From contig NZ_QKYK01000003.1 of NCBI RefSeq assembly GCF_003426815.1, positions 248,001 to 312,000 on the forward strand: a DNA stretch of 64,000 bases, written 5' to 3'. Below the pieces are notes generated by a model. It saw only the letters and a program-made list of their open reading frames with translations, did no database searches and had not been told where the DNA came from. Shown here piece by piece: positions 1 to 64,000 of this stretch. This DNA is from Desertimonas flava. GTDB taxonomy: Bacteria > Actinomycetota > Acidimicrobiia > Acidimicrobiales > Ilumatobacteraceae. The number at the start of each line of letters is the position of its first letter. Positions within the stretch are counted from its first letter, which is position 1. Position numbers and translations under genes: made by a program.

Positions 1-1797
1 GCCGACGTCCTCTCGATCGGCGCTCACGTGGGGACGCACCGCCTGGCCGGCGCCGTGTTCGATGCGGCTGGCGCTCAGGGCGACGAACCTCGGGTTGACG
101 CCCAGCGCCAGCACGGCACCGGCCGTCGACGACTCCTGCAACGCCTGCAGCGCCCTGGTGGCCGCGTCGACGTCGGTGGCCACGACGGCGGCGAGGGCCT
201 CGCCCAGCGCCGCTTCCACCGCCGCCTCCCAGCCGGGTTCGATGCGGATCAGTTCGAGCAGCGTGCCGACGACGCCCTCGTGGCCGGCCAAGTGTTCGGC
301 ACCGGCCCGGGCCCGGGCGGCGTCGAGCGCCATCTGGAGCGCGTCGACGCGGGCCACGGCGCTGGACGCCGCCTCTGCGGCCTGTTGGCGCCGGGCCGTG
401 GCTGCTTCGAACGCCACCTCGAGCTCGGCGACGCGCAGTTCGGCCGTCTCGATGTCGGCGATGAGCGGGCCCTCGAGCGCCTCGGTGGCCGAGCAGTCGT
501 CGCGGTACTGCGCACGGAGCCGATCGAGCTGGACGACGCGAGCGTTGAGCTGGTCGCGCCGGGCCTGCCCCTTGCGCAGCTCGGCCTCGACGCGGTCGGC
601 GGCGGAGCGGCGGGACCGCAGTTCGCCGCGCACCTCGGCCAGGGCGCTCGACGCCGACGCCGACGGGGTCGGATCGATCGAGGCGAGCGTCTCTTCGCGG
701 TCGACGGCGAAGGCCGCCTCGTCGGCCTCGAGCTCCTCGACGTCGGGGACGGAGCGGGCGATGGCCGAGTTGACCTCGTCGAGCTCGTCGCGAAAGCGCG
801 CCGCGTCGGCTTCGAGGGAGGCGACCACTCCTTCGTCGAGCAACTGGCCGCGATCGCGCTCGAGTCCTCGCGAGCGCTCGGCGATGAGCGCCATCAGGCC
901 CCGGGCCCGCTCACGCAGCTGGTCGGTCCGGGCGAGGCGGTCACTCACGTCGTCGGCGCCGCGAGCCGACAGCTCGGCGCTGAGGACGACGATGTCGGCG
1001 TCGAGCTGGGCCAGTTCGGCCTTCAGCGTGGTCTCGTCGGCGCCCGACTGGTTGCGGGCGGCGGCCAGCGACGTGAGCTTGGCGCGCAGCGCACCGATCT
1101 CCCGCCCGGCGACGAAGATGCGCAGTGCCCGGAGCTCCTCGACGAGCTCGCCGTGCCGCTTGGCCGCTTCGGCCTGCCGCTCGAGGGGCCGTAGCTGGCG
1201 CCGCACCTCTCGAAGCAGGTCCTGCACACGCAGGAGGCTGGCCTCGGTCGCCTCGAGACGGCGCTCGGCCTTCTCCTTGCGCTTGCGGTACTTGAGGACG
1301 CCGGCGGCTTCCTCGATGATCGCCCTGCGGTCCTCGGGCCGGGCGTTGAGCACGGCGTCGATCTGCCCCTGGCTGATGATGACGTGCTGCTGGCGTCCGA
1401 CGCCGGCGTCGGACAGCAGCTCTTGGACGTCGAGCAGGCGGCACGGCACGTTGTTGATCGCGTACTCGCTGTCGCCGCTGCGAAAGAGCGTGCGCCGGAT
1501 GGCGATCTCGGTGAACTCGCTGGGGAGGAGCCGGGCCGAGTTGTCGATGGTCAGCGTGACCTCGGCGCGGCCGAGTGCCTGCCGGGTGGCCGTGCCGGCG
1601 AAGATGACATCGTCCATCTTCTGGCTGCGGACCATCGAAGGCGCCTGCGCTCCGAGCACCCACGCGATCGCGTCGACGACGTTGGACTTGCCGGATCCGT
1701 TGGGACCGACGACCACCGTGACGCCGGGCTCGAGCTCGAGCGTCGCGGCATCGGCGAACGACTTGAACCCCTTGATGGTGAGCGATTTGAGGAACAC
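1..1797 (-). CDS. smc: Chromosome segregation ATPase SMC, N-terminal half (cut by window edge)
   Basis: SMC is the ATPase core of the bacterial condensin complex that organises and segregates the chromosome. The visible 599 codons begin at a GTG at 1797 and run off the left edge. The N-terminus has the typical head start (VFLKSLTIKGFKSFAD) and a Walker A GPNGSGKSN near residue 33, then the head motif with DDVIFAG. A long charged coiled coil follows. The last visible ~60 residues (VNPRFVALSAS region) look like the start of the hinge. The second coiled coil, the ABC signature and Walker B are therefore outside the window. It starts 13 bases after the mutM stop, so mutM and smc are probably one operon with rnc and acpP upstream. 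No clear Shine-Dalgarno precedes the GTG, so the exact start is less sure than the identity. Confidence 0.95.
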   Translation of the reverse strand, partial: MFLKSLTIKGFKSFADAATLELEPGVTVVVGPNGSGKSNVVDAIAWVLGAQAPSMVRSQKMDDVIFAGTATRQALGRAEVTLTIDNSARLLPSEFTEIAIRRTLFRSGDSEYAINNVPCRLLDVQELLSDAGVGRQQHVIISQGQIDAVLNARPEDRRAIIEEAAGVLKYRKRKEKAERRLEATEASLLRVQDLLREVRRQLRPLERQAEAAKRHGELVEELRALRIFVAGREIGALRAKLTSLAAARNQSGADETTLKAELAQLDADIVVLSAELSARGADDVSDRLARTDQLRERARGLMALIAERSRGLERDRGQLLDEGVVASLEADAARFRDELDEVNSAIARSVPDVEELEADEAAFAVDREETLASIDPTPSASASSALAEVRGELRSRRSAADRVEAELRKGQARRDQLNARVVQLDRLRAQYRDDCSATEALEGPLIADIETAELRVAELEVAFEAATARRQQAAEAASSAVARVDALQMALDAARARAGAEHLAGHEGVVGTLLELIRIEPGWEAAVEAALGEALAAVVATDVDAATRALQALQESSTAGAVLALGVNPRFVALSASRIEHGAGQAVRPHVSADREDVG

Positions 1798-1810
1798 GGC
1801 GACCGCGAAG

Positions 1811-2737
1811 CTACCGGCTGGTACCCGCCGTGTGTCGGATGGCGCGGCCGGCGCGGACCGGGCCCGGCCGGGGTGCTCGCGGGCGCTGGCACACCGGGCA
1901 GTAGTGCGTGGACCGGCCGGAGTGCACCAGGCGCCGGACGACGCCGCGCCCGCAGGTGATGCAGCGCTCCCCTGCCCGGCCGTACACGCGGTGGTCGTCC
2001 TGGTAGGAGCCGCCGGCCCCCATCAGGTCGACGTACTGGGCGTCGCGCAGCGTCGAGCCGCCGGCACGGACCGAGGCGTTGAGGATGCGTTGCATCTCGT
2101 CATAGATCCGCACGACGTCGCGGTGACGCAACGCCGTTCCCGGCAGGTCGGGATGCAGGCGGGCGGCATGGAGGATCTCGTCGGCGTAGATGTTGCCGAT
2201 GCCGGCGACCACGTGCTGGTCGAGGAGCAACGGCTTGAGATGGGTGGTCCGGCGCCGGAGCAGGGTGCCCAGTTCGGTCGGGCCCCACTCGTCGGCGAGC
2301 GGGTCGAGCCCGAGGCCGGCGAGCTCGGGCACTTCCACATCGGCGTGCTCGGGGTCGAAGACGACGACCTCGCCGAACGTCCGCGGATCGACGAACCACA
2401 GCTCGGCGGGCGGGTGCCCCGAGGCCTCCTGACCGGCGAGGTGCATCACCACGTGCGTGTGGGGCGGTCGACCAGCGCCGGGTTCCGACAGGAGGAGCTG
2501 GCCCGTCATCCGCAGGTGGACCATCAGCGTGTCGCCGGTGTCGAGCGGGGCGAGCAGGTACTTGCCGCGCCGTTGGGCGGCGAGCACCGTCGCACCGGTG
2601 AGGCCGTTGATCACGGCGTCGGCCGAGGTGCGCCGCACCGTTCGTTGCCGCCCGACCTCGGCGCGGGTGATGAGCCGCCCCACCACGGTGCGCTCCAGCC
2701 CGCGGCGAACGGTTTCGACTTCGGGGAGCTCAGGCAT
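1811..2737 (-). CDS. mutM: Formamidopyrimidine-DNA glycosylase (Fpg/MutM)
   Basis: A bifunctional base-excision repair enzyme that removes 8-oxoguanine and other oxidised purines and nicks the abasic site. The protein (308 aa) starts MPELPEVE, so after Met removal the catalytic Pro1 and Glu2 are in place. The H2TH region includes the VAGIGNIYADEILH segment near residue 170. The C-terminal zinc finger has four cysteines (CITC...CPVC, residues 259-283). A basic 25-residue tail follows the finger and is a little longer than usual. The gene lies between rnc and smc in the same direction, a common actinobacterial arrangement. Identity is firm. Confidence 0.96.
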   Translation of the reverse strand: MPELPEVETVRRGLERTVVGRLITRAEVGRQRTVRRTSADAVINGLTGATVLAAQRRGKYLLAPLDTGDTLMVHLRMTGQLLLSEPGAGRPPHTHVVMHLAGQEASGHPPAELWFVDPRTFGEVVVFDPEHADVEVPELAGLGLDPLADEWGPTELGTLLRRRTTHLKPLLLDQHVVAGIGNIYADEILHAARLHPDLPGTALRHRDVVRIYDEMQRILNASVRAGGSTLRDAQYVDLMGAGGSYQDDHRVYGRAGERCITCGRGVVRRLVHSGRSTHYCPVCQRPRAPRPGPVRAGRAIRHTAGTSR

Positions 2738-2747
2738 GCAGACGACC

Positions 2748-3476
2748 TCAGGCCTGGAGCGCTCGGGTCGCCTCGGCAGCAGCTGCTTGCTCGGCGACGC
2801 GCTTGGAGCGTCCCTCGCCCCGCCCGTACACCTGGCCGCCGACGAGAACCACGGCGACGAAGCGTTTGTCGTGGTCGGGACCGCTGTCGCTCAGCTCGTA
2901 CGTCGGCGTCGGACGGCCCGAGCCGGCCAACAGCTCCTGCAGCGTCGACTTGTAGTCGAGCTGGTCGAGCCGCTGGGCCGTCGACGCGATGCGATCGCCG
3001 AGCATCCGGTCGACGAACTGGTAGGCGATGCTCGATCCCCGGTCGAGGTAGAGGGCCCCGATCAGGGCTTCCATCGCGTCGGCGAGGATCGACGGCTTGC
3101 GGGCGCCGCCGGCCGCCGACTCGCCCTTGCCGAGCTTGATGAACGGGCCGAGACCGAGTTCTCCCGCGAGCTCCGAGAGCGCCGTCGCGTTGACGACTCC
3201 CTTGCGGATCCCGGTGAGCTCGCCCTCGCTCATCATCGGATAGCGACGGTAGGCGAGATCGGCCGTCACCCAGCCGAGGACGGCGTCACCGAGGAATTCC
3301 AGGCGCTCGTTGCTCGGATGGCCGGGGTTCTCGGCGCACCACGAACGATGGGACATCGCCTCGTCGAGCAGGTCGCGGTCGGCGATGTCGTAGCCGATAC
3401 GGGCGACGAGCGCGTCGCCGGAGGTGGAGAGGTTTGCGTTGTCGGAGGCCGCCGCAGCCTCGTCAGGCGTCCCCAC
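2748..3476 (-). CDS. rnc: Ribonuclease III
   Basis: Endoribonuclease that cuts double-stranded RNA, needed for rRNA precursor processing and some mRNA decay. It carries the RNase III signature NERLEFLGDAVL and the second acidic metal site around DAMEALIGALYLD, followed by a double-stranded RNA-binding domain beginning DYKSTLQELL and ending in the alanine-rich helix RVAEQAAAAEATRAL. A longer open frame exists (to 3569), but its extra N-terminus lies inside acpP in another frame and is low-complexity. I place the start at GTG 3476, giving 242 aa, the normal family length. It overlaps the acpP stop by 14 bases, so the two are probably translationally coupled. Confidence 0.93.
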   Translation of the reverse strand: MGTPDEAAAASDNANLSTSGDALVARIGYDIADRDLLDEAMSHRSWCAENPGHPSNERLEFLGDAVLGWVTADLAYRRYPMMSEGELTGIRKGVVNATALSELAGELGLGPFIKLGKGESAAGGARKPSILADAMEALIGALYLDRGSSIAYQFVDRMLGDRIASTAQRLDQLDYKSTLQELLAGSGRPTPTYELSDSGPDHDKRFVAVVLVGGQVYGRGEGRSKRVAEQAAAAEATRALQA

Positions 3477-3759
3477 GGGTGCGCTCGTGCACGTAGTCGA
3501 CGGCGTCGCGAACGGTCTTGAGATCGGCGAGATCCTCGTCGTCGATGCGGAATCCGGTGGTGCGCTCACTCAACTCCTCCTCGAGCGCCTCGACGAGCTC
3601 GATCAGGGCGAGCGAGTCGGCGTCGAGGTCGTCGACGAAGGACTGGCCCTCGCTGATCGACGACGGATCGATCTCGAGAATGTCGGCGAGTCGGTCGCGA
3701 ACGATCCCGAGGATCTCGTCGCGGCCGATGGCGCCCTGGGCGGAACTGTCAGCGGACAT
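3463..3759 (-). CDS. acpP: Acyl carrier protein
   Basis: Carries growing fatty-acyl chains on a 4'-phosphopantetheine arm. The 98-aa acidic protein has the attachment motif DLDADSLALIELV, whose serine is the modified residue. A longer upstream frame exists, but its N-terminal extension is arginine-rich and lies antisense to the neighbouring gene's leader. The ATG at 3759 gives the expected start MSADSSAQG. It sits directly upstream of rnc, and plsX lies further upstream on the same strand beyond a two-gene insert, so the usual plsX-acpP-rnc order is kept in broken form. Confidence 0.93.
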   Translation of the reverse strand: MSADSSAQGAIGRDEILGIVRDRLADILEIDPSSISEGQSFVDDLDADSLALIELVEALEEELSERTTGFRIDDEDLADLKTVRDAVDYVHERTRGDA

Positions 3760-3886
3760 CGGCACCGATCGTAACCAGGCGGTCGGCCGCGGGGCGCGAC
3801 CGCGCGCCGATCGATTTCTGCGATTGTCTCGATGACGGAACGGACCCCGGACCGACCGGGGCACCGCGCCGAGGGGAGCCGCCACC

Positions 3887-4387
3887 GTGACCGAACCGAC
3901 CACAGCGCTCGATGCCCGCTTCAGCGATGCGGACGCACATCCGACCGCCTGGGCCGACACCGAGCGGGTGCTCGCCGAGGCTCAGCTCTTCTGGATCACC
4001 ACCGTCCGCGCCGATGGTCGACCGCACTCCACTCCGCTCGTCGCCGTGTGGCTGGACGGGGCGCTGCACTTCTCCACCGGGGCCGAGGAGCAGAAGTCCG
4101 TCAACCTGCGCACCAACCCGAACGTGATCCTCACGACGGGCTGCAACCGATGGGAGAGCGGCCTCGATGTCGTCGTCGAAGGTGTCGCCGAACGGGTCAC
4201 CGGCGGCGACCGGTTGGCCCGTCTCGCCGAGGCGTGGCGGGGCAAGTGGGACGGTCAATGGCAGTTCGAGGCGGACAGCGACGTGTTCCGCCACGAGGAC
4301 GGCGAGGCGCTCGTCTTCGCCGTGCGGCCGTCGAAGGTGCTGGCGTTCGGCAAGGGGACGTTCAGCCATACGAGCCACCGGTTCTGA
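3887..4387 (+). CDS. PPOX-fold flavin/F420-dependent oxidoreductase family protein
   Basis: A 166-aa protein of the pyridoxamine 5'-phosphate oxidase-like split beta-barrel family. The opening beta strands (FWITTVRADGRPHSTPLVAVW) are characteristic, followed by NVILTTGCNRW and VVVEGVAERVT. In actinobacteria many such proteins bind F420 or FMN and reduce small electrophiles; which cofactor this one uses cannot be read from the sequence. It starts at GTG 3887, divergent from acpP with about 125 bases between them. With the beta-lactamase that follows, it forms a plus-strand insert in an otherwise minus-strand housekeeping block. Family assignment is good; the substrate is unknown. Confidence 0.8.
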   Translation: MTEPTTALDARFSDADAHPTAWADTERVLAEAQLFWITTVRADGRPHSTPLVAVWLDGALHFSTGAEEQKSVNLRTNPNVILTTGCNRWESGLDVVVEGVAERVTGGDRLARLAEAWRGKWDGQWQFEADSDVFRHEDGEALVFAVRPSKVLAFGKGTFSHTSHRF

Positions 4388-4433
4388 GCGTGGTCGCCGT
4401 CACCGTCGCGAGTGCGCCTGCTCAGGTGCGGAC

Positions 4434-5576
4434 GTGACTCCGCTCGCCCACTCGCTCGCACGTCATGTCGACGAGGGGGACGTTCCCGGCCTGGTCGCGC
4501 TCGTCGCGGTGGCGGGCGACGTCGACACCGTCGTACTCGGGCATCAGCACGTCGGAGGCCCTGCGATGCAGGCCGACTCGCTGTTCCGCATCGCGTCGGT
4601 GAGCAAGCAGGTGACCGCCGCAGCCGTGCTGGCGCTCGTGGCCGATGGGCTGATCGCCCTCGCCGATCCCGTTGCCGACCTGCTTCCGGAACTGGCTGCG
4701 CCGCTGGTGCTGCGTGAGCCGGCGGGTCCGCTCGATGACGTCGTCCCCGCCTCCCGGGCGATCACGGTCGCCGATCTGCTCCGGTCGACCAACGGGCACG
4801 GCCTGCCGTCGGACACGTCGGTCCCCATCGCCGCCGAGCTCTTCGAACATCTGCACCAGGGCCCGCCTCGACCGCAGGAGTTTCCCCCGCCGGACGAGTG
4901 GATGGCGCGGCTGGGCCAGTTGCCGCTCGTCCACCAGCCAGGTGAGGGGTTCACGTACAACACTCCCTACGACGTGCTCGGCATACTCGCCGAGCGGGCC
5001 ACCGGGCGCCCCTTCGCCGACTACGTCGCCGAGCGGATCCTCGACCCGCTGGGGATGCGCGACACGGGATTCACGTACCCGGCGGCAGCGGGAGGCCGCG
5101 TCACCGGCCTGTACCGCCGCGACGAGGCCGGCCATCTCGGCCTCGTCGACGATGCCGGCGGACAGTGGGCCAGCCCACCTGCCTTCGCGTCGGGTGCGGG
5201 CGGGATGATCTCCTCGGCCGGCGACCTCCTGGCGTTCCAGCGCATGCTGCTCGCGGGTGGCGACCCCGTCCTGCCTCGCAGCCTGGTCGCGGCGATGATG
5301 TCCGACCAGCTGACCGCCGACGTACGCGCCACGAACCCGACGTTCCTCGATGGGCAGTCCTGGGGGTTCGGCGGCAGCGTCGACATCGCTCGCCGCGCGC
5401 CGTGGAACGTCCCCGGGCGGTTCGGCTGGGTCGGTGGGACCGGAACCTCGGCGTATGTCGTGCCCGCCGACGGGAGCATCGCCATCCTGCTCATGCAGGT
5501 GGAGATCTCCGGCCCGACGGAGGTGGGACTCCTCGAGACGTTCTGGCGGGCTGCGGCCGAACGACTCGGGCACTGA
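4434..5576 (+). CDS. Serine hydrolase of the beta-lactamase (class C / PBP4*) family
   Basis: A 380-aa serine beta-lactamase-fold protein starting at GTG 4434. The catalytic SxxK motif is SVSK, within LFRIASVSKQVTAAAVLAL near residue 50-60. The tyrosine motif is in GEGFTYNTPYDVLG, and the third motif is the glycine-rich GWVGGTGTSAYV near the C-terminus. There is no signal peptide, so it is likely cytoplasmic and may be an esterase or D-aminopeptidase-like enzyme rather than a true antibiotic-resistance enzyme. It lies 46 bases downstream of the PPOX-like gene and converges on plsX. Confidence 0.85.
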   Translation: MTPLAHSLARHVDEGDVPGLVALVAVAGDVDTVVLGHQHVGGPAMQADSLFRIASVSKQVTAAAVLALVADGLIALADPVADLLPELAAPLVLREPAGPLDDVVPASRAITVADLLRSTNGHGLPSDTSVPIAAELFEHLHQGPPRPQEFPPPDEWMARLGQLPLVHQPGEGFTYNTPYDVLGILAERATGRPFADYVAERILDPLGMRDTGFTYPAAAGGRVTGLYRRDEAGHLGLVDDAGGQWASPPAFASGAGGMISSAGDLLAFQRMLLAGGDPVLPRSLVAAMMSDQLTADVRATNPTFLDGQSWGFGGSVDIARRAPWNVPGRFGWVGGTGTSAYVVPADGSIAILLMQVEISGPTEVGLLETFWRAAAERLGH

Positions 5577-5630
5577 CGTCGCCACGGTTGTTGCGAGCGG
5601 GGGTCGGGCCCGGCGGCCGACGGCTGACGG

Positions 5631-6593
5631 TCAGGACGTGATGGCGCGGATCTTGCCGACCATGTCGTGGGCGACCATCTCGGCGGCGACCCCGATGGCG
5701 TTGCGCATCGCCGTCGCTCCCGTGGACCCGTGGGAGATGATGCACACGCCATCGACCCCGAGCAGCACGGCGCCGCCGTAGGTGTCGGGGTTGAGGGTCT
5801 CGTACAGCGGAGCGAGGGCGGGCAGCAGGGCCTCGGCATGCTCGCGATACGCGGGCTCGGCGAAGGCGGAGAGCAACGCCGAGATGACGGCCTTCATCCC
5901 GCCCTCGAGGGTCTTCAGCGTGACGTTGCCGGTGAAGCCGTCGGTCACGGCGACGTCGACGGCATCGCTCATCACGTCGCGTCCCTCGACGTTGCCGATG
6001 AAGTTGATGCCCGAGGCTTCCGAGAGCAGCGGGAAGGCCTCCTTGCGGAGCGTGTCGCCCTTGCCGGGCTCCTCGCCGATCGACAGCAGGCCGACGCGGG
6101 GCGACTCGATGCCGAAACGCTCCCTGGCGTACACCGTGCCCATCTGAGCGAACTGGACGAGCCAGTCGGGCTGCACCTCGGCGTTGGCACCGGCGTCGAG
6201 CAGCACGGTCGGCGTCGAGCCGGGAACGGGGATCGGCGTGGCGATGGCGGGACGCTTGACCCCCTTGATCCGGCCCATGCGCAGGAGGGCCGACGCCATC
6301 GTGGCGCCCGTGTTGCCGGCCGAGATCATCGCCGAGGCCTTGCCGTCACGCACCGCCTCGGCGGCGCGGACGAGCGTGGAATCCTTCTTCGTGCGGACGG
6401 CCGAGCCGGGCTCCTCGTCCATCGAGATCACCTCGCTGGCCGGGATCAGCTCGATGTCGGGGTCGTGTTCGAGGTCGGGCGGACCGACCAGCACGACGGC
6501 GATGCCGTCGTCGACGGCACGGCGTACACCGGCGAGGATCTCGCCGGGCGCCCTGTCGCCGCCGAGCGCATCAACGGCAATCGGAAGACTCAT
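5631..6593 (-). CDS. plsX: Phosphate acyltransferase PlsX
   Basis: Converts acyl-ACP to acyl-phosphate, the donor used by PlsY in the first step of phospholipid synthesis. The 320-aa protein opens with the family signature IAVDALGGDRAPGEIL and contains the central SAGNTGATMASALL motif and the C-terminal GVDGVCIISHGSTGATAMRNAI block. Length matches the family. It is peripheral to the membrane in known species. rpmF, DUF177, the coiled-coil protein and coaD lie upstream on the same strand, and acpP lies beyond the beta-lactamase insert. A ~280-base gap with a hairpin repeat separates it from rpmF, so it may have its own promoter. Confidence 0.96.
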   Translation of the reverse strand: MSLPIAVDALGGDRAPGEILAGVRRAVDDGIAVVLVGPPDLEHDPDIELIPASEVISMDEEPGSAVRTKKDSTLVRAAEAVRDGKASAMISAGNTGATMASALLRMGRIKGVKRPAIATPIPVPGSTPTVLLDAGANAEVQPDWLVQFAQMGTVYARERFGIESPRVGLLSIGEEPGKGDTLRKEAFPLLSEASGINFIGNVEGRDVMSDAVDVAVTDGFTGNVTLKTLEGGMKAVISALLSAFAEPAYREHAEALLPALAPLYETLNPDTYGGAVLLGVDGVCIISHGSTGATAMRNAIGVAAEMVAHDMVGKIRAITS

Positions 6594-6714
6594 GCCCAGG
6601 AGTGTGCCATTTCAATCAGGAACGATCAGACGTCGCAGCAGCAGCCATCGGACCCGAACAGTCAACGCGCCGATGGAGACCGGTCGCGAGATGACCAACG
6701 ATCCGGCGCCGAAG

Positions 6715-6868
6715 GGGGAGGTTCGGAGGGGGATTCCCCCTCCGATGCGGCGATGAGCGGAGCTTGCTCCGCCGCCGCCTTCTTTCAATTCTTCGGTGCG
6801 AGCGAAGCGAGCTCAAATCAACTCGCCGCAGGCGAGCGAGGAGCGCAGCGACGACGCTCGCCGAGGAC
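6715..6868. repeat. Composite double-hairpin intergenic repeat, copy 1
   Basis: Intergenic DNA between plsX and rpmF. It contains a near-perfect hairpin of the form CGGAGGGGGA-T-TCCCCCTCCG (about 6734-6754), then ATGCGGCG, a second GC-rich hairpin with a GCTTGCT-type loop ending CCGCCGCCT, and a third segment rich in GCGAAGC and GAGCGAGGA(A)C repeats. The same ordered modules recur at about 21878-22020. Boundaries are approximate. No coding frame is convincing here. Confidence 0.6.
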
Positions 6869-6874
6869 GAAACG

Positions 6875-7054
6875 TCAGGCGACGTCTACCGCGACGCGGT
6901 CCTTGTACCAACCGCAGGCGCCACACACGGTGTGGGGGACCTTGGCGGTGCCGCACCGCGGGCACACGCTGCGGGCGGGGACGTCGAGCTTCCAGGCGCT
7001 GGCGCGCCGCTTGCGGCTCTTCGACTTCGACATCTTCTTCTTGGGAACGGCCAT
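6875..7054 (-). CDS. rpmF: 50S ribosomal protein L32 (zinc-binding form)
   Basis: A 59-aa ribosomal protein read from ATG 7054 to a TGA at 6875. It begins MAVPKKKMSKSKSRKRR and carries CPRC...CGAC, the four-cysteine zinc ribbon of the C+ form of L32. It follows the DUF177 gene, the classic yceD-rpmF pair, which links ribosome and lipid genes in many bacteria. A zinc-independent paralog, if present, is not in this window. Confidence 0.96.
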   Translation of the reverse strand: MAVPKKKMSKSKSRKRRASAWKLDVPARSVCPRCGTAKVPHTVCGACGWYKDRVAVDVA

Positions 7055-7126
7055 CTTGGTCTCCGGGCGTCTCAGCCAGCGCTAGAAATCGGGCTGCGCC
7101 AGGCTACAAGCTCTCTCGCCGAACGG

Positions 7127-7672
7127 CTACGAGCGGGGGTCAGGGTCCTGATCGGGGGTTTCGTCGGCCACGCGGAGGGCATCGAGGGCCGACCAACGAT
7201 CGTCGACCGCGGGGGCGTCGCAGCCGCACGGACCGTCGTTGAGGTTGTGACCGCACGTCGGGCACAGGCCGGCGCAATCGGGTCGGCACACCTGCTCGGC
7301 GTCGAGGGCGAGCAGCACCTCGTCGCGCACCAGGTCGCGCAGGTCGATCTGACCACGGACGACCGGGGCCGCCTCGCCGGACTCGACGTGGGCCGGGTCC
7401 TCGGAGTACCGCTCGTCGACCTCGACGTGCAGGGTGCGGGCCAACGGCTCGAGGCAGCGACGGCAGACACCGAGCCACGGAACGTCGATCGTGCCGTGGA
7501 GCAGCAGGTCGCCGACGGTCGACTCGATCGTCACGTCGACACCGACCGGGCCGCTGATCGCCGGGTGCGCGGCGTCGACGTCGGTGGCGTCGACCGCGTC
7601 GACGACGTGCTTGGAGCCGCCCGGCTCTCGCTGCAGCTCGGCGACGTTGATGAGGAGGCGCGGGGCCGGCAC
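7127..7672 (-). CDS. DUF177 (YceD-like) protein upstream of rpmF
   Basis: A 181-aa protein of the DUF177 family, whose plant and bacterial members affect 23S rRNA accumulation. The first half has the family beta-rich core with CRRCLEPL near residue 70. The second half carries a further cysteine cluster, CRPDCAGLCPTCGHNL, followed by CGC, as seen in full-length members, and ends acidic. It starts at GTG 7672 and is followed by rpmF after about 70 bases, the conserved yceD-rpmF arrangement. Confidence 0.9.
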   Translation of the reverse strand: MPAPRLLINVAELQREPGGSKHVVDAVDATDVDAAHPAISGPVGVDVTIESTVGDLLLHGTIDVPWLGVCRRCLEPLARTLHVEVDERYSEDPAHVESGEAAPVVRGQIDLRDLVRDEVLLALDAEQVCRPDCAGLCPTCGHNLNDGPCGCDAPAVDDRWSALDALRVADETPDQDPDPRS

Positions 7673-7676
7673 GACG

Positions 7677-8279
7677 TCAGCCGTCCTGGTCGAAGAAGCC
7701 CTTGGTGGGATCGTCGATCTCCACCTCGCCCGTCGGCGGGGGCGGTGCGCCGATGGACAGTCGCTGGCGACCGGCGCCGACGGTCTTCTGCAGCTTGTCG
7801 AGGAGGATCTCGAAGCTGCCCAACCGCTGGTCGAGGAAGTCTTCGGTCTCGTGACGGAGCCGGCGGGAGTCGGTCTCGGCCGTCTCCATCACCTGGCGGG
7901 CCCGCTGCTCGGCCGCCCGGACGACCTCGGTGCGCTGCACCATCCGTTCGGCCCGGACGCGGGCGGCCTCGAGGATCTCCTCGGCCTCGCGGCGGGTCTT
8001 GGAGACGAACTCCTGGCGTTCCTTGAGCATCCAACGGGCCTGACGCAGCTCGTCGGGCAGGCGGTCGAGGGCGTCCTGGAGCAGCTCGATCAGTTCGTCG
8101 GCGTCGACGCGAGGCGACGACGACAACGGCATCTTGGGTGCGTTGGCGATGATGTCGACGCACCGACGGATCAACGTCTCGGCATCGCCGACGTAGCCGA
8201 CCGGCGCCGGCTCGGGGTAGTCGTCGTCGTCGATGTCGTCGTAATCGTCGTAGTAGCGGTCGTCGTCGTCGTTTCTCAT
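7677..8279 (-). CDS. Coiled-coil DivIVA/SepIVA-like protein
   Basis: A 200-aa cytoplasmic protein with a very acidic, tyrosine-rich N-terminus (MRNDDDDRYYDDYDD), then a long charged helix (about residues 60-170) typical of coiled coils, with the pattern seen in DivIVA or F0F1 b-subunit-like proteins. The C-terminus is proline-rich and acidic. Actinobacterial proteins of this type sit between coaD and the DUF177-rpmF pair and include factors for septal or polar growth. That role is inferred from position and architecture, not from a diagnostic motif. The stop is 4 bases before the DUF177 start codon, so the pair is probably co-transcribed. Confidence 0.75.
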   Translation of the reverse strand: MRNDDDDRYYDDYDDIDDDDYPEPAPVGYVGDAETLIRRCVDIIANAPKMPLSSSPRVDADELIELLQDALDRLPDELRQARWMLKERQEFVSKTRREAEEILEAARVRAERMVQRTEVVRAAEQRARQVMETAETDSRRLRHETEDFLDQRLGSFEILLDKLQKTVGAGRQRLSIGAPPPPTGEVEIDDPTKGFFDQDG

Positions 8280-8298
8280 GGTGCCTTCAACCGGAACG

Positions 8299-8790
8299 TC
8301 AGCGATTCGCTGGGAACCGCTCGGTCAGCGCGCGGGCGACGGGGCCGGGCACGAGATGACCGATCGCACCACCGTACAGCGCAATCTCCCGCACGAAGCG
8401 GCTACTGATGAAACCCCTGTCCGTGCCACAGGGCAGGTACACCGTACGGACGCCGGTCACCGAGTAGTTGGTGAGTGCCATCTGCTGTTCGATCTCGAAG
8501 TCGGCCGCGTTGCGCAGGCCCTTGACGAGGAAATCGGCGCCGGCGGCGGTGACCGCGTCGACGGCCAGGCCACTGTGTGTCGTGACGGTGACGCGGTCGG
8601 CGATGCCCGCTTCCGCTGCGCTCGCCTCGATCAACGCGACGCGTTCGTCGACCGGGAACGTCCCCGACGGCTTCTCGTGGTTGTGCATCACGGCGACGAC
8701 GACGTCGCCGAACAGCTCGACGGCCTGTCCGATGACGTCGAGATGGCCCAAGTGGATCGGGTCGAAGCTTCCCGGATAGAGCGCGAGCAT
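8299..8790 (-). CDS. coaD: Phosphopantetheine adenylyltransferase
   Basis: Penultimate step of coenzyme A synthesis: transfers AMP from ATP to 4'-phosphopantetheine. The 163-aa protein shows the nucleotidyltransferase motif YPGSFDPIHLGHLDVI at the N-terminus and the C-terminal ISSRFVREIALYGG block that helps bind ATP. Length is normal. It follows rsmD by 7 bases, the widely conserved rsmD-coaD pair. Confidence 0.97.
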   Translation of the reverse strand: MLALYPGSFDPIHLGHLDVIGQAVELFGDVVVAVMHNHEKPSGTFPVDERVALIEASAAEAGIADRVTVTTHSGLAVDAVTAAGADFLVKGLRNAADFEIEQQMALTNYSVTGVRTVYLPCGTDRGFISSRFVREIALYGGAIGHLVPGPVARALTERFPANR

Positions 8791-8797
8791 CGGGCGC

Positions 8798-9373
8798 CTA
8801 CGGTAGTTGGCCGCCTGCGTCCGGCCGCACCCGGTCGGAGCCCTCGCCGACCCGGTGGAGGAAGGTCACCCACGTGCGTCCGTAGCGCTTCGTCCGACCC
8901 TGTTCCCAACCGGGCGCTGCGTCGACGACACGCGGCGATTCGGCCACGAGGAGCTCGGCGTCCACGGCGTCGAGCAGCGCCGGCCACTCGTCGAACGTGT
9001 ACGGCGGGTCGGCGAAGGCGATGTCGGCGCGCACGCGCGAGGCCATGACCGTTGCATTGCCGTTCATGACGCGGGTCCGGTCGCCCAGACCGAGGGCGGC
9101 GATGTTGGCGTGAATCGCCGACAGCGCGGCCCGGTCGTTCTCGACGAAGGTGCAGTGCGCTGCGCCCCGCGACAGCGCCTCGATACCCAGGGCACCGCTG
9201 CCGGCGTAGAGGTCGACGACGGTGGCGCCGACGACGACATCGAGGCTGCCGAGCGCGTTGAACACCGCCTCGCGGACCCGGTCGGTGGTGGGGCGCGTGG
9301 TGATCGGCTGCCCGTGGGCCGTCTCGGGGGCCACGAGCTTGCGGCCCCTCAGTTCTCCAGCCACGATGCGCAT
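8798..9373 (-). CDS. rsmD: 16S rRNA (guanine966-N2)-methyltransferase RsmD
   Basis: S-adenosylmethionine-dependent methyltransferase of 16S rRNA. It starts MRIVAGELRGRKL, the family signature, at ATG 9373; 13 extra upstream codons are open but not conserved-looking. SAM-binding motif I is VVDLYAGSGALGIEAL, and the catalytic motif is DPPY (IAFADPPYTFDEW). It has 191 aa, the usual size. It is the first gene of the rsmD-coaD pair and is divergent from the zinc-ribbon gene at 9451. Confidence 0.94.
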   Translation of the reverse strand: MRIVAGELRGRKLVAPETAHGQPITTRPTTDRVREAVFNALGSLDVVVGATVVDLYAGSGALGIEALSRGAAHCTFVENDRAALSAIHANIAALGLGDRTRVMNGNATVMASRVRADIAFADPPYTFDEWPALLDAVDAELLVAESPRVVDAAPGWEQGRTKRYGRTWVTFLHRVGEGSDRVRPDAGGQLP

Positions 9374-9450
9374 CCGCGGCAGGATACGGGCGCGCGTGCG
9401 CTCACTTGACACGGCATTGACACGACGCAGTCGTGGCCTACGCTCCGGGC

Positions 9451-9633
9451 ATGGTCGAACCGGAGCAGACGATCGTGTGCGTCGACTGCGGCGGACGGGC
9501 CCATCTTCTCACCAAGCCGCGGCCCGAGCCGCCCGCATGGGAGCCCGGCGACATCGTCGCCTACCGCTGCGAGGACTGCCTCGACCGATGGGACCTCGTC
9601 CTTCCCGAGGAGCACGATGGCGATGACGGCTGA
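9451..9633 (+). CDS. Small zinc-ribbon protein
   Basis: A 60-aa protein with two CxxC pairs (CVDCGG near the start and CEDC near residue 42), making a likely zinc ribbon, and an acidic C-terminus. I choose ATG 9451 over an in-frame GTG 18 bases upstream because the ATG starts a compact protein. It overlaps the following PhyH gene by 17 bases, so they are likely co-transcribed. No function can be assigned. Confidence 0.65.
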   Translation: MVEPEQTIVCVDCGGRAHLLTKPRPEPPAWEPGDIVAYRCEDCLDRWDLVLPEEHDGDDG

Positions 9634-10480
9634 ACGCGCCGGCAACCCTGCCGGCCAACTCGCCGACGATCTGGCGCGGTACGAACGCGACGGCTTCGTG
9701 GTGATCCCGGGTGCGGTCACCGATGCCGAGCTCGACACGATCCGCGCCGAGCTCGAGCCGCATCTCGACGAGAGCCGGCTGCTCGGGCGCAACGACTTCG
9801 AAGGCTTCCGGACGAACCGGGTCTATGCCCTGCTCGCCAAGGCGCCGTCGGTGGCCACGCTGGTCGAGCACGAGCGGGTGGTCGCCATGCTCGACCGCCT
9901 GCTGATGCCCAACTACCTGCTGTCGGCGAACCTCGCCATCAACCTGTGGCCCGGCGAGACCGCCCAGCAACTGCACTTCGACGACTCCTTCTATCCGCTC
10001 CCCCGCCCGCGTCCGGCGATCAGCGTGAGCGCGATCTGGGCGATCGACGACTTCACCGAGGAGAACGGGGCCACCGAGGTGATCGCCGGGAGCCATCGTT
10101 GGGGTGACGAGGTGCCCGGCCCCGACACCGCGACGACCCCCGTCGTCATGACGGCCGGCTCGGTGGTGGTGTTCTCGGGGACGCTCTGGCACCGGGGCGG
10201 GGCCAACCGATCGGCTCGACCGCGGTTGGCGATCACGCCGCAGTACTGCGAGCCGTGGGCGCGCCAGCAGGAGCAGCACGTGCTCGCCACCGGCGACGGA
10301 GCCGCCGCCTTCTCGCCGCGTCTCCAGGCGATGCTCGGCTACAGCATCCACCCACCCTTCATGGGACACGTCAACGGGCTCCACCCGCGACGGCTCATCG
10401 ACGATGCTTACGATCCGGCGGCGTCGGGCGCCGGCGAGGCGGCCACCGCCAGGTACGCCGAGATGCGCGGCGGGCGCTGA
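9617..10480 (+). CDS. Phytanoyl-CoA dioxygenase (PhyH) family protein
   Basis: A 287-aa Fe(II)/2-oxoglutarate-dependent oxygenase-like protein. The iron-binding HxD motif is in QQLHFDDSF, the distal histidine is in LWHRGGANRS, and the 2-oxoglutarate arginine is likely the one in SARPRLAITPQY. The N-terminus (RYERDGFVVIPGAVTDAELD) is typical of PhyH proteins. Such enzymes hydroxylate acyl-CoAs or small metabolites; the substrate here is unknown. It converges on the LuxR regulator with only 4 bases between stops. Confidence 0.85.
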   Translation: MAMTAERAGNPAGQLADDLARYERDGFVVIPGAVTDAELDTIRAELEPHLDESRLLGRNDFEGFRTNRVYALLAKAPSVATLVEHERVVAMLDRLLMPNYLLSANLAINLWPGETAQQLHFDDSFYPLPRPRPAISVSAIWAIDDFTEENGATEVIAGSHRWGDEVPGPDTATTPVVMTAGSVVVFSGTLWHRGGANRSARPRLAITPQYCEPWARQQEQHVLATGDGAAAFSPRLQAMLGYSIHPPFMGHVNGLHPRRLIDDAYDPAASGAGEAATARYAEMRGGR

Positions 10481-10484
10481 CGCG

Positions 10485-13367
10485 TCAGCCGCGGAGCGCC
10501 GAGGAGAGCTCGCTGCGCGACGTGATGCCGAGCTTCTGATACGTGTGGGCGAGGTGCGTCTCGACCGTCTTCACCGACACGAATAGTTCCTCGGCGATCT
10601 CGCGATTGGTCCGTCCGGCAGCAGCGAGCATGGAGGTGCGTCGCTCGCTCGCCGTGAGGGCGCCGACCCCGCTCATCGGCCGCAGTTTGCGTGACGCGCC
10701 GAGGCCGCGCAGCGTGCTCGACGCGATGGAGACGAGGCGCGTGGCACCGCAGCGCTCGGCGATCTGCAGGGCCTCGGCGACGAGGCGCTGCTCCTCCGGT
10801 GTGCCGAGGATGGACGGGGACCGGGCGACCGACAGCAGGGTTCGCGCTTCTTCGAGCCGCGCGCCGAGCTTGGCGAACTCCGACACCACGAGCGCTCCGT
10901 CGTCGGTGCCCGACGTGCCGTCCGTGGTGACCAGCAGCCGGTGGGCTTCGGCGCGGGGCCGTGGCGCGCCGAAACGCTCGGCCTCGTCGAGGGCTACGCG
11001 AGCCAGCTCCCGGGCCTCGGCGAGCCGACCGGCCAAGAACGAGGCGAACGCGATGTTCACGCGCCAGGACACGAGGCCGGGCGACACGATCCCCGCCTCC
11101 TGCGAGCGTTCGAGGCCCCGTTCGAGATCGGCGAACGCTTCGTTCCACCGTTCGCGGGCGCCGTGCAGGCGGCCCCGGGCGAAGAGCAGGAAGAGGTGGA
11201 ACACAGAGTCGCCGTCACCGGTGTCGTAGCCGTGGTCGGCGAGCAGCGCCTCGGCGCCGCCGAGGTCGTCGCGCTCACGCACCACGTCCACCAGCACGGC
11301 CAGCGCGCCCGGCACGAGGTGATCGAGGCGGTGGGCGATGGCCAGATCGAGCGACGTCTGGGCGTCGGTGGCGGCGTCGTCGAGGTCGCCGGCCCGGAAG
11401 GCGATCAGGGCACGGAGGAAGAGCACGATGCCGACGAGCGCCGGCGCGCCACGCCGCCGCGCCGCCGTGAGGTGCCGGTCGATGATGGTCGCTGCGTCGT
11501 CGTCGCGATCGGCCATCACCAGCGCGCAGAGCGGCAGGTGGAACCACACGGGGAGCATCGGGTCGGCGCCGCCGTCGCTGTCGAGCGAGGCGAGGGCGCG
11601 AGCGGCGAGATAGGCGACGTCGTCCGCCGGCTCACCGAGGCACGCACCGTGGTACGCGCGGATCCCGAGGATCGACGGGTCGGCGTCGGACTCAGGCGTC
11701 ACGAGCGACATCAGCTCGGCCACCCGGTCGCGCACCAGGCCGGCAGCGACGGGGCCGATGGTGCCCACGAACGCGTGAGCGGCGACGAGCGCCAGATGGA
11801 GTGCCGGCTCCCTCGGAAGCTCGGCGGCGAGGGCATCGAGGTCGGCCACGGCATCGGCGGCCCGACCGTGCATCGCCTGGGTGACGGCTCGAGCCGTCGC
11901 CAGCTGGACGCGCACCTTGGGGTCGGTCAGGCGTTGCACGGCGAGGCCGAGATGCTCGATCGCTCCCGGGTCGAGGATGAACGACTCGGCGGCGCCGAGC
12001 CGTAGGGCGATCCCGAGCGCACGCTCCGGGGACGCCGGTTCGGCGAGGGCCCGGCGGAGCTGGGCGATCGCCACGTCGGTGGCGCCCTGATCGATGGCGA
12101 TCCGCGCCGAGGCGTCGAGCACGTCGACGACGTCGGGATCGCCGACCGGCTCGGCCACCATGAGGTGCCGGGCGATGCGCTCGGGCCCGGCGCCCTCGGC
12201 GCGGAGGCACTGGGCGGCCGCACGATGACGGCTCGACCGGTCGCCGGGCAGGATGCCGCGGTACACAGCGTCCTCGACCAGCGGGTGGACGAACGCCAGC
12301 GGCCGGTCGGCTCGCAGCACGTCGGCGATCAGCAGCGCATCGGCTGCCTCGCCGACCGCATCGGGGCTGCGCCCGGTGAGCGCCGCGACGTGCCGCACGT
12401 GCGCATCGGCGCCGAGCACGGCGACCGATCGGGCGACCTCGAGGGCGTCGGACGACAGGTTGCCGATGCGCGACACGACCGCCCCAGCGGCGTCGATGTC
12501 GCGCAGGCGGCGGGCACCCGACGAGTCGGGCGTGACGTCGGCTCGGCTCGCCGCCTTCAGCAACTCCCCGACGAGGAACGGGTTGCCGCCGGTCTGCTCG
12601 ACGACGACGTCGCAGAAGTCGGCCGTCTCACCGCTGCCCCCGCGCCGCGTCACGGGCGACGGCGCCAACGTCGTGCCCACCAACTCGGCCACGGCGATGG
12701 GACTCAGCGGCGCCGGGGTGAGCGGGACCACGTCGGGGTGGGCGAGCAGGCGGCGGAGCACCTCACCGTCCGGGCCCGGCACGGGCGGTCGGGAGCCGAC
12801 GACGATCGCCACCGGGATCTCGGCGGCCCGCGGGGCGAGATGACTGAGGAAACGCAGCGACGGCGGGTCGAACCAGTGGACGTCGTCGCACACGAGCACG
12901 AGCGGCCGTGGCGACTCGGCGATCGCCACGGTCAACCAGTAGAGGCCGTGGAGAACGGCGCCGGGAGCGGCCGCCTCGGCTGCGTCGAACGCGGACGACC
13001 GGCCGAACAGGGCGGCGGCGGCCGCCGCACCGTCGGCGAACAAGGCGTCGGCGCCGGGCGAGCGGGCCACGAACGTGTCGAAGAGCTGCCGGACGGCGCC
13101 GTAGGCGAACTCCTGCTCCAGGCTGCCGCCGACTGCCGACAGGACCGTGAAACCACGCCGTTTCGCCTCCCGCAGTGCGCCGACGACGAGCCGCGTCTTG
13201 CCGATCCCCGCCGGTCCGGTGACCGTGATCATGCCGCCCCGTCCCTCGCCGACGGCATCGAGGACCGACGTCAACGCCGACCACTCCCGAGCTCGCTCGA
13301 GGAGCGGCTCGGGCGCGTCGGGGCCGCGCTCGCCCGGCTGGCCCTGAACCGGATGGGGGTGCACCAC
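10485..13367 (-). CDS. Large ATP-binding LuxR-family regulator (LAL/MalT-like)
   Basis: A 960-aa signal-transducing ATPase regulator. The N-terminal AAA/STAND ATPase has Walker A GPAGIGKT near residue 52 and a Walker B-like LVLVCDDVHWFD near residue 160. A long alpha-helical, TPR-like middle follows. The last ~65 residues form a LuxR-type helix-turn-helix (LTASERR...NREIAEELFVSVKTVETHLAHTYQKLG). Such proteins bind ATP and an inducer, oligomerise and activate nearby or distant operons. It starts with tandem GTG codons at 13367. It is inserted between recG and the rsmD block and faces the PhyH gene tail to tail. Its targets are not evident. Confidence 0.92.
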   Translation of the reverse strand: MVHPHPVQGQPGERGPDAPEPLLERAREWSALTSVLDAVGEGRGGMITVTGPAGIGKTRLVVGALREAKRRGFTVLSAVGGSLEQEFAYGAVRQLFDTFVARSPGADALFADGAAAAAALFGRSSAFDAAEAAAPGAVLHGLYWLTVAIAESPRPLVLVCDDVHWFDPPSLRFLSHLAPRAAEIPVAIVVGSRPPVPGPDGEVLRRLLAHPDVVPLTPAPLSPIAVAELVGTTLAPSPVTRRGGSGETADFCDVVVEQTGGNPFLVGELLKAASRADVTPDSSGARRLRDIDAAGAVVSRIGNLSSDALEVARSVAVLGADAHVRHVAALTGRSPDAVGEAADALLIADVLRADRPLAFVHPLVEDAVYRGILPGDRSSRHRAAAQCLRAEGAGPERIARHLMVAEPVGDPDVVDVLDASARIAIDQGATDVAIAQLRRALAEPASPERALGIALRLGAAESFILDPGAIEHLGLAVQRLTDPKVRVQLATARAVTQAMHGRAADAVADLDALAAELPREPALHLALVAAHAFVGTIGPVAAGLVRDRVAELMSLVTPESDADPSILGIRAYHGACLGEPADDVAYLAARALASLDSDGGADPMLPVWFHLPLCALVMADRDDDAATIIDRHLTAARRRGAPALVGIVLFLRALIAFRAGDLDDAATDAQTSLDLAIAHRLDHLVPGALAVLVDVVRERDDLGGAEALLADHGYDTGDGDSVFHLFLLFARGRLHGARERWNEAFADLERGLERSQEAGIVSPGLVSWRVNIAFASFLAGRLAEARELARVALDEAERFGAPRPRAEAHRLLVTTDGTSGTDDGALVVSEFAKLGARLEEARTLLSVARSPSILGTPEEQRLVAEALQIAERCGATRLVSIASSTLRGLGASRKLRPMSGVGALTASERRTSMLAAAGRTNREIAEELFVSVKTVETHLAHTYQKLGITSRSELSSALRG

Positions 13368-13460
13368 TGTCCGTGATCGTACCCGTCGCCGGTGACACGG
13401 TCCCGGCTGTTACGCCCCGGAACCCTCAGGCTGGGTGTCCTGGCAGCAAGCTTTTGAGGG

Positions 13461-15605
13461 CTACGAGCTGGCGAGGAACTCGGCGTCCTGCTCGGTGAAC
13501 AGCAGCTCGAGCTCGTCGGCCAGTTCGGGGTGACCGGACAGATCGGGGTCGGCGTCGACGATCTCGAAGGCCGCCTCGCGGGCGAGGCGGATCAGCTCCT
13601 CGTCGTGGCGGAGCGACGCCAGCCGCAGGTCGCTGCGGCCCTTCTGCGCCGAGTTCATGATGGTGCCCTCACCCCGCAGGTGCAGATCGATCTCGGCCAG
13701 TTCGAACCCGTCGGTCGTCGACTTGATCGCCTCCACCCTGGCGCTGATGGTGCCGTCCTCGTCCGGCGTGCTGAGCAGCCAGCAGCGCGACTCGGCGGCG
13801 CCTCGCCCGACCCGCCCCCGCAACTGGTGCAGCTGGGCGATCCCGAACCGCTCGGCGTCGAGGATGACCATCACGGTCGCGTTGGGGACGTCGACACCGA
13901 CCTCGATGACCGTCGTCGCGACGAGCACGTCGAGCTCACCGCGGCGGAACTGGCCCATCACGTCGTCCTTGTCGGCGCTCGCCATGCGGCCGTGGAGCAG
14001 ACCGAGCCGGAGGCCGTACAGGTGCCCGCCCTGCAGCTCCTCGTACGTCTCGACGGCCGACGCCACCTCGAGCTTCTCGGACTCCTCGATCAGCGGGCAC
14101 ACCACGTAGGCCTGACGACCGGCGGCGACCTCCTCCCGGACGTCGGCCCACGCACCTTCGACCTCCAGCGGCGCGCTGGCGATCGAGGTCTTGATCGGTG
14201 TCCGGCCCGGCGGCAATTCGTCGAGGACGCTCACGTCGAGATCGCCGTACACGGTCATCGCGGCGGTGCGAGGGATCGGCGTTGCCGTCATCACCAGGAC
14301 GTCGGGGACGGCGGCGCCGGCCTTGTCCCGAAGTGCCGCGCGCTGCTCGACGCCGAAACGGTGCTGCTCGTCGACGACGACCACGCCGAGGCGGTGGAAC
14401 CCGACGGCTCCCTGGATGAGCGCGTGGGTACCGATCACGATGTCGATCTCCCCACTGGCGAGGTCGGCGAGGAGTTCCTTGCGAGCCGCCCCCGTGACGC
14501 GGTTCGTGAGCAGTTCGACGCGCAGCTGGCGTTCGCCGAACAGGTTGTCGGCGGGCACCCGCAGACCCTCCACCAGTGCCCGGACCCCGGCGAAGTGCTG
14601 CTCGGCGAGCACCTCCGTCGGCGCCATGAGGGCTCCCTGCGCTCCGGTCTGCACGGCCGCGAGCAGGGCGGTGAGGGCGACCACCGTTTTGCCCGACCCG
14701 ACGTCGCCCTGCAGAAGCCGGTGCATCGGTTGCGTGGACACGAGGTCGGCGGCGATCTCTCCGATGACTCGCCGTTGGGCCCCGGTGAGCTCGTACGGCA
14801 GCGCGGTGTGGAACCGCCGCACCAGTTCGCCCTCGACGTGATGAGAGATCCCGACGGAGTTGGCCTCGATCTCGCGCTTGCGCCGGACCAGCACGAGCTG
14901 GACGCGCAGCAGCTCGTCGAAGGCCAGCCTGCGGCGCGCCCGGTGCTTGACGGCCATCGCATCGGGCAGGTGGATGTCGTGAAGTGCCTCGCCCCGGCCG
15001 ACGAGGTCGTGGCGCTCGCGGATCGACGCCGGGACCGGGTCGCTGATGCCGCGCGGCGCCGAGCGTCGCAGCGCCTCCTCGACCCACGCGGCGATCTCCC
15101 ACGTGTTGATCTGCGCCTTCTCGCTCTGCGGGTAGATCGGCACGATGCGCCCCGTGCGGTCGCCGATGAGGTCGACGATCGGGTTCGTCATCTGCAGGCC
15201 GCCGCGGAACTCGTCGACCTTGCCGAACAGCGCGACGTTGAGATCGGGCGTGAGCTGCCGCTCCCGCCACGGCTGGTTGAAGAACGTGATCTGCATGCGA
15301 CCCGTGCCGTCGCCGACCACCGCCTCGACAAGCGACCGGCGATTGCGGGTGCGGCGGCTGGAGACCCGGCGCACGGTGACGAGCACGAGGGCCTCTTCAC
15401 CGACGCGCAGATCGGCGACGCGGGCTTCGTTGGTGCGGTCGACCCAGCGACGCGGGTACGTCGACAGCAGGTCGAGCACGGTGTCGATGCCGATGCTGTG
15501 CAGCGCCTTGGCCTTCACCGGCCCGACGCCCTTCAACGTGGCGACGCCGATGTCGGCGAAGTCGCGGAGCGTGAGCGGGGCCGTCACGGCAGCGGTTTCC
15601 GACAT
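13461..15605 (-). CDS. recG: ATP-dependent DNA helicase RecG
   Basis: A branch-migrating helicase that remodels stalled forks and recombination intermediates. The 714-aa protein has the N-terminal wedge/OB domain, helicase motif I GDVGSGKTV, motif II DEQH, motif III MTATPIPRT and the C-terminal helicase motif VEVGVDVPNATVM followed by QLHQLRGRVGRG. Length is normal. It lies 13 bases downstream of the DAK2-type gene, a common actinobacterial pairing. Confidence 0.97.
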   Translation of the reverse strand: MSETAAVTAPLTLRDFADIGVATLKGVGPVKAKALHSIGIDTVLDLLSTYPRRWVDRTNEARVADLRVGEEALVLVTVRRVSSRRTRNRRSLVEAVVGDGTGRMQITFFNQPWRERQLTPDLNVALFGKVDEFRGGLQMTNPIVDLIGDRTGRIVPIYPQSEKAQINTWEIAAWVEEALRRSAPRGISDPVPASIRERHDLVGRGEALHDIHLPDAMAVKHRARRRLAFDELLRVQLVLVRRKREIEANSVGISHHVEGELVRRFHTALPYELTGAQRRVIGEIAADLVSTQPMHRLLQGDVGSGKTVVALTALLAAVQTGAQGALMAPTEVLAEQHFAGVRALVEGLRVPADNLFGERQLRVELLTNRVTGAARKELLADLASGEIDIVIGTHALIQGAVGFHRLGVVVVDEQHRFGVEQRAALRDKAGAAVPDVLVMTATPIPRTAAMTVYGDLDVSVLDELPPGRTPIKTSIASAPLEVEGAWADVREEVAAGRQAYVVCPLIEESEKLEVASAVETYEELQGGHLYGLRLGLLHGRMASADKDDVMGQFRRGELDVLVATTVIEVGVDVPNATVMVILDAERFGIAQLHQLRGRVGRGAAESRCWLLSTPDEDGTISARVEAIKSTTDGFELAEIDLHLRGEGTIMNSAQKGRSDLRLASLRHDEELIRLAREAAFEIVDADPDLSGHPELADELELLFTEQDAEFLASS

Positions 15606-15618
15606 CCGCGGGCCACGC

Positions 15619-17319
15619 CTACTCGACGCCGAACAGGTAGGGGTACAGCGGTTGACCGCCCTCGTGGTGTTCCATCTCGACGTCGGGGAAGCGCCCGGCG
15701 AACCACTCCTCGAGCGCCGCTGTCTCGTCGTCGACGGCGCCGGCGCCCGTGATCACGGTGACCAGTTCGCGTCCCTCGCCGACGAGATGCTCGAGCAGCG
15801 CCTTGGCGGCGGCGACGGCGTCGGGGGCGATGGCGACGATGCCCTCACCGCGGACGATGCCCATCCAGTCACCCTCGGCGATCGGGCCGGCGTCGGTGTT
15901 CGAGGCCCGCACAGCCTGCGTGACCTCGCCGGTCTCGATCGCCTCGGCGGCGTGGCGCATCGGCAGCACGTTGCCCGGGGCGTCGAGCTCGGGGTCGTAG
16001 GCGATCAGCGCGGCGAGCCCCTCGGGCATCGACCTGGTGGGCACGACACGGACGGTCTTGGCGGTGAGGGCGTCGACCTGCTCGGCCACCGGGATGATGT
16101 TCTTGTTGCCAGGCAGGAGGATCACGTGCTGGGCGTTGGCCCGCTCGACGGCCTCGAGGAGCTCGGCCGTCGATGGGTTCAGCGTCTGGCCACCCTTCAC
16201 CACGACCTGCACGCCCAGATCACGGAACAGCGCCGAGATGCCGTTCCCGCTGCTCACGGCGACGACGGCGCACGTGACGGCGGGCAGCTCGCTCGGCGGT
16301 GTGTCCCCGGCACCGTTCGCCGACGCCGTGATCGCTGCCTCGCGCTGAGCGTGCTCGACGGCCACCTCTTCGAAGAGGTCGGTGACGCGGATCTGGAACG
16401 GCCGCCCGTCGAGGGCGAGCGGCACCTCGATCGCCGCCCCGATGTCGTTGGTGTGGACGTGGCAGTTCCACGTGCCGTCGCCGCCGACCACGACGATCGA
16501 GTCGCCGATCTCGCCCCACCGGTGTTTGAACGTGTCGATCTGTTCGTCGGCGAGGTGGCACAGGAACATCACCTCGTAGCGCTGCTCGCTGACGTCCAGC
16601 TCCCCGTCGACCCCCGACGAGCGTCTGGCCACGGCCTCGAACGACTCAGCGGCGAGACCCTCCAGCGACGGGTCGGGTGCGGGTAGGGGCTCGCCGTCCA
16701 CCACGTGGAGCGCGGCGTCGAGGAGCAGCAGAAGCCCTGCTCCTCCGGCGTCGACGACGCCGGCGTCCTTGAGCACGGGGAGCAGCTCGGGCGTCGAGGC
16801 GAGTGCCGCGCGTCCGGCGTCTCGCGCCGCGCGAAGCACGGCGGTCAAGGACGGCGCGCCGTTGGCTGCCGCCGCCTCGGCCGCCTCCGCGCTCTCCCGC
16901 ACGACGGTGAGGATGGTCCCTTCGACCGGCTTGAGCACGGCGAGGTAGGCCGCGTCGGAGGCCGCCCTCAGGGCGCTCGCGGCCCCCTTCGCGTCGGCCG
17001 CCTCGTGCTGCTTGAACGTCGCGGCCAGCCCACGGAGGATCTGCGACACGATGACGCCGCTGTTGCCGCGGGCGCCCATCAACGCGCCGTGGCTGATGGC
17101 GTCGCACGTGGCGGCCATCCCCTCGCGGGCGCCGTCCATCTCGGTGACGACGGCATCGAGCGTACGGGACATGTTGGTGCCGGTGTCCCCATCGGGGACG
17201 GGGTAGACGTTGAGGCGATTGATCGCCGTCTGATGCGTCCTCAGCAGGTCGCGGAACACGGTGATCGTTCGGCGGAGGACCTCGACGTCCACGTGCTCGA
17301 TGACCGCAGCCTCGCTCAT
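15619..17319 (-). CDS. DAK2-domain fatty acid kinase-like protein (FakA/YloV)
   Basis: A 566-aa protein of the YloV/FakA family. The N-terminal DAK2 (Dha kinase L-like) domain has NRLNVYPVPDGDTGTNM, whose aspartates bind Mg-ATP, and GARGNSGVIVSQILRG. A middle domain has VMFLCHLADEQID, and the C-terminal domain has the LLPGNKNI motif. Firmicute FakA phosphorylates fatty acids bound to FakB, giving acyl-phosphate for PlsX/PlsY; no FakB (DegV) gene is visible here. Its position next to recG and rpmB is conserved in many bacteria. The kinase role is inferred from family. Confidence 0.9.
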   Translation of the reverse strand: MSEAAVIEHVDVEVLRRTITVFRDLLRTHQTAINRLNVYPVPDGDTGTNMSRTLDAVVTEMDGAREGMAATCDAISHGALMGARGNSGVIVSQILRGLAATFKQHEAADAKGAASALRAASDAAYLAVLKPVEGTILTVVRESAEAAEAAAANGAPSLTAVLRAARDAGRAALASTPELLPVLKDAGVVDAGGAGLLLLLDAALHVVDGEPLPAPDPSLEGLAAESFEAVARRSSGVDGELDVSEQRYEVMFLCHLADEQIDTFKHRWGEIGDSIVVVGGDGTWNCHVHTNDIGAAIEVPLALDGRPFQIRVTDLFEEVAVEHAQREAAITASANGAGDTPPSELPAVTCAVVAVSSGNGISALFRDLGVQVVVKGGQTLNPSTAELLEAVERANAQHVILLPGNKNIIPVAEQVDALTAKTVRVVPTRSMPEGLAALIAYDPELDAPGNVLPMRHAAEAIETGEVTQAVRASNTDAGPIAEGDWMGIVRGEGIVAIAPDAVAAAKALLEHLVGEGRELVTVITGAGAVDDETAALEEWFAGRFPDVEMEHHEGGQPLYPYLFGVE

Positions 17320-17406
17320 GCCCGACCGTCCGGAATCGACGAAGAGCTGGTGGGGACGGCGCCGGGGATGCGATCGACGGGCACCCCGACAGCGTAGTGA
17401 TCGGGT

Positions 17407-17760
17407 TCAGTCGCCCGGCGGCTCGGTCCCGACGGGCCCCGGCCCGTAGGCGCGCTCGACACTGGCGACGCGCGTCTCGTAGTGCTCGTACCACCGCTCC
17501 CGTCCGATGCGCCGGGCGGTGGCGTGCTCGGCCACGGCCTTCCACGCGCGGGCGTCGGCCTCCGTGCGCCAGTACGACACAGTGATCCCGAAGCGGGTCG
17601 CGGGGTCGCGGCTCGACTCGATCCCCAGGTAGCCGGGTTGACCGGCGGCGAGCTCCTCCATCCGCTCGGCCGTGGCGGCGTACCCGGCGTCGTCGTCGAC
17701 GGTGCGCAACGACGAGAAGATGACGGCCACGTACGGAGGCTGCGGCGTGCGTGCGAACAT
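17407..17760 (-). CDS. Antibiotic biosynthesis monooxygenase (ABM)-fold protein
   Basis: A 117-aa protein with the dimeric alpha/beta barrel pattern of ABM proteins: YVAVIFSSLRT, GYLGIESSRDP, FGITVSYWRTEADARAWK. The closest type in housekeeping contexts is the YhgC/heme-degrading-like or DUF4188-like small enzyme; no catalytic residue allows a finer call. It starts at ATG 17760 and is divergent from rpmB. The C-terminus is proline/glycine-rich. Confidence 0.78.
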   Translation of the reverse strand: MFARTPQPPYVAVIFSSLRTVDDDAGYAATAERMEELAAGQPGYLGIESSRDPATRFGITVSYWRTEADARAWKAVAEHATARRIGRERWYEHYETRVASVERAYGPGPVGTEPPGD

Positions 17761-17920
17761 GGCGCCAGCGTCGCGCAGGTGGTATCAGCGCTCCGTTTCG
17801 ATATCGTCTGATGACTGTTCGACCACGTCGTCGTCCCGGCTGCGCCGGGTCGGTCCGGCGTCCGGCGAGCGAATGTGATCGCCCGGCTAGTGGCCGGACT
17901 CGTGACGGAGAACCAAGACC

Positions 17921-18112
17921 ATGGCCTCAGTGTGTGAAGTGTGCGGCAAGAAGCCCTCGTGGGGTATGTCGGTGTCGCACTCGCACCGGCGCACGAAGCG
18001 GCGCTGGAACCCGAACATCCAGCGGGTCCGCGCGATCGTGAGCGGCTCCACCAAGCGAGTCAACGTCTGCACCGGCTGCATCAAGTCGGGCAAGATCGTC
18101 AAGGCGAGCTGA
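17921..18112 (+). CDS. rpmB: 50S ribosomal protein L28
   Basis: A 63-aa ribosomal protein starting MASVCEVCGKKPSWGMSVSHSHRRTKRRW, with the typical CxxC pairs (CEVC at the N-terminus and CTGC near residue 52), so a zinc-binding type. It precedes the DAK2/recG genes divergently, a conserved neighbourhood. Identity is clear. Confidence 0.96.
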   Translation: MASVCEVCGKKPSWGMSVSHSHRRTKRRWNPNIQRVRAIVSGSTKRVNVCTGCIKSGKIVKAS

Positions 18113-18123
18113 GCGCATCCACC

Positions 18124-18348
18124 ATGCAAGGCGTCGTCAAGGCGTACGACCCCGTGAGCGGGAGCGGTGTGCTGATGTGTGACACCGACCTCGCCGACTA
18201 CGAGATGAGCCCCAACGCCCTCGACGGCTCGGTGCTGCGGATGCTGCGCCAGGGCCAACGAGTGATCTTCGACCTGGACGAGGCCGGTCGCGCCACGGCG
18301 CTGCGCCTCGGGTCCGAGGTCGACATGAAGACACCCGGCGAGGACTGA
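18124..18348 (+). CDS. Small cold-shock-like (OB-fold) protein
   Basis: A 74-aa protein starting [20 protein letters not shown], which resembles the first strands of cold-shock or S1-like OB folds, although the canonical KGFGFI RNA-binding motif is missing. The end ([19 protein letters not shown]) fits the later strands. It starts 11 bases after the rpmB stop and is likely co-transcribed. A nucleic-acid-binding role is an inference. Confidence 0.7.
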
Positions 18349-18503
18349 GCGCTCAGCGCGACGTCCTGCGCGGTCCGGTCGTTCGTCACGCGCAGCTTGC
18401 CCGCCCGGGAAGGATTCGCAAACATGGGGCGATCCGCGGCAGGATTTCCGTAGTCGTCCCAAGGTGTGGGACAGACGTCAACGGAGACGGGGTTCAAAAC
18501 GCG

Positions 18504-20297
18504 ATGAGTGCTCATACCAGCCACAGCAAGCTCCAGGCCTGGGTCGACGAGTGGGCAGCGGTGCTCGAGCCCGACTCGGTCTACTGGTGCGACGGCTCCG
18601 CAGAGGAGTACGAGCGGCTGTGCGGTGAGTTGGTGGCTTCCGGGACGTTCACTGCCCTGGACGCCGAGAAGCGCCCGAACAGCTACTGGGCCCACTCCGA
18701 TCCCGGCGACGTGGCCCGCGTGGAGGACCGCACGTTCATCTGCTCGGCGAACGAGGCCGACGCCGGCCCGACCAACAACTGGCGCGACCCGGCCGAGATG
18801 CGCGCCGAGCTCACCCGCCTCTACACCGGGGCGATGAAGGGTCGCACGCTCTACGTCGTGCCGTTCTCGATGGGCCCCCTCGGATCGCCCATCGCCCACG
18901 TCGGCGTGCAGCTCACCGACTCTGCCTACGTGGCCACCAACATGCGGATCATGACGCGCATGGGTCAGGGCGCGCTCGACGTCATCGGCACCGACGGCAA
19001 GTTCGTCCCGTGCGTCCACTCGGTGGGCGCACCCCTCGAGCCCGGCCAGGCCGACGTCGCATGGCCGTGCAACCCCGACAACAAGTACATCGTCCACTTC
19101 CCCGAGACGCGCGAGATCATGTCGTACGGCTCCGGCTACGGCGGCAACGCCCTCCTCGGCAAGAAGTGCTTCGCCCTGCGCATCGCCTCGGTGATGGCCC
19201 GTGACGACGGCTGGCTGGCCGAGCACATGCTCATCCTCAAGCTCACCAATCCCGAGGGCGAGTCGAAGTACATCGCTGCGGCGTTCCCGTCGGCGTGCGG
19301 CAAGACCAACCTGGCGATGCTCGTGCCGACGATCCCCGGCTGGAAGGCCGAGACGATCGGTGACGACATCTGCTGGATGAAGTTCGGTGCCGACGGCCGC
19401 CTGTACGCCATCAATCCGGAGGCCGGATTCTTCGGTGTCGCCCCCGGCACCGGTTACGACACCAATGCCAACGCCATGGAGACCTTGTGGGGCAACTCGA
19501 TCTTCACCAACACGGCGCTCACCGACGACGCTGACGTCTGGTGGGAGGGCATGACCGACAAGGCTCCGGCCCGGGCCACCGACTGGCGCGGCAACCCGTG
19601 GACGCCCGAGGTGGACACCCCCGCCGCCCATCCGAACGCCCGCTTCACGGCACCGGCCGCGCAGTGCCCGTCGATCGCCCCCGAGTGGGAGGATCCGGCC
19701 GGCGTGCCGATCTCGGCGATCCTCTTCGGCGGTCGCCGTCGCACGACGGTGCCGCTGGTGACGCAGGCCTACGACTGGGAGCACGGCGTGTTCCTCGGTT
19801 CGATCATGGCGTCGGAGACCACGGCGGCCCAGCAGGGCGCCGTCGGCAAGCTGCGCTTCGACCCGATGGCGATGTTGCCGTTCTGCGGGTACAACATGGC
19901 CGACTATTTCTCGCACTGGCTCAGCGTCGGCAAGAACACCGACGCCGAGAAGCTCCCGCAGATCTTCTTCGTCAACTGGTTCCGCCGCGACGAGGACGGC
20001 CGCTTCCTCTGGCCCGGCTACGGCGAGAACAGCCGTGTGCTCAAGTGGGTGTTCGAGCGGGTCAACGGATCGACCGGCGCCACCGAGACCCCGATCGGCC
20101 TACTGCCGACCGCCGACGCCCTCGACACGACCGGCCTCGACGTGAGTGACGACGACCTCGACACGCTCCTGTCGGTCGACGTGGCCGGTTGGCAGGCGGC
20201 GTTGCCGCAGATCCGCGAGCACTACGCCCAGTTCGGCGACGCCATCCCGGCGCAGCTCGCCGACGCCGTCGACACCCTCGCCTCCCGCCTCGGCTGA
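18504..20297 (+). CDS. pckG: Phosphoenolpyruvate carboxykinase (GTP)
   Basis: Interconverts oxaloacetate plus GTP with phosphoenolpyruvate, CO2 and GDP: the entry step of gluconeogenesis or an anaplerotic step. The 597-aa protein has the P-loop-like kinase-1a motif [23 protein letters not shown] and the nucleotide-binding [12 protein letters not shown] segment, all typical of the GTP-dependent class. Length is normal. A 150-base leader precedes it. A strong hairpin terminator follows the stop. Gluconeogenic capacity fits the downstream catabolic island but is general housekeeping. Confidence 0.97.
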
Positions 20298-20309
20298 TCG
20301 TCATCTTCT

Positions 20310-20349
20310 TGTACTGATTCCTCCTCACGGGCGAGGAGGGATCAGTACA
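20310..20349 (+). terminator. Hairpin terminator after pckG
   Basis: A 17-bp inverted repeat (arms 20310-20326 and 20333-20349, one G:T-type mismatch) with a 6-base loop, 12 bases after the pckG stop. The T-run expected of a classical terminator is weak, as is usual in high-G+C genomes. Confidence 0.75.
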
Positions 20350-20398
20350 GGAACTCCGGGTGATCGCCCGGTTCCGGCCCGCGCGAGACTGCCCGCCC

Positions 20399-21820
20399 AT
20401 GATTGACGATCTGTGGCGGAAGGGTTCGGACGAACTGGCGGCGATGATCGCTGGCAAGGAGGTCTCGTCCACCGAGGTGGTCCAGGCCCATCTCGATCGC
20501 ATCGCCGCGGTCAATCCCCAGCTCAACGCGATCACCACCCTGCTCGCCGAGTCGGCGCTGGAGGCGGCCGCCGACGCCGACCGGACGACGGCGGGTGGGG
20601 GCGCGCTCGGCCCGTTGCACGGCGTGCCGATCACGGTGAAGCAGAACATCGACCTCGTCGGGTCGGCGACCAACCAGGGCATGGTGGCCCTGGCCGATGC
20701 GCTCCCAACGGCCGACTCCCCCGTCGCCGAACGCATGAAGGCCGCCGGTGCGATCCCGATCGGGCGCACCAACTGCCCCGACATGGGCCTGCGCCTGCAC
20801 ACCGACTCGGGCCTGTTCGGCCTCACCCGCAATCCCTGGCACCCCGACCGTACGACCGGCGGCTCGTCAGGCGGTGAGGGCTCGGCGCTGGCGAGCGGGA
20901 TGAGCCCGCTCGGTCTCGGCAACGACATCGGCGGGTCCCTGCGCAACCCGGCCACGTGCTGTGGCATCGCGTCGATCAAGCCGACGCAGTCGAGCGTGCC
21001 GTTCTTCACGTCGATCCCCGTACCCGACAGCGGCTTCGGCAGCCAGACGATGCTGTCGGAGGGACCGATGGCACGCCGCATCGGCGACGTCCGCACCGCC
21101 CTCGGCATCCTCGCCGGGCGTGATCCGCGCGATCCCAACTCGATCCCGGTGGTCCCTCCGGCGCCGCGACCGACGGACCGGCCGATCCGCGTCGCCGTGC
21201 TGGCCGAGCCGCCGGGGAGCACCACCGATCCGCGCGTCGCCGGCGTGGTCCGCGGTGCGGGCGACGCCCTCGTCGCGGCGGGCTACGACGTGTTCGACGC
21301 CACTCCCCCGCGATTCGAAGAGATCTGGTCGGTGTGGCTGGGACTGCTCATGGCCGACCTGTTTCCGGTGGCCGAGCTGCTCCTGCCGATGCTCTCCGAC
21401 GACGCCCGCACCTTCCTCACGCTCGGTGCCGACTTCGTGACGCCGCTCGATCTGTCGGCGATGCTGCAGACGGCGATGGCCCGGCAGTCGCTGATGCGTG
21501 ATTGGGCGATGTGGTTCGCCGGCACCGCCGACGTCCTTCTCACCCCGACGTGGACGGAACTGCCCTTCGAGCACGGATTCGACATCTCGTCGCCCGAGGC
21601 CTCGGCGTCGATCACCGTGATGGCCCGCTCGGTCCTCCCCGGCAACCTGCTCGGCATCCCGTCGGTCTGCGTGCCCGCCGGTCTCGTGGGCGGCCTGCCC
21701 GTCGGCGTGCTCGTCAACGCCGACCGCCATCGCGACGACCTCGCCCTCGACGTCGCCGAGGCGATCGAGGCCGCCTGCGGCCTCGACACCCCCATCGATC
21801 CGTGGCGCGCTGAGGACTGA
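20399..21820 (+). CDS. Amidase (amidase signature family)
   Basis: A 473-aa hydrolase of the amidase signature family. The catalytic lysine lies in VPITVKQNIDLVG, the glycine/serine signature is TTGGSSGGEGSALASG, and the nucleophile serine with its flexible loop is GNDIGGSLRNPATCCG. I start at ATG 20399, because the longer frame begins inside the terminator region. No transit or signal peptide. Substrate unknown: such enzymes hydrolyse acetamides, peptide amides or aryl acylamides. It is separated from the next genes by a 200-base repeat. Confidence 0.9.
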   Translation: MIDDLWRKGSDELAAMIAGKEVSSTEVVQAHLDRIAAVNPQLNAITTLLAESALEAAADADRTTAGGGALGPLHGVPITVKQNIDLVGSATNQGMVALADALPTADSPVAERMKAAGAIPIGRTNCPDMGLRLHTDSGLFGLTRNPWHPDRTTGGSSGGEGSALASGMSPLGLGNDIGGSLRNPATCCGIASIKPTQSSVPFFTSIPVPDSGFGSQTMLSEGPMARRIGDVRTALGILAGRDPRDPNSIPVVPPAPRPTDRPIRVAVLAEPPGSTTDPRVAGVVRGAGDALVAAGYDVFDATPPRFEEIWSVWLGLLMADLFPVAELLLPMLSDDARTFLTLGADFVTPLDLSAMLQTAMARQSLMRDWAMWFAGTADVLLTPTWTELPFEHGFDISSPEASASITVMARSVLPGNLLGIPSVCVPAGLVGGLPVGVLVNADRHRDDLALDVAEAIEAACGLDTPIDPWRAED

Positions 21821-21877
21821 GCAACCGACCGCGCGGCGGCCGGATCCGGTGGGCCTCCGTGTCGCGGTACGGCTAGG

Positions 21878-22020
21878 TCGGGGGGTTTGGGGGGCGGTAG
21901 CCCCCCAATGCGGCGGACGGCCGGCTTTGCCGGCCGCCGCCTGCAACTGGGTGCGGCGAAGCCGCTCTTCGAAACTCGACCGCTGCAGTGAGCGAGGAAC
22001 GAGCGAACGGAAGCGGTCGA
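21878..22020. repeat. Composite double-hairpin intergenic repeat, copy 2
   Basis: Intergenic DNA between the amidase and the next minus-strand genes. It has a G-run hairpin (TTTGGGGGGC...GCCCCCCAA), then ATGCGGCG, a second hairpin GGCCGGCTTTGCCGGCC ending CCGCCGCCT, then GGTGCGGCGAAGCCGC and a GAGCGAGGAACGAGCGA stretch. It matches the module order of copy 1 near 6715. It contains no supportable gene. Confidence 0.6.
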
Positions 22021-22022
22021 AA

Positions 22023-22403
22023 CTACGCCAAGGCGAGGGTCTCGCGGAGGCCGAGGCCCATGATGAACAGGCAGCCGCCGCCATAGAGCAGGTACTCCTT
22101 GCCCTTCATCCACGAGCTCGTGCGGTAGCTGTAGAGGATGCCGACGGCGATCACGGCCGAGAACCCGTACAGGGCGTGCAGGCGCGCCGGCTCGATGTCG
22201 TAGCGCGCCATCAGGATCGTCCCGGTGATCGCCTGGGCGAACGTCATCAGCTGGGCGACGATGACCGCCGCCCAGAGCGGCCGTCCGCGGAGCCGGGGCC
22301 ACTGGTGGGCGGCGAGCGCCCAGGCTCCGGCTGCGGCGTTGGTGCCGACGAGCACCCACGCCAGCACCTCGTGCCACTGCGCGACGACGAGGGCGGCGAT
22401 CAC
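22023..22403 (-). CDS. Four-helix integral membrane protein, unknown function
   Basis: A 126-aa protein with about four hydrophobic segments (residues ~7-28, 42-62, 75-92 and 105-122), so an integral membrane protein. No recognised family motif. It starts at GTG 22403, overlapping the stop of the upstream secreted/anchored protein by four bases (GTGA), so the two are translationally coupled and probably act together. Confidence 0.6.
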   Translation of the reverse strand: MIAALVVAQWHEVLAWVLVGTNAAAGAWALAAHQWPRLRGRPLWAAVIVAQLMTFAQAITGTILMARYDIEPARLHALYGFSAVIAVGILYSYRTSSWMKGKEYLLYGGGCLFIMGLGLRETLALA

Positions 22404-23335
22404 ACCCCGCAGTCCTCCCCGCCGAACAGCACGGTGACCACGCCGTCGGCCGCATGATCGGTGAGAAACCCGCCGAGGTTCTCGTCGACGAAGAACGCCG
22501 GATCGGCGATGCCCTCCTCGCCGGGGAACACCTGGGCGTCGGGATAGTTGGCCAGCAGGTACTGCACGGTGCTCCCGACGCCGATGCCCTCGGGCGTGGC
22601 GAGGCCCTGCGGCGTGACCTCGAGGCTGTCGCGGTTGCCGTAGACGTAGCCGAAGAAGTGGCGGACACCCTCGGCGAATCGGGACGTGTCGCCGAAGTAC
22701 AGGTCGAGCGAACCCCAGGTGACCCGGCGCACCTCGGTCCCGGCGCAGCTGCTGACGGCGAGGGGATCGGACCAGCCGGTGTCGTCCGATGGCTCGCCGA
22801 GCACGCCGGTCACGGCGGCGATCACGGTGTCGGCGTCGTCGCAGAAGCGGCCGAGGCCGATGCCGTCGCGGCCGAGGACGATCTGCTGATCGGGCGTGAC
22901 CGACCCGGGCGGCGGGGTCGGCACCGACCCGTCGGCGGGCGGCGACGCGGCGGGCAGCGGCACGTCGATCGTCGGCGCCGCAGAGCTACTCGGAGCAATC
23001 GTCGTCGGCGCGGCGGTCGTGGGAGCCGCCGTCGTCGGGGCGACCGTCGACGTGGTCGCGGGCGCTGGCTCCGACCCGGCGTCGGTGGGTGCCGTGTCAC
23101 CGCCACCCACCACACATGCCGGAGGTGCCGACGTCTCGGTGGCGCCGTCGGGGGCGGCCGTGTCGATGACCGCCTCGGCCGTCGGAGCCACCGTCGACGC
23201 AGTCGGGGCGTCGGGCGGTGCGCTCGCCGAGGTGAGCGCACCGGCGCCGACGATGGCACCCAGCGTGACGGCGACACCCACCGGCCAGCGCCGGCGAGGT
23301 CGTCGAGGGAGTCGGGGTGGGTTGGTCGCTTCCAT
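22400..23335 (-). CDS. Membrane-anchored protein with Pro/Thr-rich stalk
   Basis: A 311-aa protein starting at ATG 23335. A basic N-terminus (RLPRRPRRRWP) and a hydrophobic segment (VGVAVTLGAIVGAGALTSA) make a signal peptide or anchor. Residues ~35-135 are an Ala/Thr/Pro-rich linker with APTTAAPTT-like repeats. The C-terminal ~160 residues form a globular domain with paired cysteines (FCDD, SSCAG, EDCGV). No family recognised. It is coupled to the four-helix membrane protein downstream. Likely extracytoplasmic; role unknown. Confidence 0.65.
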   Translation of the reverse strand: MEATNPPRLPRRPRRRWPVGVAVTLGAIVGAGALTSASAPPDAPTASTVAPTAEAVIDTAAPDGATETSAPPACVVGGGDTAPTDAGSEPAPATTSTVAPTTAAPTTAAPTTIAPSSSAAPTIDVPLPAASPPADGSVPTPPPGSVTPDQQIVLGRDGIGLGRFCDDADTVIAAVTGVLGEPSDDTGWSDPLAVSSCAGTEVRRVTWGSLDLYFGDTSRFAEGVRHFFGYVYGNRDSLEVTPQGLATPEGIGVGSTVQYLLANYPDAQVFPGEEGIADPAFFVDENLGGFLTDHAADGVVTVLFGGEDCGV

Positions 23336-23430
23336 GGGGGGTCCGCCGATCTGTCGTGAACGGCGTCCATTCTGCCCCGACGACCCGCGCCCGACCCGGG
23401 ACCCGGCGCGCCGCTCACGGTGGCGGCGGG

Positions 23431-24609
23431 TCACCCCGCCTGGACGACGGCCCCTGACGCCACCAAGGCGTCGATGCGGTCGGCGGCGAACCCCCAGTCG
23501 GCGAGGACGTCACGGGTGTCCTGACCGGGATGCGGCGGGGGCGCGTCGATCTCGGCCTTCGTGCGGCTGAACCGCGGCGCCGGCGCCGGCTGCAGCCGAC
23601 CGGCATACTCCACGAACGTGCCCCGCGCCTGGTTGTGCGGGTGGGCTGCGGCGTCGCCCATCGACAGCACCGGGGCGAAGCACACGTCGGTCATCTCCAG
23701 CAGTTCGCACCACTCGGCGCGGGTCTTGGTGAGGAACAGGTCGCGCACCTTCTGCTTGAGGGCCGGCCAGCCCGAGCGATCGTTCTGGGCGGCGAACGCG
23801 GGGTCGGAGCCGAGTCCCGTCCGTTCGAGCAGCTCGGCGTAGAACTGCGGCTCGATCGAGCCGATCGACACGTAGAGCCCGTCGCTGCACTCGTACACGT
23901 CGTAGTACGGCGCGCCGGTGTCGAGGACGTTGGTCCCGGGGGCGTTGTCGTCGAAGAACGCCGAGCCGCGGAACGACCAGAACATCGTCATCAGCGCCGC
24001 CGTGCCGTCCACCATCGCCGTGTCGATGACCTGGCCCTTGCCGCTGCGCTGAGCCTCGAGGATGCCGCAGACCACGCCGAAGGCGAGGAACATCCCGCCG
24101 CCGCCGAAGTCGCCGACGAGGTTCAGCGGCGGCACCGGCGCCTGCCCCTCGCGCCGGATGTGCGCCAGCGCACCAGCCAGGGAGATGTAGTTGATGTCGT
24201 GCCCGGCGGCCTGCGCGTACGGACCGTCCTGGCCCCAGCCCGTCATCCGGCCGTAGACGAGCTTCGGGTTCCGGGCGAGGCACTCGTCGGGCCCGACGCC
24301 GAGACGCTCCATCACGCCGGGCCGGAAACCCTCGGTGAGGGCGTCGGCCGACTCGACCAGGTCGAGGAGGGCCGCAACGCCGTCGGGCTGTTTGAGATCG
24401 ATGCCGATGCTGCGGCGGCCTCGGGCCGAGATGTCGGCGCCGGGACCATCAGGGAGCTCGCTGGCGACGGCCTGGGCGCGCTCGACCCGGACCACCTCGG
24501 CGCCCATGTCGGCGAGCAGCATGGCGGCGAAGGGGCCGGGTCCGATGCCGGCGATCTCGATCACCTTGTAGCCGGCGAGGGGGCCCGTGCGTGTGACGTT
24601 GGCGGTCAT
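23431..24609 (-). CDS. Family III CoA-transferase (alpha-methylacyl-CoA racemase-like, CaiB/BaiF)
   Basis: A 392-aa enzyme of the CaiB/BaiF/AMACR family. The N-terminus (GPLAGYKVIEIAGIGPGPFAAMLLADMGAEVVRVE) is diagnostic. The family aspartate lies in NLVGDFGGGGM, near residue 158. Sequence style favours alpha-methylacyl-CoA racemase over a true transferase, but the two are hard to separate without modelling. The start at ATG 24609 has an AAAGGA-type ribosome site about 11 bases upstream; a longer open frame lacks one. Racemases of this kind epimerise 2-methylacyl-CoAs from branched-chain lipids or sterol side chains, which would suit the catabolic island to the right. Confidence 0.9.
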   Translation of the reverse strand: MTANVTRTGPLAGYKVIEIAGIGPGPFAAMLLADMGAEVVRVERAQAVASELPDGPGADISARGRRSIGIDLKQPDGVAALLDLVESADALTEGFRPGVMERLGVGPDECLARNPKLVYGRMTGWGQDGPYAQAAGHDINYISLAGALAHIRREGQAPVPPLNLVGDFGGGGMFLAFGVVCGILEAQRSGKGQVIDTAMVDGTAALMTMFWSFRGSAFFDDNAPGTNVLDTGAPYYDVYECSDGLYVSIGSIEPQFYAELLERTGLGSDPAFAAQNDRSGWPALKQKVRDLFLTKTRAEWCELLEMTDVCFAPVLSMGDAAAHPHNQARGTFVEYAGRLQPAPAPRFSRTKAEIDAPPPHPGQDTRDVLADWGFAADRIDALVASGAVVQAG

Positions 24610-24668
24610 GGGAAGCGGTTCCTTTCGGGAGCGGGGGGAAGAACGTGAGGTCAGGGGGTGCCGGGGCG

Positions 24669-25559
24669 TCAGAGGGCGAGCATCGCCGCAGTGATCACCG
24701 GCCAGAGGGGTTCGGGAAGGTCGTGGCCCATGTCGCTGAGGTAGAGGAGCGCCGAGCCGGGGATCGCCGCCGCCGTCGCCTCGCCGCCGTCGGGCGTGAT
24801 CAGCGTGTCGTCGCGGCCGTGGACGACGAGCGCGGGCACGTCGAGCCCGGCCAGCGCGGTGGCTCGATCGCCGCTGGCGTAGATGGCGGCCAGCTGGCGG
24901 GGCGCACCCTCGGGGTAGAACGAGCGGTCGTAGGCCGCGGCGGCCCGCTCGCGGATGCGGTCGACGTCGGCGTACCGCTTCGAGCACCACACGGTGGTGC
25001 GCTCGGAGTTGGCGATGTAGGCGTCGCGGTCGGCCGGCGGAGGCGACAGCAGTACCTCGAGCGCTTCCGGCGACGGCTTGCCGACGCGCTGGTCGCCGGG
25101 CGCGCTCATGATCGACGTCAGCGACAGCACCCGGTCGGGATGGTCGATGGCGATGGTCTGGGCGATCATGCCACCCATCGACGCCCCGGCGACGTGAGCC
25201 TTGTCGATGCCGAGCACGTCGAGGAGCCCCACGGCGTCGTTGGCCATGTCCGAGAGGTCGTACGGCACCTCCGGGACGGGCGAGCCGCTGAGCGACGCGC
25301 TCAGCACGGCGCCGCTGTCGACGGTCACGCCGTCGAGCTTCCCCGACAGTCCGCAGTCACGGTTGTCGAAGCGGATCACGTGACGGCCGGCGGCCGCCAG
25401 CCGTTCGCAGAACGCCGGCTCCCACGCCGTCATCTGGGCCGTGAAACCCATGACGAGGAGCAAGGCAGGGTCGTCCGGCGATCCGAACGTGTCGTACTCG
25501 AGGTCGATCGTGCCGGCGTCGTTGCCGGTACGAGTCGAGGTCACGGTGGCACGGGGCAT
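24669..25559 (-). CDS. Alpha/beta hydrolase
   Basis: A 296-aa alpha/beta hydrolase-fold protein. The nucleophile elbow is GASMGG (serine in VAGASMGGMIAQ), the acid is in VHGRDDTLI, and the catalytic histidine is in DMGHDLPE. An N-terminal FDNRDCGLSG strand-loop is typical of esterases and carboxylester hydrolases. It ends 59 bases before the CoA-transferase start on the same strand. A terminator-like palindrome lies upstream, so it probably has its own promoter. An ester- or lactone-cleaving role is inferred. Confidence 0.87.
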   Translation of the reverse strand: MPRATVTSTRTGNDAGTIDLEYDTFGSPDDPALLLVMGFTAQMTAWEPAFCERLAAAGRHVIRFDNRDCGLSGKLDGVTVDSGAVLSASLSGSPVPEVPYDLSDMANDAVGLLDVLGIDKAHVAGASMGGMIAQTIAIDHPDRVLSLTSIMSAPGDQRVGKPSPEALEVLLSPPPADRDAYIANSERTTVWCSKRYADVDRIRERAAAAYDRSFYPEGAPRQLAAIYASGDRATALAGLDVPALVVHGRDDTLITPDGGEATAAAIPGSALLYLSDMGHDLPEPLWPVITAAMLAL

Positions 25560-25623
25560 CCGCCGAGTCTCGCAGCCGGACCGCGGTCGGGAGAACCCGA
25601 GGTGCCCGTGACGTGACGAGGAC

Positions 25624-25645
25624 GGGGCCGGCCGCGGCCGGCCCC
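25624..25645 (-). terminator. 22-nt perfect palindrome downstream of substrate-binding protein
   Basis: GGGGCCGGCC-GC-GGCCGGCCCC, a perfect inverted repeat 11 bases beyond the stop of the family-5 binding protein. It probably ends that transcript before the alpha/beta hydrolase gene. No T-tract is present. Confidence 0.6.
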
Positions 25646-25656
25646 ACCCTACGACG

Positions 25657-27264
25657 TCACCGGTAGCCGACCTCTTCCCACAGTGGGAACGCTCCGATGT
25701 TGATCGTCCGGGGGACGATGAAGTCGTCGCTGAAGCCGACGGTGTTGATCTGCTGGCCGGTGAAGATCACGGGAACGTCGGCGATGATCTGCTCCTGGAC
25801 GACGTCCCAGACCGCCTTCTGCTCCTCGACCGTCGTGGCGCTCTGCAGGTTCTCGAGGGCCCCGGCGACGGTGTCGTTGCTCCACTTGCCCGGGTTCAGG
25901 TAACCCTCGGGATGGACCGCTTGGTACACGGACGGGATCGGGCTGACGACCTGCATGGCCCAGCTGAGCGCCTGGTACTCGCCCGACGTCGACGCCGCGA
26001 TCTGCTCCGTCGGCTGCAGGAAGAGGGCTTCGAACGAGACGTTCTCGTACTCGGCGAGCTGGGCGATGATCGTGTCGACGAGCGCCGTCTCCGACGGCGA
26101 CGGCGTCACCGTCAGCGTCCATTCGAGCGGCTTGCCCTCGGCCGCCAGTTCGTCGAACAGGCGCTGCGCCTCCTCGGGGTTCTGGGCCGGAAGGTCGTAG
26201 GCGGCGTCGTAGAAGGGTGACGACGCGGGGAACAGGTTGGTGACCACCGGCGTGTTCGGCGTGGAGGCCTCGGCGAGCAGGCTGCGATCGAGGGCGTAGT
26301 ACAGCGCCTGGCGGGCGCGGACGTCGTCGAACGGCGGACGCGCCGTGTTGAGGTTGAGCGTCGCTCCGCCGCCCATGTGGCTGGCGATGGCGTTGGCCGA
26401 CTCCAACAGCTCGGCCGTCGGTCCGCCGCCGATGGTGCTGGTCATCTGGGCGGCGCCCGAGGCGACGGCGGACACCTGCTGGGAGCGGTCCGTGACGTTC
26501 TCGAAGGTGAGCTCGTCGAGGTAGGGACGACCGGGGTGGAACTCGGCGAAGTAGGGGTTCCGTTCCAGCGTGATCGTCTGGCCGGGGTCCCAGTCCTTCA
26601 CCATGAACGGGCCGGCGCCCACCGGCCGCGTGCCGACTTCGACGCCCTCGTCGATCGCCGCCTGGATCGCGGTCGGCGAGCCGATGCCGGCGAAGTTGGC
26701 GACGAGGTCGCCGGCCCAGCCGGGATTGGGTGCCGGAAGCGTCACCTGGAGGGTGAGCTCGTCGAGCACCTCGAGCTCGAGGGGCGCCGCCACCGCCTGG
26801 AACCGCGATCCGGTCTCGGGGTCGGCCGATCGTTCGATGTTGAACTTGATCGCCTCGGCGTTCATCGGCGTCCCGTCGCTGAATTTGATCCCGTCGTGCA
26901 GCGTGAGCGTCCAGACCGTGGAGGCCTCGTTGGGTTCGAGCGATTCGAGGAAGTACAGCTCGACCTCCCCGGTCTGGGGGTTGAAGTACGCCAGGTGGCC
27001 GAAGACGGCGCCCATGATGGCGCCCTCGGCGTAGGCCAGCGAGACGCGGTGCAGGCTCGGGTCCATGGCGACCAGCGAGCCGAGCATCACCATCTTGGCG
27101 CTGCCTCCGGTGGTCGGCTCCGCCGGCTCAGACGGTGGAGCCGTCTCGACGGAGGTTGCGCTCACGGCGCCGCCCGCGGAGGCGACCGCCACGGCGAGGG
27201 CGGCGATCAGCCCTCGTCGCAACGACCGGCGCGGCCGACCAGCTTGGAGCATTCGATGAGTCAT
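25657..27264 (-). CDS. Family-5 ABC transporter substrate-binding protein (peptide/nickel/opine type), paralog 1
   Basis: A 535-aa secreted binding protein of the SBP_bac_5 family, which delivers di-/oligopeptides or other small solutes to ABC importers. The N-terminus is basic then hydrophobic (RRGLIAALAVAVASAGGAVSA), a signal peptide without a lipobox cysteine. Family blocks include SVWTLTLHDGIKFSDGTPMNAEA-like text (residues ~95-115), VGAGPFMVKDW, and RARQALYYALDR. Start ATG 27264 has a GGGGGAGAG ribosome site. A perfect palindrome lies 48 bases upstream. No permease or ATPase of the Dpp type is in the window. It is paralogous to the genes at 43874 and 49121. Confidence 0.92.
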   Translation of the reverse strand: MTHRMLQAGRPRRSLRRGLIAALAVAVASAGGAVSATSVETAPPSEPAEPTTGGSAKMVMLGSLVAMDPSLHRVSLAYAEGAIMGAVFGHLAYFNPQTGEVELYFLESLEPNEASTVWTLTLHDGIKFSDGTPMNAEAIKFNIERSADPETGSRFQAVAAPLELEVLDELTLQVTLPAPNPGWAGDLVANFAGIGSPTAIQAAIDEGVEVGTRPVGAGPFMVKDWDPGQTITLERNPYFAEFHPGRPYLDELTFENVTDRSQQVSAVASGAAQMTSTIGGGPTAELLESANAIASHMGGGATLNLNTARPPFDDVRARQALYYALDRSLLAEASTPNTPVVTNLFPASSPFYDAAYDLPAQNPEEAQRLFDELAAEGKPLEWTLTVTPSPSETALVDTIIAQLAEYENVSFEALFLQPTEQIAASTSGEYQALSWAMQVVSPIPSVYQAVHPEGYLNPGKWSNDTVAGALENLQSATTVEEQKAVWDVVQEQIIADVPVIFTGQQINTVGFSDDFIVPRTINIGAFPLWEEVGYR

Positions 27265-27312
27265 GGTCTCTCCCCCTCTCCCCGGGTACCGCCCCGAGGA
27301 CCAGAACGCACC

Positions 27313-27326
27313 GATCATATATGATC
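27313..27326. promoter_or_regulatory. Palindromic operator GATCATATATGATC (site 1)
   Basis: Perfect 14-nt dyad, 48 bases upstream of the family-5 binding protein start (27264, minus strand). AT-rich in a GC-rich surround. Best match to the consensus shared by sites 2-8. Confidence 0.7.
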
Positions 27327-27383
27327 ATGTGGGCGTTTGTCCATCTCAGTGTGCTCCGGCGACGGTGCCGACAGCGGGCCGCG

Positions 27384-28481
27384 TCAGCCCCAGACGGACG
27401 CCGCCGTTTCGACGACGAGCTCGAGCTTGCGCCACTGATCGTCGATGGTGAGGTCGTTGCCGTGATGGCTGCTCGAGAACCCGCATTGCGGGCTGAGGGC
27501 GAGGCGCTCGAGGGGCACGATGCGTGCCGCCTCCTCGATGCGGCGCTTCAGCTCCTCGGGATCTTCGAGCTGGGCCAACTTCGACGTCACCAGCCCGAGA
27601 ACGACCGTCTTGTCGTCGGCCAGGTGCCGGAGCGGCTCGAAGCCCCCGGCCCGGTCGCTGTCGAACTCGAGGAAGAAGGCGTCGACGTCCATGCCGCCGA
27701 ACACGGGCTCGGCGATCGGCTCGTACCCACCGCTCGCCACCCAGCGGCTGCGGAAGTTGCCCCGGCACATGTGCGTGGTGACGAGCAGGTCGTCGGGCCG
27801 GTTGGCGATGATCGCGTTGGTCGTGTCCCGGTAGCGGCGCACCAGGTCGTCGGGATCGTCGCCCCTGGCGGCGATCTGGGCTCGGAAGGCCGGGTCGCAG
27901 AGGTAGGCGAAGCTGATGTCGTCCACTTGGAGGTATCGGCATCCCGCCTCGTAGAGCAGGGTGATCTCATCTCGGTAAGCGACGACGAGGTCGTCCCAGA
28001 ACTGCTCCATGTCCGGGTACGTCGTCTCGTCGACGACACTGCGGCCTCCCATCAAGGTGACGACGCCCGGACCGGGGATGGTGAGTTTGGCCGGGTGCGA
28101 GGTCGCCGCCGAGGCAACGAACGCGAAGTCGTCCACGAAGATCGGCCGAGCGTGCCGCACCGGCCCGGTGATGACCGGGATCGGCGGGCTGTCGCCCTCC
28201 CCCTTGAAGTTCGCGGGGCGCGGTCGCGCCGCGAGCTCGACGCCATCGAAGGCGTGAAGGAAGTCGAGGTGCCACCAGTCGCGCCGGAACTCGCCGTCGG
28301 TGACGGCGCCGATCCCGATCTCCTCCTGCTTCGCCACGGCCGACGCGATCTCGTCGTCCTCGATCGCCGCCAGCTCCTCGGGCTCGAGCTCGCCGTCCTT
28401 CCACGCCTGCCGGGCCGTGGCGAGCCGAGCCGGCCGAAGCAGACTGCCGACCATGTCGGCACGGGACGGTAACTGCATCAT
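27384..28481 (-). CDS. Cobalamin-independent methionine synthase (MetE)-family zinc alkyltransferase
   Basis: A 365-aa single-domain protein related to the C-terminal half of MetE and to epoxyalkane:coenzyme M transferases. Zinc ligands are visible: HMC in VTTHMCRGNF, a glutamate in FFLEFDSDRAG and a cysteine in LSPQCGFSS. These proteins activate a thiol on zinc for alkyl transfer. I start at ATG 28481, which has an ideal AGGAG five bases upstream; an ATG at 28568 gives 29 more residues but no ribosome site. The island context suggests a catabolic or alkyl-transfer role, not methionine synthesis. Which thiol (homocysteine, CoM or other) is unknown. Confidence 0.82.
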   Translation of the reverse strand: MMQLPSRADMVGSLLRPARLATARQAWKDGELEPEELAAIEDDEIASAVAKQEEIGIGAVTDGEFRRDWWHLDFLHAFDGVELAARPRPANFKGEGDSPPIPVITGPVRHARPIFVDDFAFVASAATSHPAKLTIPGPGVVTLMGGRSVVDETTYPDMEQFWDDLVVAYRDEITLLYEAGCRYLQVDDISFAYLCDPAFRAQIAARGDDPDDLVRRYRDTTNAIIANRPDDLLVTTHMCRGNFRSRWVASGGYEPIAEPVFGGMDVDAFFLEFDSDRAGGFEPLRHLADDKTVVLGLVTSKLAQLEDPEELKRRIEEAARIVPLERLALSPQCGFSSSHHGNDLTIDDQWRKLELVVETAASVWG

Positions 28482-28593
28482 GGTGACTCCTGGCTCGGTC
28501 GTCGGGCCGGCCTCGCCGCCAGCAGAGCCAGCATCGAACCCGTGCACCGATTCGTCGGTGTGTGACACGCTTGTCGGCGCGGGAAGGTTTCCA

Positions 28594-28607
28594 GATCATA
28601 TATTATC
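28594..28607. promoter_or_regulatory. Operator-like palindrome (site 2)
   Basis: GATCATATATTATC, one change from site 1. It lies 112 bases upstream of the MetE-like start, within the divergent promoter region shared with the Baeyer-Villiger monooxygenase. Confidence 0.5.
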
Positions 28608-28719
28608 GATGAGACCCCAACAAGGCGAAGTTGTGCGCACACCACCTCGGGAACGATTCCGGCACGTCGCCGCCTCGCTCGTGGCGGGGCACCAGCCCTG
28701 AACGTGGCCCCCGAGTGGT

Positions 28720-28733
28720 CATCATATATGATG
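28720..28733. promoter_or_regulatory. Palindromic operator CATCATATATGATG (site 3)
   Basis: Perfect dyad with the ATCATATATGAT core, 52 bases upstream of the monooxygenase start (28786). Confidence 0.65.
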
Positions 28734-28785
28734 CTGCCGTCAGCCTGGTCGACTGCCGTCGAGCCTGCGAACTCTGGAGGGGCGA

Positions 28786-30453
28786 ATGCCGGATGCACGC
28801 GAGTCAAGGACTCCCGATTTCGACGTGATCGTCGTCGGGGCCGGTTTCGCCGGGCTCAATGCCCTGCACTCACTGCGTGGCGCGGGATACCGGGTCGTGG
28901 TCCTCGACGCAGCCGACGGGGTCGGCGGGACGTGGTACTGGAACCGGTATCCGGGCGCGAGATGCGACGTCGTCAGCATCGACTACTCGTACACGTTCTC
29001 CGACGAGCTCTACCGGGACTGGTCCTGGAGCGAGCGCTACGCGCAGCAACCGGAGATCGAGCGCTACCTCAACTGGGTGGCCGATCGGCTCGACCTGCGC
29101 AAGGACATCCGACTCGGCACCCGCGTCGTCAGCGCCGTGTACGAGGACGCCGACGCGACCTGGACGATCAGCACCGAGGCGGGCGACCACATCACGGCGC
29201 CGTTCCTGGTCGCCGCGACGGGCTGCCTGTCGGTACCCAGCACCCCGCACTTCGACGGGCTCGACCGGTTCCAGGGCGAGATCCATCACACCGCGTCGTG
29301 GCCGGCCGAGGGGGTCGATCTGACGGGGCGGCGGGTCGCCGTGATCGGCACCGGTTCGTCGGGCATCCAGGCGATCCCGGTGATCGCCGAGTCGGCGAGC
29401 GAGCTCACGGTGTTCCAGCGGACCGCCAACTTCAGCCTGCCCGCGGGGCAGCGGGAGAACGACGAGGAGCGCGTGCGTCACCGCAAGGCGTCGTTGGCAC
29501 AGTGGCGTGAGGCGGCCTGGAACAACTCGGCCGGGTTCGACTTCGAGCCGGCTGCGCTCGGCGTCGACGACCTCGAGCGCGAGCGCGCGTACGCCGAGCT
29601 CGACCGGCGGTGGGGGCGCGGCGGATTCCCCGAGATCGTCCTCGCGTTCGACGACGTCTTCAAGAATCGCGAGGCCAACGAGTTCCTGGCCGAGTACTTC
29701 CGCAGCAAGGTACGCGAGATCGTGCGCGACCCGGACGTGGCCGAGTTGCTGTGCGCCAGGGACCACCCGATCGGGAGCAAGCGAGTGTGCGCGGATACTC
29801 GCTACTACGAGACCTTCAACCGCGACAACGTCACGCTGATCGATGCCCGCGCCACGCCGATCGCCTCGTTCGACGAGACCGGTGTGCTCCTCAGCGATGG
29901 CCGCCACATCGAGCTCGACGTCGTGGTGATGGCGACCGGGTTCGACGCGATGACGGGTGCGCTGCGACGGATGGGCGTGGTCGGCCGCCATGGCACGACG
30001 ATCGACGACGCCTGGGCGAGCGGTCCCCACACCTACCTCGGCATCCAGGTCGTGTCGTTCCCCAACCTGTTCATGATCACCGGGCCGCAGAGTCCGTCGG
30101 TGCTCAACAACATGATCCTCGGGATCGAGCACCACGTCCGCTGGATCACCAACTGCATCGACTTCATGCGTCGTCACGGTCTCCGGTCGATCGAGCCGAC
30201 GCCCGAGGCGCAGTCGGGTTGGGACGACGAGGTGCGCGCCGCGGCGTCCGAGACGCTGTATCCGCAGGCCGAATCGTGGTACGTCGGCGCCAATATCCCG
30301 GGCAAGCCTCGGGTCTTCATGGTCTACGTCGGAGGGTTCGACAAGTACGTGCGAACGTGCGACGCGATCGCCGAGGAGGGGTACGAGGGCTTCGTGTTCG
30401 ACGGGCCCGACGGCGCGGCGGCCCTCAGCCGATCGGGGATCGCCACTCAGTAG
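28786..30453 (+). CDS. Baeyer-Villiger monooxygenase (flavoprotein)
   Basis: A 555-aa FAD/NADPH-dependent class B monooxygenase that inserts oxygen next to a ketone, giving an ester or lactone. The FAD Rossmann motif GAGFAGL lies near residue 17, the BVMO fingerprint FQGEIHHTASWP (FxGxxxHxxxWP) near residue 165, and the NADPH motif GTGSSG near residue 187. GTWYWNRYPGARCD is typical of cyclohexanone- and acetone-monooxygenase types. The start has a GGAGG site. It overlaps the convergent SMP-30 lactonase by 7 bases at the 3' end. The likely joint role is ketone to lactone to hydroxy acid; the true substrate is unknown. Confidence 0.94.
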   Translation: MPDARESRTPDFDVIVVGAGFAGLNALHSLRGAGYRVVVLDAADGVGGTWYWNRYPGARCDVVSIDYSYTFSDELYRDWSWSERYAQQPEIERYLNWVADRLDLRKDIRLGTRVVSAVYEDADATWTISTEAGDHITAPFLVAATGCLSVPSTPHFDGLDRFQGEIHHTASWPAEGVDLTGRRVAVIGTGSSGIQAIPVIAESASELTVFQRTANFSLPAGQRENDEERVRHRKASLAQWREAAWNNSAGFDFEPAALGVDDLERERAYAELDRRWGRGGFPEIVLAFDDVFKNREANEFLAEYFRSKVREIVRDPDVAELLCARDHPIGSKRVCADTRYYETFNRDNVTLIDARATPIASFDETGVLLSDGRHIELDVVVMATGFDAMTGALRRMGVVGRHGTTIDDAWASGPHTYLGIQVVSFPNLFMITGPQSPSVLNNMILGIEHHVRWITNCIDFMRRHGLRSIEPTPEAQSGWDDEVRAAASETLYPQAESWYVGANIPGKPRVFMVYVGGFDKYVRTCDAIAEEGYEGFVFDGPDGAAALSRSGIATQ

Positions 30454-31370
30454 TGCGGAAGCGGCGCCGACGTGCACACGGTGGGGATGGAGTGCAGCGT
30501 CGTCGACGTCGTGAGGAAGAGCGTCCGCAGGTCCGGGCCTCCCCAGCAGAGGCTTCCGCACACCTCGGGCGTCTGGATCATGCCGATCCGCTCGCCGGTC
30601 ACTGGATCGAACACCCACACGCCACCGGGTCCGGTCGTCCACACGTTGCCGAACTCGTCGCACTCCATGCCGTCGGGCGAGCCTCCCTCGATGGTGCCGC
30701 CGATCCCCTCGGCGAGGATCCGTCCGTTCACCAGTGCGCCGTCGTCGGCGACGTCGAACACCTTGATGTGAGCGCGCGGCGAGTCGTTGACGTACAGCAG
30801 CGACTCGTCGGGCGAGAAGCACAGGCCGTTCGGTTGTTCGAACTCGCCGGGCCGCGACACCAGCTCGGCCTCACCACCGTCGTGAGGGACGCGATAGACA
30901 CCCGTGTAACCGATCTGCGTGGTGCGTTGGCTGCCGATCCAGTCGTTCCACCGGCCGTAGTCGGGATCGGTGAAGTAGATGTAACCGTCTCGCTTGCGGC
31001 TCACCACGTCGTTGGGACTGTTGAGGTACCGACCACCGGCGTGGAAGCACACCATCTCGTGGAACCCATCGGCGTGGAACCGCGTGACGGCGCTCGAGAC
31101 GTGCTCGCACACGATGAGCCGGCGCTCGACGTCGTAGGCCATTCCGTTGGCCTTGAAGGTCGGGAACATCACCAACTCGGCACCTCCACCGGCCGTCCAC
31201 CGGTAGCGCCGGTCGGCGGGGATGTCGCTGAAGTAGAGCGCCTGCTCGGCCACGTTCCAGACCGGGCCCTCGGTGAAGACGTAGCCGGCGGCCAACAGGG
31301 ACAGTTGGGCATCGGTGTCAACGAGAGCCGCGAAGTCGTCGCGTTCCACGATGATCGTCACGTCGAGCAC
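30447..31370 (-). CDS. SMP-30/gluconolactonase-family lactonase
   Basis: A 307-aa six-bladed beta-propeller protein. The metal-binding glutamate is in FTEGPVWN near residue 34, with asparagines in YLNSPNDVV and EQPNGLCFSPD, and an aspartate in GSPDGMECDEFGNVW, as in SMP-30 and related gluconolactonases. These are Ca2+ or Zn2+-dependent lactone hydrolases. Start GTG 31370 is used here; a second GTG at 31361 is better spaced from the GGGGGAG ribosome site. It converges on the BVMO with a 7-base overlap, and opposes the sugar-binding protein across a shared operator. It may open the lactone formed by the BVMO. Confidence 0.88.
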   Translation of the reverse strand: MLDVTIIVERDDFAALVDTDAQLSLLAAGYVFTEGPVWNVAEQALYFSDIPADRRYRWTAGGGAELVMFPTFKANGMAYDVERRLIVCEHVSSAVTRFHADGFHEMVCFHAGGRYLNSPNDVVSRKRDGYIYFTDPDYGRWNDWIGSQRTTQIGYTGVYRVPHDGGEAELVSRPGEFEQPNGLCFSPDESLLYVNDSPRAHIKVFDVADDGALVNGRILAEGIGGTIEGGSPDGMECDEFGNVWTTGPGGVWVFDPVTGERIGMIQTPEVCGSLCWGGPDLRTLFLTTSTTLHSIPTVCTSAPLPHY

Positions 31371-31409
31371 TCCCCCGGCCGCGCCGCCCGTTGACGTCGG
31401 CCCACATGT

Positions 31410-31423
31410 GATCTTATATGATC
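31410..31423. promoter_or_regulatory. Operator-like palindrome (site 4)
   Basis: GATCTTATATGATC, one change from the consensus. It sits between the divergent lactonase (39 bases from start) and the sugar-binding protein (63 bases from start), so it can control both. Confidence 0.65.
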
Positions 31424-31486
31424 TGCATCGCCCTGCGAGTCGTCATCGTGGCGGCGACGGGGACGACAGAACGCCGGGGAGGCACC

Positions 31487-32806
31487 ATGGCAACGACGAG
31501 TACGAGCCCGCACGGAGCCCGATCGGTGAACCTGCGCCGCGCGACCGTACGGTTCGGCACCCTCGCGGCCGCGATGGCGATCGCCGGAGCGAGCGTCTCG
31601 ACGGCGGCGAGCGACGACACCACTGCCGACACGGCCGCCGCCTCCACGACCGACCCGAGCGACTTCGGGGCCACGTTGAGCGACGGCGAGTATGGCGAGA
31701 ACTACACGCCTGACCTCGAACTCCTCGTGACCGGCCTGGCCGGCCCCGACGGTCTGCCGACCGAGGAACGGGCCCGCAACATCGTGCTCGCCACCGTGGA
31801 CCGGGCCGGCCTGCCGGTCGACGAGGACCTGGCGTTCGAGTGTTGGCAGAACGACGGGTGTGACACGGGCACCGGTGGCGAACTGAAGGTCGGTCTCGCC
31901 GACGGCTTCGGCGGCAACATCGCCCGCCAGATCTTCAAGATGGAGTTCATCCTCCAAGCGCTCTCGTATCCGGAGATCGGCGAGATCGCCTACACCGACG
32001 CCAACCTCGACACGCAAAAGGCGATCTCCGACGTGCGCAGCTTCGCAGCGCGCGACTTCGACATCATCATCAGCTACCCCGACGCCGGCGAAGCCCTCGT
32101 CCCTGCCTACCGCGCCGCGATGGAACAAGGCTCCCTCGTCGTCACCTGGGCCGGCACGGCCGTGGGCGAACCCGGCGTCGACTACCTCACCTACAGCGGC
32201 CCCGACTGGTGCGCCGTCGGACGAGCGTGGGGCACGCAGTTCGGCGAGGAACTTCCCGACGGTGGGGAGATCGGCATCCTGCTGGGGGCACCGGGCAACA
32301 CGATCGACCCGGCGCAGGAGGAGTGCATGCTCGAGACGCTGCCCGACAACATCGAGATCGTCGCCCGTCAGGGCAACGCCTGGAGCCGGGAGAGCTACCT
32401 CGCCGCGACGTCGGCGATCCTCGCCGAGCACCCCGACATCGACGGCATCCTCGGCAGCTACGGCGACGCCTTCGTCGGCGCCATGCGCGCCTTCGAAGCC
32501 GCCGGCATCTCGATGGAGGGACTGGTCACGATGCACCAGGGCGACGACAACCCGTTCCTGTGCGCCTGGAAGGAAGCCGGCGGGGTGATGCGGTCGTTCA
32601 CCGGTGTCAGTCTCCTCATGGAGGGGCGGACCGGGCTGACGGCGGCGATGATGTTCATGCAGGGCTACGACGTTCCGCCCGAGATCATCTTCGGCGTTCA
32701 GCTCAAGCCGGTGACGATGGAGTCGTGCCGCACCGACATCCCGCCGGACGGCTCGTCGTCGAGCCTCGTCTCCGGCGAGCTGCAGTCTCGGATGTTCCCG
32801 GGCTGA
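31487..32806 (+). CDS. Sugar-type periplasmic binding protein of ABC transporter (ribose/galactose class), paralog A
   Basis: A 439-aa type I periplasmic-binding-protein-like receptor (Peripla_BP_4 class). The start ATG 31487 has GGAGG five bases upstream; the earlier ATG at 31418 falls inside the operator, so is rejected. The signal-peptide-like N-terminus lacks a lipobox cysteine. The binding domain contains LKVGLADGFGGNIARQIF, YTDANLDTQKAISDVRSF, FDIIISYPDAGEALVPAY and the DGILGSYGDAFVGAMRAFEAAG hinge region. It is followed by a permease, a second nearly identical binding protein, an ATPase and a second permease. Ligand unknown; the class binds sugars but also autoinducers and other solutes. 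Confidence 0.9.
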   Translation: MATTSTSPHGARSVNLRRATVRFGTLAAAMAIAGASVSTAASDDTTADTAAASTTDPSDFGATLSDGEYGENYTPDLELLVTGLAGPDGLPTEERARNIVLATVDRAGLPVDEDLAFECWQNDGCDTGTGGELKVGLADGFGGNIARQIFKMEFILQALSYPEIGEIAYTDANLDTQKAISDVRSFAARDFDIIISYPDAGEALVPAYRAAMEQGSLVVTWAGTAVGEPGVDYLTYSGPDWCAVGRAWGTQFGEELPDGGEIGILLGAPGNTIDPAQEECMLETLPDNIEIVARQGNAWSRESYLAATSAILAEHPDIDGILGSYGDAFVGAMRAFEAAGISMEGLVTMHQGDDNPFLCAWKEAGGVMRSFTGVSLLMEGRTGLTAAMMFMQGYDVPPEIIFGVQLKPVTMESCRTDIPPDGSSSSLVSGELQSRMFPG

Positions 32807-32855
32807 CCGGCCGACTGCCGCCTCCGATTTGACGTGCGTGTCGTGTGCGCGACAC

Positions 32856-32869
32856 AATCATATCTGATT
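32856..32869. promoter_or_regulatory. Operator-like palindrome (site 5)
   Basis: AATCATATCTGATT, core one change from ATCATATATGAT, 69 bases upstream of the permease start (32939). Confidence 0.5.
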
Positions 32870-32938
32870 TGTCGTGGCGTTCGAGCGGCGACTCGACCAG
32901 GGACCCTCTCGATGGGGCACGAATGAAACGGGGCGACG

Positions 32939-34057
32939 GTGTCCGACCACAGTGACCGCGCGGGACGTGGCGCCACGTGGCGTCCGGACGTTCGCCTGGC
33001 GCTCGGCAACCTGCTCTTCAGCACGCGCTTCGCCACGATCTGGATCGCCATGGCGGCGCTCCTCGTGATCTGCCGCATCGCCGCCCCGAGCGTCCTCTCG
33101 TCGGCGTCGTGGAGTTCGCTCCTGCCCCTCGGAAGCGTGGTCGCGATCGTCGCCCTGGGGCAGATGTTGGTGATCATGATGGGGGGCATCGACCTCTCGA
33201 TGGGGGCGAGCATCTCGCTGCTCGCCAACGTCCTCGTCGGCGTCTCCAAGGGGTCCGACGATCGTCTGGCAAGAGCCATCGTCGTGGTGTTCGTCGTCGC
33301 CGCCGTCATCGGTCTCGTGAACGGCTTGTTGGTCGCCGTGCTCGAGCTCAACCCGCTCATCGTCACGTTGGCCACGAGCCTCATCCTGCTTGGCATCACG
33401 TCCGAGTACCGCGCCGGCACCGCCAACAACTCCAGCGTCCCCGACAACCTGTCGGACTTCGTGTTCGCCAAGGTGCTGGGGGTGAGCAAGACCTTCTGGT
33501 TCGTGGTCGCCCTCACCCTGGTGCTCGGCCTCCTGCTCCGCTCGAGTGCGGTGGGACGTCGCTTCCAGGCCGTCGGGGCGAACCGTCGAGCGGCGTGGAT
33601 GGCCGGGTTCCGCGTCCGCCTCTACATCGTCGGCGCCTACGTGGCGGCCTCGATCGGTGCCGGGCTGGCCGCGATCTTCATCGGCGGCATCGTGGTCAAC
33701 CCGGGCGTCAACCCGGGGGCGTCCTACCTCCTCGGTCCCGTCGCCGCGGTGGTCCTCGGCGGTGCCGCACTGTCGGGCGGTCTGGCGAGCCCGGCGTCGA
33801 CGTGGGTCGCGGCGTTCTTCGTCACCCTCCTCAACCAGATGTTGAAGGTGCTGGGACTCACGAATGCCTCGCAGTTCGTCGTCTTCGGGGCGGCGATCGT
33901 GGTGGGCATGCTGATCTCCGGTGACCGCATCGCCGAACTGATCGGGCGCCTCCTGCTGCGGCCTTCGCTGCGGAGGTACATCGACGGCGACGACGAGGCA
34001 GAGCCCCGGGCTCGACCAGCGACGCAACTCGACCACGCCGTCTCACGGCAGACCTGA
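32939..34057 (+). CDS. ABC transporter permease, ribose (RbsC) type
   Basis: A 372-aa integral membrane protein of the BPD_transp_2 family with about eight to ten transmembrane helices. The family motif GGIDLSMGASISLLANVLVG (EAA-like, residues ~82-101) is clear, as is NRRAAWMAGFRV, and GPVAAVVLGGAALSGGLASP near the end. It starts at GTG 32939 with a GGGGCGA site; the N- and C-terminal tails are hydrophilic. A second permease of the same operon (37132) suggests a heterodimeric channel. Confidence 0.92.
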   Translation: MSDHSDRAGRGATWRPDVRLALGNLLFSTRFATIWIAMAALLVICRIAAPSVLSSASWSSLLPLGSVVAIVALGQMLVIMMGGIDLSMGASISLLANVLVGVSKGSDDRLARAIVVVFVVAAVIGLVNGLLVAVLELNPLIVTLATSLILLGITSEYRAGTANNSSVPDNLSDFVFAKVLGVSKTFWFVVALTLVLGLLLRSSAVGRRFQAVGANRRAAWMAGFRVRLYIVGAYVAASIGAGLAAIFIGGIVVNPGVNPGASYLLGPVAAVVLGGAALSGGLASPASTWVAAFFVTLLNQMLKVLGLTNASQFVVFGAAIVVGMLISGDRIAELIGRLLLRPSLRRYIDGDDEAEPRARPATQLDHAVSRQT

Positions 34058-34099
34058 ACGCTCGTCGTACGAGCACAACCACAGACAACAGGGGGAATC

Positions 34100-35440
34100 A
34101 TGGCGACACCGGACAGCAGCTTCATCGCGAGGAGACGCACCACCAGACGACGCACGGCGCTGGCCCTGATCTGCGCCGCGGGCCTCACCGCGGGCGTCTC
34201 GACCGTGAGCACGGCGACCGCCGGAAGCGACGACACCAGTCCGTCCGACGACACCTCGACCGCCGTCGACACCGCCACCGGCGGTGAGACCGACTGGGGT
34301 GCCACCCTGGAAGACGGTGAGTTCGGCGAGAACTACAGCAATCCCGACCCGGCGATGATCGACACCGGCATGGCCGGCCCGGGCGGTCTGCCGGTGGAGG
34401 AACGGGCCCGCAACATCGCCCTGGCCACCGTGATCCGGGCGGCCCTGCCGGTCGATCAAGACCTCGCCCTCGAGTGCTGGGAGAACAACGGGTGTGACAC
34501 GGGCACCGGTGGCGAACTGAAGGTCGGTCTGGCCGACGGCTTCGGCGGCAACATCGCCCGCCAGATCTTCAAGATGGAGTTCATCCTCCAAGCCCTGTCG
34601 TATCCGGAGATCGGCGAGATCGCCTACACCGACGCCAACCTCGACACGCAAAAGGCGATCTCCGACGTGCGCAGCTTCGCAGCGCGCGACTTCGACATCA
34701 TCATCAGCTACCCCGACGCCGGCGAAGCCCTCGTCCCTGCCTACCGCGCCGCGATGGAACAAGGCTCCCTCGTCGTCACCTGGTCGGGCACGGCCGTGGG
34801 CGAACCCGGCGTCGACTACCTCACCTACACGGGGCCGGACGTCTGTGCCGTGTCTCGTGCCTGGGGCACGCAGTTCGGCGAAGCTCTTCCCGATGGTGGT
34901 GAGATCGCCATCCTGCTCGGCGCACCGGGCAACACCCTCGACGGTCAGCAGGAGGAGTGCATGCTCGAGACGCTGCCCGACAACATCGAGATCGTCGCCC
35001 GTCAGGGCAACGCCTGGAGCCGGGAGAGCTACCTCGCCGCGACGTCGGCGATCCTCGCCGAGCACCCCGACATCGACGGCATCCTCGGAAGCTACGGCGA
35101 CGCCTTCGTCGGTGCCATGCGCGCCTTCGAAGCCGCCGGCATCTCGATGGAAGGGCTCGTCACGATGCACCAGTCGGACGACAACCCGTTCCTGTGCGCC
35201 TGGAAGGAGGCCGGCGGCGTCTCCAACTCGTGGACGTCGACGGCGCTGTTCATGGAAGGACGGACCGGGTTGACCGCGGCGATGATGTACCTACAGGGCT
35301 ACGACGTTCCCTCGCAGATCCTCTTCGGCGGTGGCCTGCGGCCGGTGACGATGGAGTCGTGCCGCACCGACATCCCGCCGGACGGCTCGCCGTCGAGCCT
35401 GATCCCGCCCGAGTTGCAGACCCGGATGTTCCCGGGCTGA
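34100..35440 (+). CDS. Sugar-type periplasmic binding protein of ABC transporter, paralog B
   Basis: A 446-aa close paralog of the protein at 31487. Start ATG 34100 has AGGGGG upstream. The N-terminus is arginine-rich then hydrophobic (TALALICAAGLTAGVST); LIC is not a convincing lipobox. From about residue 130 to 240 the protein is nearly identical to paralog A, also at DNA level; the N- and C-terminal thirds differ more. Position between the permease and ATPase genes makes it a part of one importer operon. Two receptors for one channel suggest different but related ligands. Confidence 0.9.
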   Translation: MATPDSSFIARRRTTRRRTALALICAAGLTAGVSTVSTATAGSDDTSPSDDTSTAVDTATGGETDWGATLEDGEFGENYSNPDPAMIDTGMAGPGGLPVEERARNIALATVIRAALPVDQDLALECWENNGCDTGTGGELKVGLADGFGGNIARQIFKMEFILQALSYPEIGEIAYTDANLDTQKAISDVRSFAARDFDIIISYPDAGEALVPAYRAAMEQGSLVVTWSGTAVGEPGVDYLTYTGPDVCAVSRAWGTQFGEALPDGGEIAILLGAPGNTLDGQQEECMLETLPDNIEIVARQGNAWSRESYLAATSAILAEHPDIDGILGSYGDAFVGAMRAFEAAGISMEGLVTMHQSDDNPFLCAWKEAGGVSNSWTSTALFMEGRTGLTAAMMYLQGYDVPSQILFGGGLRPVTMESCRTDIPPDGSPSSLIPPELQTRMFPG

Positions 35441-35453
35441 CGTGGACGATCGT

Positions 35454-35479
35454 GGAGGGGCGCCGGGTGGCGCCCCTCC
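35454..35479 (+). terminator. Intra-operon hairpin after binding protein B
   Basis: Perfect 11-bp stem (GGAGGGGCGCC / GGCGCCCCTCC) with a 4-base loop, 13 bases after the stop. It may attenuate readthrough or protect the binding-protein mRNA so that receptor exceeds ATPase and permease. Confidence 0.55.
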
Positions 35480-35531
35480 GGTCCACTCCCTGCCCATCCC
35501 GCCCACTCCCACCGGGCACGAACGCCACGAC

Positions 35532-37142
35532 ATGACGACCGACTTCGAGGACCGACGAGAGATGACATCGACAGAACGAGTCGGCACCGAGGGTGCCGAG
35601 AGGGTCGATGTCCCGACCGCTGTCGCCCCGGACACGGTGGTCCTGAGACTGAGCGGCATCTCCAAGCGCTTCGGCCCGGTGCAGGCGAACGACGACATCT
35701 CCATCGAGTTCCGCGCCGGCGAGATCCACGCCCTGCTCGGTGAGAACGGTTCGGGCAAGTCGACGGTGCTGAGCATCGCCAGCGGCAGCCAGACGCCCGA
35801 CGCGGGAACGGTGGAGATCGCCGGGCAGCCGCTCTCGACGCCTTCGCCGCGCGCCGCGATGCAGCTCGGTCTCGGCATGGCCTACCAGCACCTGACCGCG
35901 GTCGCCGGCCTCACCGTGGCCGAGAACCTCTACCTCGGCGCGCCCGACGAGCGGCGCCCGCGCTACTCGCAGATGCACCCGTGGGCGGCCGAGCAGCTCG
36001 CCCAGTACGAGCTCGACATCCATCCGACCGCCCCGATCGAGACGCTGTCGGCCGCCGAACTGCAGATCCTCGAAGTGGTCCAGGCACTGCTGTCGGAGCC
36101 CAAGGTCCTGCTGCTGGACGAGCCGACCACCGCCCTCGGGCATGCCGACGTCCAACGCCTGCACGCCTTGATCCGCAGCCTCGCGCAGCGCGGGATGGGA
36201 GTCGTGTACGTGAGTCACCGCCTGCCCGAAGTCCTCGACGTGGCCGATCGCGTCACGGTGCTCCGCGACGGCGCCAGTCAGGGAACGTACGACGCGGCCA
36301 CGATGTCGGAGGCGGACGTCGTGGCGATGATGATCGGTCGTCCCCTCGAGCTGGCGTTCCCTGCCGTGGCGACCAACACCGGCGACACGCTGCTGCGGGT
36401 GTCCGGCTTGCGCGGTCGTCGCTTCGGCCCCGTCGACCTCGAGCTCGGTCGCGGCGAGATCGTCGGGATCGCCGGCGCCGAGGGCAACGGCCAGGTCCAG
36501 TTCCTGCGGGCGTTGGCGGGCGTGGAGCCGTCTCGCGGCGACGTCACGTGCGCCGGTAAGCGGGTGCAGCTGAACACCCCGCCCGGCGCGATCCGCGCCG
36601 GCATCATCCTGCTCAGCGCCGACCGCAAGCAGGAGTCGATCTTCACAGCGCTGAGCGTGCGCGCCAACGCGACCCTCCAGGTGCTCGGCCGGTATGCCCG
36701 GCTGGGATTCGTGAGCCGCCGCAGGGAACGGGCGCCGGTCAACGACCTCGTCGACCGGCTGCGCCTGAAGGCGGCGTCGATCGAACAGCCGACGCAGTAC
36801 CTGTCGGGTGGCAACCAGCAGAAGGTGGCACTGATGCGACCGTTCCTGCGCGGTGACCTCAACGTCATCCTCGCCGACGAGCCCACGCAGGGCGTGGACG
36901 TCGGGGCTCGGCTCGACATCTACCGGGCCCTGCGGGACAAGGCCGGCGAGGGCGCATCGGTGCTCGTGAAGTCCAGCGACGCGATCGAGTTGGCGGGGAT
37001 CTGCGACCGCGTCGTCGTGATGTCGCGCGGCGAGATCGTCGACGAGATTCGACGCGACGAGCTCGACGAGAGCAGGATCATCGCGGCGATCATCGGCAAG
37101 GGCTCGACCCGCCTGCAGGAAGGAGAGAGCGATGACGAGTGA
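35532..37142 (+). CDS. Sugar ABC transporter ATP-binding protein (RbsA/MglA type, tandem NBD)
   Basis: A 536-aa protein with two nucleotide-binding domains. NBD1: Walker A GENGSGKST, a degenerate signature LSAAELQ, Walker B VLLLDEPTTALG. NBD2: a degenerate Walker A (GAEGNGQVQ), a perfect signature LSGGNQQK, Walker B VILADEPTQGVD. This asymmetric pattern is normal for ribose-type ATPases, so only NBD1 likely hydrolyses ATP. Upstream codons to 35442 are open but lie over the hairpin, so the start is set at ATG 35532; ATG 35562 is also possible. The gene overlaps the next permease by 11 bases. Confidence 0.92.
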   Translation: MTTDFEDRREMTSTERVGTEGAERVDVPTAVAPDTVVLRLSGISKRFGPVQANDDISIEFRAGEIHALLGENGSGKSTVLSIASGSQTPDAGTVEIAGQPLSTPSPRAAMQLGLGMAYQHLTAVAGLTVAENLYLGAPDERRPRYSQMHPWAAEQLAQYELDIHPTAPIETLSAAELQILEVVQALLSEPKVLLLDEPTTALGHADVQRLHALIRSLAQRGMGVVYVSHRLPEVLDVADRVTVLRDGASQGTYDAATMSEADVVAMMIGRPLELAFPAVATNTGDTLLRVSGLRGRRFGPVDLELGRGEIVGIAGAEGNGQVQFLRALAGVEPSRGDVTCAGKRVQLNTPPGAIRAGIILLSADRKQESIFTALSVRANATLQVLGRYARLGFVSRRRERAPVNDLVDRLRLKAASIEQPTQYLSGGNQQKVALMRPFLRGDLNVILADEPTQGVDVGARLDIYRALRDKAGEGASVLVKSSDAIELAGICDRVVVMSRGEIVDEIRRDELDESRIIAAIIGKGSTRLQEGESDDE

Positions 37143-38187
37143 CGGACGACGCGCCACCGCAGACGTTCGGCCGCGGCTGCAGCTCGGCCGGTGGCTTCCG
37201 ATCGGCGCGATGATGCTGCTGATCCTGGGCCTCGGCGGCTACACCACCAATCGGGATTCGAACTTCCTCACCACCTTCAACCTGAGCGGTGTCATGGTTG
37301 CCACGATGCCGCTCGCCCTGGCGGCGATGGCGCAGACGAGCGCCCTGATGGTGAAGGCGTTCGACGTGTCGGTCGGCGCGCTCATCTCGCTGTGCCTCGT
37401 CATCTCTTCCTTCGTGCTCGGGCCCGACGAGGGATGGTTCGGTCTCACCCTCGGCATGCTGTTCGTGATCGGCGTGGCGCTCGGCGTCGGTGCCGTGAAC
37501 GTGATCCTCATCCGTTGGCTCAAGCTCTCGTCGATCATCGCCACCCTGGCCACGTACAGCGCGCTGCAGGGCGTCTGCCTCTGGCTGCGGCCGATCCCCC
37601 AGGGCTCGATCAGCTACGAGTTCATCGACAAGCTCTTGTACAGCGTCGGCTTCATGCCCGTGGCCCTCATCGTGATCGCCGGCGTCGCCGTCATCGCCGA
37701 CATCTGGCTCTATCGGACGCCCGGCGGGCTGGCGGCCCGGGCGATGGGTCTCGACGAGGAGTCGGCCGCTCGCCGCGGGGTGCGCGTCGGCTACCTGTTC
37801 GTGCGGGCGTTCTTCATCTCGGCGTTCGCCGCGGCGATCGGCGGGTTCTTCCTCGCCGCCCAGGTCCAGGTCGGCGACCCGACCGCCGGCCTCAGCTTCA
37901 CGCTCACGAGCATCGCCGCCGCTGTGCTCGGCGGCGCCAGCCTGCTGGGTGGCCGCGGCTCGTTCGTCGGCGCCGTGGTCGGCTCGCTCTTCCTCAACGT
38001 GATCATCAACATCCTGCCTTACCTCGGCTGGAGCGCGGCGTGGGGTCAGATCATGGTCGGCTTGTTGACGCTCGTCGCCCTGTCCTTCTACCAGGCCCCC
38101 GAGCTCGCACAGCGGGTGAGGACGGCGATCTCGAACCTCCGCCTCTCGCGAGGTCGCTCGCCGGTGCTCGCCGACGATCACGGGTGA
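37132..38187 (+). CDS. ABC transporter permease, ribose (RbsC) type, second subunit
   Basis: A 351-aa multi-pass membrane protein of the same family as 32939. Family motif KAFDVSVGALISLCLVISSFVLG near residue 75-95, with IIATLATYSALQGVCLWL, and the late LGGASLLGGRGSFVGAVVGSLFL block. It starts inside the ATPase gene (11-base overlap), which indicates translational coupling. It completes the importer encoded by 31487-38187. Confidence 0.92.
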   Translation: MTSDGRRATADVRPRLQLGRWLPIGAMMLLILGLGGYTTNRDSNFLTTFNLSGVMVATMPLALAAMAQTSALMVKAFDVSVGALISLCLVISSFVLGPDEGWFGLTLGMLFVIGVALGVGAVNVILIRWLKLSSIIATLATYSALQGVCLWLRPIPQGSISYEFIDKLLYSVGFMPVALIVIAGVAVIADIWLYRTPGGLAARAMGLDEESAARRGVRVGYLFVRAFFISAFAAAIGGFFLAAQVQVGDPTAGLSFTLTSIAAAVLGGASLLGGRGSFVGAVVGSLFLNVIINILPYLGWSAAWGQIMVGLLTLVALSFYQAPELAQRVRTAISNLRLSRGRSPVLADDHG

Positions 38188-38201
38188 GACGGAGCGGGAC
38201 G

Positions 38202-38672
38202 ATGGATGCACTCGAGCGGTTGCTCGCGGTCGAGGAGATCAGCGATCTGATCGGCCGCTACTGCATGCTCTTCGACGACCAGGACTGGGCCGGGCTGAAC
38301 GAACTGTGGACCGACGACGCAGCGTTCGTCGTCGAGGACACCGCCTTCGAAGGCCGCTCGACGCTCATGACGTTCCTGAGCACGTGCCTGCCGGCGGGCT
38401 ACCGCAGCAAGCACATGATCTCGCGACCGCTCGTCGCCATCGGGGCCGACGGCAACACGGCGACGGCCCGCACGGACGTGGTGTGGATCGCGTCGAACTT
38501 CGAGAACACGATCGTCGGTCGCTACGAGGACGAGCTCGTCCGCGACGACACGGGATGGCGCTTCCGCCGCCGAGTCGAGCGCCCGGTCCCGTTCGTGGCC
38601 GGCCCGCCGCCGATGTCGGACGCGGCGACCGGCGTGAGCGGCGCGACGATGCGAGCCACCGACGGCGCATGA
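38202..38672 (+). CDS. SnoaL-like (NTF2-fold) protein
   Basis: A 156-aa protein of the SnoaL_4-like family: EEISDLIGRYCMLFDDQDWAGLNELWTDDA is the typical N-terminus, followed by the beta sheet (HMISRPLVAIGADGNTATAR, VGRYEDELVRDDTGWRFRRR). Family members isomerise or bind small hydrophobic molecules. It starts 14 bases after the permease stop and overlaps the LarA-like gene by four bases (ATGA), so it is part of the importer operon and may act on the imported compound. Reaction unknown. Confidence 0.82.
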   Translation: MDALERLLAVEEISDLIGRYCMLFDDQDWAGLNELWTDDAAFVVEDTAFEGRSTLMTFLSTCLPAGYRSKHMISRPLVAIGADGNTATARTDVVWIASNFENTIVGRYEDELVRDDTGWRFRRRVERPVPFVAGPPPMSDAATGVSGATMRATDGA

Positions 38673-39931
38673 ACGACTCGGTCGACCTCACGGGAACCTC
38701 GTGGCCGCAACTCGCGGCCGGAATCGAACTCCCCTTCCCCGACTGGGTGCGCATCCCCGAGCTGCACGAGCTCCCGCTCACCGTGCCCAGACGACCGGCC
38801 GTGGCGGACGTCGAGCAGGCGTCGTACGACCAGGTCCGGGCGCGCTACGCGGCGGCCGTCACGAGCGGGATGACCGTGGCTGTGGGTGCGGGATCGCGCG
38901 GCCTGACCGGGCGCGTCGAGCTGTTGCGGGGCACCGTCCGCGCCTTGCGTGACCTCGGTACCAAGCCGTTCGTCGTCCCCGCCATGGGCAGCCACGGTGG
39001 AGCCACCGCCGACGGTCAGGTGGCGATGCTCGCCTCACTCGGGATGACCGAGGAGGTCCTCGATTGCGAGATCCGTTCCACGATGGAGACCGTGGTGGTC
39101 GCCCGGACCGCGGCGGGCATGCCGGTCCACCTCGACGCCAACGCGGCCGCGGCCGACAGGTTCCTGCCCGTCAACCGCGTGAAGCCACACACGTGCTTCA
39201 AGGGCCCGATCGAGTCGGGTCTCACGAAGATGGCGGTGGTGGGGTTCGGCAAGCAGCCGGGCGCGGCGCTGATCCACGCCTGCGGTCCGGTGGAGATGCG
39301 CGACCGCCTTCTCGACGCCGGCACCGCCTTGCGCGAGACGGGACGGCTGCTCGGCGGGTTGGCCTCGATCGAGGCGCCCACCGGCGAGGTCGTCTACGTC
39401 GAGGCGCTCGGCCCCGAGGACCTCGCGACGATCACGGGCAGGGAACACCAGCTGACCGACGACGCCAGGGCGCTCGTGCCGACGCTTCCGTTCGACGAGA
39501 TCGACGTGCTGGTCGTCGAGCGTGGCGGCAAGGACATCTCGGGAACGACGATCGACCCCAACGTCACCGGCCGCTTCTGGGTGACCGGGCTCGAGGACTT
39601 CCCGCGCCCGCTGATCCATTCGATCGTCCTGCTCGGTCTCACCGACGTGTCGGCAGGCAACGCCCTCGGCATCGGCTTCGCCGACTTCATCCCGGCCTCC
39701 CTCGCCAACCGCCTCGACTTCCGCAAGACGTACATCAACTGCTTCACGGCAGGCGCCGCCGGGCTGCGGCGGAGCCGCCTGCCGATGGTGCTCCCCGACG
39801 GGGACGCCTGCCTGAAGGCCGCGCTCGCGATGTGCGGCCGGGGCCCCGACCTGCCGCCGCGCGTCGTCCGCATCGAGTCGACACTGCACCTCACCCGGTG
39901 CTGGGTGTCCGACGCGCTCCTCCCGCGCTGA
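38669..39931 (+). CDS. LarA-like (DUF2088) protein
   Basis: A 420-aa protein related to the nickel-pincer lactate racemase family (DUF2088). Recognisable are AMGSHGGATADGQ near residue 110, and NRVKPHTCFKGPIESGLTKM with the lysine/histidine pairs expected near the cofactor. LarA-like proteins use the nickel-pincer nucleotide to epimerise alpha-hydroxy acids; whether this distant member does so is unproven, and no larB/C/E genes are in the window. Its start ATG overlaps the SnoaL-like stop. It ends the importer operon and converges on the SDR gene. Confidence 0.75.
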   Translation: MNDSVDLTGTSWPQLAAGIELPFPDWVRIPELHELPLTVPRRPAVADVEQASYDQVRARYAAAVTSGMTVAVGAGSRGLTGRVELLRGTVRALRDLGTKPFVVPAMGSHGGATADGQVAMLASLGMTEEVLDCEIRSTMETVVVARTAAGMPVHLDANAAAADRFLPVNRVKPHTCFKGPIESGLTKMAVVGFGKQPGAALIHACGPVEMRDRLLDAGTALRETGRLLGGLASIEAPTGEVVYVEALGPEDLATITGREHQLTDDARALVPTLPFDEIDVLVVERGGKDISGTTIDPNVTGRFWVTGLEDFPRPLIHSIVLLGLTDVSAGNALGIGFADFIPASLANRLDFRKTYINCFTAGAAGLRRSRLPMVLPDGDACLKAALAMCGRGPDLPPRVVRIESTLHLTRCWVSDALLPR

Positions 39932-39946
39932 GCGAGGCCGCAGTCG

Positions 39947-40732
39947 TCAGCCGACGTTCCACTGCCCACCGAAACAGCACATGACCGTTCCGGTGTAAAA
40001 GCTCGCGCGGGGCGACGCCAGGAAGCCGCAGGCGTACGCCATGTCCTCCGGCGTCCCGAGGCGACCGACCGGGATGCGGGCGATCGCGTGCGAGCGGTCG
40101 TTCTCGTCCACCGGTGCCCCCTGGGCGGTGACGTGCGGATGCGACAGATCGTTCTTCTTCGTGTCGATCGCGCCCGGAGCCACGTCGTTGACGGTGATCC
40201 CGTCCGGCCCCAGCTCGATCGCCAGGCACTTCGTCAAGGCCCGCAGTCCCCCCTTGGCGGTGACGTTGTGGGCCCGGTTGGCGATGCCGATGAACGCGTC
40301 GGGACCGGTGATGTGGATGAGCCGGCCCCACTTCTTGGCCTTCATTCCCGGCACGAACGCCTTGGCCAGACGGAACGAGGCGTTGAGCTGGATGTCCAAG
40401 ATGCCCAGCCAGTCGTCCACTGTCATGTCGTCGAACGACTGATGGGGGCGCAGCGCGGCGTTGCTCACCGAGATGTCGGCGCCGCCGAACTGGTCGGCCG
40501 CGGCCTTGAGCTCATCGATCGTCTCCTGCCGAGACACGTCGCCGATCACCGCGGTGGACCGCACACCGAGGGCCTCGATCTCGCTGACGACAGCCTTCGC
40601 CTCGTCGGCGTTGCTGCGCGAGTTGACCACCACATTGGCGCCCCGTGCGGCGAACTCCAGGGCGATCGCTCGCCCGATGTTGCGGCCGGAGCCCGTGACG
40701 ACGGCCGTCTTGCCGTCGAGTTCTTGTTCCAT
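39947..40732 (-). CDS. Short-chain dehydrogenase/reductase with altered active site
   Basis: A 261-aa SDR-fold protein. The nucleotide motif TGSGRNIG lies near residue 15 and NAAL near residue 92. The usual catalytic serine and YxxxK tyrosine are not present: the segment reads ITGPDAFIGIANRAHNVTAK, with Asn four residues before the lysine. Either this is a member with a shifted mechanism, as in some dienoyl-CoA reductases that lack the tyrosine, or a non-catalytic one. Start ATG 40732 has AGGAGA upstream. It is the last gene of a long minus-strand operon starting at 45487. Confidence 0.88.
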   Translation of the reverse strand: MEQELDGKTAVVTGSGRNIGRAIALEFAARGANVVVNSRSNADEAKAVVSEIEALGVRSTAVIGDVSRQETIDELKAAADQFGGADISVSNAALRPHQSFDDMTVDDWLGILDIQLNASFRLAKAFVPGMKAKKWGRLIHITGPDAFIGIANRAHNVTAKGGLRALTKCLAIELGPDGITVNDVAPGAIDTKKNDLSHPHVTAQGAPVDENDRSHAIARIPVGRLGTPEDMAYACGFLASPRASFYTGTVMCCFGGQWNVG

Positions 40733-40822
40733 GAAGTTTCTCCTGATCGGTCGTCGTCGTTGCGGTGGCGTCGGCGCGGAGCGCTGTGGCGAGCCGCGTC
40801 GCGGCACGGGCTCCGCCCGGCG

Positions 40823-41686
40823 TCACCAGTTCTCGAGAAGGGAATCGAGCGCTTCGTGGGCGGCGTAGAAGCCCTCGAAGTTGGTGAAGTACATCGCCGT
40901 GTTGGAGACCGCCCGGATCACCTCGTCGGCGGTCATCCCCCAGCTCTTGCCGAGCAGGGCCGACTCGCGGAGACCGTCGACCGACTGGGTGATCGTGTGG
41001 TGACGCAACATGAGGTAGGGGGCGATCTGCTTGGGCAGCGTCTTGATCGCAACCTCCCAGCGGGCCCGGTTGAGCTTGGTGAACTTGGGGTTGACGCGGA
41101 TGCCGAAGGTGATCGAATCGGGCACGTACCCGATGGTCCGCTCGTACCAGCCGGTGAGGTTGGTGATGTCGTCGGCGGTGAGATCACGCGTCGACAGGTC
41201 GAGGCCGCACTTGAAGGCGTCGGGTTCGGCCGCCCAGCCCTCAGGCCACTCGAACCGTTTCGGAGGGTCGGCCCAGATCGGCAGGAAGTCGCCCACCGCG
41301 TGATACACATGGCCCAGGCCGCGCATGCCGGCGTAGAGCTGCGTGAACATCACGAGCTCCATCAGCTCCTGCTTGGTCAGCCCGTTGCGGCGGAGCGTGT
41401 CGAACTCGTTGCGGATCCCCGTCTCCCAGCCCAGCATGATGTAGCTGTGGATGTTCTGGCAGCTCTGGAGCACCACCGCGCTCTCGCCGGCCGGGCGCCC
41501 GAAGATGTCCGACGCCCAACGTGAGAGCTTGGCGAAGTCCGGCGCGTAGTCGAGCTGGAGGCTCGTCGCATAGGTCTCGTAGAGCGGACCCCGCCAGCTC
41601 CACACGTGGGCCAGCGCACCGCTGATCTCGTCGGCGGTGGTCTCGCCGATGTTGTGCAGGTCGAGACCCTCACTCCTTGGTGCCAT
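40823..41686 (-). CDS. Carboxymuconolactone decarboxylase-like (AhpD-fold) protein, paralog 1
   Basis: A 287-aa alpha-helical protein, about twice the length of a simple CMD domain. It has the GWETGIRNEFDTLRRNGLTKQELMELVMFTQLYAGMRGLGHVYHAVGDFLP core and a second repeat-like half ending MYFTNFEGFYAAHEALD. No CxxC peroxidase motif is seen. I start at ATG 41686, three bases after the stop of paralog 2; the much longer frame upstream is an artefact. Close relative of the next gene (about two-thirds identical by eye) and of 45633. Function unknown; family members act on lactones or peroxides, or as non-enzymatic partners. Confidence 0.8.
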   Translation of the reverse strand: MAPRSEGLDLHNIGETTADEISGALAHVWSWRGPLYETYATSLQLDYAPDFAKLSRWASDIFGRPAGESAVVLQSCQNIHSYIMLGWETGIRNEFDTLRRNGLTKQELMELVMFTQLYAGMRGLGHVYHAVGDFLPIWADPPKRFEWPEGWAAEPDAFKCGLDLSTRDLTADDITNLTGWYERTIGYVPDSITFGIRVNPKFTKLNRARWEVAIKTLPKQIAPYLMLRHHTITQSVDGLRESALLGKSWGMTADEVIRAVSNTAMYFTNFEGFYAAHEALDSLLENW

Positions 41687-41688
41687 CG

Positions 41689-42573
41689 TCAGTCCCAGTT
41701 CTCGAGCAGCTCGTCCAGCACCTTGCTCGGTGCGTACAGACCTTCGAAGTTCGTGAAGTACATCGCCGTGTTGGTGACGGCGCGCTGCACGGTGTCGGCC
41801 GAGAGGCCCCACGCCTTGCCCAGCAGGGCGGCCTCGCGCAGTCCCTCCTCGGAGCCGGTCATCATGTTCTGCCGCAACATCAGGTACGGGGCCATCTGCT
41901 TCGGCACCCGCTTCAACGTGACCTCCCACCGTGCCCGGTTGAGCTTGACGAACCGTGGGTTGTACTTGATGGCGAACTTGATCGAGTCGGGCAGGTAACC
42001 GATCGTCGTCTCGTACCAGGCCGTCAGGTTCGCCGTGTCCTCGTCCGTCAGCTCGCGCGTCGACAGGTCGAGGCCGCACTTGAAGGCATCGGGATCGGCG
42101 GCCCAGCCGGCCGGGTACGCCGGCTCGCGGGGCGGTGGCGCCCACGACGGCAGGAGGTCACCGACCGCGTGGTACACGTGACCGAGGCCCCGCATCCCGG
42201 CGTACATCTGGGAGAACATGACGAGTTCGAGCACGTCCTCCTTCGACAGGCCGTTGCGCCACAACACGTAGAACTCGTTGCGGATCCCCGTCTCCCAGCC
42301 CGTCATCATGTAGGTGAGGATGTTCTGCGAGCTGGCGAGTACGACGTTCTCGGCACCGGAGAGGCGGCCGAACACCTCTCCGGCCCATCGCGAGAGCTTG
42401 CCGAAGTCCGGCGCGTAGTCCATGTAGAGACTCATCGCGTACATCTCGTACAAGGGGCCGCGCGGCCCCCAGATGTGCGCCAGGTTGGTGGCGACCTCCT
42501 CCGGCGTCGTCTCGAAGACGTTGTCGAGGTCGAGACCCTCTTTCAGGGTCGGCGTTGCATCCGTGGTCGACAT
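41689..42573 (-). CDS. Carboxymuconolactone decarboxylase-like (AhpD-fold) protein, paralog 2
   Basis: A 294-aa paralog of the preceding protein with the same landmarks: GWETGIRNEFYVLWRNGLSKEDVLELVMFSQMYAGMRGLGHVYHAVGDLL, TTIGYLPDSIKFAIKYNPRFVKLNRARWEVTLK and MYFTNFEGLYAPSKVLDELL. It sits between the amidohydrolase and paralog 1, with only 2-3 bases between genes, so stoichiometric co-expression is likely. The pair may form a heteromeric complex. No cysteine pair at the AhpD position is visible. Confidence 0.8.
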   Translation of the reverse strand: MSTTDATPTLKEGLDLDNVFETTPEEVATNLAHIWGPRGPLYEMYAMSLYMDYAPDFGKLSRWAGEVFGRLSGAENVVLASSQNILTYMMTGWETGIRNEFYVLWRNGLSKEDVLELVMFSQMYAGMRGLGHVYHAVGDLLPSWAPPPREPAYPAGWAADPDAFKCGLDLSTRELTDEDTANLTAWYETTIGYLPDSIKFAIKYNPRFVKLNRARWEVTLKRVPKQMAPYLMLRQNMMTGSEEGLREAALLGKAWGLSADTVQRAVTNTAMYFTNFEGLYAPSKVLDELLENWD

Positions 42574-42576
42574 CGC

Positions 42577-43773
42577 TCAGACCGGGATCTTGTAGAGCTT
42601 GGCCGCGTTGTCCTGCATGATCTTGCGCAGGATGCGGGGCTCGACGTTCTTCAGCTTCTCCTCCGACCGCTCGACCGGGTTCGGGTAGAGGCTCGTCGGA
42701 TGTGGGAAGTCGGTCTCCCAGAGGATGTTGTCCTCGCCGATGCGCTCGACCAGGTCGACGGGTCCGGCATCCTCGAACCAGAAGCACCCGTAGACGCCCC
42801 GTTGGAACATCTCCTTGGCCGGCGGCAGCTCGGGCGCCCCCATGCCCGGGAACTCCTCGCGGTACTCGTAGTCGACCCGTTCGAGCACGAACGGGATCCA
42901 CCCGATGCCGGACTCGACCGAGACCCAGTTGAGCTTGGGATAGCGGATGAGGATGTCGCTGGCGACGATGTTGGCGAGGAAGCGGGCGTTGGCGAGCTCG
43001 ATCTGCACCGAGCGCACGGGCTTGCCGGCGCGCTCGGGAAGCGAGGGCCACGACGCACCAGGACCGTCCGCGCCGAGCGCGACGTTGCGGGCGCCGATGT
43101 GGATGTCGATCGGCAGCTCCAGGTCCTCGAGCACCTCGTACAGCGGGTTCCAGTCCGGCTGTCCGAGATCGGGGAGGCCGCCGAGGTGTGGTTCGCCGGC
43201 CATCGTGACGCCGGTGAGCCCGAGCTCCTTGACCCGGATCGACTCCTTGACCGACTGCTCGATGTTCCAGAAGGGGATCACCGCCTGCGGGAGCAGTCGG
43301 TTGTCTCCTTCCTCCTGCCACTCGGCCATCGCGTCGTTGTAGATCTGCACGACCGTGTACGCCAGTTCCTGGTCGAGCGTCTGGATCAACGTCGGCGTGG
43401 CGAAGCCGAGGAGGTTCGGATACACGATCTGGGCGTAGATGCCCATCTCGTCGAGCAACTCGAGACGGGCCTTGGCGTCGTAGGACGCCGGGTGGACCTG
43501 GCCACGAGGTGCGCCACCGAGCATGTCCTCGTCGTAGTAGGCGACCTTGTTGCCGTCGAGGTCGACGAAGCTGACCCCGCTGTCCTTGTGAGCCAGCTTG
43601 TCGTCGATGAACCAGTAGTCGCGCCCGTCGGTGTGCGTGCGCACCTGCGGGACCTGATCCTTGTACTTCGCCGGCGCGCGCTTGGTCCACAGATCGAGTG
43701 GTTCGGTGTAGTGCGAGTCGGCGTCGATCAGCTTGAGTCCGGCGAACGGGCCGGTGGTGCGGGGTTGGTACAC
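42577..43773 (-). CDS. Amidohydrolase 2 (ACMSD-like) family protein
   Basis: A 398-aa TIM-barrel metal-dependent hydrolase or decarboxylase. The N-terminal metal motif is LIDADSHYTEPLDLW, the barrel has IHIGARN and the C-terminal acidic motif is ILWETDFPHPTSLYPN. The start is set at GTG 43773; upstream frame to 43938 is open but lies in the intergenic segment. The typical ACMSD-like role is decarboxylation or hydrolysis of a ring-cleavage or lactone-type acid. It follows the family-5 binding protein by about 100 bases and is directly coupled to the two CMD-like genes. Confidence 0.87.
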   Translation of the reverse strand: MYQPRTTGPFAGLKLIDADSHYTEPLDLWTKRAPAKYKDQVPQVRTHTDGRDYWFIDDKLAHKDSGVSFVDLDGNKVAYYDEDMLGGAPRGQVHPASYDAKARLELLDEMGIYAQIVYPNLLGFATPTLIQTLDQELAYTVVQIYNDAMAEWQEEGDNRLLPQAVIPFWNIEQSVKESIRVKELGLTGVTMAGEPHLGGLPDLGQPDWNPLYEVLEDLELPIDIHIGARNVALGADGPGASWPSLPERAGKPVRSVQIELANARFLANIVASDILIRYPKLNWVSVESGIGWIPFVLERVDYEYREEFPGMGAPELPPAKEMFQRGVYGCFWFEDAGPVDLVERIGEDNILWETDFPHPTSLYPNPVERSEEKLKNVEPRILRKIMQDNAAKLYKIPV

Positions 43774-43873
43774 GGGGGTGGGGTTCCTCTGTCGGTGTCG
43801 GAGATGGGGGCTGAGGGATTCGGAGCGGGATTCTGCGGAGCGGATCGAACGGTTGGCGACGGCGAGCGGAGGC

Positions 43874-45487
43874 TCAGGCGGCGTAGCCGACCTCCCCCCA
43901 CAGCACGTTGTTGCCGTAGTTGATGACCGTCGGCGCAACGAGGTCGTCGACGGTGGCGAAGCCGATGACGCCCTGGCCGACGAAGTAGATCGGCAGGTCG
44001 GTCAGGAACTGCTCCTGGACCGTGTTCCAGATCTCGCGCTGGGCCTCCTCCGTCGTCGCCGTGCCGAGCGAGTCCAGCGCCTCGCGCACGGCGGGGTTGT
44101 CCCAGCCGAACGAGTTGATCAGGCCGTCGGGGTGGAACGTGTCGACGAGCGTCGGGATCGGGTTCGAGAAGTAGGCGCCATGAGGGATCGCCTGGTACTC
44201 ACCGGACCTGGTCGCCTGGAGGTACTCGTCGGAGGTCTTCACGTCGATCGTCACGCTGACGTTGTCGAACTCGCCGAGGGCGGCGAGGAGGAAGTTGCTG
44301 AACTCGGTCTGGGCCGCCGAGCTCAAGGTGGTGTAGGTGAACTCGACGGGCTTGCCCTCCGCCGCCAACTCGTCGAACAAGGCCTGGGCCTGCTCGGTGT
44401 CCTGGGCGGGGAACTCGAACGCCGCGTCGTAGTAGGGCGAGGACTCGCCAAACAGCGACCTGGCAGGAGGCGTGCCGGCGGCGAAGGCGTTGGCCGCGGC
44501 AGCCTGGTCGAGGGCGTACCAGATCGCCTGGCGCGCCCGCACGTCGTCGAACGGCGGGATCGTGTTGTTGAGCCAGACGTCGGAACCGCCGCTCGTGTTG
44601 GTCACGGTGATGTCGGCGAACTCGGTGAGCTGGACGACCACGTCGGCGCCGGTCGGAGCGACGATCTGGGCGGCCCCCGACTGCAGCGCGTTCACCTGCT
44701 GCACCTGGTCGGGAACGGTCTCGAACGTGATCTCGTCGAGATACGGCTCGCCTGGGCGGAAGTCGGCGAAGTACGGGTTGCGCTCCACGATCAGGGTCTG
44801 GCCCGGCGTCCAGTCCTTCACCATGAACGGCCCGGCTCCGACCGGCACGGTGCCGAACTCGACGCCGTCGGCCTTCGCCTGTTCCATCGCGGTCGGTGAG
44901 CCGATTCCGGCGAAGTCGGAGACGAGGGTGGCGTACCACGACGGGTTGGGTTCGGCCAAAGTGACCTGCAATGTGAGGTCGTCGACCACCTCGAGCTCGA
45001 GGGCGGCCGCTGATTCGTAGAACCGCGAGCCCGTGTCCGGGTCGGCGGCCCGGGCGATGTTGTAGCGGATCGCCTCGGCGTCCATCGGCGTGCCGTCGCT
45101 GAACGTGATGCCGGGGTGGAGCGTCATCGTCCACACCGAGAAGTCCTCGTTGGGTTCGAGCGACTCGAGGAAGTAGAGCTCCAACTCCCCCGTGGCCGGG
45201 TCGAGCCACGCGAGGTTCCCGTAGACCGCCGACATCATCGGCGCATCGGTGAACGCGAACGAGACCCGCTGCAGCTGCGGGTCGAGCTGGACGACCTGGG
45301 CGGTCGCCACCATCATCGCGCTGCCGCCGGTCTGCCGGTCGGGAACGGCGGAGACGACGCGGTGATCGCCCGACGGCGAACTCGCCGCCGCGCTCCCTCC
45401 CGTGACAGCGGCGAGGGCGAGCATCACGCCGACGGTGAGCGCCGGTCGACGGCGGCGGTTGCCCCGAGTGCGGGTTCGAACTATCAC
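43874..45487 (-). CDS. Family-5 ABC transporter substrate-binding protein, paralog 2
   Basis: A 537-aa SBP_bac_5 protein. I start at GTG 45487 with AAGGGGA six bases upstream; the longer open frame to 45718 runs through the promoter region. Signal peptide RRRRPALTVGVMLALAAVTGG without a lipobox cysteine. Family blocks: YFLESLEPNEDFSVWTMTLHPGITFSDG, VGAGPFMVKDWTPGQTLIVERNPYF, RARQAIWYALDQ. It shares these with 25657 and 49121. An operator-like palindrome is 23 bases upstream. It heads the operon running to the SDR. Confidence 0.92.
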   Translation of the reverse strand: MIVRTRTRGNRRRRPALTVGVMLALAAVTGGSAAASSPSGDHRVVSAVPDRQTGGSAMMVATAQVVQLDPQLQRVSFAFTDAPMMSAVYGNLAWLDPATGELELYFLESLEPNEDFSVWTMTLHPGITFSDGTPMDAEAIRYNIARAADPDTGSRFYESAAALELEVVDDLTLQVTLAEPNPSWYATLVSDFAGIGSPTAMEQAKADGVEFGTVPVGAGPFMVKDWTPGQTLIVERNPYFADFRPGEPYLDEITFETVPDQVQQVNALQSGAAQIVAPTGADVVVQLTEFADITVTNTSGGSDVWLNNTIPPFDDVRARQAIWYALDQAAAANAFAAGTPPARSLFGESSPYYDAAFEFPAQDTEQAQALFDELAAEGKPVEFTYTTLSSAAQTEFSNFLLAALGEFDNVSVTIDVKTSDEYLQATRSGEYQAIPHGAYFSNPIPTLVDTFHPDGLINSFGWDNPAVREALDSLGTATTEEAQREIWNTVQEQFLTDLPIYFVGQGVIGFATVDDLVAPTVINYGNNVLWGEVGYAA

Positions 45488-45510
45488 GGCGTCCCCTTTG
45501 TCACGTTCAG

Positions 45511-45524
45511 TTTCGTATATGATG
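45511..45524. promoter_or_regulatory. Operator-like site (site 6)
   Basis: TTTCGTATATGATG: 10 of 12 core bases match ATCATATATGAT. It lies 23 bases upstream of the GTG of the binding protein at 45487, just above its ribosome site. Confidence 0.4.
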
Positions 45525-45576
45525 CCACAGGACAGGACCATCAGGCAAACACCGCATTCCAGCCGGGCGAGCAGAC

Positions 45577-45590
45577 CATTTGATACGATC
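45577..45590. promoter_or_regulatory. Weak operator-like half-site (site 7)
   Basis: CATTTGATACGATC, matching only 8 of 12 core bases, mainly the right half. 42 bases upstream of the CMD-like gene at 45633. Reported because of its position; low confidence. Confidence 0.2.
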
Positions 45591-45632
45591 TGGAGTTGCC
45601 GGCTCAATCCGGCCAGAAGTCGAGGAGCAGGC

Positions 45633-46640
45633 ATGGACGCCACCAGTGCCGACATCGCAGACGCATTCCGTCTCGACGTCGACAGTCCGGAGATGGACCA
45701 CGTCGATGCCGACTTCACACCGGCCGAACGAGCCGAGGCCGCCGAGCTGGCGACGCGCCGGCGGGCGTACGGCCTCTCACGCGGCCTCGACCGCGGGCAC
45801 TTCTACCAACTCACCGCCGACTCCATCGTCTTCGACCACCGTCCCGACTTCGGGCTGCGGACCCGCCAGGGCTTGGAGACGTTCATCCACCGGCTCCGCT
45901 CCACTGACACCGAGGACAGCCGGGACACCGAGATGCTGGTCGAGAGCCTCGGTCACCTCGTCATGTACGTCCGGGACGGCTGGGAGACCGGCATCTACAA
46001 CGAGTTCCGGCACTTCCAGGGCCGCGGGCTGACCAAGCAGCAGATCCTCGAGCTGGTCATGTACGCCAACCTGTCGGCTGGAATCCGGGGCCTGAAGCAG
46101 GTCTACAACGCCGTGGGGTCACACCTCGTCGACTGGAGCGACACTCCCCCGTCGCGCATTCGGATCGGACAGGCCGCAGCGTGGCCCGCCGGCTGGGAGC
46201 CCGATCCAGCGGCGTTCAAGGCCGGCCTCGACCTCTCCGTGACGCCGATGACGGACGGTGATCGCGATCGCATCGAGACGTGGTACCTCCGCAACGTCGG
46301 GTTCGTCCCCGGTTCGGTGACGTTCGCGATGACGTACCACCCGGAGTTCTACAAGTGGCATCGCGCCCGCTGGGAGATCATCTTCCAGACGCTGCCCAAG
46401 CAGGTCCTGCCGTACGTCATGATCCGCGAGCACGCGGCCACCGGCTTCGAGGAGGGCATCCGCGAAGCGGTCCTGCTGGCCAAGCATTGGGGCGTCGCCA
46501 AGGAGTGGGTGGTGCACGCGGTGATGGTCAACGCGTACTTCACCGGGTTCGACCAACTGGCGGCCGTGAACCGCGCGGTCGGCGATGTGCTGGCCGAGTG
46601 GGACGGCCCGCCCGCGCTCCCCGAGCACGAGTCGGGCTGA
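45633..46640 (+). CDS. Carboxymuconolactone decarboxylase-like (AhpD-fold) protein, paralog 3
   Basis: A 335-aa relative of 40823 and 41689 with a longer acidic N-terminus. Shared landmarks are DGWETGIYNEFRHFQGRGLTKQQILELVMYANLSAGIRGLKQVYNAVGSHL, PEFYKWHRARWEIIFQTLPKQVLPY, and AYFTGFDQLAAVNRAVGDVLAEW. Start ATG 45633 has GAGGAG six bases upstream. It diverges from the 45487 operon across a common ~145-base promoter region. Function unknown; the third copy suggests that the island needs several variants of this fold. Confidence 0.8.
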   Translation: MDATSADIADAFRLDVDSPEMDHVDADFTPAERAEAAELATRRRAYGLSRGLDRGHFYQLTADSIVFDHRPDFGLRTRQGLETFIHRLRSTDTEDSRDTEMLVESLGHLVMYVRDGWETGIYNEFRHFQGRGLTKQQILELVMYANLSAGIRGLKQVYNAVGSHLVDWSDTPPSRIRIGQAAAWPAGWEPDPAAFKAGLDLSVTPMTDGDRDRIETWYLRNVGFVPGSVTFAMTYHPEFYKWHRARWEIIFQTLPKQVLPYVMIREHAATGFEEGIREAVLLAKHWGVAKEWVVHAVMVNAYFTGFDQLAAVNRAVGDVLAEWDGPPALPEHESG

Positions 46641-46663
46641 TCACACCTCGACGGATCGTCCCG

Positions 46664-46825
46664 GTGTCGCTGCTGCCCGGCGCGCTCGTGGGAAACCTCG
46701 TGACGATTCGTTCTCACCGGCCCGAGGCCGTCCGCCGCGGGGGAATCACCGCGCGGCACGACGACGCCGAGCGCGGCCGGTTCTTCAACGTCGAGCTCGA
46801 ATCACCGCCGCTTGATGCCGACTGA
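46664..46825 (+). CDS. Small hypothetical ORF
   Basis: A possible 53-aa protein from GTG 46664 (starting MSLLPGALVGNLVTIRSHRP), ending in an acidic tail. It could be a remnant or a minor gene. No ribosome site and no family features. Otherwise 46641-47004 holds nothing clear. Confidence 0.2.
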   Translation: MSLLPGALVGNLVTIRSHRPEAVRRGGITARHDDAERGRFFNVELESPPLDAD

Positions 46826-47004
46826 CCGCCGACTGACCGCGATGAGGCGGGCTCGCGTGGCGCGTCATCGCTCGCCGCGACGGCCGGCCGACTGGCGTCG
46901 GTCGCAACGGGGTACCGCGAAGAGGCATCTGCGAAGAATGTCGTCGCGACACGTCGAGTGTCCGGCGACGTCATGGCGTGCGACGAATCACCCGAGGAGA
47001 CGAC

Positions 47005-47163
47005 GTGAACGACATTGACCCCGGCGGCGACCACGATCAACCGGATCCCGACCCCGTCGACGAGGCAGCCGCGGAGATCGACGCACGCTCCCCGGACGCA
47101 CCGGAGCAGATCGAAGAGCTCAAGGACTTCGCCGAGTCCTTGGGGCGTGACGTCGAGGACTGA
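47005..47163 (+). CDS. Small acidic protein, unknown
   Basis: A 52-aa, strongly acidic protein from GTG 47005, with GAGGAG five bases upstream. Composition (DPDPVDEAAAEIDARSPDAPEQIEELKDFAESLGRDVED) suggests a disordered N-half and an amphipathic helix. No relatives recognised. Confidence 0.5.
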   Translation: MNDIDPGGDHDQPDPDPVDEAAAEIDARSPDAPEQIEELKDFAESLGRDVED

Positions 47164-47393
47164 CGCGAAAAGGGCGCTCTGCGAGAACACGATCGGGGGT
47201 AACACTCCGACCGTGAGTGGGACCAGCCCTCGCTCCGACCTCCACCGGCGGATGGGGTGAGGCGGGGGCTGGTAGGGGCAGGCAGGGAAACTGTGACGTC
47301 TCGGTACCGACCTCTGCGCCGACAGCTCACAGTTCGACCTCCCGATCACGAGGCGGACTGATCAGGTCGCGTACCCGGCGTCGCGTTCGGCGA

Positions 47394-47708
47394 TCAACGC
47401 CGCCGCAACGGCGGGTAGATCGCATCGACCCAGCGATGGTCGTGCAAACCGTTCGATTCGCGCACGACGCAGAGTTGCCATCGCCAGTGCTCGGCATCGT
47501 CGTAGGCGCGCCGATGCTCGTCGATCGTGCCCGGGTCGGGCTGCTCGGCGAGATCGATCTCCCGACCGAGGTTCTCCGCGCGAGCACGAGCTTCCTCGAG
47601 CCGACGACCGACTCGGCCGAGGGCGCCGGCGCGCTCCTCGTTGAGCTCGGTCAGCAGCTGCGTGTAGGACCGCTCCGACCACTCGTGAGCCGACGCGGTC
47701 ATCGACAC
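47394..47708 (-). CDS. Hypothetical protein, possible C-terminal frameshift
   Basis: A 104-aa helical protein from GTG 47708 (or ATG 47702), with a charged central helix (EERAGALGRVGRRLEEARARAENLGREIDLAEQ). The C-terminus ends abruptly as YPPLRRR. A neighbouring frame continues PAVAAALIAERDAGYAT to 47362, and one extra C in the run near 47417 would join them. So the gene may extend to 47362. Unknown function. Confidence 0.45.
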   Translation of the reverse strand: MSMTASAHEWSERSYTQLLTELNEERAGALGRVGRRLEEARARAENLGREIDLAEQPDPGTIDEHRRAYDDAEHWRWQLCVVRESNGLHDHRWVDAIYPPLRRR

Positions 47709-47808
47709 AGCAACACGGCCCCGGCCGGGCCGTCGGCGACGAATCGGGCGTACACGTCGGCACCCTATCGAGGCGAGCAGCGTTGGCAGCAGGCTCTACG
47801 GTTCGCAG

Positions 47809-48450
47809 ATGGCCGACAGCTGGCTCGGAGACACACGCAAATCGTACGACGCCGACGCCGACGCCTATGCGGAGCAGGTCGAGGGACTGCTCGAGACGAA
47901 CCCGTATTTGCGGGCCAGCCTGGCGTTGTTCGCCGACCTCGTGCGCGATACCGGCGGCGGGACCGTCGCCGACATCGGCTGCGGTCCCGGCTACGTCACT
48001 CGTCACCTTCACGATCTCGGCGTCGACGCATTCGGCATCGACCTCTCGCCGGAGATGGTCGCCCTCGCACGACGCGACCATCCCGGCCTCCGCTTCGACG
48101 TCGGCACGATGACCGATCTCGACCTGGCCGACGGCTCACTCACCGGCGTGGTCGCGTTCTGGTCGGTGATCCACATCCCTGATGGCTCCGTGCCCGGCGT
48201 CTTCGCCGAGTTCCGTCGCGTGCTGCGCCCGGGCGGTCCGCTCCTCGTCGGCTTCCACGTCGGCGACGAGGTGCGCCACACGACGACGGGGTACTCGGGC
48301 AGCTCGATCAACGTCGACAGCTACCGCCGCACGCCGGCCACGATGGCCGGCTGGTTGCGAGACGCCGGGTTCACGGTGAACGCCGAGCTCGTGATGCGCC
48401 CGGACGAGGAGGTGCCGGGCGCGATCATCTTCGCGAGCACCGCCGTGTGA
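47809..48450 (+). CDS. Class I SAM-dependent methyltransferase
   Basis: A 213-aa methyltransferase. SAM motif I is VADIGCGPGYVTRHL near residue 52, motif II is in AFGIDLSPEMVALARRDHPG, and the later motif is LRPGGPLLVGFH. It resembles the UbiE/Methyltransf_11 family; substrate unknown. It is not linked to the catabolic operon by strand spacing or operator. Confident family call. Confidence 0.88.
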   Translation: MADSWLGDTRKSYDADADAYAEQVEGLLETNPYLRASLALFADLVRDTGGGTVADIGCGPGYVTRHLHDLGVDAFGIDLSPEMVALARRDHPGLRFDVGTMTDLDLADGSLTGVVAFWSVIHIPDGSVPGVFAEFRRVLRPGGPLLVGFHVGDEVRHTTTGYSGSSINVDSYRRTPATMAGWLRDAGFTVNAELVMRPDEEVPGAIIFASTAV

Positions 48451-48485
48451 CGACTTCGTGCTGTCCCGCAGCTCCGGAACGCCCA

Positions 48486-48860
48486 CTAGTCCTCGGTGAT
48501 GCAGAAGTCGTTGCCCTCGGGATCGCGCATCCAGCTGTGATGCTCGAACTCCTGGACCACCGATGCCCCGAGCGCTGTCAAGCGAGCGCGTTCGCCCGCT
48601 CGATCCGGCGTCGCGATGTCGAGGTGCAGGGGTCGCTTGCGCAATAGCGGGACCTCCACCTCCTGGAAGCAGATCTCCACGGACGGACCATCGAGAATGA
48701 CGGAGGGATCGGTGTCAGGCGTTCGCCCCATCGACGCGAGGCGCGCGATCTCGTCGTCGTCGTACGGTCGGATCTCGTAACCGTCGAGGGCAGCGGCCCA
48801 GAAGCGAGCGAGCTGCGCCGGCCGGCGGCTGTCGACAACGAGCTGGGCCAATCGAGCCAT
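48486..48860 (-). CDS. VOC (glyoxalase-like) family protein
   Basis: A 124-aa protein of the vicinal oxygen chelate superfamily, of the short Glyoxalase_6 kind: RLAQLVVDSRRPAQLARFWAAALDGYEIRPYDDDE at the N-terminus and MRDPEGNDFCITED at the C-terminus. Such proteins often bind metals or antibiotics or remain uncharacterised. It faces the methyltransferase tail to tail. Confidence 0.8.
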   Translation of the reverse strand: MARLAQLVVDSRRPAQLARFWAAALDGYEIRPYDDDEIARLASMGRTPDTDPSVILDGPSVEICFQEVEVPLLRKRPLHLDIATPDRAGERARLTALGASVVQEFEHHSWMRDPEGNDFCITED

Positions 48861-49037
48861 GAACCCATCCTCGCGTCTCGCCCACCCTGTCCGTACCGCC
48901 GTTTCAGAGCCGGCGGCGGTTCCTCACCGCACTCACTCGGGACGCGTGAGCTGTCCGTGCGCTCGGTGGACTCGCGGTTGCGTACATGCGACATCGGTGG
49001 GCGGCTCAGCGCCACGATCGTCTTGATCTCGCCCACC

Positions 49038-49051
49038 GATCATATACAATC
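49038..49051. promoter_or_regulatory. Operator-like site (site 8)
   Basis: GATCATATACAATC: 10 of 12 core bases match the consensus. 69 bases upstream of the family-5 binding protein start (49121). Confidence 0.45.
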
Positions 49052-49120
49052 GGCGCAGCGCGCGTGCTTGGGGGCCCAGTCGTGCGACGTTCGAGTCCCG
49101 GGCCGCACAGGAGGCAATCC

Positions 49121-50716
49121 ATGTCCCGAGGAACGACGCTTGGCCGATCTGTCGTCCGACATCGAAGGCGTGCCGCCGTGATAGGCGTGGCCGCGGCCGC
49201 ACTCATCGGCAGCGTCAACGTCGGTGTCGACGCTTCGGCGCCGCCCGACCAAGAGCGCAGGGGTGGCAGCGTGACCGTCGCGCTGAACGGCCCGCCGCTC
49301 GCGATCGATCCGAGCCTCGATCGTATCTCGTTCTCCTACGGCATCGCCGTGGTCGGCGCCGCGATCTTCGGCCACCTCGCGTACGTCGAGCCGACGACGG
49401 GAGCGGTGAAGCTCTACTTCCTCGAGTCGCTCGAGCCCAACGAGGACGCATCGGTTTGGACGATGAGGCTGCATCCGAACATCAAGTTCAGCGACGGGAC
49501 GCCGCTCGACGCCGAGGCGATCAAGTACAACATCGAGCGCACGGCCGACCCCGAGACGGGATCGGCGTTCCAGGGCGCGGCCGAGGGCCTCGAGATGACC
49601 GTGATCGACGACCTCACGCTCGAGGTCGCCTTACCCGAGCCGAACAGGCTGTGGGACGCCAACGTCGTTGCCAACCTCTCCGCCGTCGGCTCCCCGACGG
49701 CGATTCAAGCGGCGCTCGATGCTGGCGAGGTCCCTGGCTCGAACCCGGTCGGGGCGGGTCCGTTCATGATCGACGAGTGGGATCCGGGGGCACGGGTGGT
49801 GCTCGCGGCCAACCCGTACTTCCAGGACTTCGAGCCCGGCCAGCCGTTTCTCGACGAGCTGATCTTCGAGGCGGTGCCCGACGATCAGCAGCGGGTCAAC
49901 GCCGTCTTGTCCGGGGCGGCCCAGATGTCGCTCGTGTACTTCGGCAGCGCTGCGAACGAGCTGCTCGAGAACGCCAACGCGGTGACCACGACCCCAGGTG
50001 GCGCCAACTCGATCAGCCTGAGCACGTCGCGCCCGCCGTTCGACGACGTGCGGGCCCGCCGGGCCCTCGCCCTCGCACTCGACCGGGCCGCGATCGGTGA
50101 GGCCATCAATCCCGGGTCGCCGCTGATGACCGGACTGTTCCCGGAAGGGTCGCCGTTCTACAACCCGGAGTACACGTGGCCTGAACAGGATCACGACGAG
50201 GCGCAGCGCCTCTTCGACGAGCTCGCCGCCGAAGGCAATCCGGTGGAGTTCACCTACACCACCAACGACAGCGCCACGCAACGAGACGTGTTCGACGCGC
50301 TCGCCGCCCAGCTCGCCGAGTACGACAACGTGTCGATCACGGCCGATGTGCGGACGCAGAACGACTACACCTTGGCGACCAAGGTCCAGCACGACTTCCA
50401 GACGAGCGCCTCGTGCGTGTGCTTCACGGCTCCGGTACCTGGGCTGTACGACTACCTGACGCCGGGCGGCATCGAGAACTACTCCGACTGGGAGAACGAG
50501 GACGTCACGGCGGCGTTGGCCGGCCTGTCCAGCGTCCAGAGCGTCGAGGAGCAGAAGGCGATCTGGGACGTCGTGCAACGTGAACTCGTCGAGGAGATGC
50601 CGATCCTCTTCTTCACCTCCGCAGGGATCACGCTCGGCTACGCCGACGGGCTGCTCGCGCCGGTGCCAGTGAACCTCGGGACGTACCCGATCTGGGCGGA
50701 GGTCGGATACGAGTGA
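49121..50716 (+). CDS. Family-5 ABC transporter substrate-binding protein, paralog 3
   Basis: A 531-aa SBP_bac_5 protein. Start ATG 49121 has AGGAGG seven bases upstream. Signal peptide RRRAAVIGVAAAALIGSVNVG without a lipobox cysteine. Blocks LYFLESLEPNEDASVWTMRLHPNIKFSDGTPLDAEAIKYNIER and RARRALALALDR match the two other paralogs (25657, 43874). Its stop overlaps the start of the next amidohydrolase by four bases (GTGA), linking receptor and enzyme directly. Confidence 0.92.
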   Translation: MSRGTTLGRSVVRHRRRAAVIGVAAAALIGSVNVGVDASAPPDQERRGGSVTVALNGPPLAIDPSLDRISFSYGIAVVGAAIFGHLAYVEPTTGAVKLYFLESLEPNEDASVWTMRLHPNIKFSDGTPLDAEAIKYNIERTADPETGSAFQGAAEGLEMTVIDDLTLEVALPEPNRLWDANVVANLSAVGSPTAIQAALDAGEVPGSNPVGAGPFMIDEWDPGARVVLAANPYFQDFEPGQPFLDELIFEAVPDDQQRVNAVLSGAAQMSLVYFGSAANELLENANAVTTTPGGANSISLSTSRPPFDDVRARRALALALDRAAIGEAINPGSPLMTGLFPEGSPFYNPEYTWPEQDHDEAQRLFDELAAEGNPVEFTYTTNDSATQRDVFDALAAQLAEYDNVSITADVRTQNDYTLATKVQHDFQTSASCVCFTAPVPGLYDYLTPGGIENYSDWENEDVTAALAGLSSVQSVEEQKAIWDVVQRELVEEMPILFFTSAGITLGYADGLLAPVPVNLGTYPIWAEVGYE

Positions 50717-51558
50717 CCCACTCGTCCACGCTCGACATCATCGACGCGCACCAGCACGTCGGTGACCTCTCCGACTCCCTGACGATGGACGGCGCGGCGC
50801 ACGGCCAGCGCGAGTCGGAGGACGTGCGGCGCGAGCGAGATGTGGCGAAACGCCTCGCACTCCTCGATCAGCAGCACGTCCGCCAGTCGGTGATCATCGC
50901 GAGCCACGCGTATCTGCGCCCTGACGGAATCGCCGACACAAGACGCGTCAATGAGGGCGTCGTTCGATACTGCCAAGTCCGACCGGATCGCTTTCCGTAC
51001 CCCGTGGGGGTCGTCGAGCCGCTGTACGGCGAACGGGGGCTCGCCGAACTCGATCGCTGTCGCGACGAGCTCGGAATGACAGGCATCAGCTTTCACACTC
51101 GCTTCCAAGGCGTCGCCCTGGACAGTCCGTGGATGTTTCGTTACCTGGAGCGGATGGGCGAGCTCGGGCTCGTGCCGTTCGTGCACGCGCTCGGTGTCAT
51201 CGCCGACCAAGCCCTCTGGCGTGTGGACAAGCTCGCGCGGGCGATGCCGGATCTCACGATGGTCGTACTCGCCGGGTTCGCGGACGCCGAGACTCCCTTG
51301 CAGCTCCATGACGTCGCAGACCGCAACCCGAACCTCGTCTTCGACATCTCGCTCGCCATCAACTTCGAGACGTTCGTCGAACCTGCCGTCCGCCGGCTCG
51401 GCGCACACCGCTTCGTGTTCGGAAGCGACACCTATTCGGCGGCGACGCGGCCTGGCCACGTGCTGGGCCAGCTCCTCGGCTCGGCCATGGACGATGCGGA
51501 CAAGGCTGCGATCGCCGGAGGCAACATTCGGCGGGTGCTGTCAGCTGCGAGCCGTTGA
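50713..51558 (+). CDS. Amidohydrolase 2 family protein
   Basis: A 281-aa TIM-barrel hydrolase or decarboxylase. Metal motif IIDAHQHVGDLS at the N-terminus, FHTRFQG, PFVHALG and the C-terminal FVFGSDTYSAATRPGHVLG. It starts at GTG 50713 overlapping the binding-protein stop. It is shorter than, and only distantly similar to, the ACMSD-like protein at 42577. The receptor-amidohydrolase pair repeats the layout of 43874-42577, which suggests parallel modules for related compounds. Confidence 0.85.
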   Translation: MTHSSTLDIIDAHQHVGDLSDSLTMDGAAHGQRESEDVRRERDVAKRLALLDQQHVRQSVIIASHAYLRPDGIADTRRVNEGVVRYCQVRPDRFPYPVGVVEPLYGERGLAELDRCRDELGMTGISFHTRFQGVALDSPWMFRYLERMGELGLVPFVHALGVIADQALWRVDKLARAMPDLTMVVLAGFADAETPLQLHDVADRNPNLVFDISLAINFETFVEPAVRRLGAHRFVFGSDTYSAATRPGHVLGQLLGSAMDDADKAAIAGGNIRRVLSAASR

Positions 51559-51756
51559 CGAGGGGCTGCCGAGGCTCACGTCGTCGAACATCGCTGAGCA
51601 TCGCAGGGCGCCGTGGCACGCGGTCACCACGCCCTCCGACCCGAAGCGCTCGAGGTCGGGCCGCTCGCTGATCGCGCTCGCAGCGAACGGCCAAGCCCGC
51701 TCGACATTTCTTGCGCAGATGTGTAACCGACGCTGCGTCCTCTCGTCGAGATAGCC

Positions 51757-51960
51757 ATGAATCACAAAGTGTTCCGCACCCTGGTTGCCGGCGGGTTCGC
51801 CGCCGCCACACTCACCATCGCCGTCGGGTCGCTCGCCGGCCCGTCCGCGACCGCCGCTGCGACGTCGCCGCCCGATGTGAGCACTGCCGCGCTGGCGCCG
51901 TCACCGCAGGGCATCATCATGAGCGACGGCCGGATCTGCAACCCCCGCTGGGGCTGCTGA
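51757..51960 (+). CDS. Small secreted peptide, unknown
   Basis: A 67-aa product. Residues 1-34 make a signal peptide (MNHKVFRTLVAGGFAAATLTIAVGSLAG), then an Ala/Pro-rich stretch and a short C-terminus with two cysteines (SDGRICNPRWGC), four intervening residues apart plus the end. It could be a secreted peptide with one disulfide. The ribosome site is weak. No processing enzymes are adjacent; it lies next to the IS110 element. Confidence 0.45.
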   Translation: MNHKVFRTLVAGGFAAATLTIAVGSLAGPSATAAATSPPDVSTAALAPSPQGIIMSDGRICNPRWGC

Positions 51961-52464
51961 CCCGCACTGGAGCGGTCGCGGCGCCGTTACCAGACCGCCA
52001 GCATGTGAAGTAGTCGATCGTCCGGAGATCAACGGCACGGCCGACGTCTTCCGACGGCCGCTCACTGACCGCCCCGAGAGCTTCATGGAGTACTAGGTCG
52101 CGCCCGACGCAGCGGCCACCACCATCCCCCTGTCGAGGAACCGTACGGACCACACCGAAGCGCGGGTGTCGACATGCCGTTCGGGTGCGCCCGGGCCAAG
52201 CATGTCGCGTGGTCGGGCCGGTGGCGGGTTGATACGGCGAAGGATGGATCTGCGTTCTGTGCTGACGTTCAGAGTTGTCCGATACCGAATCCTCTCTGTG
52301 TCAAGAGGGGCCTGAGGGCGCGTCGGAGCGGCGGCTGGCGGTGTGTCGTAGCGTTTGAGTTGGGGTCCGGGAGTGACTTCGCCGAAGAGCCGGTCTGTAG
52401 GAATGGAAGCCGGTCACGCTGGCTGAGAAGTCGTGTCCTGGTGTCCTCCCGGGCCCTCGGCAGG
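51961..52464. other. Gene-free stretch between small peptide and IS110 element
   Basis: About 500 bases without a convincing gene. The open plus-strand frame from 52174 is the antisense shadow of the transposase tail, and its upstream codons are not conserved-looking. The IS110 right boundary probably lies here. Confidence 0.4.
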
Positions 52465-53487
52465 TCAGCGGATGGCGTCGTTGACGAGGTGCCGGTAGGT
52501 GATGTTGGAGAGTTGTCGCTTGAGAGCGCGGATGGCTTCTTTGCCGGTCTTGCCGTCGGCGAGTCGTCGTTCGTAGTAGGAGCGGCCGGCGCTGCCGGGG
52601 TGGCGCAGTTGGCTGACCGCGGCCAGGTGCAGGGCGTGGTTGAGGGTGCGGTTGCCACGTTGTGAGACGCGGTGGGCGACACGGCCGCCGGAGGAGAACT
52701 CGGTCGGGGCGGTGCCGTTGTAGGCGGCGAAGCGGTCCCGATTCGTGAACCGGGCGATGTCGCCGGTGTTGCCGATCAGCATCGCGGCGATGATCGGGCC
52801 GATCCCGAAGACATCGGTCAGCGTGGTGCCCGACGCACGCACGGCGTCGCGGATGCGTCGCTCGGACCGCTTGATCTGTGCCTCCAGGCTCGCGATGTCG
52901 GTAGCGATCTCGGCGATCAGGTCCTTGCGGAGCTGGGCCACCGGATCGCACGGCGTCACGGTGGCGAGGAACTTGCCGGCGTCGGTCGAGTTCAGCCGCT
53001 TCGCGATCCCTCCTGGTGAGAGCTCCACCGCAAGCGCATGAAGACGGGACACGAGCCGAGTTCGCTGGTTCGACAAGTCCCGATGGCGCTTCGCCAACAG
53101 CCGCAGCAGCTCACACGAGCCAGCGGGCTGCACGATCCGAAGGTCGCCGTGACGCAGTGCCGTCACCGCCACGGACAGGGCGTCGTTGGGATCGTTCTTG
53201 TTCGAGCGTCCGCTGCCCAGCAGCCGCGTTCGCGCCGCCAGCGTGGCTGGAACATCGAGCACGGCTTGGTCTGCTGCGACGAGCTGCTGCGCGAGCAGGA
53301 ACCCGAGACCCTCCGCGCCTTCAATGGCCCAGCGCCGCTGCGGGAACGGCTCGGCCCACGCCAACAGCCGCTCCAGCTGATGGCGGCCGCTTCGCAGCTG
53401 CAGCCGGGCGAGCTCGACCCCAGCGTCGCCGACCGCCACCGCCGTGTGTGACGCCTTGTGCGGATCGATGCCGATCATCACGTCCAT
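52465..53487 (-). CDS. IS110-family transposase
   Basis: A 340-aa transposase starting at ATG 53487 (MDVMIGIDPHKASH). The N-terminal DEDD (RuvC-like) domain has GIDPHKASH, AIEGAEGLGFLLA and KNDPNDALSVA; the C-terminal Transposase_20 domain has TDVFGIGPIIAAMLIGNTGDIARF and YNGTAPTEFSSG with a catalytic serine. The frame is intact, so the copy may be active. The longer frame (to 53571) runs through the upstream flank and is not needed. Confidence 0.93.
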   Translation of the reverse strand: MDVMIGIDPHKASHTAVAVGDAGVELARLQLRSGRHQLERLLAWAEPFPQRRWAIEGAEGLGFLLAQQLVAADQAVLDVPATLAARTRLLGSGRSNKNDPNDALSVAVTALRHGDLRIVQPAGSCELLRLLAKRHRDLSNQRTRLVSRLHALAVELSPGGIAKRLNSTDAGKFLATVTPCDPVAQLRKDLIAEIATDIASLEAQIKRSERRIRDAVRASGTTLTDVFGIGPIIAAMLIGNTGDIARFTNRDRFAAYNGTAPTEFSSGGRVAHRVSQRGNRTLNHALHLAAVSQLRHPGSAGRSYYERRLADGKTGKEAIRALKRQLSNITYRHLVNDAIR

Positions 53488-53700
53488 GAAGTACCTCCGA
53501 GTTGACTGGACGAGAATCGCGGCGGGCACTCCTACTTGCGGATCGATGCGCTCGTTCCTCTCTCGAGCCACACCGCGACGAGATCCCGCCCGAGCCGCAC
53601 TTCGATAGAAAGCCAGACTCCAACAGAGCCGGCGGGCGCTTAGCGAGCGACACGGACGAGACCCCCGACGCTACGGAACACCGCCTCGTCACTAGACAGT
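52465..53700 (-). mobile_element. IS110-family insertion sequence (boundaries unknown)
   Basis: One transposase gene with about 200 bases of upstream non-coding DNA. IS110 elements lack terminal inverted repeats and carry a structured bridge RNA in a non-coding end, usually upstream of the gene in the IS110 subgroup. The 53488-53700 stretch (AT/GC mixed, with no gene) would be the place to look. The ends could not be fixed by eye. Confidence 0.5.
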
Positions 53701-54117
53701 CTGAAGTAGGCGCTTATGCGACCGGCGCAGGTCGGCCGATCGCGTGGTATCGGACGCGCGTATCGGGACGGCTCTGCCATCGGCGGAGCACCCGCGCCCG
53801 CTTTGAAAGACCAGCAGATTCGTGCGCTGCCTGGGATCTACACGTCGCTCGGGTGGTCAAGGCTCACGTGATGGACCGTGAGCGGATAGCCGATGAGACT
53901 CCCGCCTCGACACGATCCGATCTGGGGGGCCACGCTGCAGCGTCCGTGGTGTCGTCGCCGCCGAAGTCGGTTCGAAGCTCACCATTGATGTCGGTTGCCA
54001 CGAAGAGGCCCGCGGTGTAGTAGACGGGGCTCTACCGAGGCGGCCACGGCCGGCAGCAGCCACCCGCACAGGACGCCAGCCACGGGTCCGAGCTATGTCA
54101 CCGCACCCGAGGATGAA
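53701..54117. other. Gene-free stretch between IS110 and the lasso cluster
   Basis: About 400 bases with only short frames of no recognisable product. It follows the response regulator stop on the minus strand. No terminator hairpin stands out. Confidence 0.4.
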
Positions 54118-54813
54118 CTACCCGATTCGACGGGATGGGCGCGGGGTGGCTAGACCGACGTCGTAGGCGAAGATCACGGCCTGCACTCGGGTCTTGCAGT
54201 GGATCTTGCTGAACGCGCTGGAGAGATGTGACTTCACTGTCTGCGGTGTGACGTCCAGCTGGACTGCGATCTCCTCATTGCTGCGACCGGCAGCCAGCTC
54301 GGTGAGGGCATCGATCTCCCGCTGCGTGAGCTTAAAGAGTGTCGCGACATCAATCGTTGGCTCCGAGGCCTGTGCGTACTTGCCGATCAGCGTGCGTGTG
54401 ACTTCTGGGTCGACGAGCGCATCACCCCGGGCAACAGTTCGGATCGCGCGGTAGAGGTCGTCAGGGCGAGCGCGTTTGAGGAGAAACCCGTCGGCTCCGT
54501 GGCGGAAGGCATCGAAGACGTATTCGTCCTGGTCGAATGTGGTGAGCATCAACACTCCGGGGGCGGCTGGTCTCGCCTTGATCAGGCGCACCGCCTCGAT
54601 GCCGTCGATCCCCGGCATGCGGATGTCCAACACCACCACGTCGACCGTCAGAGACGTCGCCAGGTGAACGGCGTCCTGACCGTTGGCGGCCTGCCCGACA
54701 ACGCGCAGATCGTCTTGTGACTCGATCAGGTAGGCGAGCGACTCCCGCAGCAACTCGTCATCGTCGGCAAGCACGAGCCGAACCTGTGACGATCCGCCCG
54801 ACGACTCTCTCAC
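54118..54813 (-). CDS. NarL/FixJ-family response regulator
   Basis: A 231-aa regulator from GTG 54813, overlapping the kinase stop (GTGA). The receiver domain has ADDDELL, the phospho-accepting aspartate in VVVLDIRMPGIDG (about residue 64), TTFDQ and the lysine in FLLKRA. The C-terminal LuxR helix-turn-helix is LTQREIDALTELAAGRSNEEIAVQLDVTPQTVKSHLSS. Longer upstream frame is the kinase in another frame. It is the last gene of the lasso cluster and likely controls it, or responds to the mature peptide. Confidence 0.92.
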   Translation of the reverse strand: MRESSGGSSQVRLVLADDDELLRESLAYLIESQDDLRVVGQAANGQDAVHLATSLTVDVVVLDIRMPGIDGIEAVRLIKARPAAPGVLMLTTFDQDEYVFDAFRHGADGFLLKRARPDDLYRAIRTVARGDALVDPEVTRTLIGKYAQASEPTIDVATLFKLTQREIDALTELAAGRSNEEIAVQLDVTPQTVKSHLSSAFSKIHCKTRVQAVIFAYDVGLATPRPSRRIG

Positions 54814-56087
54814 CGGCTCCACGGGATCACCGCCTCGAGTACGAACGTGCCCTCGCCGGTGTCGGTCCACGCGAGGGAGCCGCCGAGCACGTCGAGTCGA
54901 CGCTGCAGGTTGGTCAGTCCCGTGCCGGTCCGCCTGGGTTGGGTCGCGGTCGCGACCCGGCCTGACGTCACGTTGAGCTCGACTGCGGCGACGCCCAGTC
55001 GGATTTCGACGCTCGCCCACTGTTCAAGTGAGTGCTTCAGCACGTTCGTGAGCGCCTCCTGGAGCACGCGAAACGCGGTCGCCGATGTCACCATGTCCAG
55101 TCGGGCCAGTTCGGACTGCTGCGGAGCAGATACGACGTTGACCTCGACACCAGTTCCACGAATCGTGGCGATCAGGTCCTCGTACCCCAGCAGCGTTGGC
55201 GTGGGGGCAGCGCTCACCGCAACACCGAGCAGCCGTGTCGTCCGGTCCATCTCCTCGAGGGCTGACCGAGCCGCACGTGTGATCCTCGAGAGCGACTCCG
55301 GGACTCGTTCGGGTCCACGCTCGAACTCGACCTTTCCGGACTCGGCGAGCACCAGCACGAGATTGAGCCGGTGACCGAGGAAGTCATGAAGGTCATCTCG
55401 GAGCCGCGCCCGTTCCTCGTTGATCGCAGCGATCTCCCGCTCCTCTGCGGCACGCTCAATCTCCGCCGCCTGCTGCCGCAGATCCTCGTTGAGCGAATGC
55501 TGATGTCGGACCGATGCTCCGCACGCGACAGCCAAGCCAAAGTAGCCGAATGTGGATCCGAGAATGAAGCTGTCCAACCAACCTTGTCGGGCCGTCGCAA
55601 TGAAGACCGCCGACACGGCGGCGAAAGCAAGGAGCGAGCGAACTGTGCTCCGCAGGCTCGCGACCGTGAAGAGCAGTACGAAGAGAGCGACAGAGACGTA
55701 CGCGTCGGCGGCGTCCTCGAAGTACTGCCAGATGCGCACCCCGGCAAGCAGGGCAAGGGCGAGTTCCGGAGCGACCCGCCGGAAGCAGACGACAACACAT
55801 ACGAGGACAAGCGTCACGATCGAGCCGATCGACTGACGTCGACCGTCAGCTGAGAGGAGCGCTGCGGCGTACACGGCGATCCCTCCCACCAGCGCCAGAT
55901 CAACGACGCCTGGCCAACGGCGAGTCACAATGCTGACCCGGTCGGCCCTAGGCTCGTCGACCGGATTCCGAACGCCGGCCACCCATTCAACTGTAGGCCC
56001 GTCGGCGACATGTCGCTGAGGCGGAGTGTGGTCGTCTCCCGCGACGTTGGTACCCCCTGAGGATCGAGGAGTGACCGCTCGACTCAT
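54810..56087 (-). CDS. Sensor histidine kinase (HisKA_3 type)
   Basis: A 425-aa membrane kinase from ATG 56087, which overlaps the stop of the RRE-protease gene (ATGA). An N-terminal hydrophobic region of about six helices (residues ~50-190: LALVGGIAVYAAALL, GSIVTLVLVCVVVCF and others) replaces an extracellular sensor domain. Then a coiled-coil linker, the phospho-acceptor histidine in RLRDDLHDFLGHRLNL, and an ATPase domain ending GTGLTNLQRRLDVLGGSLAW. Typical NarX-like partner for the LuxR-type regulator downstream. Sensing in the membrane fits a cell-envelope or peptide signal. Confidence 0.9.
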   Translation of the reverse strand: MSRAVTPRSSGGTNVAGDDHTPPQRHVADGPTVEWVAGVRNPVDEPRADRVSIVTRRWPGVVDLALVGGIAVYAAALLSADGRRQSIGSIVTLVLVCVVVCFRRVAPELALALLAGVRIWQYFEDAADAYVSVALFVLLFTVASLRSTVRSLLAFAAVSAVFIATARQGWLDSFILGSTFGYFGLAVACGASVRHQHSLNEDLRQQAAEIERAAEEREIAAINEERARLRDDLHDFLGHRLNLVLVLAESGKVEFERGPERVPESLSRITRAARSALEEMDRTTRLLGVAVSAAPTPTLLGYEDLIATIRGTGVEVNVVSAPQQSELARLDMVTSATAFRVLQEALTNVLKHSLEQWASVEIRLGVAAVELNVTSGRVATATQPRRTGTGLTNLQRRLDVLGGSLAWTDTGEGTFVLEAVIPWSR

Positions 56088-56878
56088 ATACGCGCGATGA
56101 CCACGAACTCGGCGCTGCGTCCGGTGGGCGTCACTCCGTCTAACTCGGTCCACGCGTGTGCGGCGAACGGAGGCAAGCGGGCACCGAGGCACCAGTTCGC
56201 AGGAATGCCGGACAGTCGACACCAGACCGTGGCCGCCAGGCTCGACTCGAGGCATTGGAACGCTGCCGTCCCGAGAACGCCCGTCGCCTCAGTGGCGGCG
56301 ACGATGCGTTCAAATCGCTCGCGGCCATCAACGGGGGCTCTCTCATCCTGGGACTGAAGGTTCTCGATGAGACGGATGCAAGAAGCGAACGACATGCAGC
56401 GCAGCATCAACCAGCTGACGAGCACAAGAACCACACCGACGACACGGTCGAATGAACGAGGCGGAAGAGGGGCACGGGGGCGTCGACTCCATCGAGATCG
56501 GTGCCTCGATGCTGGACGCGCCTCGCCGATCTCACGCACGAGGGACTCGTCGAGTAGCCAGCTCAAGAGCGCTCGCACGTCGCTCGCGACAACGGAGGAC
56601 GATACACCTTGACGCGACACCAAGTCAGCGATCAGCTCGTCGACCGTCGATCCGTCACCGATCGCAGTGAGCATTGCAGCCGCGGACCGGTTCAGGCCGA
56701 TCCAGCGACCGCGCCAGGCGTCCAGAAGCACCAGAGTGTCGTCGGCGAGCACCGCTGTGTAGACACGATCAGCGATGGAGTAACACCCCGTCAGGCCCCT
56801 CCCAGAAGGATGTCCAATCGGGTGCACGAGCCGTCCCATCTCGGCGCCCACCATCGGACCCATCCGTCCGGGCTTCAC
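56084..56878 (-). CDS. Lasso peptide biosynthesis protein B (fused RRE and leader protease)
   Basis: A 264-aa fusion of the two lasso B activities. Residues ~25-105 form a PqqD-like RiPP recognition element (LVLLDAWRGRWIGLNRSAAAMLTAIGDGSTVDELIADLV), which binds the leader. The C-terminal half is the transglutaminase-like leader protease, with the cysteine in FQCLESSLAATVWCRLSGI and the histidine in FAAHAWTELDG. I set the start at GTG 56878, which overlaps the cyclase stop (GTGA) as in the other genes of the operon; ATG 56902 is the alternative. The hydrophobic segment VVGVVLVLVSWLML before the protease core is usual for B2 proteins. Confidence 0.88.
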   Translation of the reverse strand: MKPGRMGPMVGAEMGRLVHPIGHPSGRGLTGCYSIADRVYTAVLADDTLVLLDAWRGRWIGLNRSAAAMLTAIGDGSTVDELIADLVSRQGVSSSVVASDVRALLSWLLDESLVREIGEARPASRHRSRWSRRPRAPLPPRSFDRVVGVVLVLVSWLMLRCMSFASCIRLIENLQSQDERAPVDGRERFERIVAATEATGVLGTAAFQCLESSLAATVWCRLSGIPANWCLGARLPPFAAHAWTELDGVTPTGRSAEFVVIARI

Positions 56879-57930
56879 GACAGACAGTTTCGCTGCATCC
56901 ATATCTCAGCGGCAGTGGTCCGGGCGATCGCTGCTGGCGAGCAACCAGCGCCGGCTGCGGCGAGATCGAGAGCGGTGAACCACCGGTCGAGGTCGATCAC
57001 GTCCCGCTCGGCAAGACGCGACTCCCGAAAGAGCCCCTTGATGCTTGCGAGATTGGTTCGAATGCCGACGGCGAAGTCTCGTTCATGGCCGCGCTGGCCC
57101 TTTGCCACAACGCGATCTGCGGGCGGCACTCCAAACCGTCGATGAAGGCCGTCGAGCATCGGCTTGGTGACGGCATTCGGCGGACGTTGGCACTCGTCCC
57201 ATCCCAGGCTCTCATCTACGACGACATTGTCCAAGAAGGGCATTTGCAGGTCGATTCCGAATCCTTCAGCGACCTCACGGTACGGCCCTGCTGCGGCAGC
57301 CAAAGTCGCGAGTGTGGTGAGCGACGAGGAGACGCTCGGACCGAACGGGCGATCAGCGGAACCGGCTGTCGCCAACTGGTCCACCAGCGCGTCGATCGCG
57401 GCGCGGCTCAGCCACGAGGGAGGTCGGGGCGGAACTGCCCAGTCCAATCCGCAACTCGACAGTGCCGACGGCAGCCGCCCGCCGGATCGTAGGGATCGGA
57501 CAACCATGTCAAGAAAGTCACCGTATGCCGAGCGCCGGACGCGATTCGCAGCCGCGATTACGCCCAGAATTCCTGCTCGATGCAAACGCCGGAGTCTCCT
57601 CGCCCCATCCGTGATCGACGCAAGCCGGAACTGGCCGATGGTGTCGGCGAGCACGGCTGGTGACGCCGAGAGGATTGCGTCGCCCCCGTCGCCGGTGAGG
57701 TGAACGTGCGCTCCATGCGATCTCGCTGTCGTGAAGACCTCGGCGGTCCGTCGGTATGCGTACGCCATTTCGAACGGTCGATCCGTCGAGGGAACGGCCA
57801 TCAGATCGGTAAAGAACCCTCGCGTGCGGACGACACTACGCTGACGAAGCGAACTAAATCGGGACGCGTATCCGAGCCCGCTGGAACTCGGGATCGGCAT
57901 TGCCTGTCCGGTCACTATAGGTGACAACAT
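56875..57930 (-). CDS. Lasso cyclase, C-terminal part (asparagine-synthetase-like, after frameshift)
   Basis: The second part of the lasso C protein. It shows the ATP-binding HLTGDGGDAILSAS, the aspartate-rich region DLQMPFLDNVVVDESLGWDECQRPPNAVTKPML and basic KGQRGHERDFAVG of lasso cyclases, which adenylate the Asp/Glu side chain and close the isopeptide ring. No ribosome site precedes its first ATG (57930), which lies inside the N-terminal frame. The overlap region 57854-57930 is where translation would have to shift by +1. Together with the N-terminal part it gives about 583 residues, the normal size. See the finding on the frameshift. Confidence 0.85.
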   Translation of the reverse strand: MLSPIVTGQAMPIPSSSGLGYASRFSSLRQRSVVRTRGFFTDLMAVPSTDRPFEMAYAYRRTAEVFTTARSHGAHVHLTGDGGDAILSASPAVLADTIGQFRLASITDGARRLRRLHRAGILGVIAAANRVRRSAYGDFLDMVVRSLRSGGRLPSALSSCGLDWAVPPRPPSWLSRAAIDALVDQLATAGSADRPFGPSVSSSLTTLATLAAAAGPYREVAEGFGIDLQMPFLDNVVVDESLGWDECQRPPNAVTKPMLDGLHRRFGVPPADRVVAKGQRGHERDFAVGIRTNLASIKGLFRESRLAERDVIDLDRWFTALDLAAAGAGCSPAAIARTTAAEIWMQRNCLS

Positions 57931-58624
57931 TCAGAGGATCGTCCACCGAGGCCCCCGTCGTGCGTGCTGCCAACATGGCAATAGCTCTGGAGTCGGCGCC
58001 ACCGCTCCAGTCGGTCGTCACTGCCCCTCTCCGTCCGCCGACACAGTTGGAAACGGCTCCTTCAAGCAGGTCTGCGAAGCTGTCGGCTGTTGACGAGTCG
58101 GAGCCGTTGCGTGGACCCCACCACCAACTGCGGTGTGCGCCCCTGGCATCGTGCCTCACTCGCGTGCCAGGCGCGACAGCTGTAACGTCCTCGAACGGTG
58201 CCTGTCCCACGGAGCATTCTGTGATCGTGGTGCCAGACAGCAATCCCGCGAGATACGCGAGATCAGCACGCCTACTTCGGGTGAGTGATCGAGCGGAGCA
58301 CGACACACGCAGCCTGGCACCATCTCGGGCCCAATACACAGGCATCATGGGCGCGAGGCTCGCCGTGATCGCTACGTCTTGACCTGATTGCTCGACAGCC
58401 GAGAAGTTGCCCGGCCTTCGGATAAGGGCTTCCGGTGACCCGTCTCGGGGATGGGATGCAGCTCCTAGCGAAGCAGGAACTTTCGACCCGAGGTACCACC
58501 GGTCAACTCGCTGGGAGTCCGGACCCCTCCACGAACTCGACGGACGCTGCTCAAGGGTGAAATCCAGTACTAGGTCCGTTCCCTGCCAACCGCCTCGACT
58601 CTTTCTTGTGTGTTCACCCTCCAT
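57854..58624 (-). CDS. Lasso cyclase, N-terminal part (asparagine-synthetase-like, before frameshift)
   Basis: The first part of the lasso C protein, 256 residues from ATG 58624 (or GTG 58627). The degenerate glutaminase-like N-domain lacks the Cys2 nucleophile, as in lasso cyclases. The synthetase domain begins with the PP-loop TTDWSGGADSRAIAML and ends in NVVTYSDRTGNADPEFQRAR before the frame runs to a TAG. The start ATG overlaps the precursor stop (TGATG), so precursor and cyclase are translationally coupled. Confidence 0.87.
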   Translation of the reverse strand: MEGEHTRKSRGGWQGTDLVLDFTLEQRPSSSWRGPDSQRVDRWYLGSKVPASLGAASHPRDGSPEALIRRPGNFSAVEQSGQDVAITASLAPMMPVYWARDGARLRVSCSARSLTRSRRADLAYLAGLLSGTTITECSVGQAPFEDVTAVAPGTRVRHDARGAHRSWWWGPRNGSDSSTADSFADLLEGAVSNCVGGRRGAVTTDWSGGADSRAIAMLAARTTGASVDDPLNVVTYSDRTGNADPEFQRARIRVPI

Positions 58625-58770
58625 CACTCCGGCAAGAGGTTGACGAAACCGATGCCGTCAGGCAAGAAGCCCCCGCTGCCAAGGGTCGTGTCCACGACGT
58701 CCCCGAAGACGACCACCAAAGGTGATTCATACGACTCGGCCCATGCAACCAGATCCTCTTCGTTGTCCAT
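58624..58770 (-). CDS. Lasso peptide precursor (A protein)
   Basis: A 48-aa precursor from ATG 58770 with GAGGAG four bases upstream. The leader (residues 1-30) has the RRE-binding motif Y14-E-S-P17-L-V-V-V-F-G23...T29-L-G31, exactly spaced as in the YxxPxLxxxGxxxxxTxG lasso pattern, with valine in place of leucine. T29 is the conserved Thr at -2. The predicted core is GSGGFLPDGIGFVNLLPE (residues 31-48): Gly1, ring-closing Asp8 and a ten-residue tail ending in Pro-Glu. It would be a hydrophobic class II (no cysteine) lasso peptide. The start chosen is the ATG with a ribosome site; an open frame to 58836 has none. Confidence 0.88.
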   Translation of the reverse strand: MDNEEDLVAWAESYESPLVVVFGDVVDTTLGSGGFLPDGIGFVNLLPE

Positions 58771-58836
58771 CGTGCTCCTCGACTCGTCACTTCTGAACCG
58801 CATCGAGACATAGGCAGACACCTCCGGCCGCGACAT

Positions 58837-59178
58837 CCGCCAAACGGGTCATAGGTCGCCTCCACCAAACGTTGGAGATGGTGTCCTGCCAACTACTCGC
58901 GCGCTCCTGAGAACTCTCGTCGCCGGCCGGGCGGTGCCCACACAGGACGGCAGCGTGCCTCCTGCGCTGATGTCCATCGATGTCCCGAAGCTGCCGCTAG
59001 CGCGCTTGGCCTCCTGGGCCTCGATTGTCAGTCCTTCGGGGGACCGGCCCTGTACGTCGATCGGGGGTTACGAAGCCAGCGGTACCGGCCTACCTGTGGA
59101 GTACCGCCTCACCGGCGCTGGGCCAGTCCAGTTCAGGGCGAACTAGGCGGCGCTGCGTTCACGACGAAAGGGACTTGT
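58837..59178. other. Divergent promoter region between lasso cluster and SH3-like gene
   Basis: 340 bases between the lasso precursor (minus) and the next gene (plus). A 70-codon plus frame at 58934 has no coding features. Promoters for both directions should lie here; no operator-like palindrome was seen. Confidence 0.4.
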
Positions 59179-59490
59179 ATGAAACGGGGAGTTCGACGGA
59201 CTGTTGCTGGGCTCGGAATCGCCGCCGCTACTGCGCTCGGTGCCACTGGGGGGACTGCACTGGCCGACACTTGCGGCACCACTCACGTCGCCGGATCGCC
59301 TGGCCAATGCAAGAACCTGCGATCAAGTGCGCAACTCGCCAACAACATCATCATGTGTGTCGCCAGCGGCACACCGATCCACAACTATTGCCAACATATC
59401 GTCCGCGACGGCTACACATGGACGAACGTCTCATTCACTCTGAATGGCAATCTGTACATCGGTTGGATGGCGACCGGCGGCGTCGCCTGA
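59179..59490 (+). CDS. Small secreted four-cysteine protein, SH3-like C-terminus
   Basis: A 103-aa exported protein. Signal peptide 1-29 (GLGIAAATALGATGGTALA cleaving before DT), then four cysteines at 32, 44, 60 and 71, so probably two disulfides. The C-terminus GYTWTNVSFTLNGNLYIGWMATGGVA resembles the end of bacterial SH3 (SH3b) domains. GGGGA lies upstream of the ATG. A very strong hairpin follows the stop. A cell-wall-binding role is a guess. Confidence 0.65.
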   Translation: MKRGVRRTVAGLGIAAATALGATGGTALADTCGTTHVAGSPGQCKNLRSSAQLANNIIMCVASGTPIHNYCQHIVRDGYTWTNVSFTLNGNLYIGWMATGGVA

Positions 59491-59494
59491 CTCC

Positions 59495-59542
59495 GACACG
59501 AGAACTCGGCGGGTGCGTCTGCACCCGCCGAGTTCTCGTGTC
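59495..59542 (+). terminator. Strong hairpin after the secreted protein
   Basis: A perfect 22-bp inverted repeat (59495-59516 and 59521-59542) with a 4-base loop, five bases after the stop codon. Probably a terminator, but the following membrane protein's frame is open through it. Confidence 0.8.
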
Positions 59543-61003
59543 CAAGCCGCGATTGCGCTCATTGCCCTGCTGGGGGCATTTCTCCGGGCGATCCCAGCCT
59601 TTGCGCCGCTTCCCTTTGCCCACAACTCGGACGAGGCTCGCCACATCGAAGCGATCTGGACAATGGCCCAGAACCACTCGATGGACTCGACGGTCTACAG
59701 CTACCCGGCACTGTTCTTCAACGCCGAAGCGGTGCTCACAACCGTCTTCTCGGCCGTGACCGGCCTCAGCGGTTCGCCAGTCGAGACATCATCGCTCGTC
59801 GCGATACGCATCACGAACGTACCGAGTGTCGTGTTGATGCGGACCTTCTCGCTCGCCGCGAGCACGGCGACGGTCGCTGCGGCAGCGCTCTTGGCCCGAC
59901 GGCTCTCGGGACGCGACGGTGCCGCGATCCTGGCCGCTGCGCTCGCCGCCTTGAACCCGCTGGACATTCGCCTCGGCGGAACCGTCACCGTAGATCCGTT
60001 GGCCGGGATGCTGGCCACGACGGCCCTACTCGGCGCGACCGGCTACGTCATCCGACCGGCGCGCTGGAAGGTCGGAGCAACCGGCGTGGTCTTCGGTCTT
60101 GCGGTTGCTGCCAAGTACAACGCTGCGCTGTTGGGGCCTGGCCTCATCGTCGCGGTGCTGCTCGTCAAGGGTAAACGCGCGTGGTCCACGATCGCAGGTC
60201 TGTGTGCCGCGATCATCGGTGGCTTCGCCGTCGCCAGCCCGCAGGTCCTGGCCGACCTCCCGACGTACTGGGCTTGGTTCCGCGGTGAGCAGACGCACTA
60301 TCGAAGCGGACACCCCGGCTATGAGGGCGGCGCGTTGACCTACTACCTGACGACGTCGTGGTGGATGGTCGGCCCGGCTCTCGCCGCCATTCCCGTCCTC
60401 GTACTCATGCGGCGATCATCAGCACGAGTCTGGCTCCCGGCCATCGTTTCGTGCGTCGGGTACGTCGGCTTTCTCTCGACATACACCACGCGGTTCGATC
60501 GGAATCTCCTCGTCGTGTCGGGCCTGCTGGCGGCACTCAGTGCGGCTGGCCTCACGGCGCTCTCCGACGCCGCACCACTCCGACGCTCGCTCATAGCGTT
60601 CGGCGCCCTGGCGCTGGCTGTCCCGGCCATGTTCGCAAGCCAGGCAGTCAGTAAATCGCTCCAAGACCCCTGGACCGCTGCCCGGAACTTCATCGAAGAG
60701 TCCATTCCCGAAGGTTCGTCATTGGCAGTCGAGTCGTACGGACCTTGGCTCCCCCCGAACTCCTACGACATCGTTCCGCTTGCTCAGGCGATCGACGTTC
60801 CTCTCGATTGGTACACAGAGTCGGGAATCGACTTCCTGATCACCAGCGACGAGGTTCGAGGCCGCTACGAGTCCGGTCAATACCCAGAGCAGATGTTCCG
60901 GTACGACATCCTCTTCGCCGCCACCTGCCTCATCGAGACCTTCGACAGTGAGGCGATGAGCATCGAGATCCGCTCGATCGCCTCGACCACGAATTGCCAA
61001 TGA
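59513..61003 (+). CDS. GT-C family glycosyltransferase (GT39/ArnT-like membrane protein)
   Basis: A ~496-aa integral membrane glycosyltransferase that uses a polyprenyl-phosphate sugar donor. About ten hydrophobic helices, with the acidic catalytic pair in the first external loop (FAHNSDEARHIEAIW), and later LNPLDIRLGGTVTVDPLAGMLA and a C-terminal outer domain. Start is uncertain: the frame is open from ATG 59444, overlapping the previous gene. I use GTG 59513, which falls within the hairpin; neither has a good ribosome site. Candidate roles are glycosylation of an envelope protein or glycan. It may modify the preceding secreted protein. Confidence 0.8.
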   Translation: MRLHPPSSRVQAAIALIALLGAFLRAIPAFAPLPFAHNSDEARHIEAIWTMAQNHSMDSTVYSYPALFFNAEAVLTTVFSAVTGLSGSPVETSSLVAIRITNVPSVVLMRTFSLAASTATVAAAALLARRLSGRDGAAILAAALAALNPLDIRLGGTVTVDPLAGMLATTALLGATGYVIRPARWKVGATGVVFGLAVAAKYNAALLGPGLIVAVLLVKGKRAWSTIAGLCAAIIGGFAVASPQVLADLPTYWAWFRGEQTHYRSGHPGYEGGALTYYLTTSWWMVGPALAAIPVLVLMRRSSARVWLPAIVSCVGYVGFLSTYTTRFDRNLLVVSGLLAALSAAGLTALSDAAPLRRSLIAFGALALAVPAMFASQAVSKSLQDPWTAARNFIEESIPEGSSLAVESYGPWLPPNSYDIVPLAQAIDVPLDWYTESGIDFLITSDEVRGRYESGQYPEQMFRYDILFAATCLIETFDSEAMSIEIRSIASTTNCQ

Positions 61004-61318
61004 CGTTCAGCGACGTCGTGTAGGGGCACGCTTGTGTGGAGCAACGAGCCGATCAGGCCGAGGGATCCGGACTGTAGGGCAGGGGTGGTGGCGATTGCGC
61101 CGAGTTCGGTCGCGCTCGCTCGCGAAGCTGTGCTGCACCACGCTCGACGTCGACGAACGAGCCTCGCGAAGCTCCGCTTCCGCGATTGGTTCGCACGGCG
61201 CCAGTGTCGCCCCCGATCGAGGCCGAACCCTGGGGCATCGTGTAAGGCCGCCGAATACCACACACGCCAGCGTCCGGTATCGCCGGCAGTATGGCGGCGG
61301 AAGTTGTTTCGCTGTGGT
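61004..61318. other. Gene-free stretch before mazEF
   Basis: About 315 bases without a supported gene. It contains a copy of the 16-bp repeat at 61271-61286. Confidence 0.4.
61271..61286. repeat. 16-bp repeat CGTCCGGTATCGCCGG, copy 1
   Basis: First of four copies (others at 61922, 62533 and 63224) spaced between genes. Located 33 bases before the mazE operator. Confidence 0.55.
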
Positions 61319-61332
61319 CGTTACATGTAACG
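61319..61332. promoter_or_regulatory. Palindromic operator CGTTACATGTAACG of the toxin-antitoxin operon
   Basis: Perfect 14-nt palindrome ending seven bases before the antitoxin start (GTG 61340). Placement suits autorepression by the antitoxin, the usual mode in mazEF modules. Confidence 0.6.
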
Positions 61333-61339
61333 TTGTGGT

Positions 61340-61561
61340 GTGCCCCGCCGACGAACCCCTGTATCCGGGGCAGAGCGCGTGCGCGAGCACCGCCAGCGGC
61401 TCCGGGCGCAGGGTCTTCGTCCGGTCCAGATCTGGGTGCCCGACGTCCGCTCGCCGGATTTCGCCGCGCAGGCCCACCAGCAGTCCGCCGCCGTTGCCGC
61501 TAGTGAGCACGCCGCGGACGACCAAGCGTTCATCGACGCACTCAGCCTGGACGAGGAGTGA
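61340..61561 (+). CDS. MazE-like (DUF3018) antitoxin
   Basis: A 73-aa protein from GTG 61340. The basic, helical N-half (ERVREHRQRLRAQGLRPVQIWVPD) matches the DUF3018/MazE-like antitoxin pattern; the acidic C-terminus (QAFIDALSLDEE) would bind the toxin. Its stop overlaps the toxin start (GTGA), as in most TA modules. It probably also binds the palindrome at 61319. Confidence 0.8.
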   Translation: MPRRRTPVSGAERVREHRQRLRAQGLRPVQIWVPDVRSPDFAAQAHQQSAAVAASEHAADDQAFIDALSLDEE

Positions 61562-61908
61562 GGCGCGGCGAGATCTGGACCGCTGCGGCAGGCAGCGGCT
61601 ACGTCGGTAAGCCTCGCCCCGTGGTCGTCGTGCAAGACGACCGATTCGATGCGACGGGCTCGATCACCGTCTGTGCGATGACGACCGATCCGACCGAGGC
61701 ACCGCTGTTTCGTGTGCTCGTCATGCCGGATGAGAACAACCAGCTCCGCGAGACCAGTCGCATGATGGTCGACAAGCTGACAACGGTCCCTCGCTCGAAA
61801 CTCGGCGAACGCATCGGACGGCTCAATGACGAAGACATGGTCCGACTCGGCCGCGCCATCGTGGTGTTCCTCGGCCTCGCTGGGCCATCTCAAACCGGCA
61901 ACCTATAA
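61558..61908 (+). CDS. MazF-family endoribonuclease toxin
   Basis: A 116-aa PemK/MazF-like toxin. Typical text: MRRGEIWTAAAGSGYVGKPRPVVVVQDDRFDATGSITVCAMTTD, then MVDKLTTVPRSKLGERIGRLNDEDM. The conserved Arg (KPRPVVVV) and Thr/Ser sites for RNA cleavage are present. The toxin cleaves mRNA at short motifs when unneutralised. The pair is complete, with GTG 61558 overlapping the antitoxin stop. Confidence 0.9.
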   Translation: MRRGEIWTAAAGSGYVGKPRPVVVVQDDRFDATGSITVCAMTTDPTEAPLFRVLVMPDENNQLRETSRMMVDKLTTVPRSKLGERIGRLNDEDMVRLGRAIVVFLGLAGPSQTGNL

Positions 61909-61921
61909 CCGCGGTGGACAC

Positions 61922-61937
61922 GGTCCGGTACCGCCGG
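61922..61937. repeat. 16-bp repeat, copy 2 (GGTCCGGTACCGCCGG)
   Basis: Between the toxin and the SET-domain gene. Differs from copy 1 at two positions. Confidence 0.55.
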
Positions 61938-61959
61938 CCTCCTCGCGTCGTGGTCGGAG

Positions 61960-62508
61960 GTGAGCTTCACTGGTGCGGTGGAGAGGATCCCGATTGACGT
62001 GTGGGTGCACCCCGCCGTGCGGGTTCGGTGCTCGGCGATCGCTGGCGACGGGTTGTTCATCGACGAGGCAGTGCCCGCCGGCACGCCGTTGATCCGCTTC
62101 GGTGGAACGGCAGTCACCACCGCCGAGCTTCACGAGCTCTTCGAGGACGCAGACGCCAACGGCACCTACGTCGACACGATCGCCATCGGGCCCGACCGTC
62201 ACCTCGTACTTCGAGCAGGCTCGATCGCCCACTACGGGAACCACAGCTGCGACCCGACGATGTGGTTCGGCGCGCCATTGGAGCTCGTGGCCCGCGTCGA
62301 CCTCGAACCCGGATCCGAGCTCACCAGCGACTACGGCGTGATCTCCGACGATGTCACCTTCGAGATGACGTGCCGATGTGGCGCAGCGGCGTGCAGGCAG
62401 GTCATCACGGGTCGTGACTGGCAGCTCGAGCACCTCCAGCTCCTCCACAAAGAGCGCTGGCCAGCCGGCCTACAAGCTCGTATCGACGCCAGGCGAGCAT
62501 CCGAATAG
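61960..62508 (+). CDS. SET-domain protein
   Basis: A 182-aa protein with a complete SET fold: GDGLFIDEAVPAGTPLIRFGG, the S-adenosylmethionine-binding NHSCDPTMW, ELTSDYGVIS and a post-SET cysteine cluster, CRCGAAACRQ. SET domains methylate protein lysines. Some bacterial ones are poorly understood and may act on host or own proteins. It starts at GTG 61960 with GGAG immediately upstream; GTG 61978 is another option. Neighbours give no clue to substrate. Confidence 0.85.
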   Translation: MSFTGAVERIPIDVWVHPAVRVRCSAIAGDGLFIDEAVPAGTPLIRFGGTAVTTAELHELFEDADANGTYVDTIAIGPDRHLVLRAGSIAHYGNHSCDPTMWFGAPLELVARVDLEPGSELTSDYGVISDDVTFEMTCRCGAAACRQVITGRDWQLEHLQLLHKERWPAGLQARIDARRASE

Positions 62509-62532
62509 GACGACACCACGAGCACGGACCGG

Positions 62533-62572
62533 CGTCCGGTATCGCCGGATCCCTACCGTCCGCTATCGCTGA
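62533..62572. repeat. 16-bp repeat, copy 3 with a degenerate tandem copy
   Basis: Copy CGTCCGGTATCGCCGG at 62533-62548, identical to copy 1, followed by CGTCCGCTATCGCTGA at 62557-62572, 13 of 16 bases the same. Lies between the SET gene and the next hypothetical gene. Confidence 0.55.
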
Positions 62573-62637
62573 TTGGAAGCATCCTTGATTCGGCGATCGG
62601 GCTACGCACCGCCGGCAGGTCGGCCAAACTGCCGTGC

Positions 62638-63072
62638 ATGAACGTTTCAGCGGCTGACATTGAGGTGGCGGTTGGCGAAGCGCTGCCTGGCAATGCCGCG
62701 GCGCCCTGGCACGTGAGAGCGAGCCAACGCGACGACCGGGTGTGGGAGGTTGAGCTACGTCACGAAGCCTCCAACGGTCTGGTCATCGACACAGGCGTGA
62801 GCGATCCCGCCGATGCGATCTCGCGGGCCATCGAGTTACTCGCCACCAACCGCGAGGTCGCTCGCATCGCACGAGCCCCGCATCTCCAGCACCCCGAGGC
62901 CGTAGCCGGTGTCCGCACGCTCGTACAAGCCTTTGGCTGGTCCAGGACCGAGGTACGCGCCGTCGTCGGCCTGCTTATCGACGTCGCAGCGTTGAGCGAG
63001 GACGAAGCTGACTGGCTCCGAGACTGGTTCGGCGCAGACAAGCCGGCTCCACGCGCTTCGGAGATCATGTAG
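62638..63072 (+). CDS. Hypothetical protein
   Basis: A 144-aa soluble protein from ATG 62638. Composition and pattern are normal for a gene: a mixed N-terminal half (VWEVELRHEASNGLVIDTGVSDP) and a helical C-terminal half (VRAVVGLLIDVAALSEDEADWLRDWFG). No family recognised. Confidence 0.6.
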   Translation: MNVSAADIEVAVGEALPGNAAAPWHVRASQRDDRVWEVELRHEASNGLVIDTGVSDPADAISRAIELLATNREVARIARAPHLQHPEAVAGVRTLVQAFGWSRTEVRAVVGLLIDVAALSEDEADWLRDWFGADKPAPRASEIM

Positions 63073-63381
63073 ATGAGCCGGCGCTCAGCGGACGCTCGAG
63101 GATGCACCGAGCGAAACCCCCCGCCCGAAGGAACTACATCCATATCGTCACGTGCAGCCGCCCGGACGTGCTTGCTAGGTATGGGAGTGTCCGATAACGC
63201 GTCTCCCACCAAGTGGACCCCGGCGTCCTGTACCGCCGGCTGGATCCTCAGTCGGGACTGTCAGACGACCCCGAGCCACGTCAGGGAGCGGATCGATGTG
63301 GCGGACCGTCGACGGCCGACCGGTTGTATTGCCTGGATGAGGTGTCCGCTGGCCGGCAGCCCACCATCTCGAGTCGCCGGT
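63073..63381. other. Gene-free stretch containing the fourth repeat
   Basis: About 310 bases between convergent genes, with no supported gene. Contains the repeat copy 4 (63224-63239). Confidence 0.4.
63224..63239. repeat. 16-bp repeat, copy 4 (CGTCCTGTACCGCCGG)
   Basis: Fourth copy, differing from copy 1 at two positions. Near the end of the 62638 gene. Confidence 0.5.
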
Positions 63382-64000
63382 CTAGGTCTCGACGATGCTG
63401 ATGGCGATCGGGCCGACGGCGAAGTCGCCTTCGGTGATGTTCACCGTGTCGGTGACCACGCTGTACACGGCGTACAGGTCGTAGTCGCCCGACGGAAGTG
63501 TGTGGCCGACCGACGGATCGCACGCCGCGGTCGGAACGCTCACTGTCCCGTCGAAGACCGCGCCCGGTTCGAGATCGACCGGGACCAGGTTCGAGGTGAG
63601 ACCGAAGTTGGCGTTCGGCACACCGACGACATCACTGGTCTCCGGGTCGGCCAGGTAGACCGACGGATGGCCGGATCCGAACGCGATCCGCTCCGACGTG
63701 GCATTGACGAACGGGACTCCGACGGTGGCGTGAACCCCGTGGGCGGCGGTGACGACAACCGGAACCGGTTCCGTCACGGCGTACGGGAGGTCAGGAGTCG
63801 TTGCCGGGAGGTCGGGGCAGACCGGCTCCGGGAGCGGGTCGGGCATCGGATACGGAAACGCCCCGAGCGACAGGTCGAGTTGGTCGCCGTAGTCGGTGTG
63901 AAGCATCTCGGCGGTCGCGTCATGGCCGGCGAGCACGTTGACGTCGACGCGGCCGTCCATGCCGTTCGGGCCGAACGCGTGCTCGAACTCGGCGAGTCGT
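63382..64000 (-). CDS. Probable exported/surface protein, C-terminal part (cut by window edge)
   Basis: The frame is open to the right edge, so the true start is beyond 64000. The visible ~206 residues are rich in Val, Pro, Asp and Thr. The last part has a beta-sandwich style: GSGHPSVYLADPETSDVVGVPNANFG, LPSGDYDLYAVYSVVTD and ISIVET. Few charged-basic residues suggest an extracytoplasmic protein. An ATG at 63960 lies in the frame but is not the start. No family name. Confidence 0.5.
   Translation of the reverse strand, partial: RLAEFEHAFGPNGMDGRVDVNVLAGHDATAEMLHTDYGDQLDLSLGAFPYPMPDPLPEPVCPDLPATTPDLPYAVTEPVPVVVTAAHGVHATVGVPFVNATSERIAFGSGHPSVYLADPETSDVVGVPNANFGLTSNLVPVDLEPGAVFDGTVSVPTAACDPSVGHTLPSGDYDLYAVYSVVTDTVNITEGDFAVGPIAISIVET

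Follow-up and report, generated by a model that had tools for sequence, protein, structure and literature searches.

The minus strand of the window, by which we mean the whole 64,000-nucleotide stretch analysed here (bases 248001-312000 of contig C23, from a draft genome of 6.22 Mb in 73 contigs, 96.6% complete), carries a lasso-peptide operon that, judged by the ancestry and parts of its predicted proteins, is genuine, with the gene order A-C-B-K-R (Table 1). The cyclase gene contains a single frameshift. Since this falls inside the ATP-binding synthetase domain of the cyclase, the cluster is most likely broken or strain-variable and non-producing, a reading that we hold with considerable, though not full, confidence. 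The operon is a divergent and perhaps dead addition to a known class, ordinary in mechanism, with a frameshifted cyclase. The first-pass annotation had recognised the span as a lasso locus, which holds, but had left unnamed the two regulatory genes inside it.

Table 1. Features of the operon and its downstream neighbour (positions in the window)
Feature	Position	Strand	Basis
Lasso precursor A, 48 aa	58624..58770	-	NF033521 match, chaxapeptin spacing, sole motif in window
Cyclase C, first half: N-terminal domain and PP-loop WSGGADS	57854..58627	-	NF033561, alignment with lasso cyclases
Cyclase C, second half: rest of Asn-synthase domain (HLTGDGGD, KPML)	56875..57930	-	NF033561, PF00733
Fused B, 272 aa or shorter (later start): RRE/PqqD-like and B2 cysteine-protease parts	56084..56902	-	NF033537, PF05402, PF13471
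Sensor histidine kinase K (HisKA_3, DUF7134), 425 aa	54810..56087	-	PF07730 39.3 (cut-off 24)
NarL/LuxR-type response regulator R, at most 234 aa	54118..54822	-	PF00072 95.3, PF00196 60.1, both above cut-off
IS110-type transposase, downstream neighbour, outside the pathway	52465..53571	-	PF01548 and PF02371 above cut-off

Operon layout and the split cyclase

The genes, their families, their overlaps and the break are shown by the analysis. A and C overlap by TGATG, and B and K by ATGA. At the C/B and K/R junctions an in-frame GTG permits a GTGA overlap, and a longer one results if each frame is read from its first start; the stop-start overlaps that had been described from A through C to B therefore stand for A/C and are only possible for C/B. 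PF13471 gave one match across the whole source genome, and thus no sign of a second lasso set. The same genome gave 11 matches for WhiB, a family that matched only one of 14 control genomes (Corynebacterium glutamicum), and on this ground we regard the source as an actinobacterium.

The cyclase had been taken for one product of 56875-58624, and this did not hold. It consists of two open frames in different reading frames, matching consecutive parts of NF033561. The first (58627/58624-57854) begins with GTG at 58627 or ATG at 58624, ends at an early stop soon after the frameshift, and covers model positions 75-248 of 561 with 76.3 bits. The second (57930-56875), in which the homology begins at about codon 18, covers positions 280-556 with 128.4 bits. 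Each half scores below the NF033561 cut-off of 300, as does the whole, unbroken cyclase of Streptomyces sp. YIM 121038 (281.7). With PF00733 the first half scored 14.6, below the cut-off of 21, and the second 21.9, above it. The operon thus has no complete asparagine-synthetase-like cyclase, the homology and the motifs being divided between the halves. As the PP-loop lies in the first half and GDGGD in the second, the break cuts the catalytic domain. When the two protein halves were joined by X, they aligned with 10 cyclases, the nearest of which, from actinomycete lasso clusters, were 26-30% identical. Two frameshifts were also considered for the cyclase; this was dropped, since the alignment runs directly from frame 1 to frame 2.

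Other genes of the same assembly were used as controls for the break. Each of the 14 ABC_membrane matches falls within one frame (589 to 1550 aa); all 58 AMP-binding matches are without an internal stop, and none was seen whose remainder lay in another frame. Two AMP-binding matches on C37 share one frame, so that these represent 57 genes, and the two controls (71 genes) detect breaks inside the searched domains only. As no split was found among these 71 genes, the frameshift is probably a real lesion. The strongest alternative, a local assembly or base-calling error that leaves the operon intact and working, is less likely but deserves serious consideration. A rare local error would look identical to a true break, and this is one lesion in about 4.6 kb, in which the frames of A, B, K and R are uninterrupted and their junctions overlap; that these four show no lesion suits either a recent break or an assembly error. 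Besides the unbroken control genes, an error is made less likely by the lack of any homopolymer longer than three at the break (read by eye), and by the finding of only two other same-strand overlaps above 100 bases in the window. The latter is a weak control, because the coding-score script behind it missed the cyclase break itself. Those two overlaps, between a ribonuclease III and an acyl-carrier gene (different families) and between K and R, are both accounted for by start-codon choice.

The precursor and its predicted core

The 48-aa precursor frame was confirmed at 58770-58624; it encodes MDNEEDLVAWAESYESPLVVVFGDVVDTTLGSGGFLPDGIGFVNLLPE, and AGGAG sits four bases ahead of its ATG. We predict that it divides into a 30-residue leader, MDNEEDLVAWAESYESPLVVVFGDVVDTTL, and an 18-residue core, GSGGFLPDGIGFVNLLPE, with a ring from Gly1 to Asp8. 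The core would accordingly have the N-terminal Gly and the Asp or Glu at position 7-9 that are expected, behind the leader, of a lasso precursor.

The leader model NF033521 (lasso_leader_L3) gave 20.0 bits for the 48-aa precursor and 19.1 for a longer 70-aa frame, the cut-off being 19. This margin of one bit was counted against our explanation. With the same model the chaxapeptin precursor scored 33.6 and that of the albusnodin-type cluster of Streptomyces sp. BB1-1-1 21.2, and the precursors of YIM 121038 and Amycolatopsis sp. AA4 gave no listed match. Since precursors of known clusters also score low or go unlisted, the low score found here is not unusual.

Of the leader YxxPxLxxxGxxxxxTxG that had been described, the spacing YxxP-(5)-G-(5)-T-x-G was confirmed, but the L of YxxPxL is V. 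The strict and loose forms of the motif occur once each across the six frames of the window. In 40 first-order Markov sequences of window length the mean was 0 for the strict form and 0.175 (maximum 1) for the loose form. When the precursor was aligned with five precursors of plasmid lasso clusters, the P, G and T and the step after T-x stayed in register. Register with the chaxapeptin precursor supports the predicted Gly1-Asp8 ring.

The core and its mass of about 1769.9 Da were reproduced, the recalculated monoisotopic value for cyclised GSGGFLPDGIGFVNLLPE being 1769.8988 Da. Both peptide and mass are predictions for a product that the genome as sequenced may be unable to make. A core beginning one residue earlier, with a nine-residue Leu1-Asp9 ring, a mass of 1882.98 Da and the first of two threonines at -2, is unlikely. 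The adjacent threonines T28 and T29 permit either start, and Leu at core position 1 is known from citrulassin; the chaxapeptin precursor, however, has DTLG in the same register and is cut before Gly.

The core had been noted as unrecognised, and the searches agreed with this. GSGGFLPDG had no match in a text search of 5.39 million papers, and the precursor had none among 72,556 plasmids at E values up to 10. Nor did 149 other genomes of the family yield a close precursor; 18 of them had matches with E values no higher than 1 (lowest 0.05), which we took for chance. That the core is new is probable rather than proven, because the literature search left outside its scope the subscription papers and supplementary tables in which many lasso lists sit.

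The fused B protein and comparison with known lasso systems

The proposed fusion of RRE and protease was confirmed in B, which scored 61.6 with the lasso B2 model NF033537 (cut-off 33), 65.5 with PF13471 Transglut_core3 (cut-off 26) and 40 with PF05402 PqqD (cut-off 23.4). With the narrower lasso PqqD model NF033530 it scored 41.5, below the cut-off of 70. An RRE (B1) and a cysteine protease (B2) are both present, and the Cys and His motifs (CLESS ... HAW) aligned. All three lasso parts, A, B and C, thus have support from curated models or from homology. An AlphaFold model of B from the single sequence was useless (mean pLDDT 38.7). A PDB sequence search gave no match for A or B, and a PDB search with the cyclase profile gave one, the hydroxyamidotransferase 7ylz.

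Relatives of B and C were few. Against 148 other relatives, among which no other genome of the same genus was listed, B gave three weak matches, in the RRE part only and with E values of 2.2e-5 or worse. A search with the second cyclase half gave matches in 6 of the 395 other genomes of the phylum sample (23-31% identity) and in 6 of the 72,556 plasmid records; a scan of viral contigs with the same half gave no match. Scans of genome contigs gave 145 pattern matches with B and 13 with a two-row cyclase alignment, none of them confirmed; this is weak evidence of absence, because the automatically chosen peptide patterns were poor. NF033561 matched 207 of 395 genomes of the class, none above cut-off, and 11 of the 14 controls. 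As it widely matches ordinary asparagine synthetases, we drew no evidence for lasso clusters from this search.

PF13471 matched 29 of the 395 genomes of the class, 24 of them above cut-off, the source genome included. We examined the loci of 20 of the 23 others above cut-off (all except G098, G104 and G393). A cyclase frame was found with our own model in eight of the 20, and a single frame spanning RRE and B2 in none, several contigs being short and the six-row B model having missed the B2 part at some loci at which Pfam detects it. Two of the loci surveyed are of separate interest. At L080:5459-7933 (G416:C6) an 824-aa frame matches the cyclase and B models, and PF13471 too, with a separate RRE gene upstream; by these matches it is a cyclase-protease fusion. 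At L085:6912-7661 (G340:C83) seven consecutive short frames carry the lasso leader motif, six of the seven with DGS after T-x; the array lies near a B2 gene and an RRE gene and may be read as a multi-precursor, lasso-like array.

The A-C-B order is also found in three plasmid lasso clusters. That of Streptomyces sp. YIM 121038 (L074) has a cyclase 29.3% identical over 543 columns and the same fusion, one B protein of 237 aa matching both PqqD (25.8, cut-off 23.4) and Transglut_core3 (60.3, cut-off 26). It differs from the operon described here in having an ABC transporter gene and another core; its precursor, which we identified in a 'hypothetical protein' entry, gave no match to any NCBIfam model. 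The albusnodin-type clusters on plasmids of Amycolatopsis sp. AA4 (L073) and Streptomyces sp. BB1-1-1 (L075) likewise have a single B (251 and 242 aa, respectively) and cyclases 29.6% and 27.3% identical. Their B proteins give no PqqD match and so have no recognisable RRE, whereas B here has one. In those clusters B is followed by a GNAT gene and a Lys is present in the core; here K and R come after B and the core contains no Lys.

An acetyltransferase gene and a conserved core Lys are described for the albusnodin family in PMC9266682. The present precursor stays in register with those of that family but does not belong to it, there being no acetyltransferase match, no core Lys and, with the albusnodin precursor model NF033525, a score of 16.8, below the cut-off of 30. 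No match to an acetyltransferase family was found among the 10 proteins scanned at 51757-61003, a region that includes the whole operon.

The chaxapeptin cluster (Streptomyces leeuwenhoekii pSLE2, L076) shares the register YxxP-(5)-G-(5)-T-L-G and the Asp at core position 8. It differs in having separate B1 and B2 genes, a cyclase only 24.6% identical, and a core of 15 residues, the length of chaxapeptin given in PMC12427821. A sensor kinase and response regulators are also present in the siamycin/humidimycin clusters, a likeness in gene content; unlike the operon here, those clusters are described in PMC7168211 with a disulfide-bearing class I product and exporters. The same source gives one kinase and two regulators for the humidimycin cluster, and states that homologous regulators influence the yield of MS-271. 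Background on precursors and B proteins is found in PMC8498205, PMC12670498 and PMC7533575.

In a tree of 18 rows the window cyclase grouped with actinomycete cyclases (albusnodin-type, S. halstedii, YIM 121038 and G663) with support 80/89, on a long branch (1.96) and apart from the lasso-like cyclases of its own class; we are unsure of this sequence-based placement. A functional cyclase produced as two chains or by ribosomal frameshifting is very unlikely. Both halves could be translated, since an ATG of the second (57930) precedes the stop of the first (57854); but the break splits one catalytic domain between PP-loop and GDGGD, and the comparison cyclases, the 10 aligned and two more on Rhodococcus plasmids (one of these starting at the record end), are each a single open frame. 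No known slippery signal was recognised either. Still less probable is a deep-branching lasso lineage with a fused RRE-protease, built-in two-component control, no exporter and a two-chain or recoded cyclase. The least probable reading, that there is no lasso operon and an asparagine-synthetase-like gene merely lies next to a chance small frame, could draw on a precursor barely above its cut-off, but B lies 28 bits above the cut-off of the lasso B2 model and 16 above that of Pfam PqqD, the leader motif is unique in the window, and the gene order matches annotated lasso clusters.

Surroundings of the operon and the proposed pathway

No dedicated ABC exporter (D) was found in the cluster: the genome has 14 ABC_membrane matches, all of them outside the window, and on this contig they are at C23:2712-5293. 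The lack of a neighbouring exporter was counted against our explanation. Third-position GC was 0.68-0.79 in the four operon frames selected by script, compared with 0.82-0.97 in 38 of the 44 selected frames to the left. On the right (59444-63072) the script selected six frames, five of them also at 0.74-0.81, and the shift therefore extends beyond the operon. The operon sits in a stretch that differs in composition from most of the window. The coding-score script selected neither B nor the first cyclase half, which was counted against confident coding by local usage. A promoter and terminator scan gave 0 and 2 sites, respectively, not above shuffles, and Rfam had no matches in 50000-64000.

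Several other features of the window were observed. On the plus strand, a 67-aa frame (51757-51960) has a signal-peptide-like start and the tail GRICNPRWGC, and matches no NCBIfam or Pfam family. A 103-aa secreted-looking protein (59179-59490, plus strand), also without a family match, is encoded divergently from the lasso operon; just past its gene lies a perfect 22-base inverted repeat with a 4-base loop (59495-59542), a terminator-like hairpin without a T run. A pair resembling MazE antitoxin and PemK/MazF toxin lies at 61340-61908 (plus strand), both above Pfam cut-offs. At 40088-43923 (plus strand) two long frames (478 and 748 aa) have a third-position GC of 0.63, low for the window, and no Pfam match.

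For the lasso operon with its frameshifted cyclase, we infer the cleavage site, the ring, the regulation and the loss of function. Were the operon intact, B would bind the YxxP leader through its RRE part and cut after Leu30, with Thr at -2, through its B2 part. The cyclase would activate Asp8 by adenylation and close the ring on Gly1 around the threaded tail; the product would be an 18-residue class II lasso peptide of 1769.90 Da. Expression of the operon would be controlled by the two-component pair K-R.

With this locus the lasso catalogue gains a core sequence and a divergent cyclase. The locus also illustrates that a cluster call based on motifs can hide a broken catalytic gene, and hunting for the predicted mass should wait until the cyclase frame is verified.
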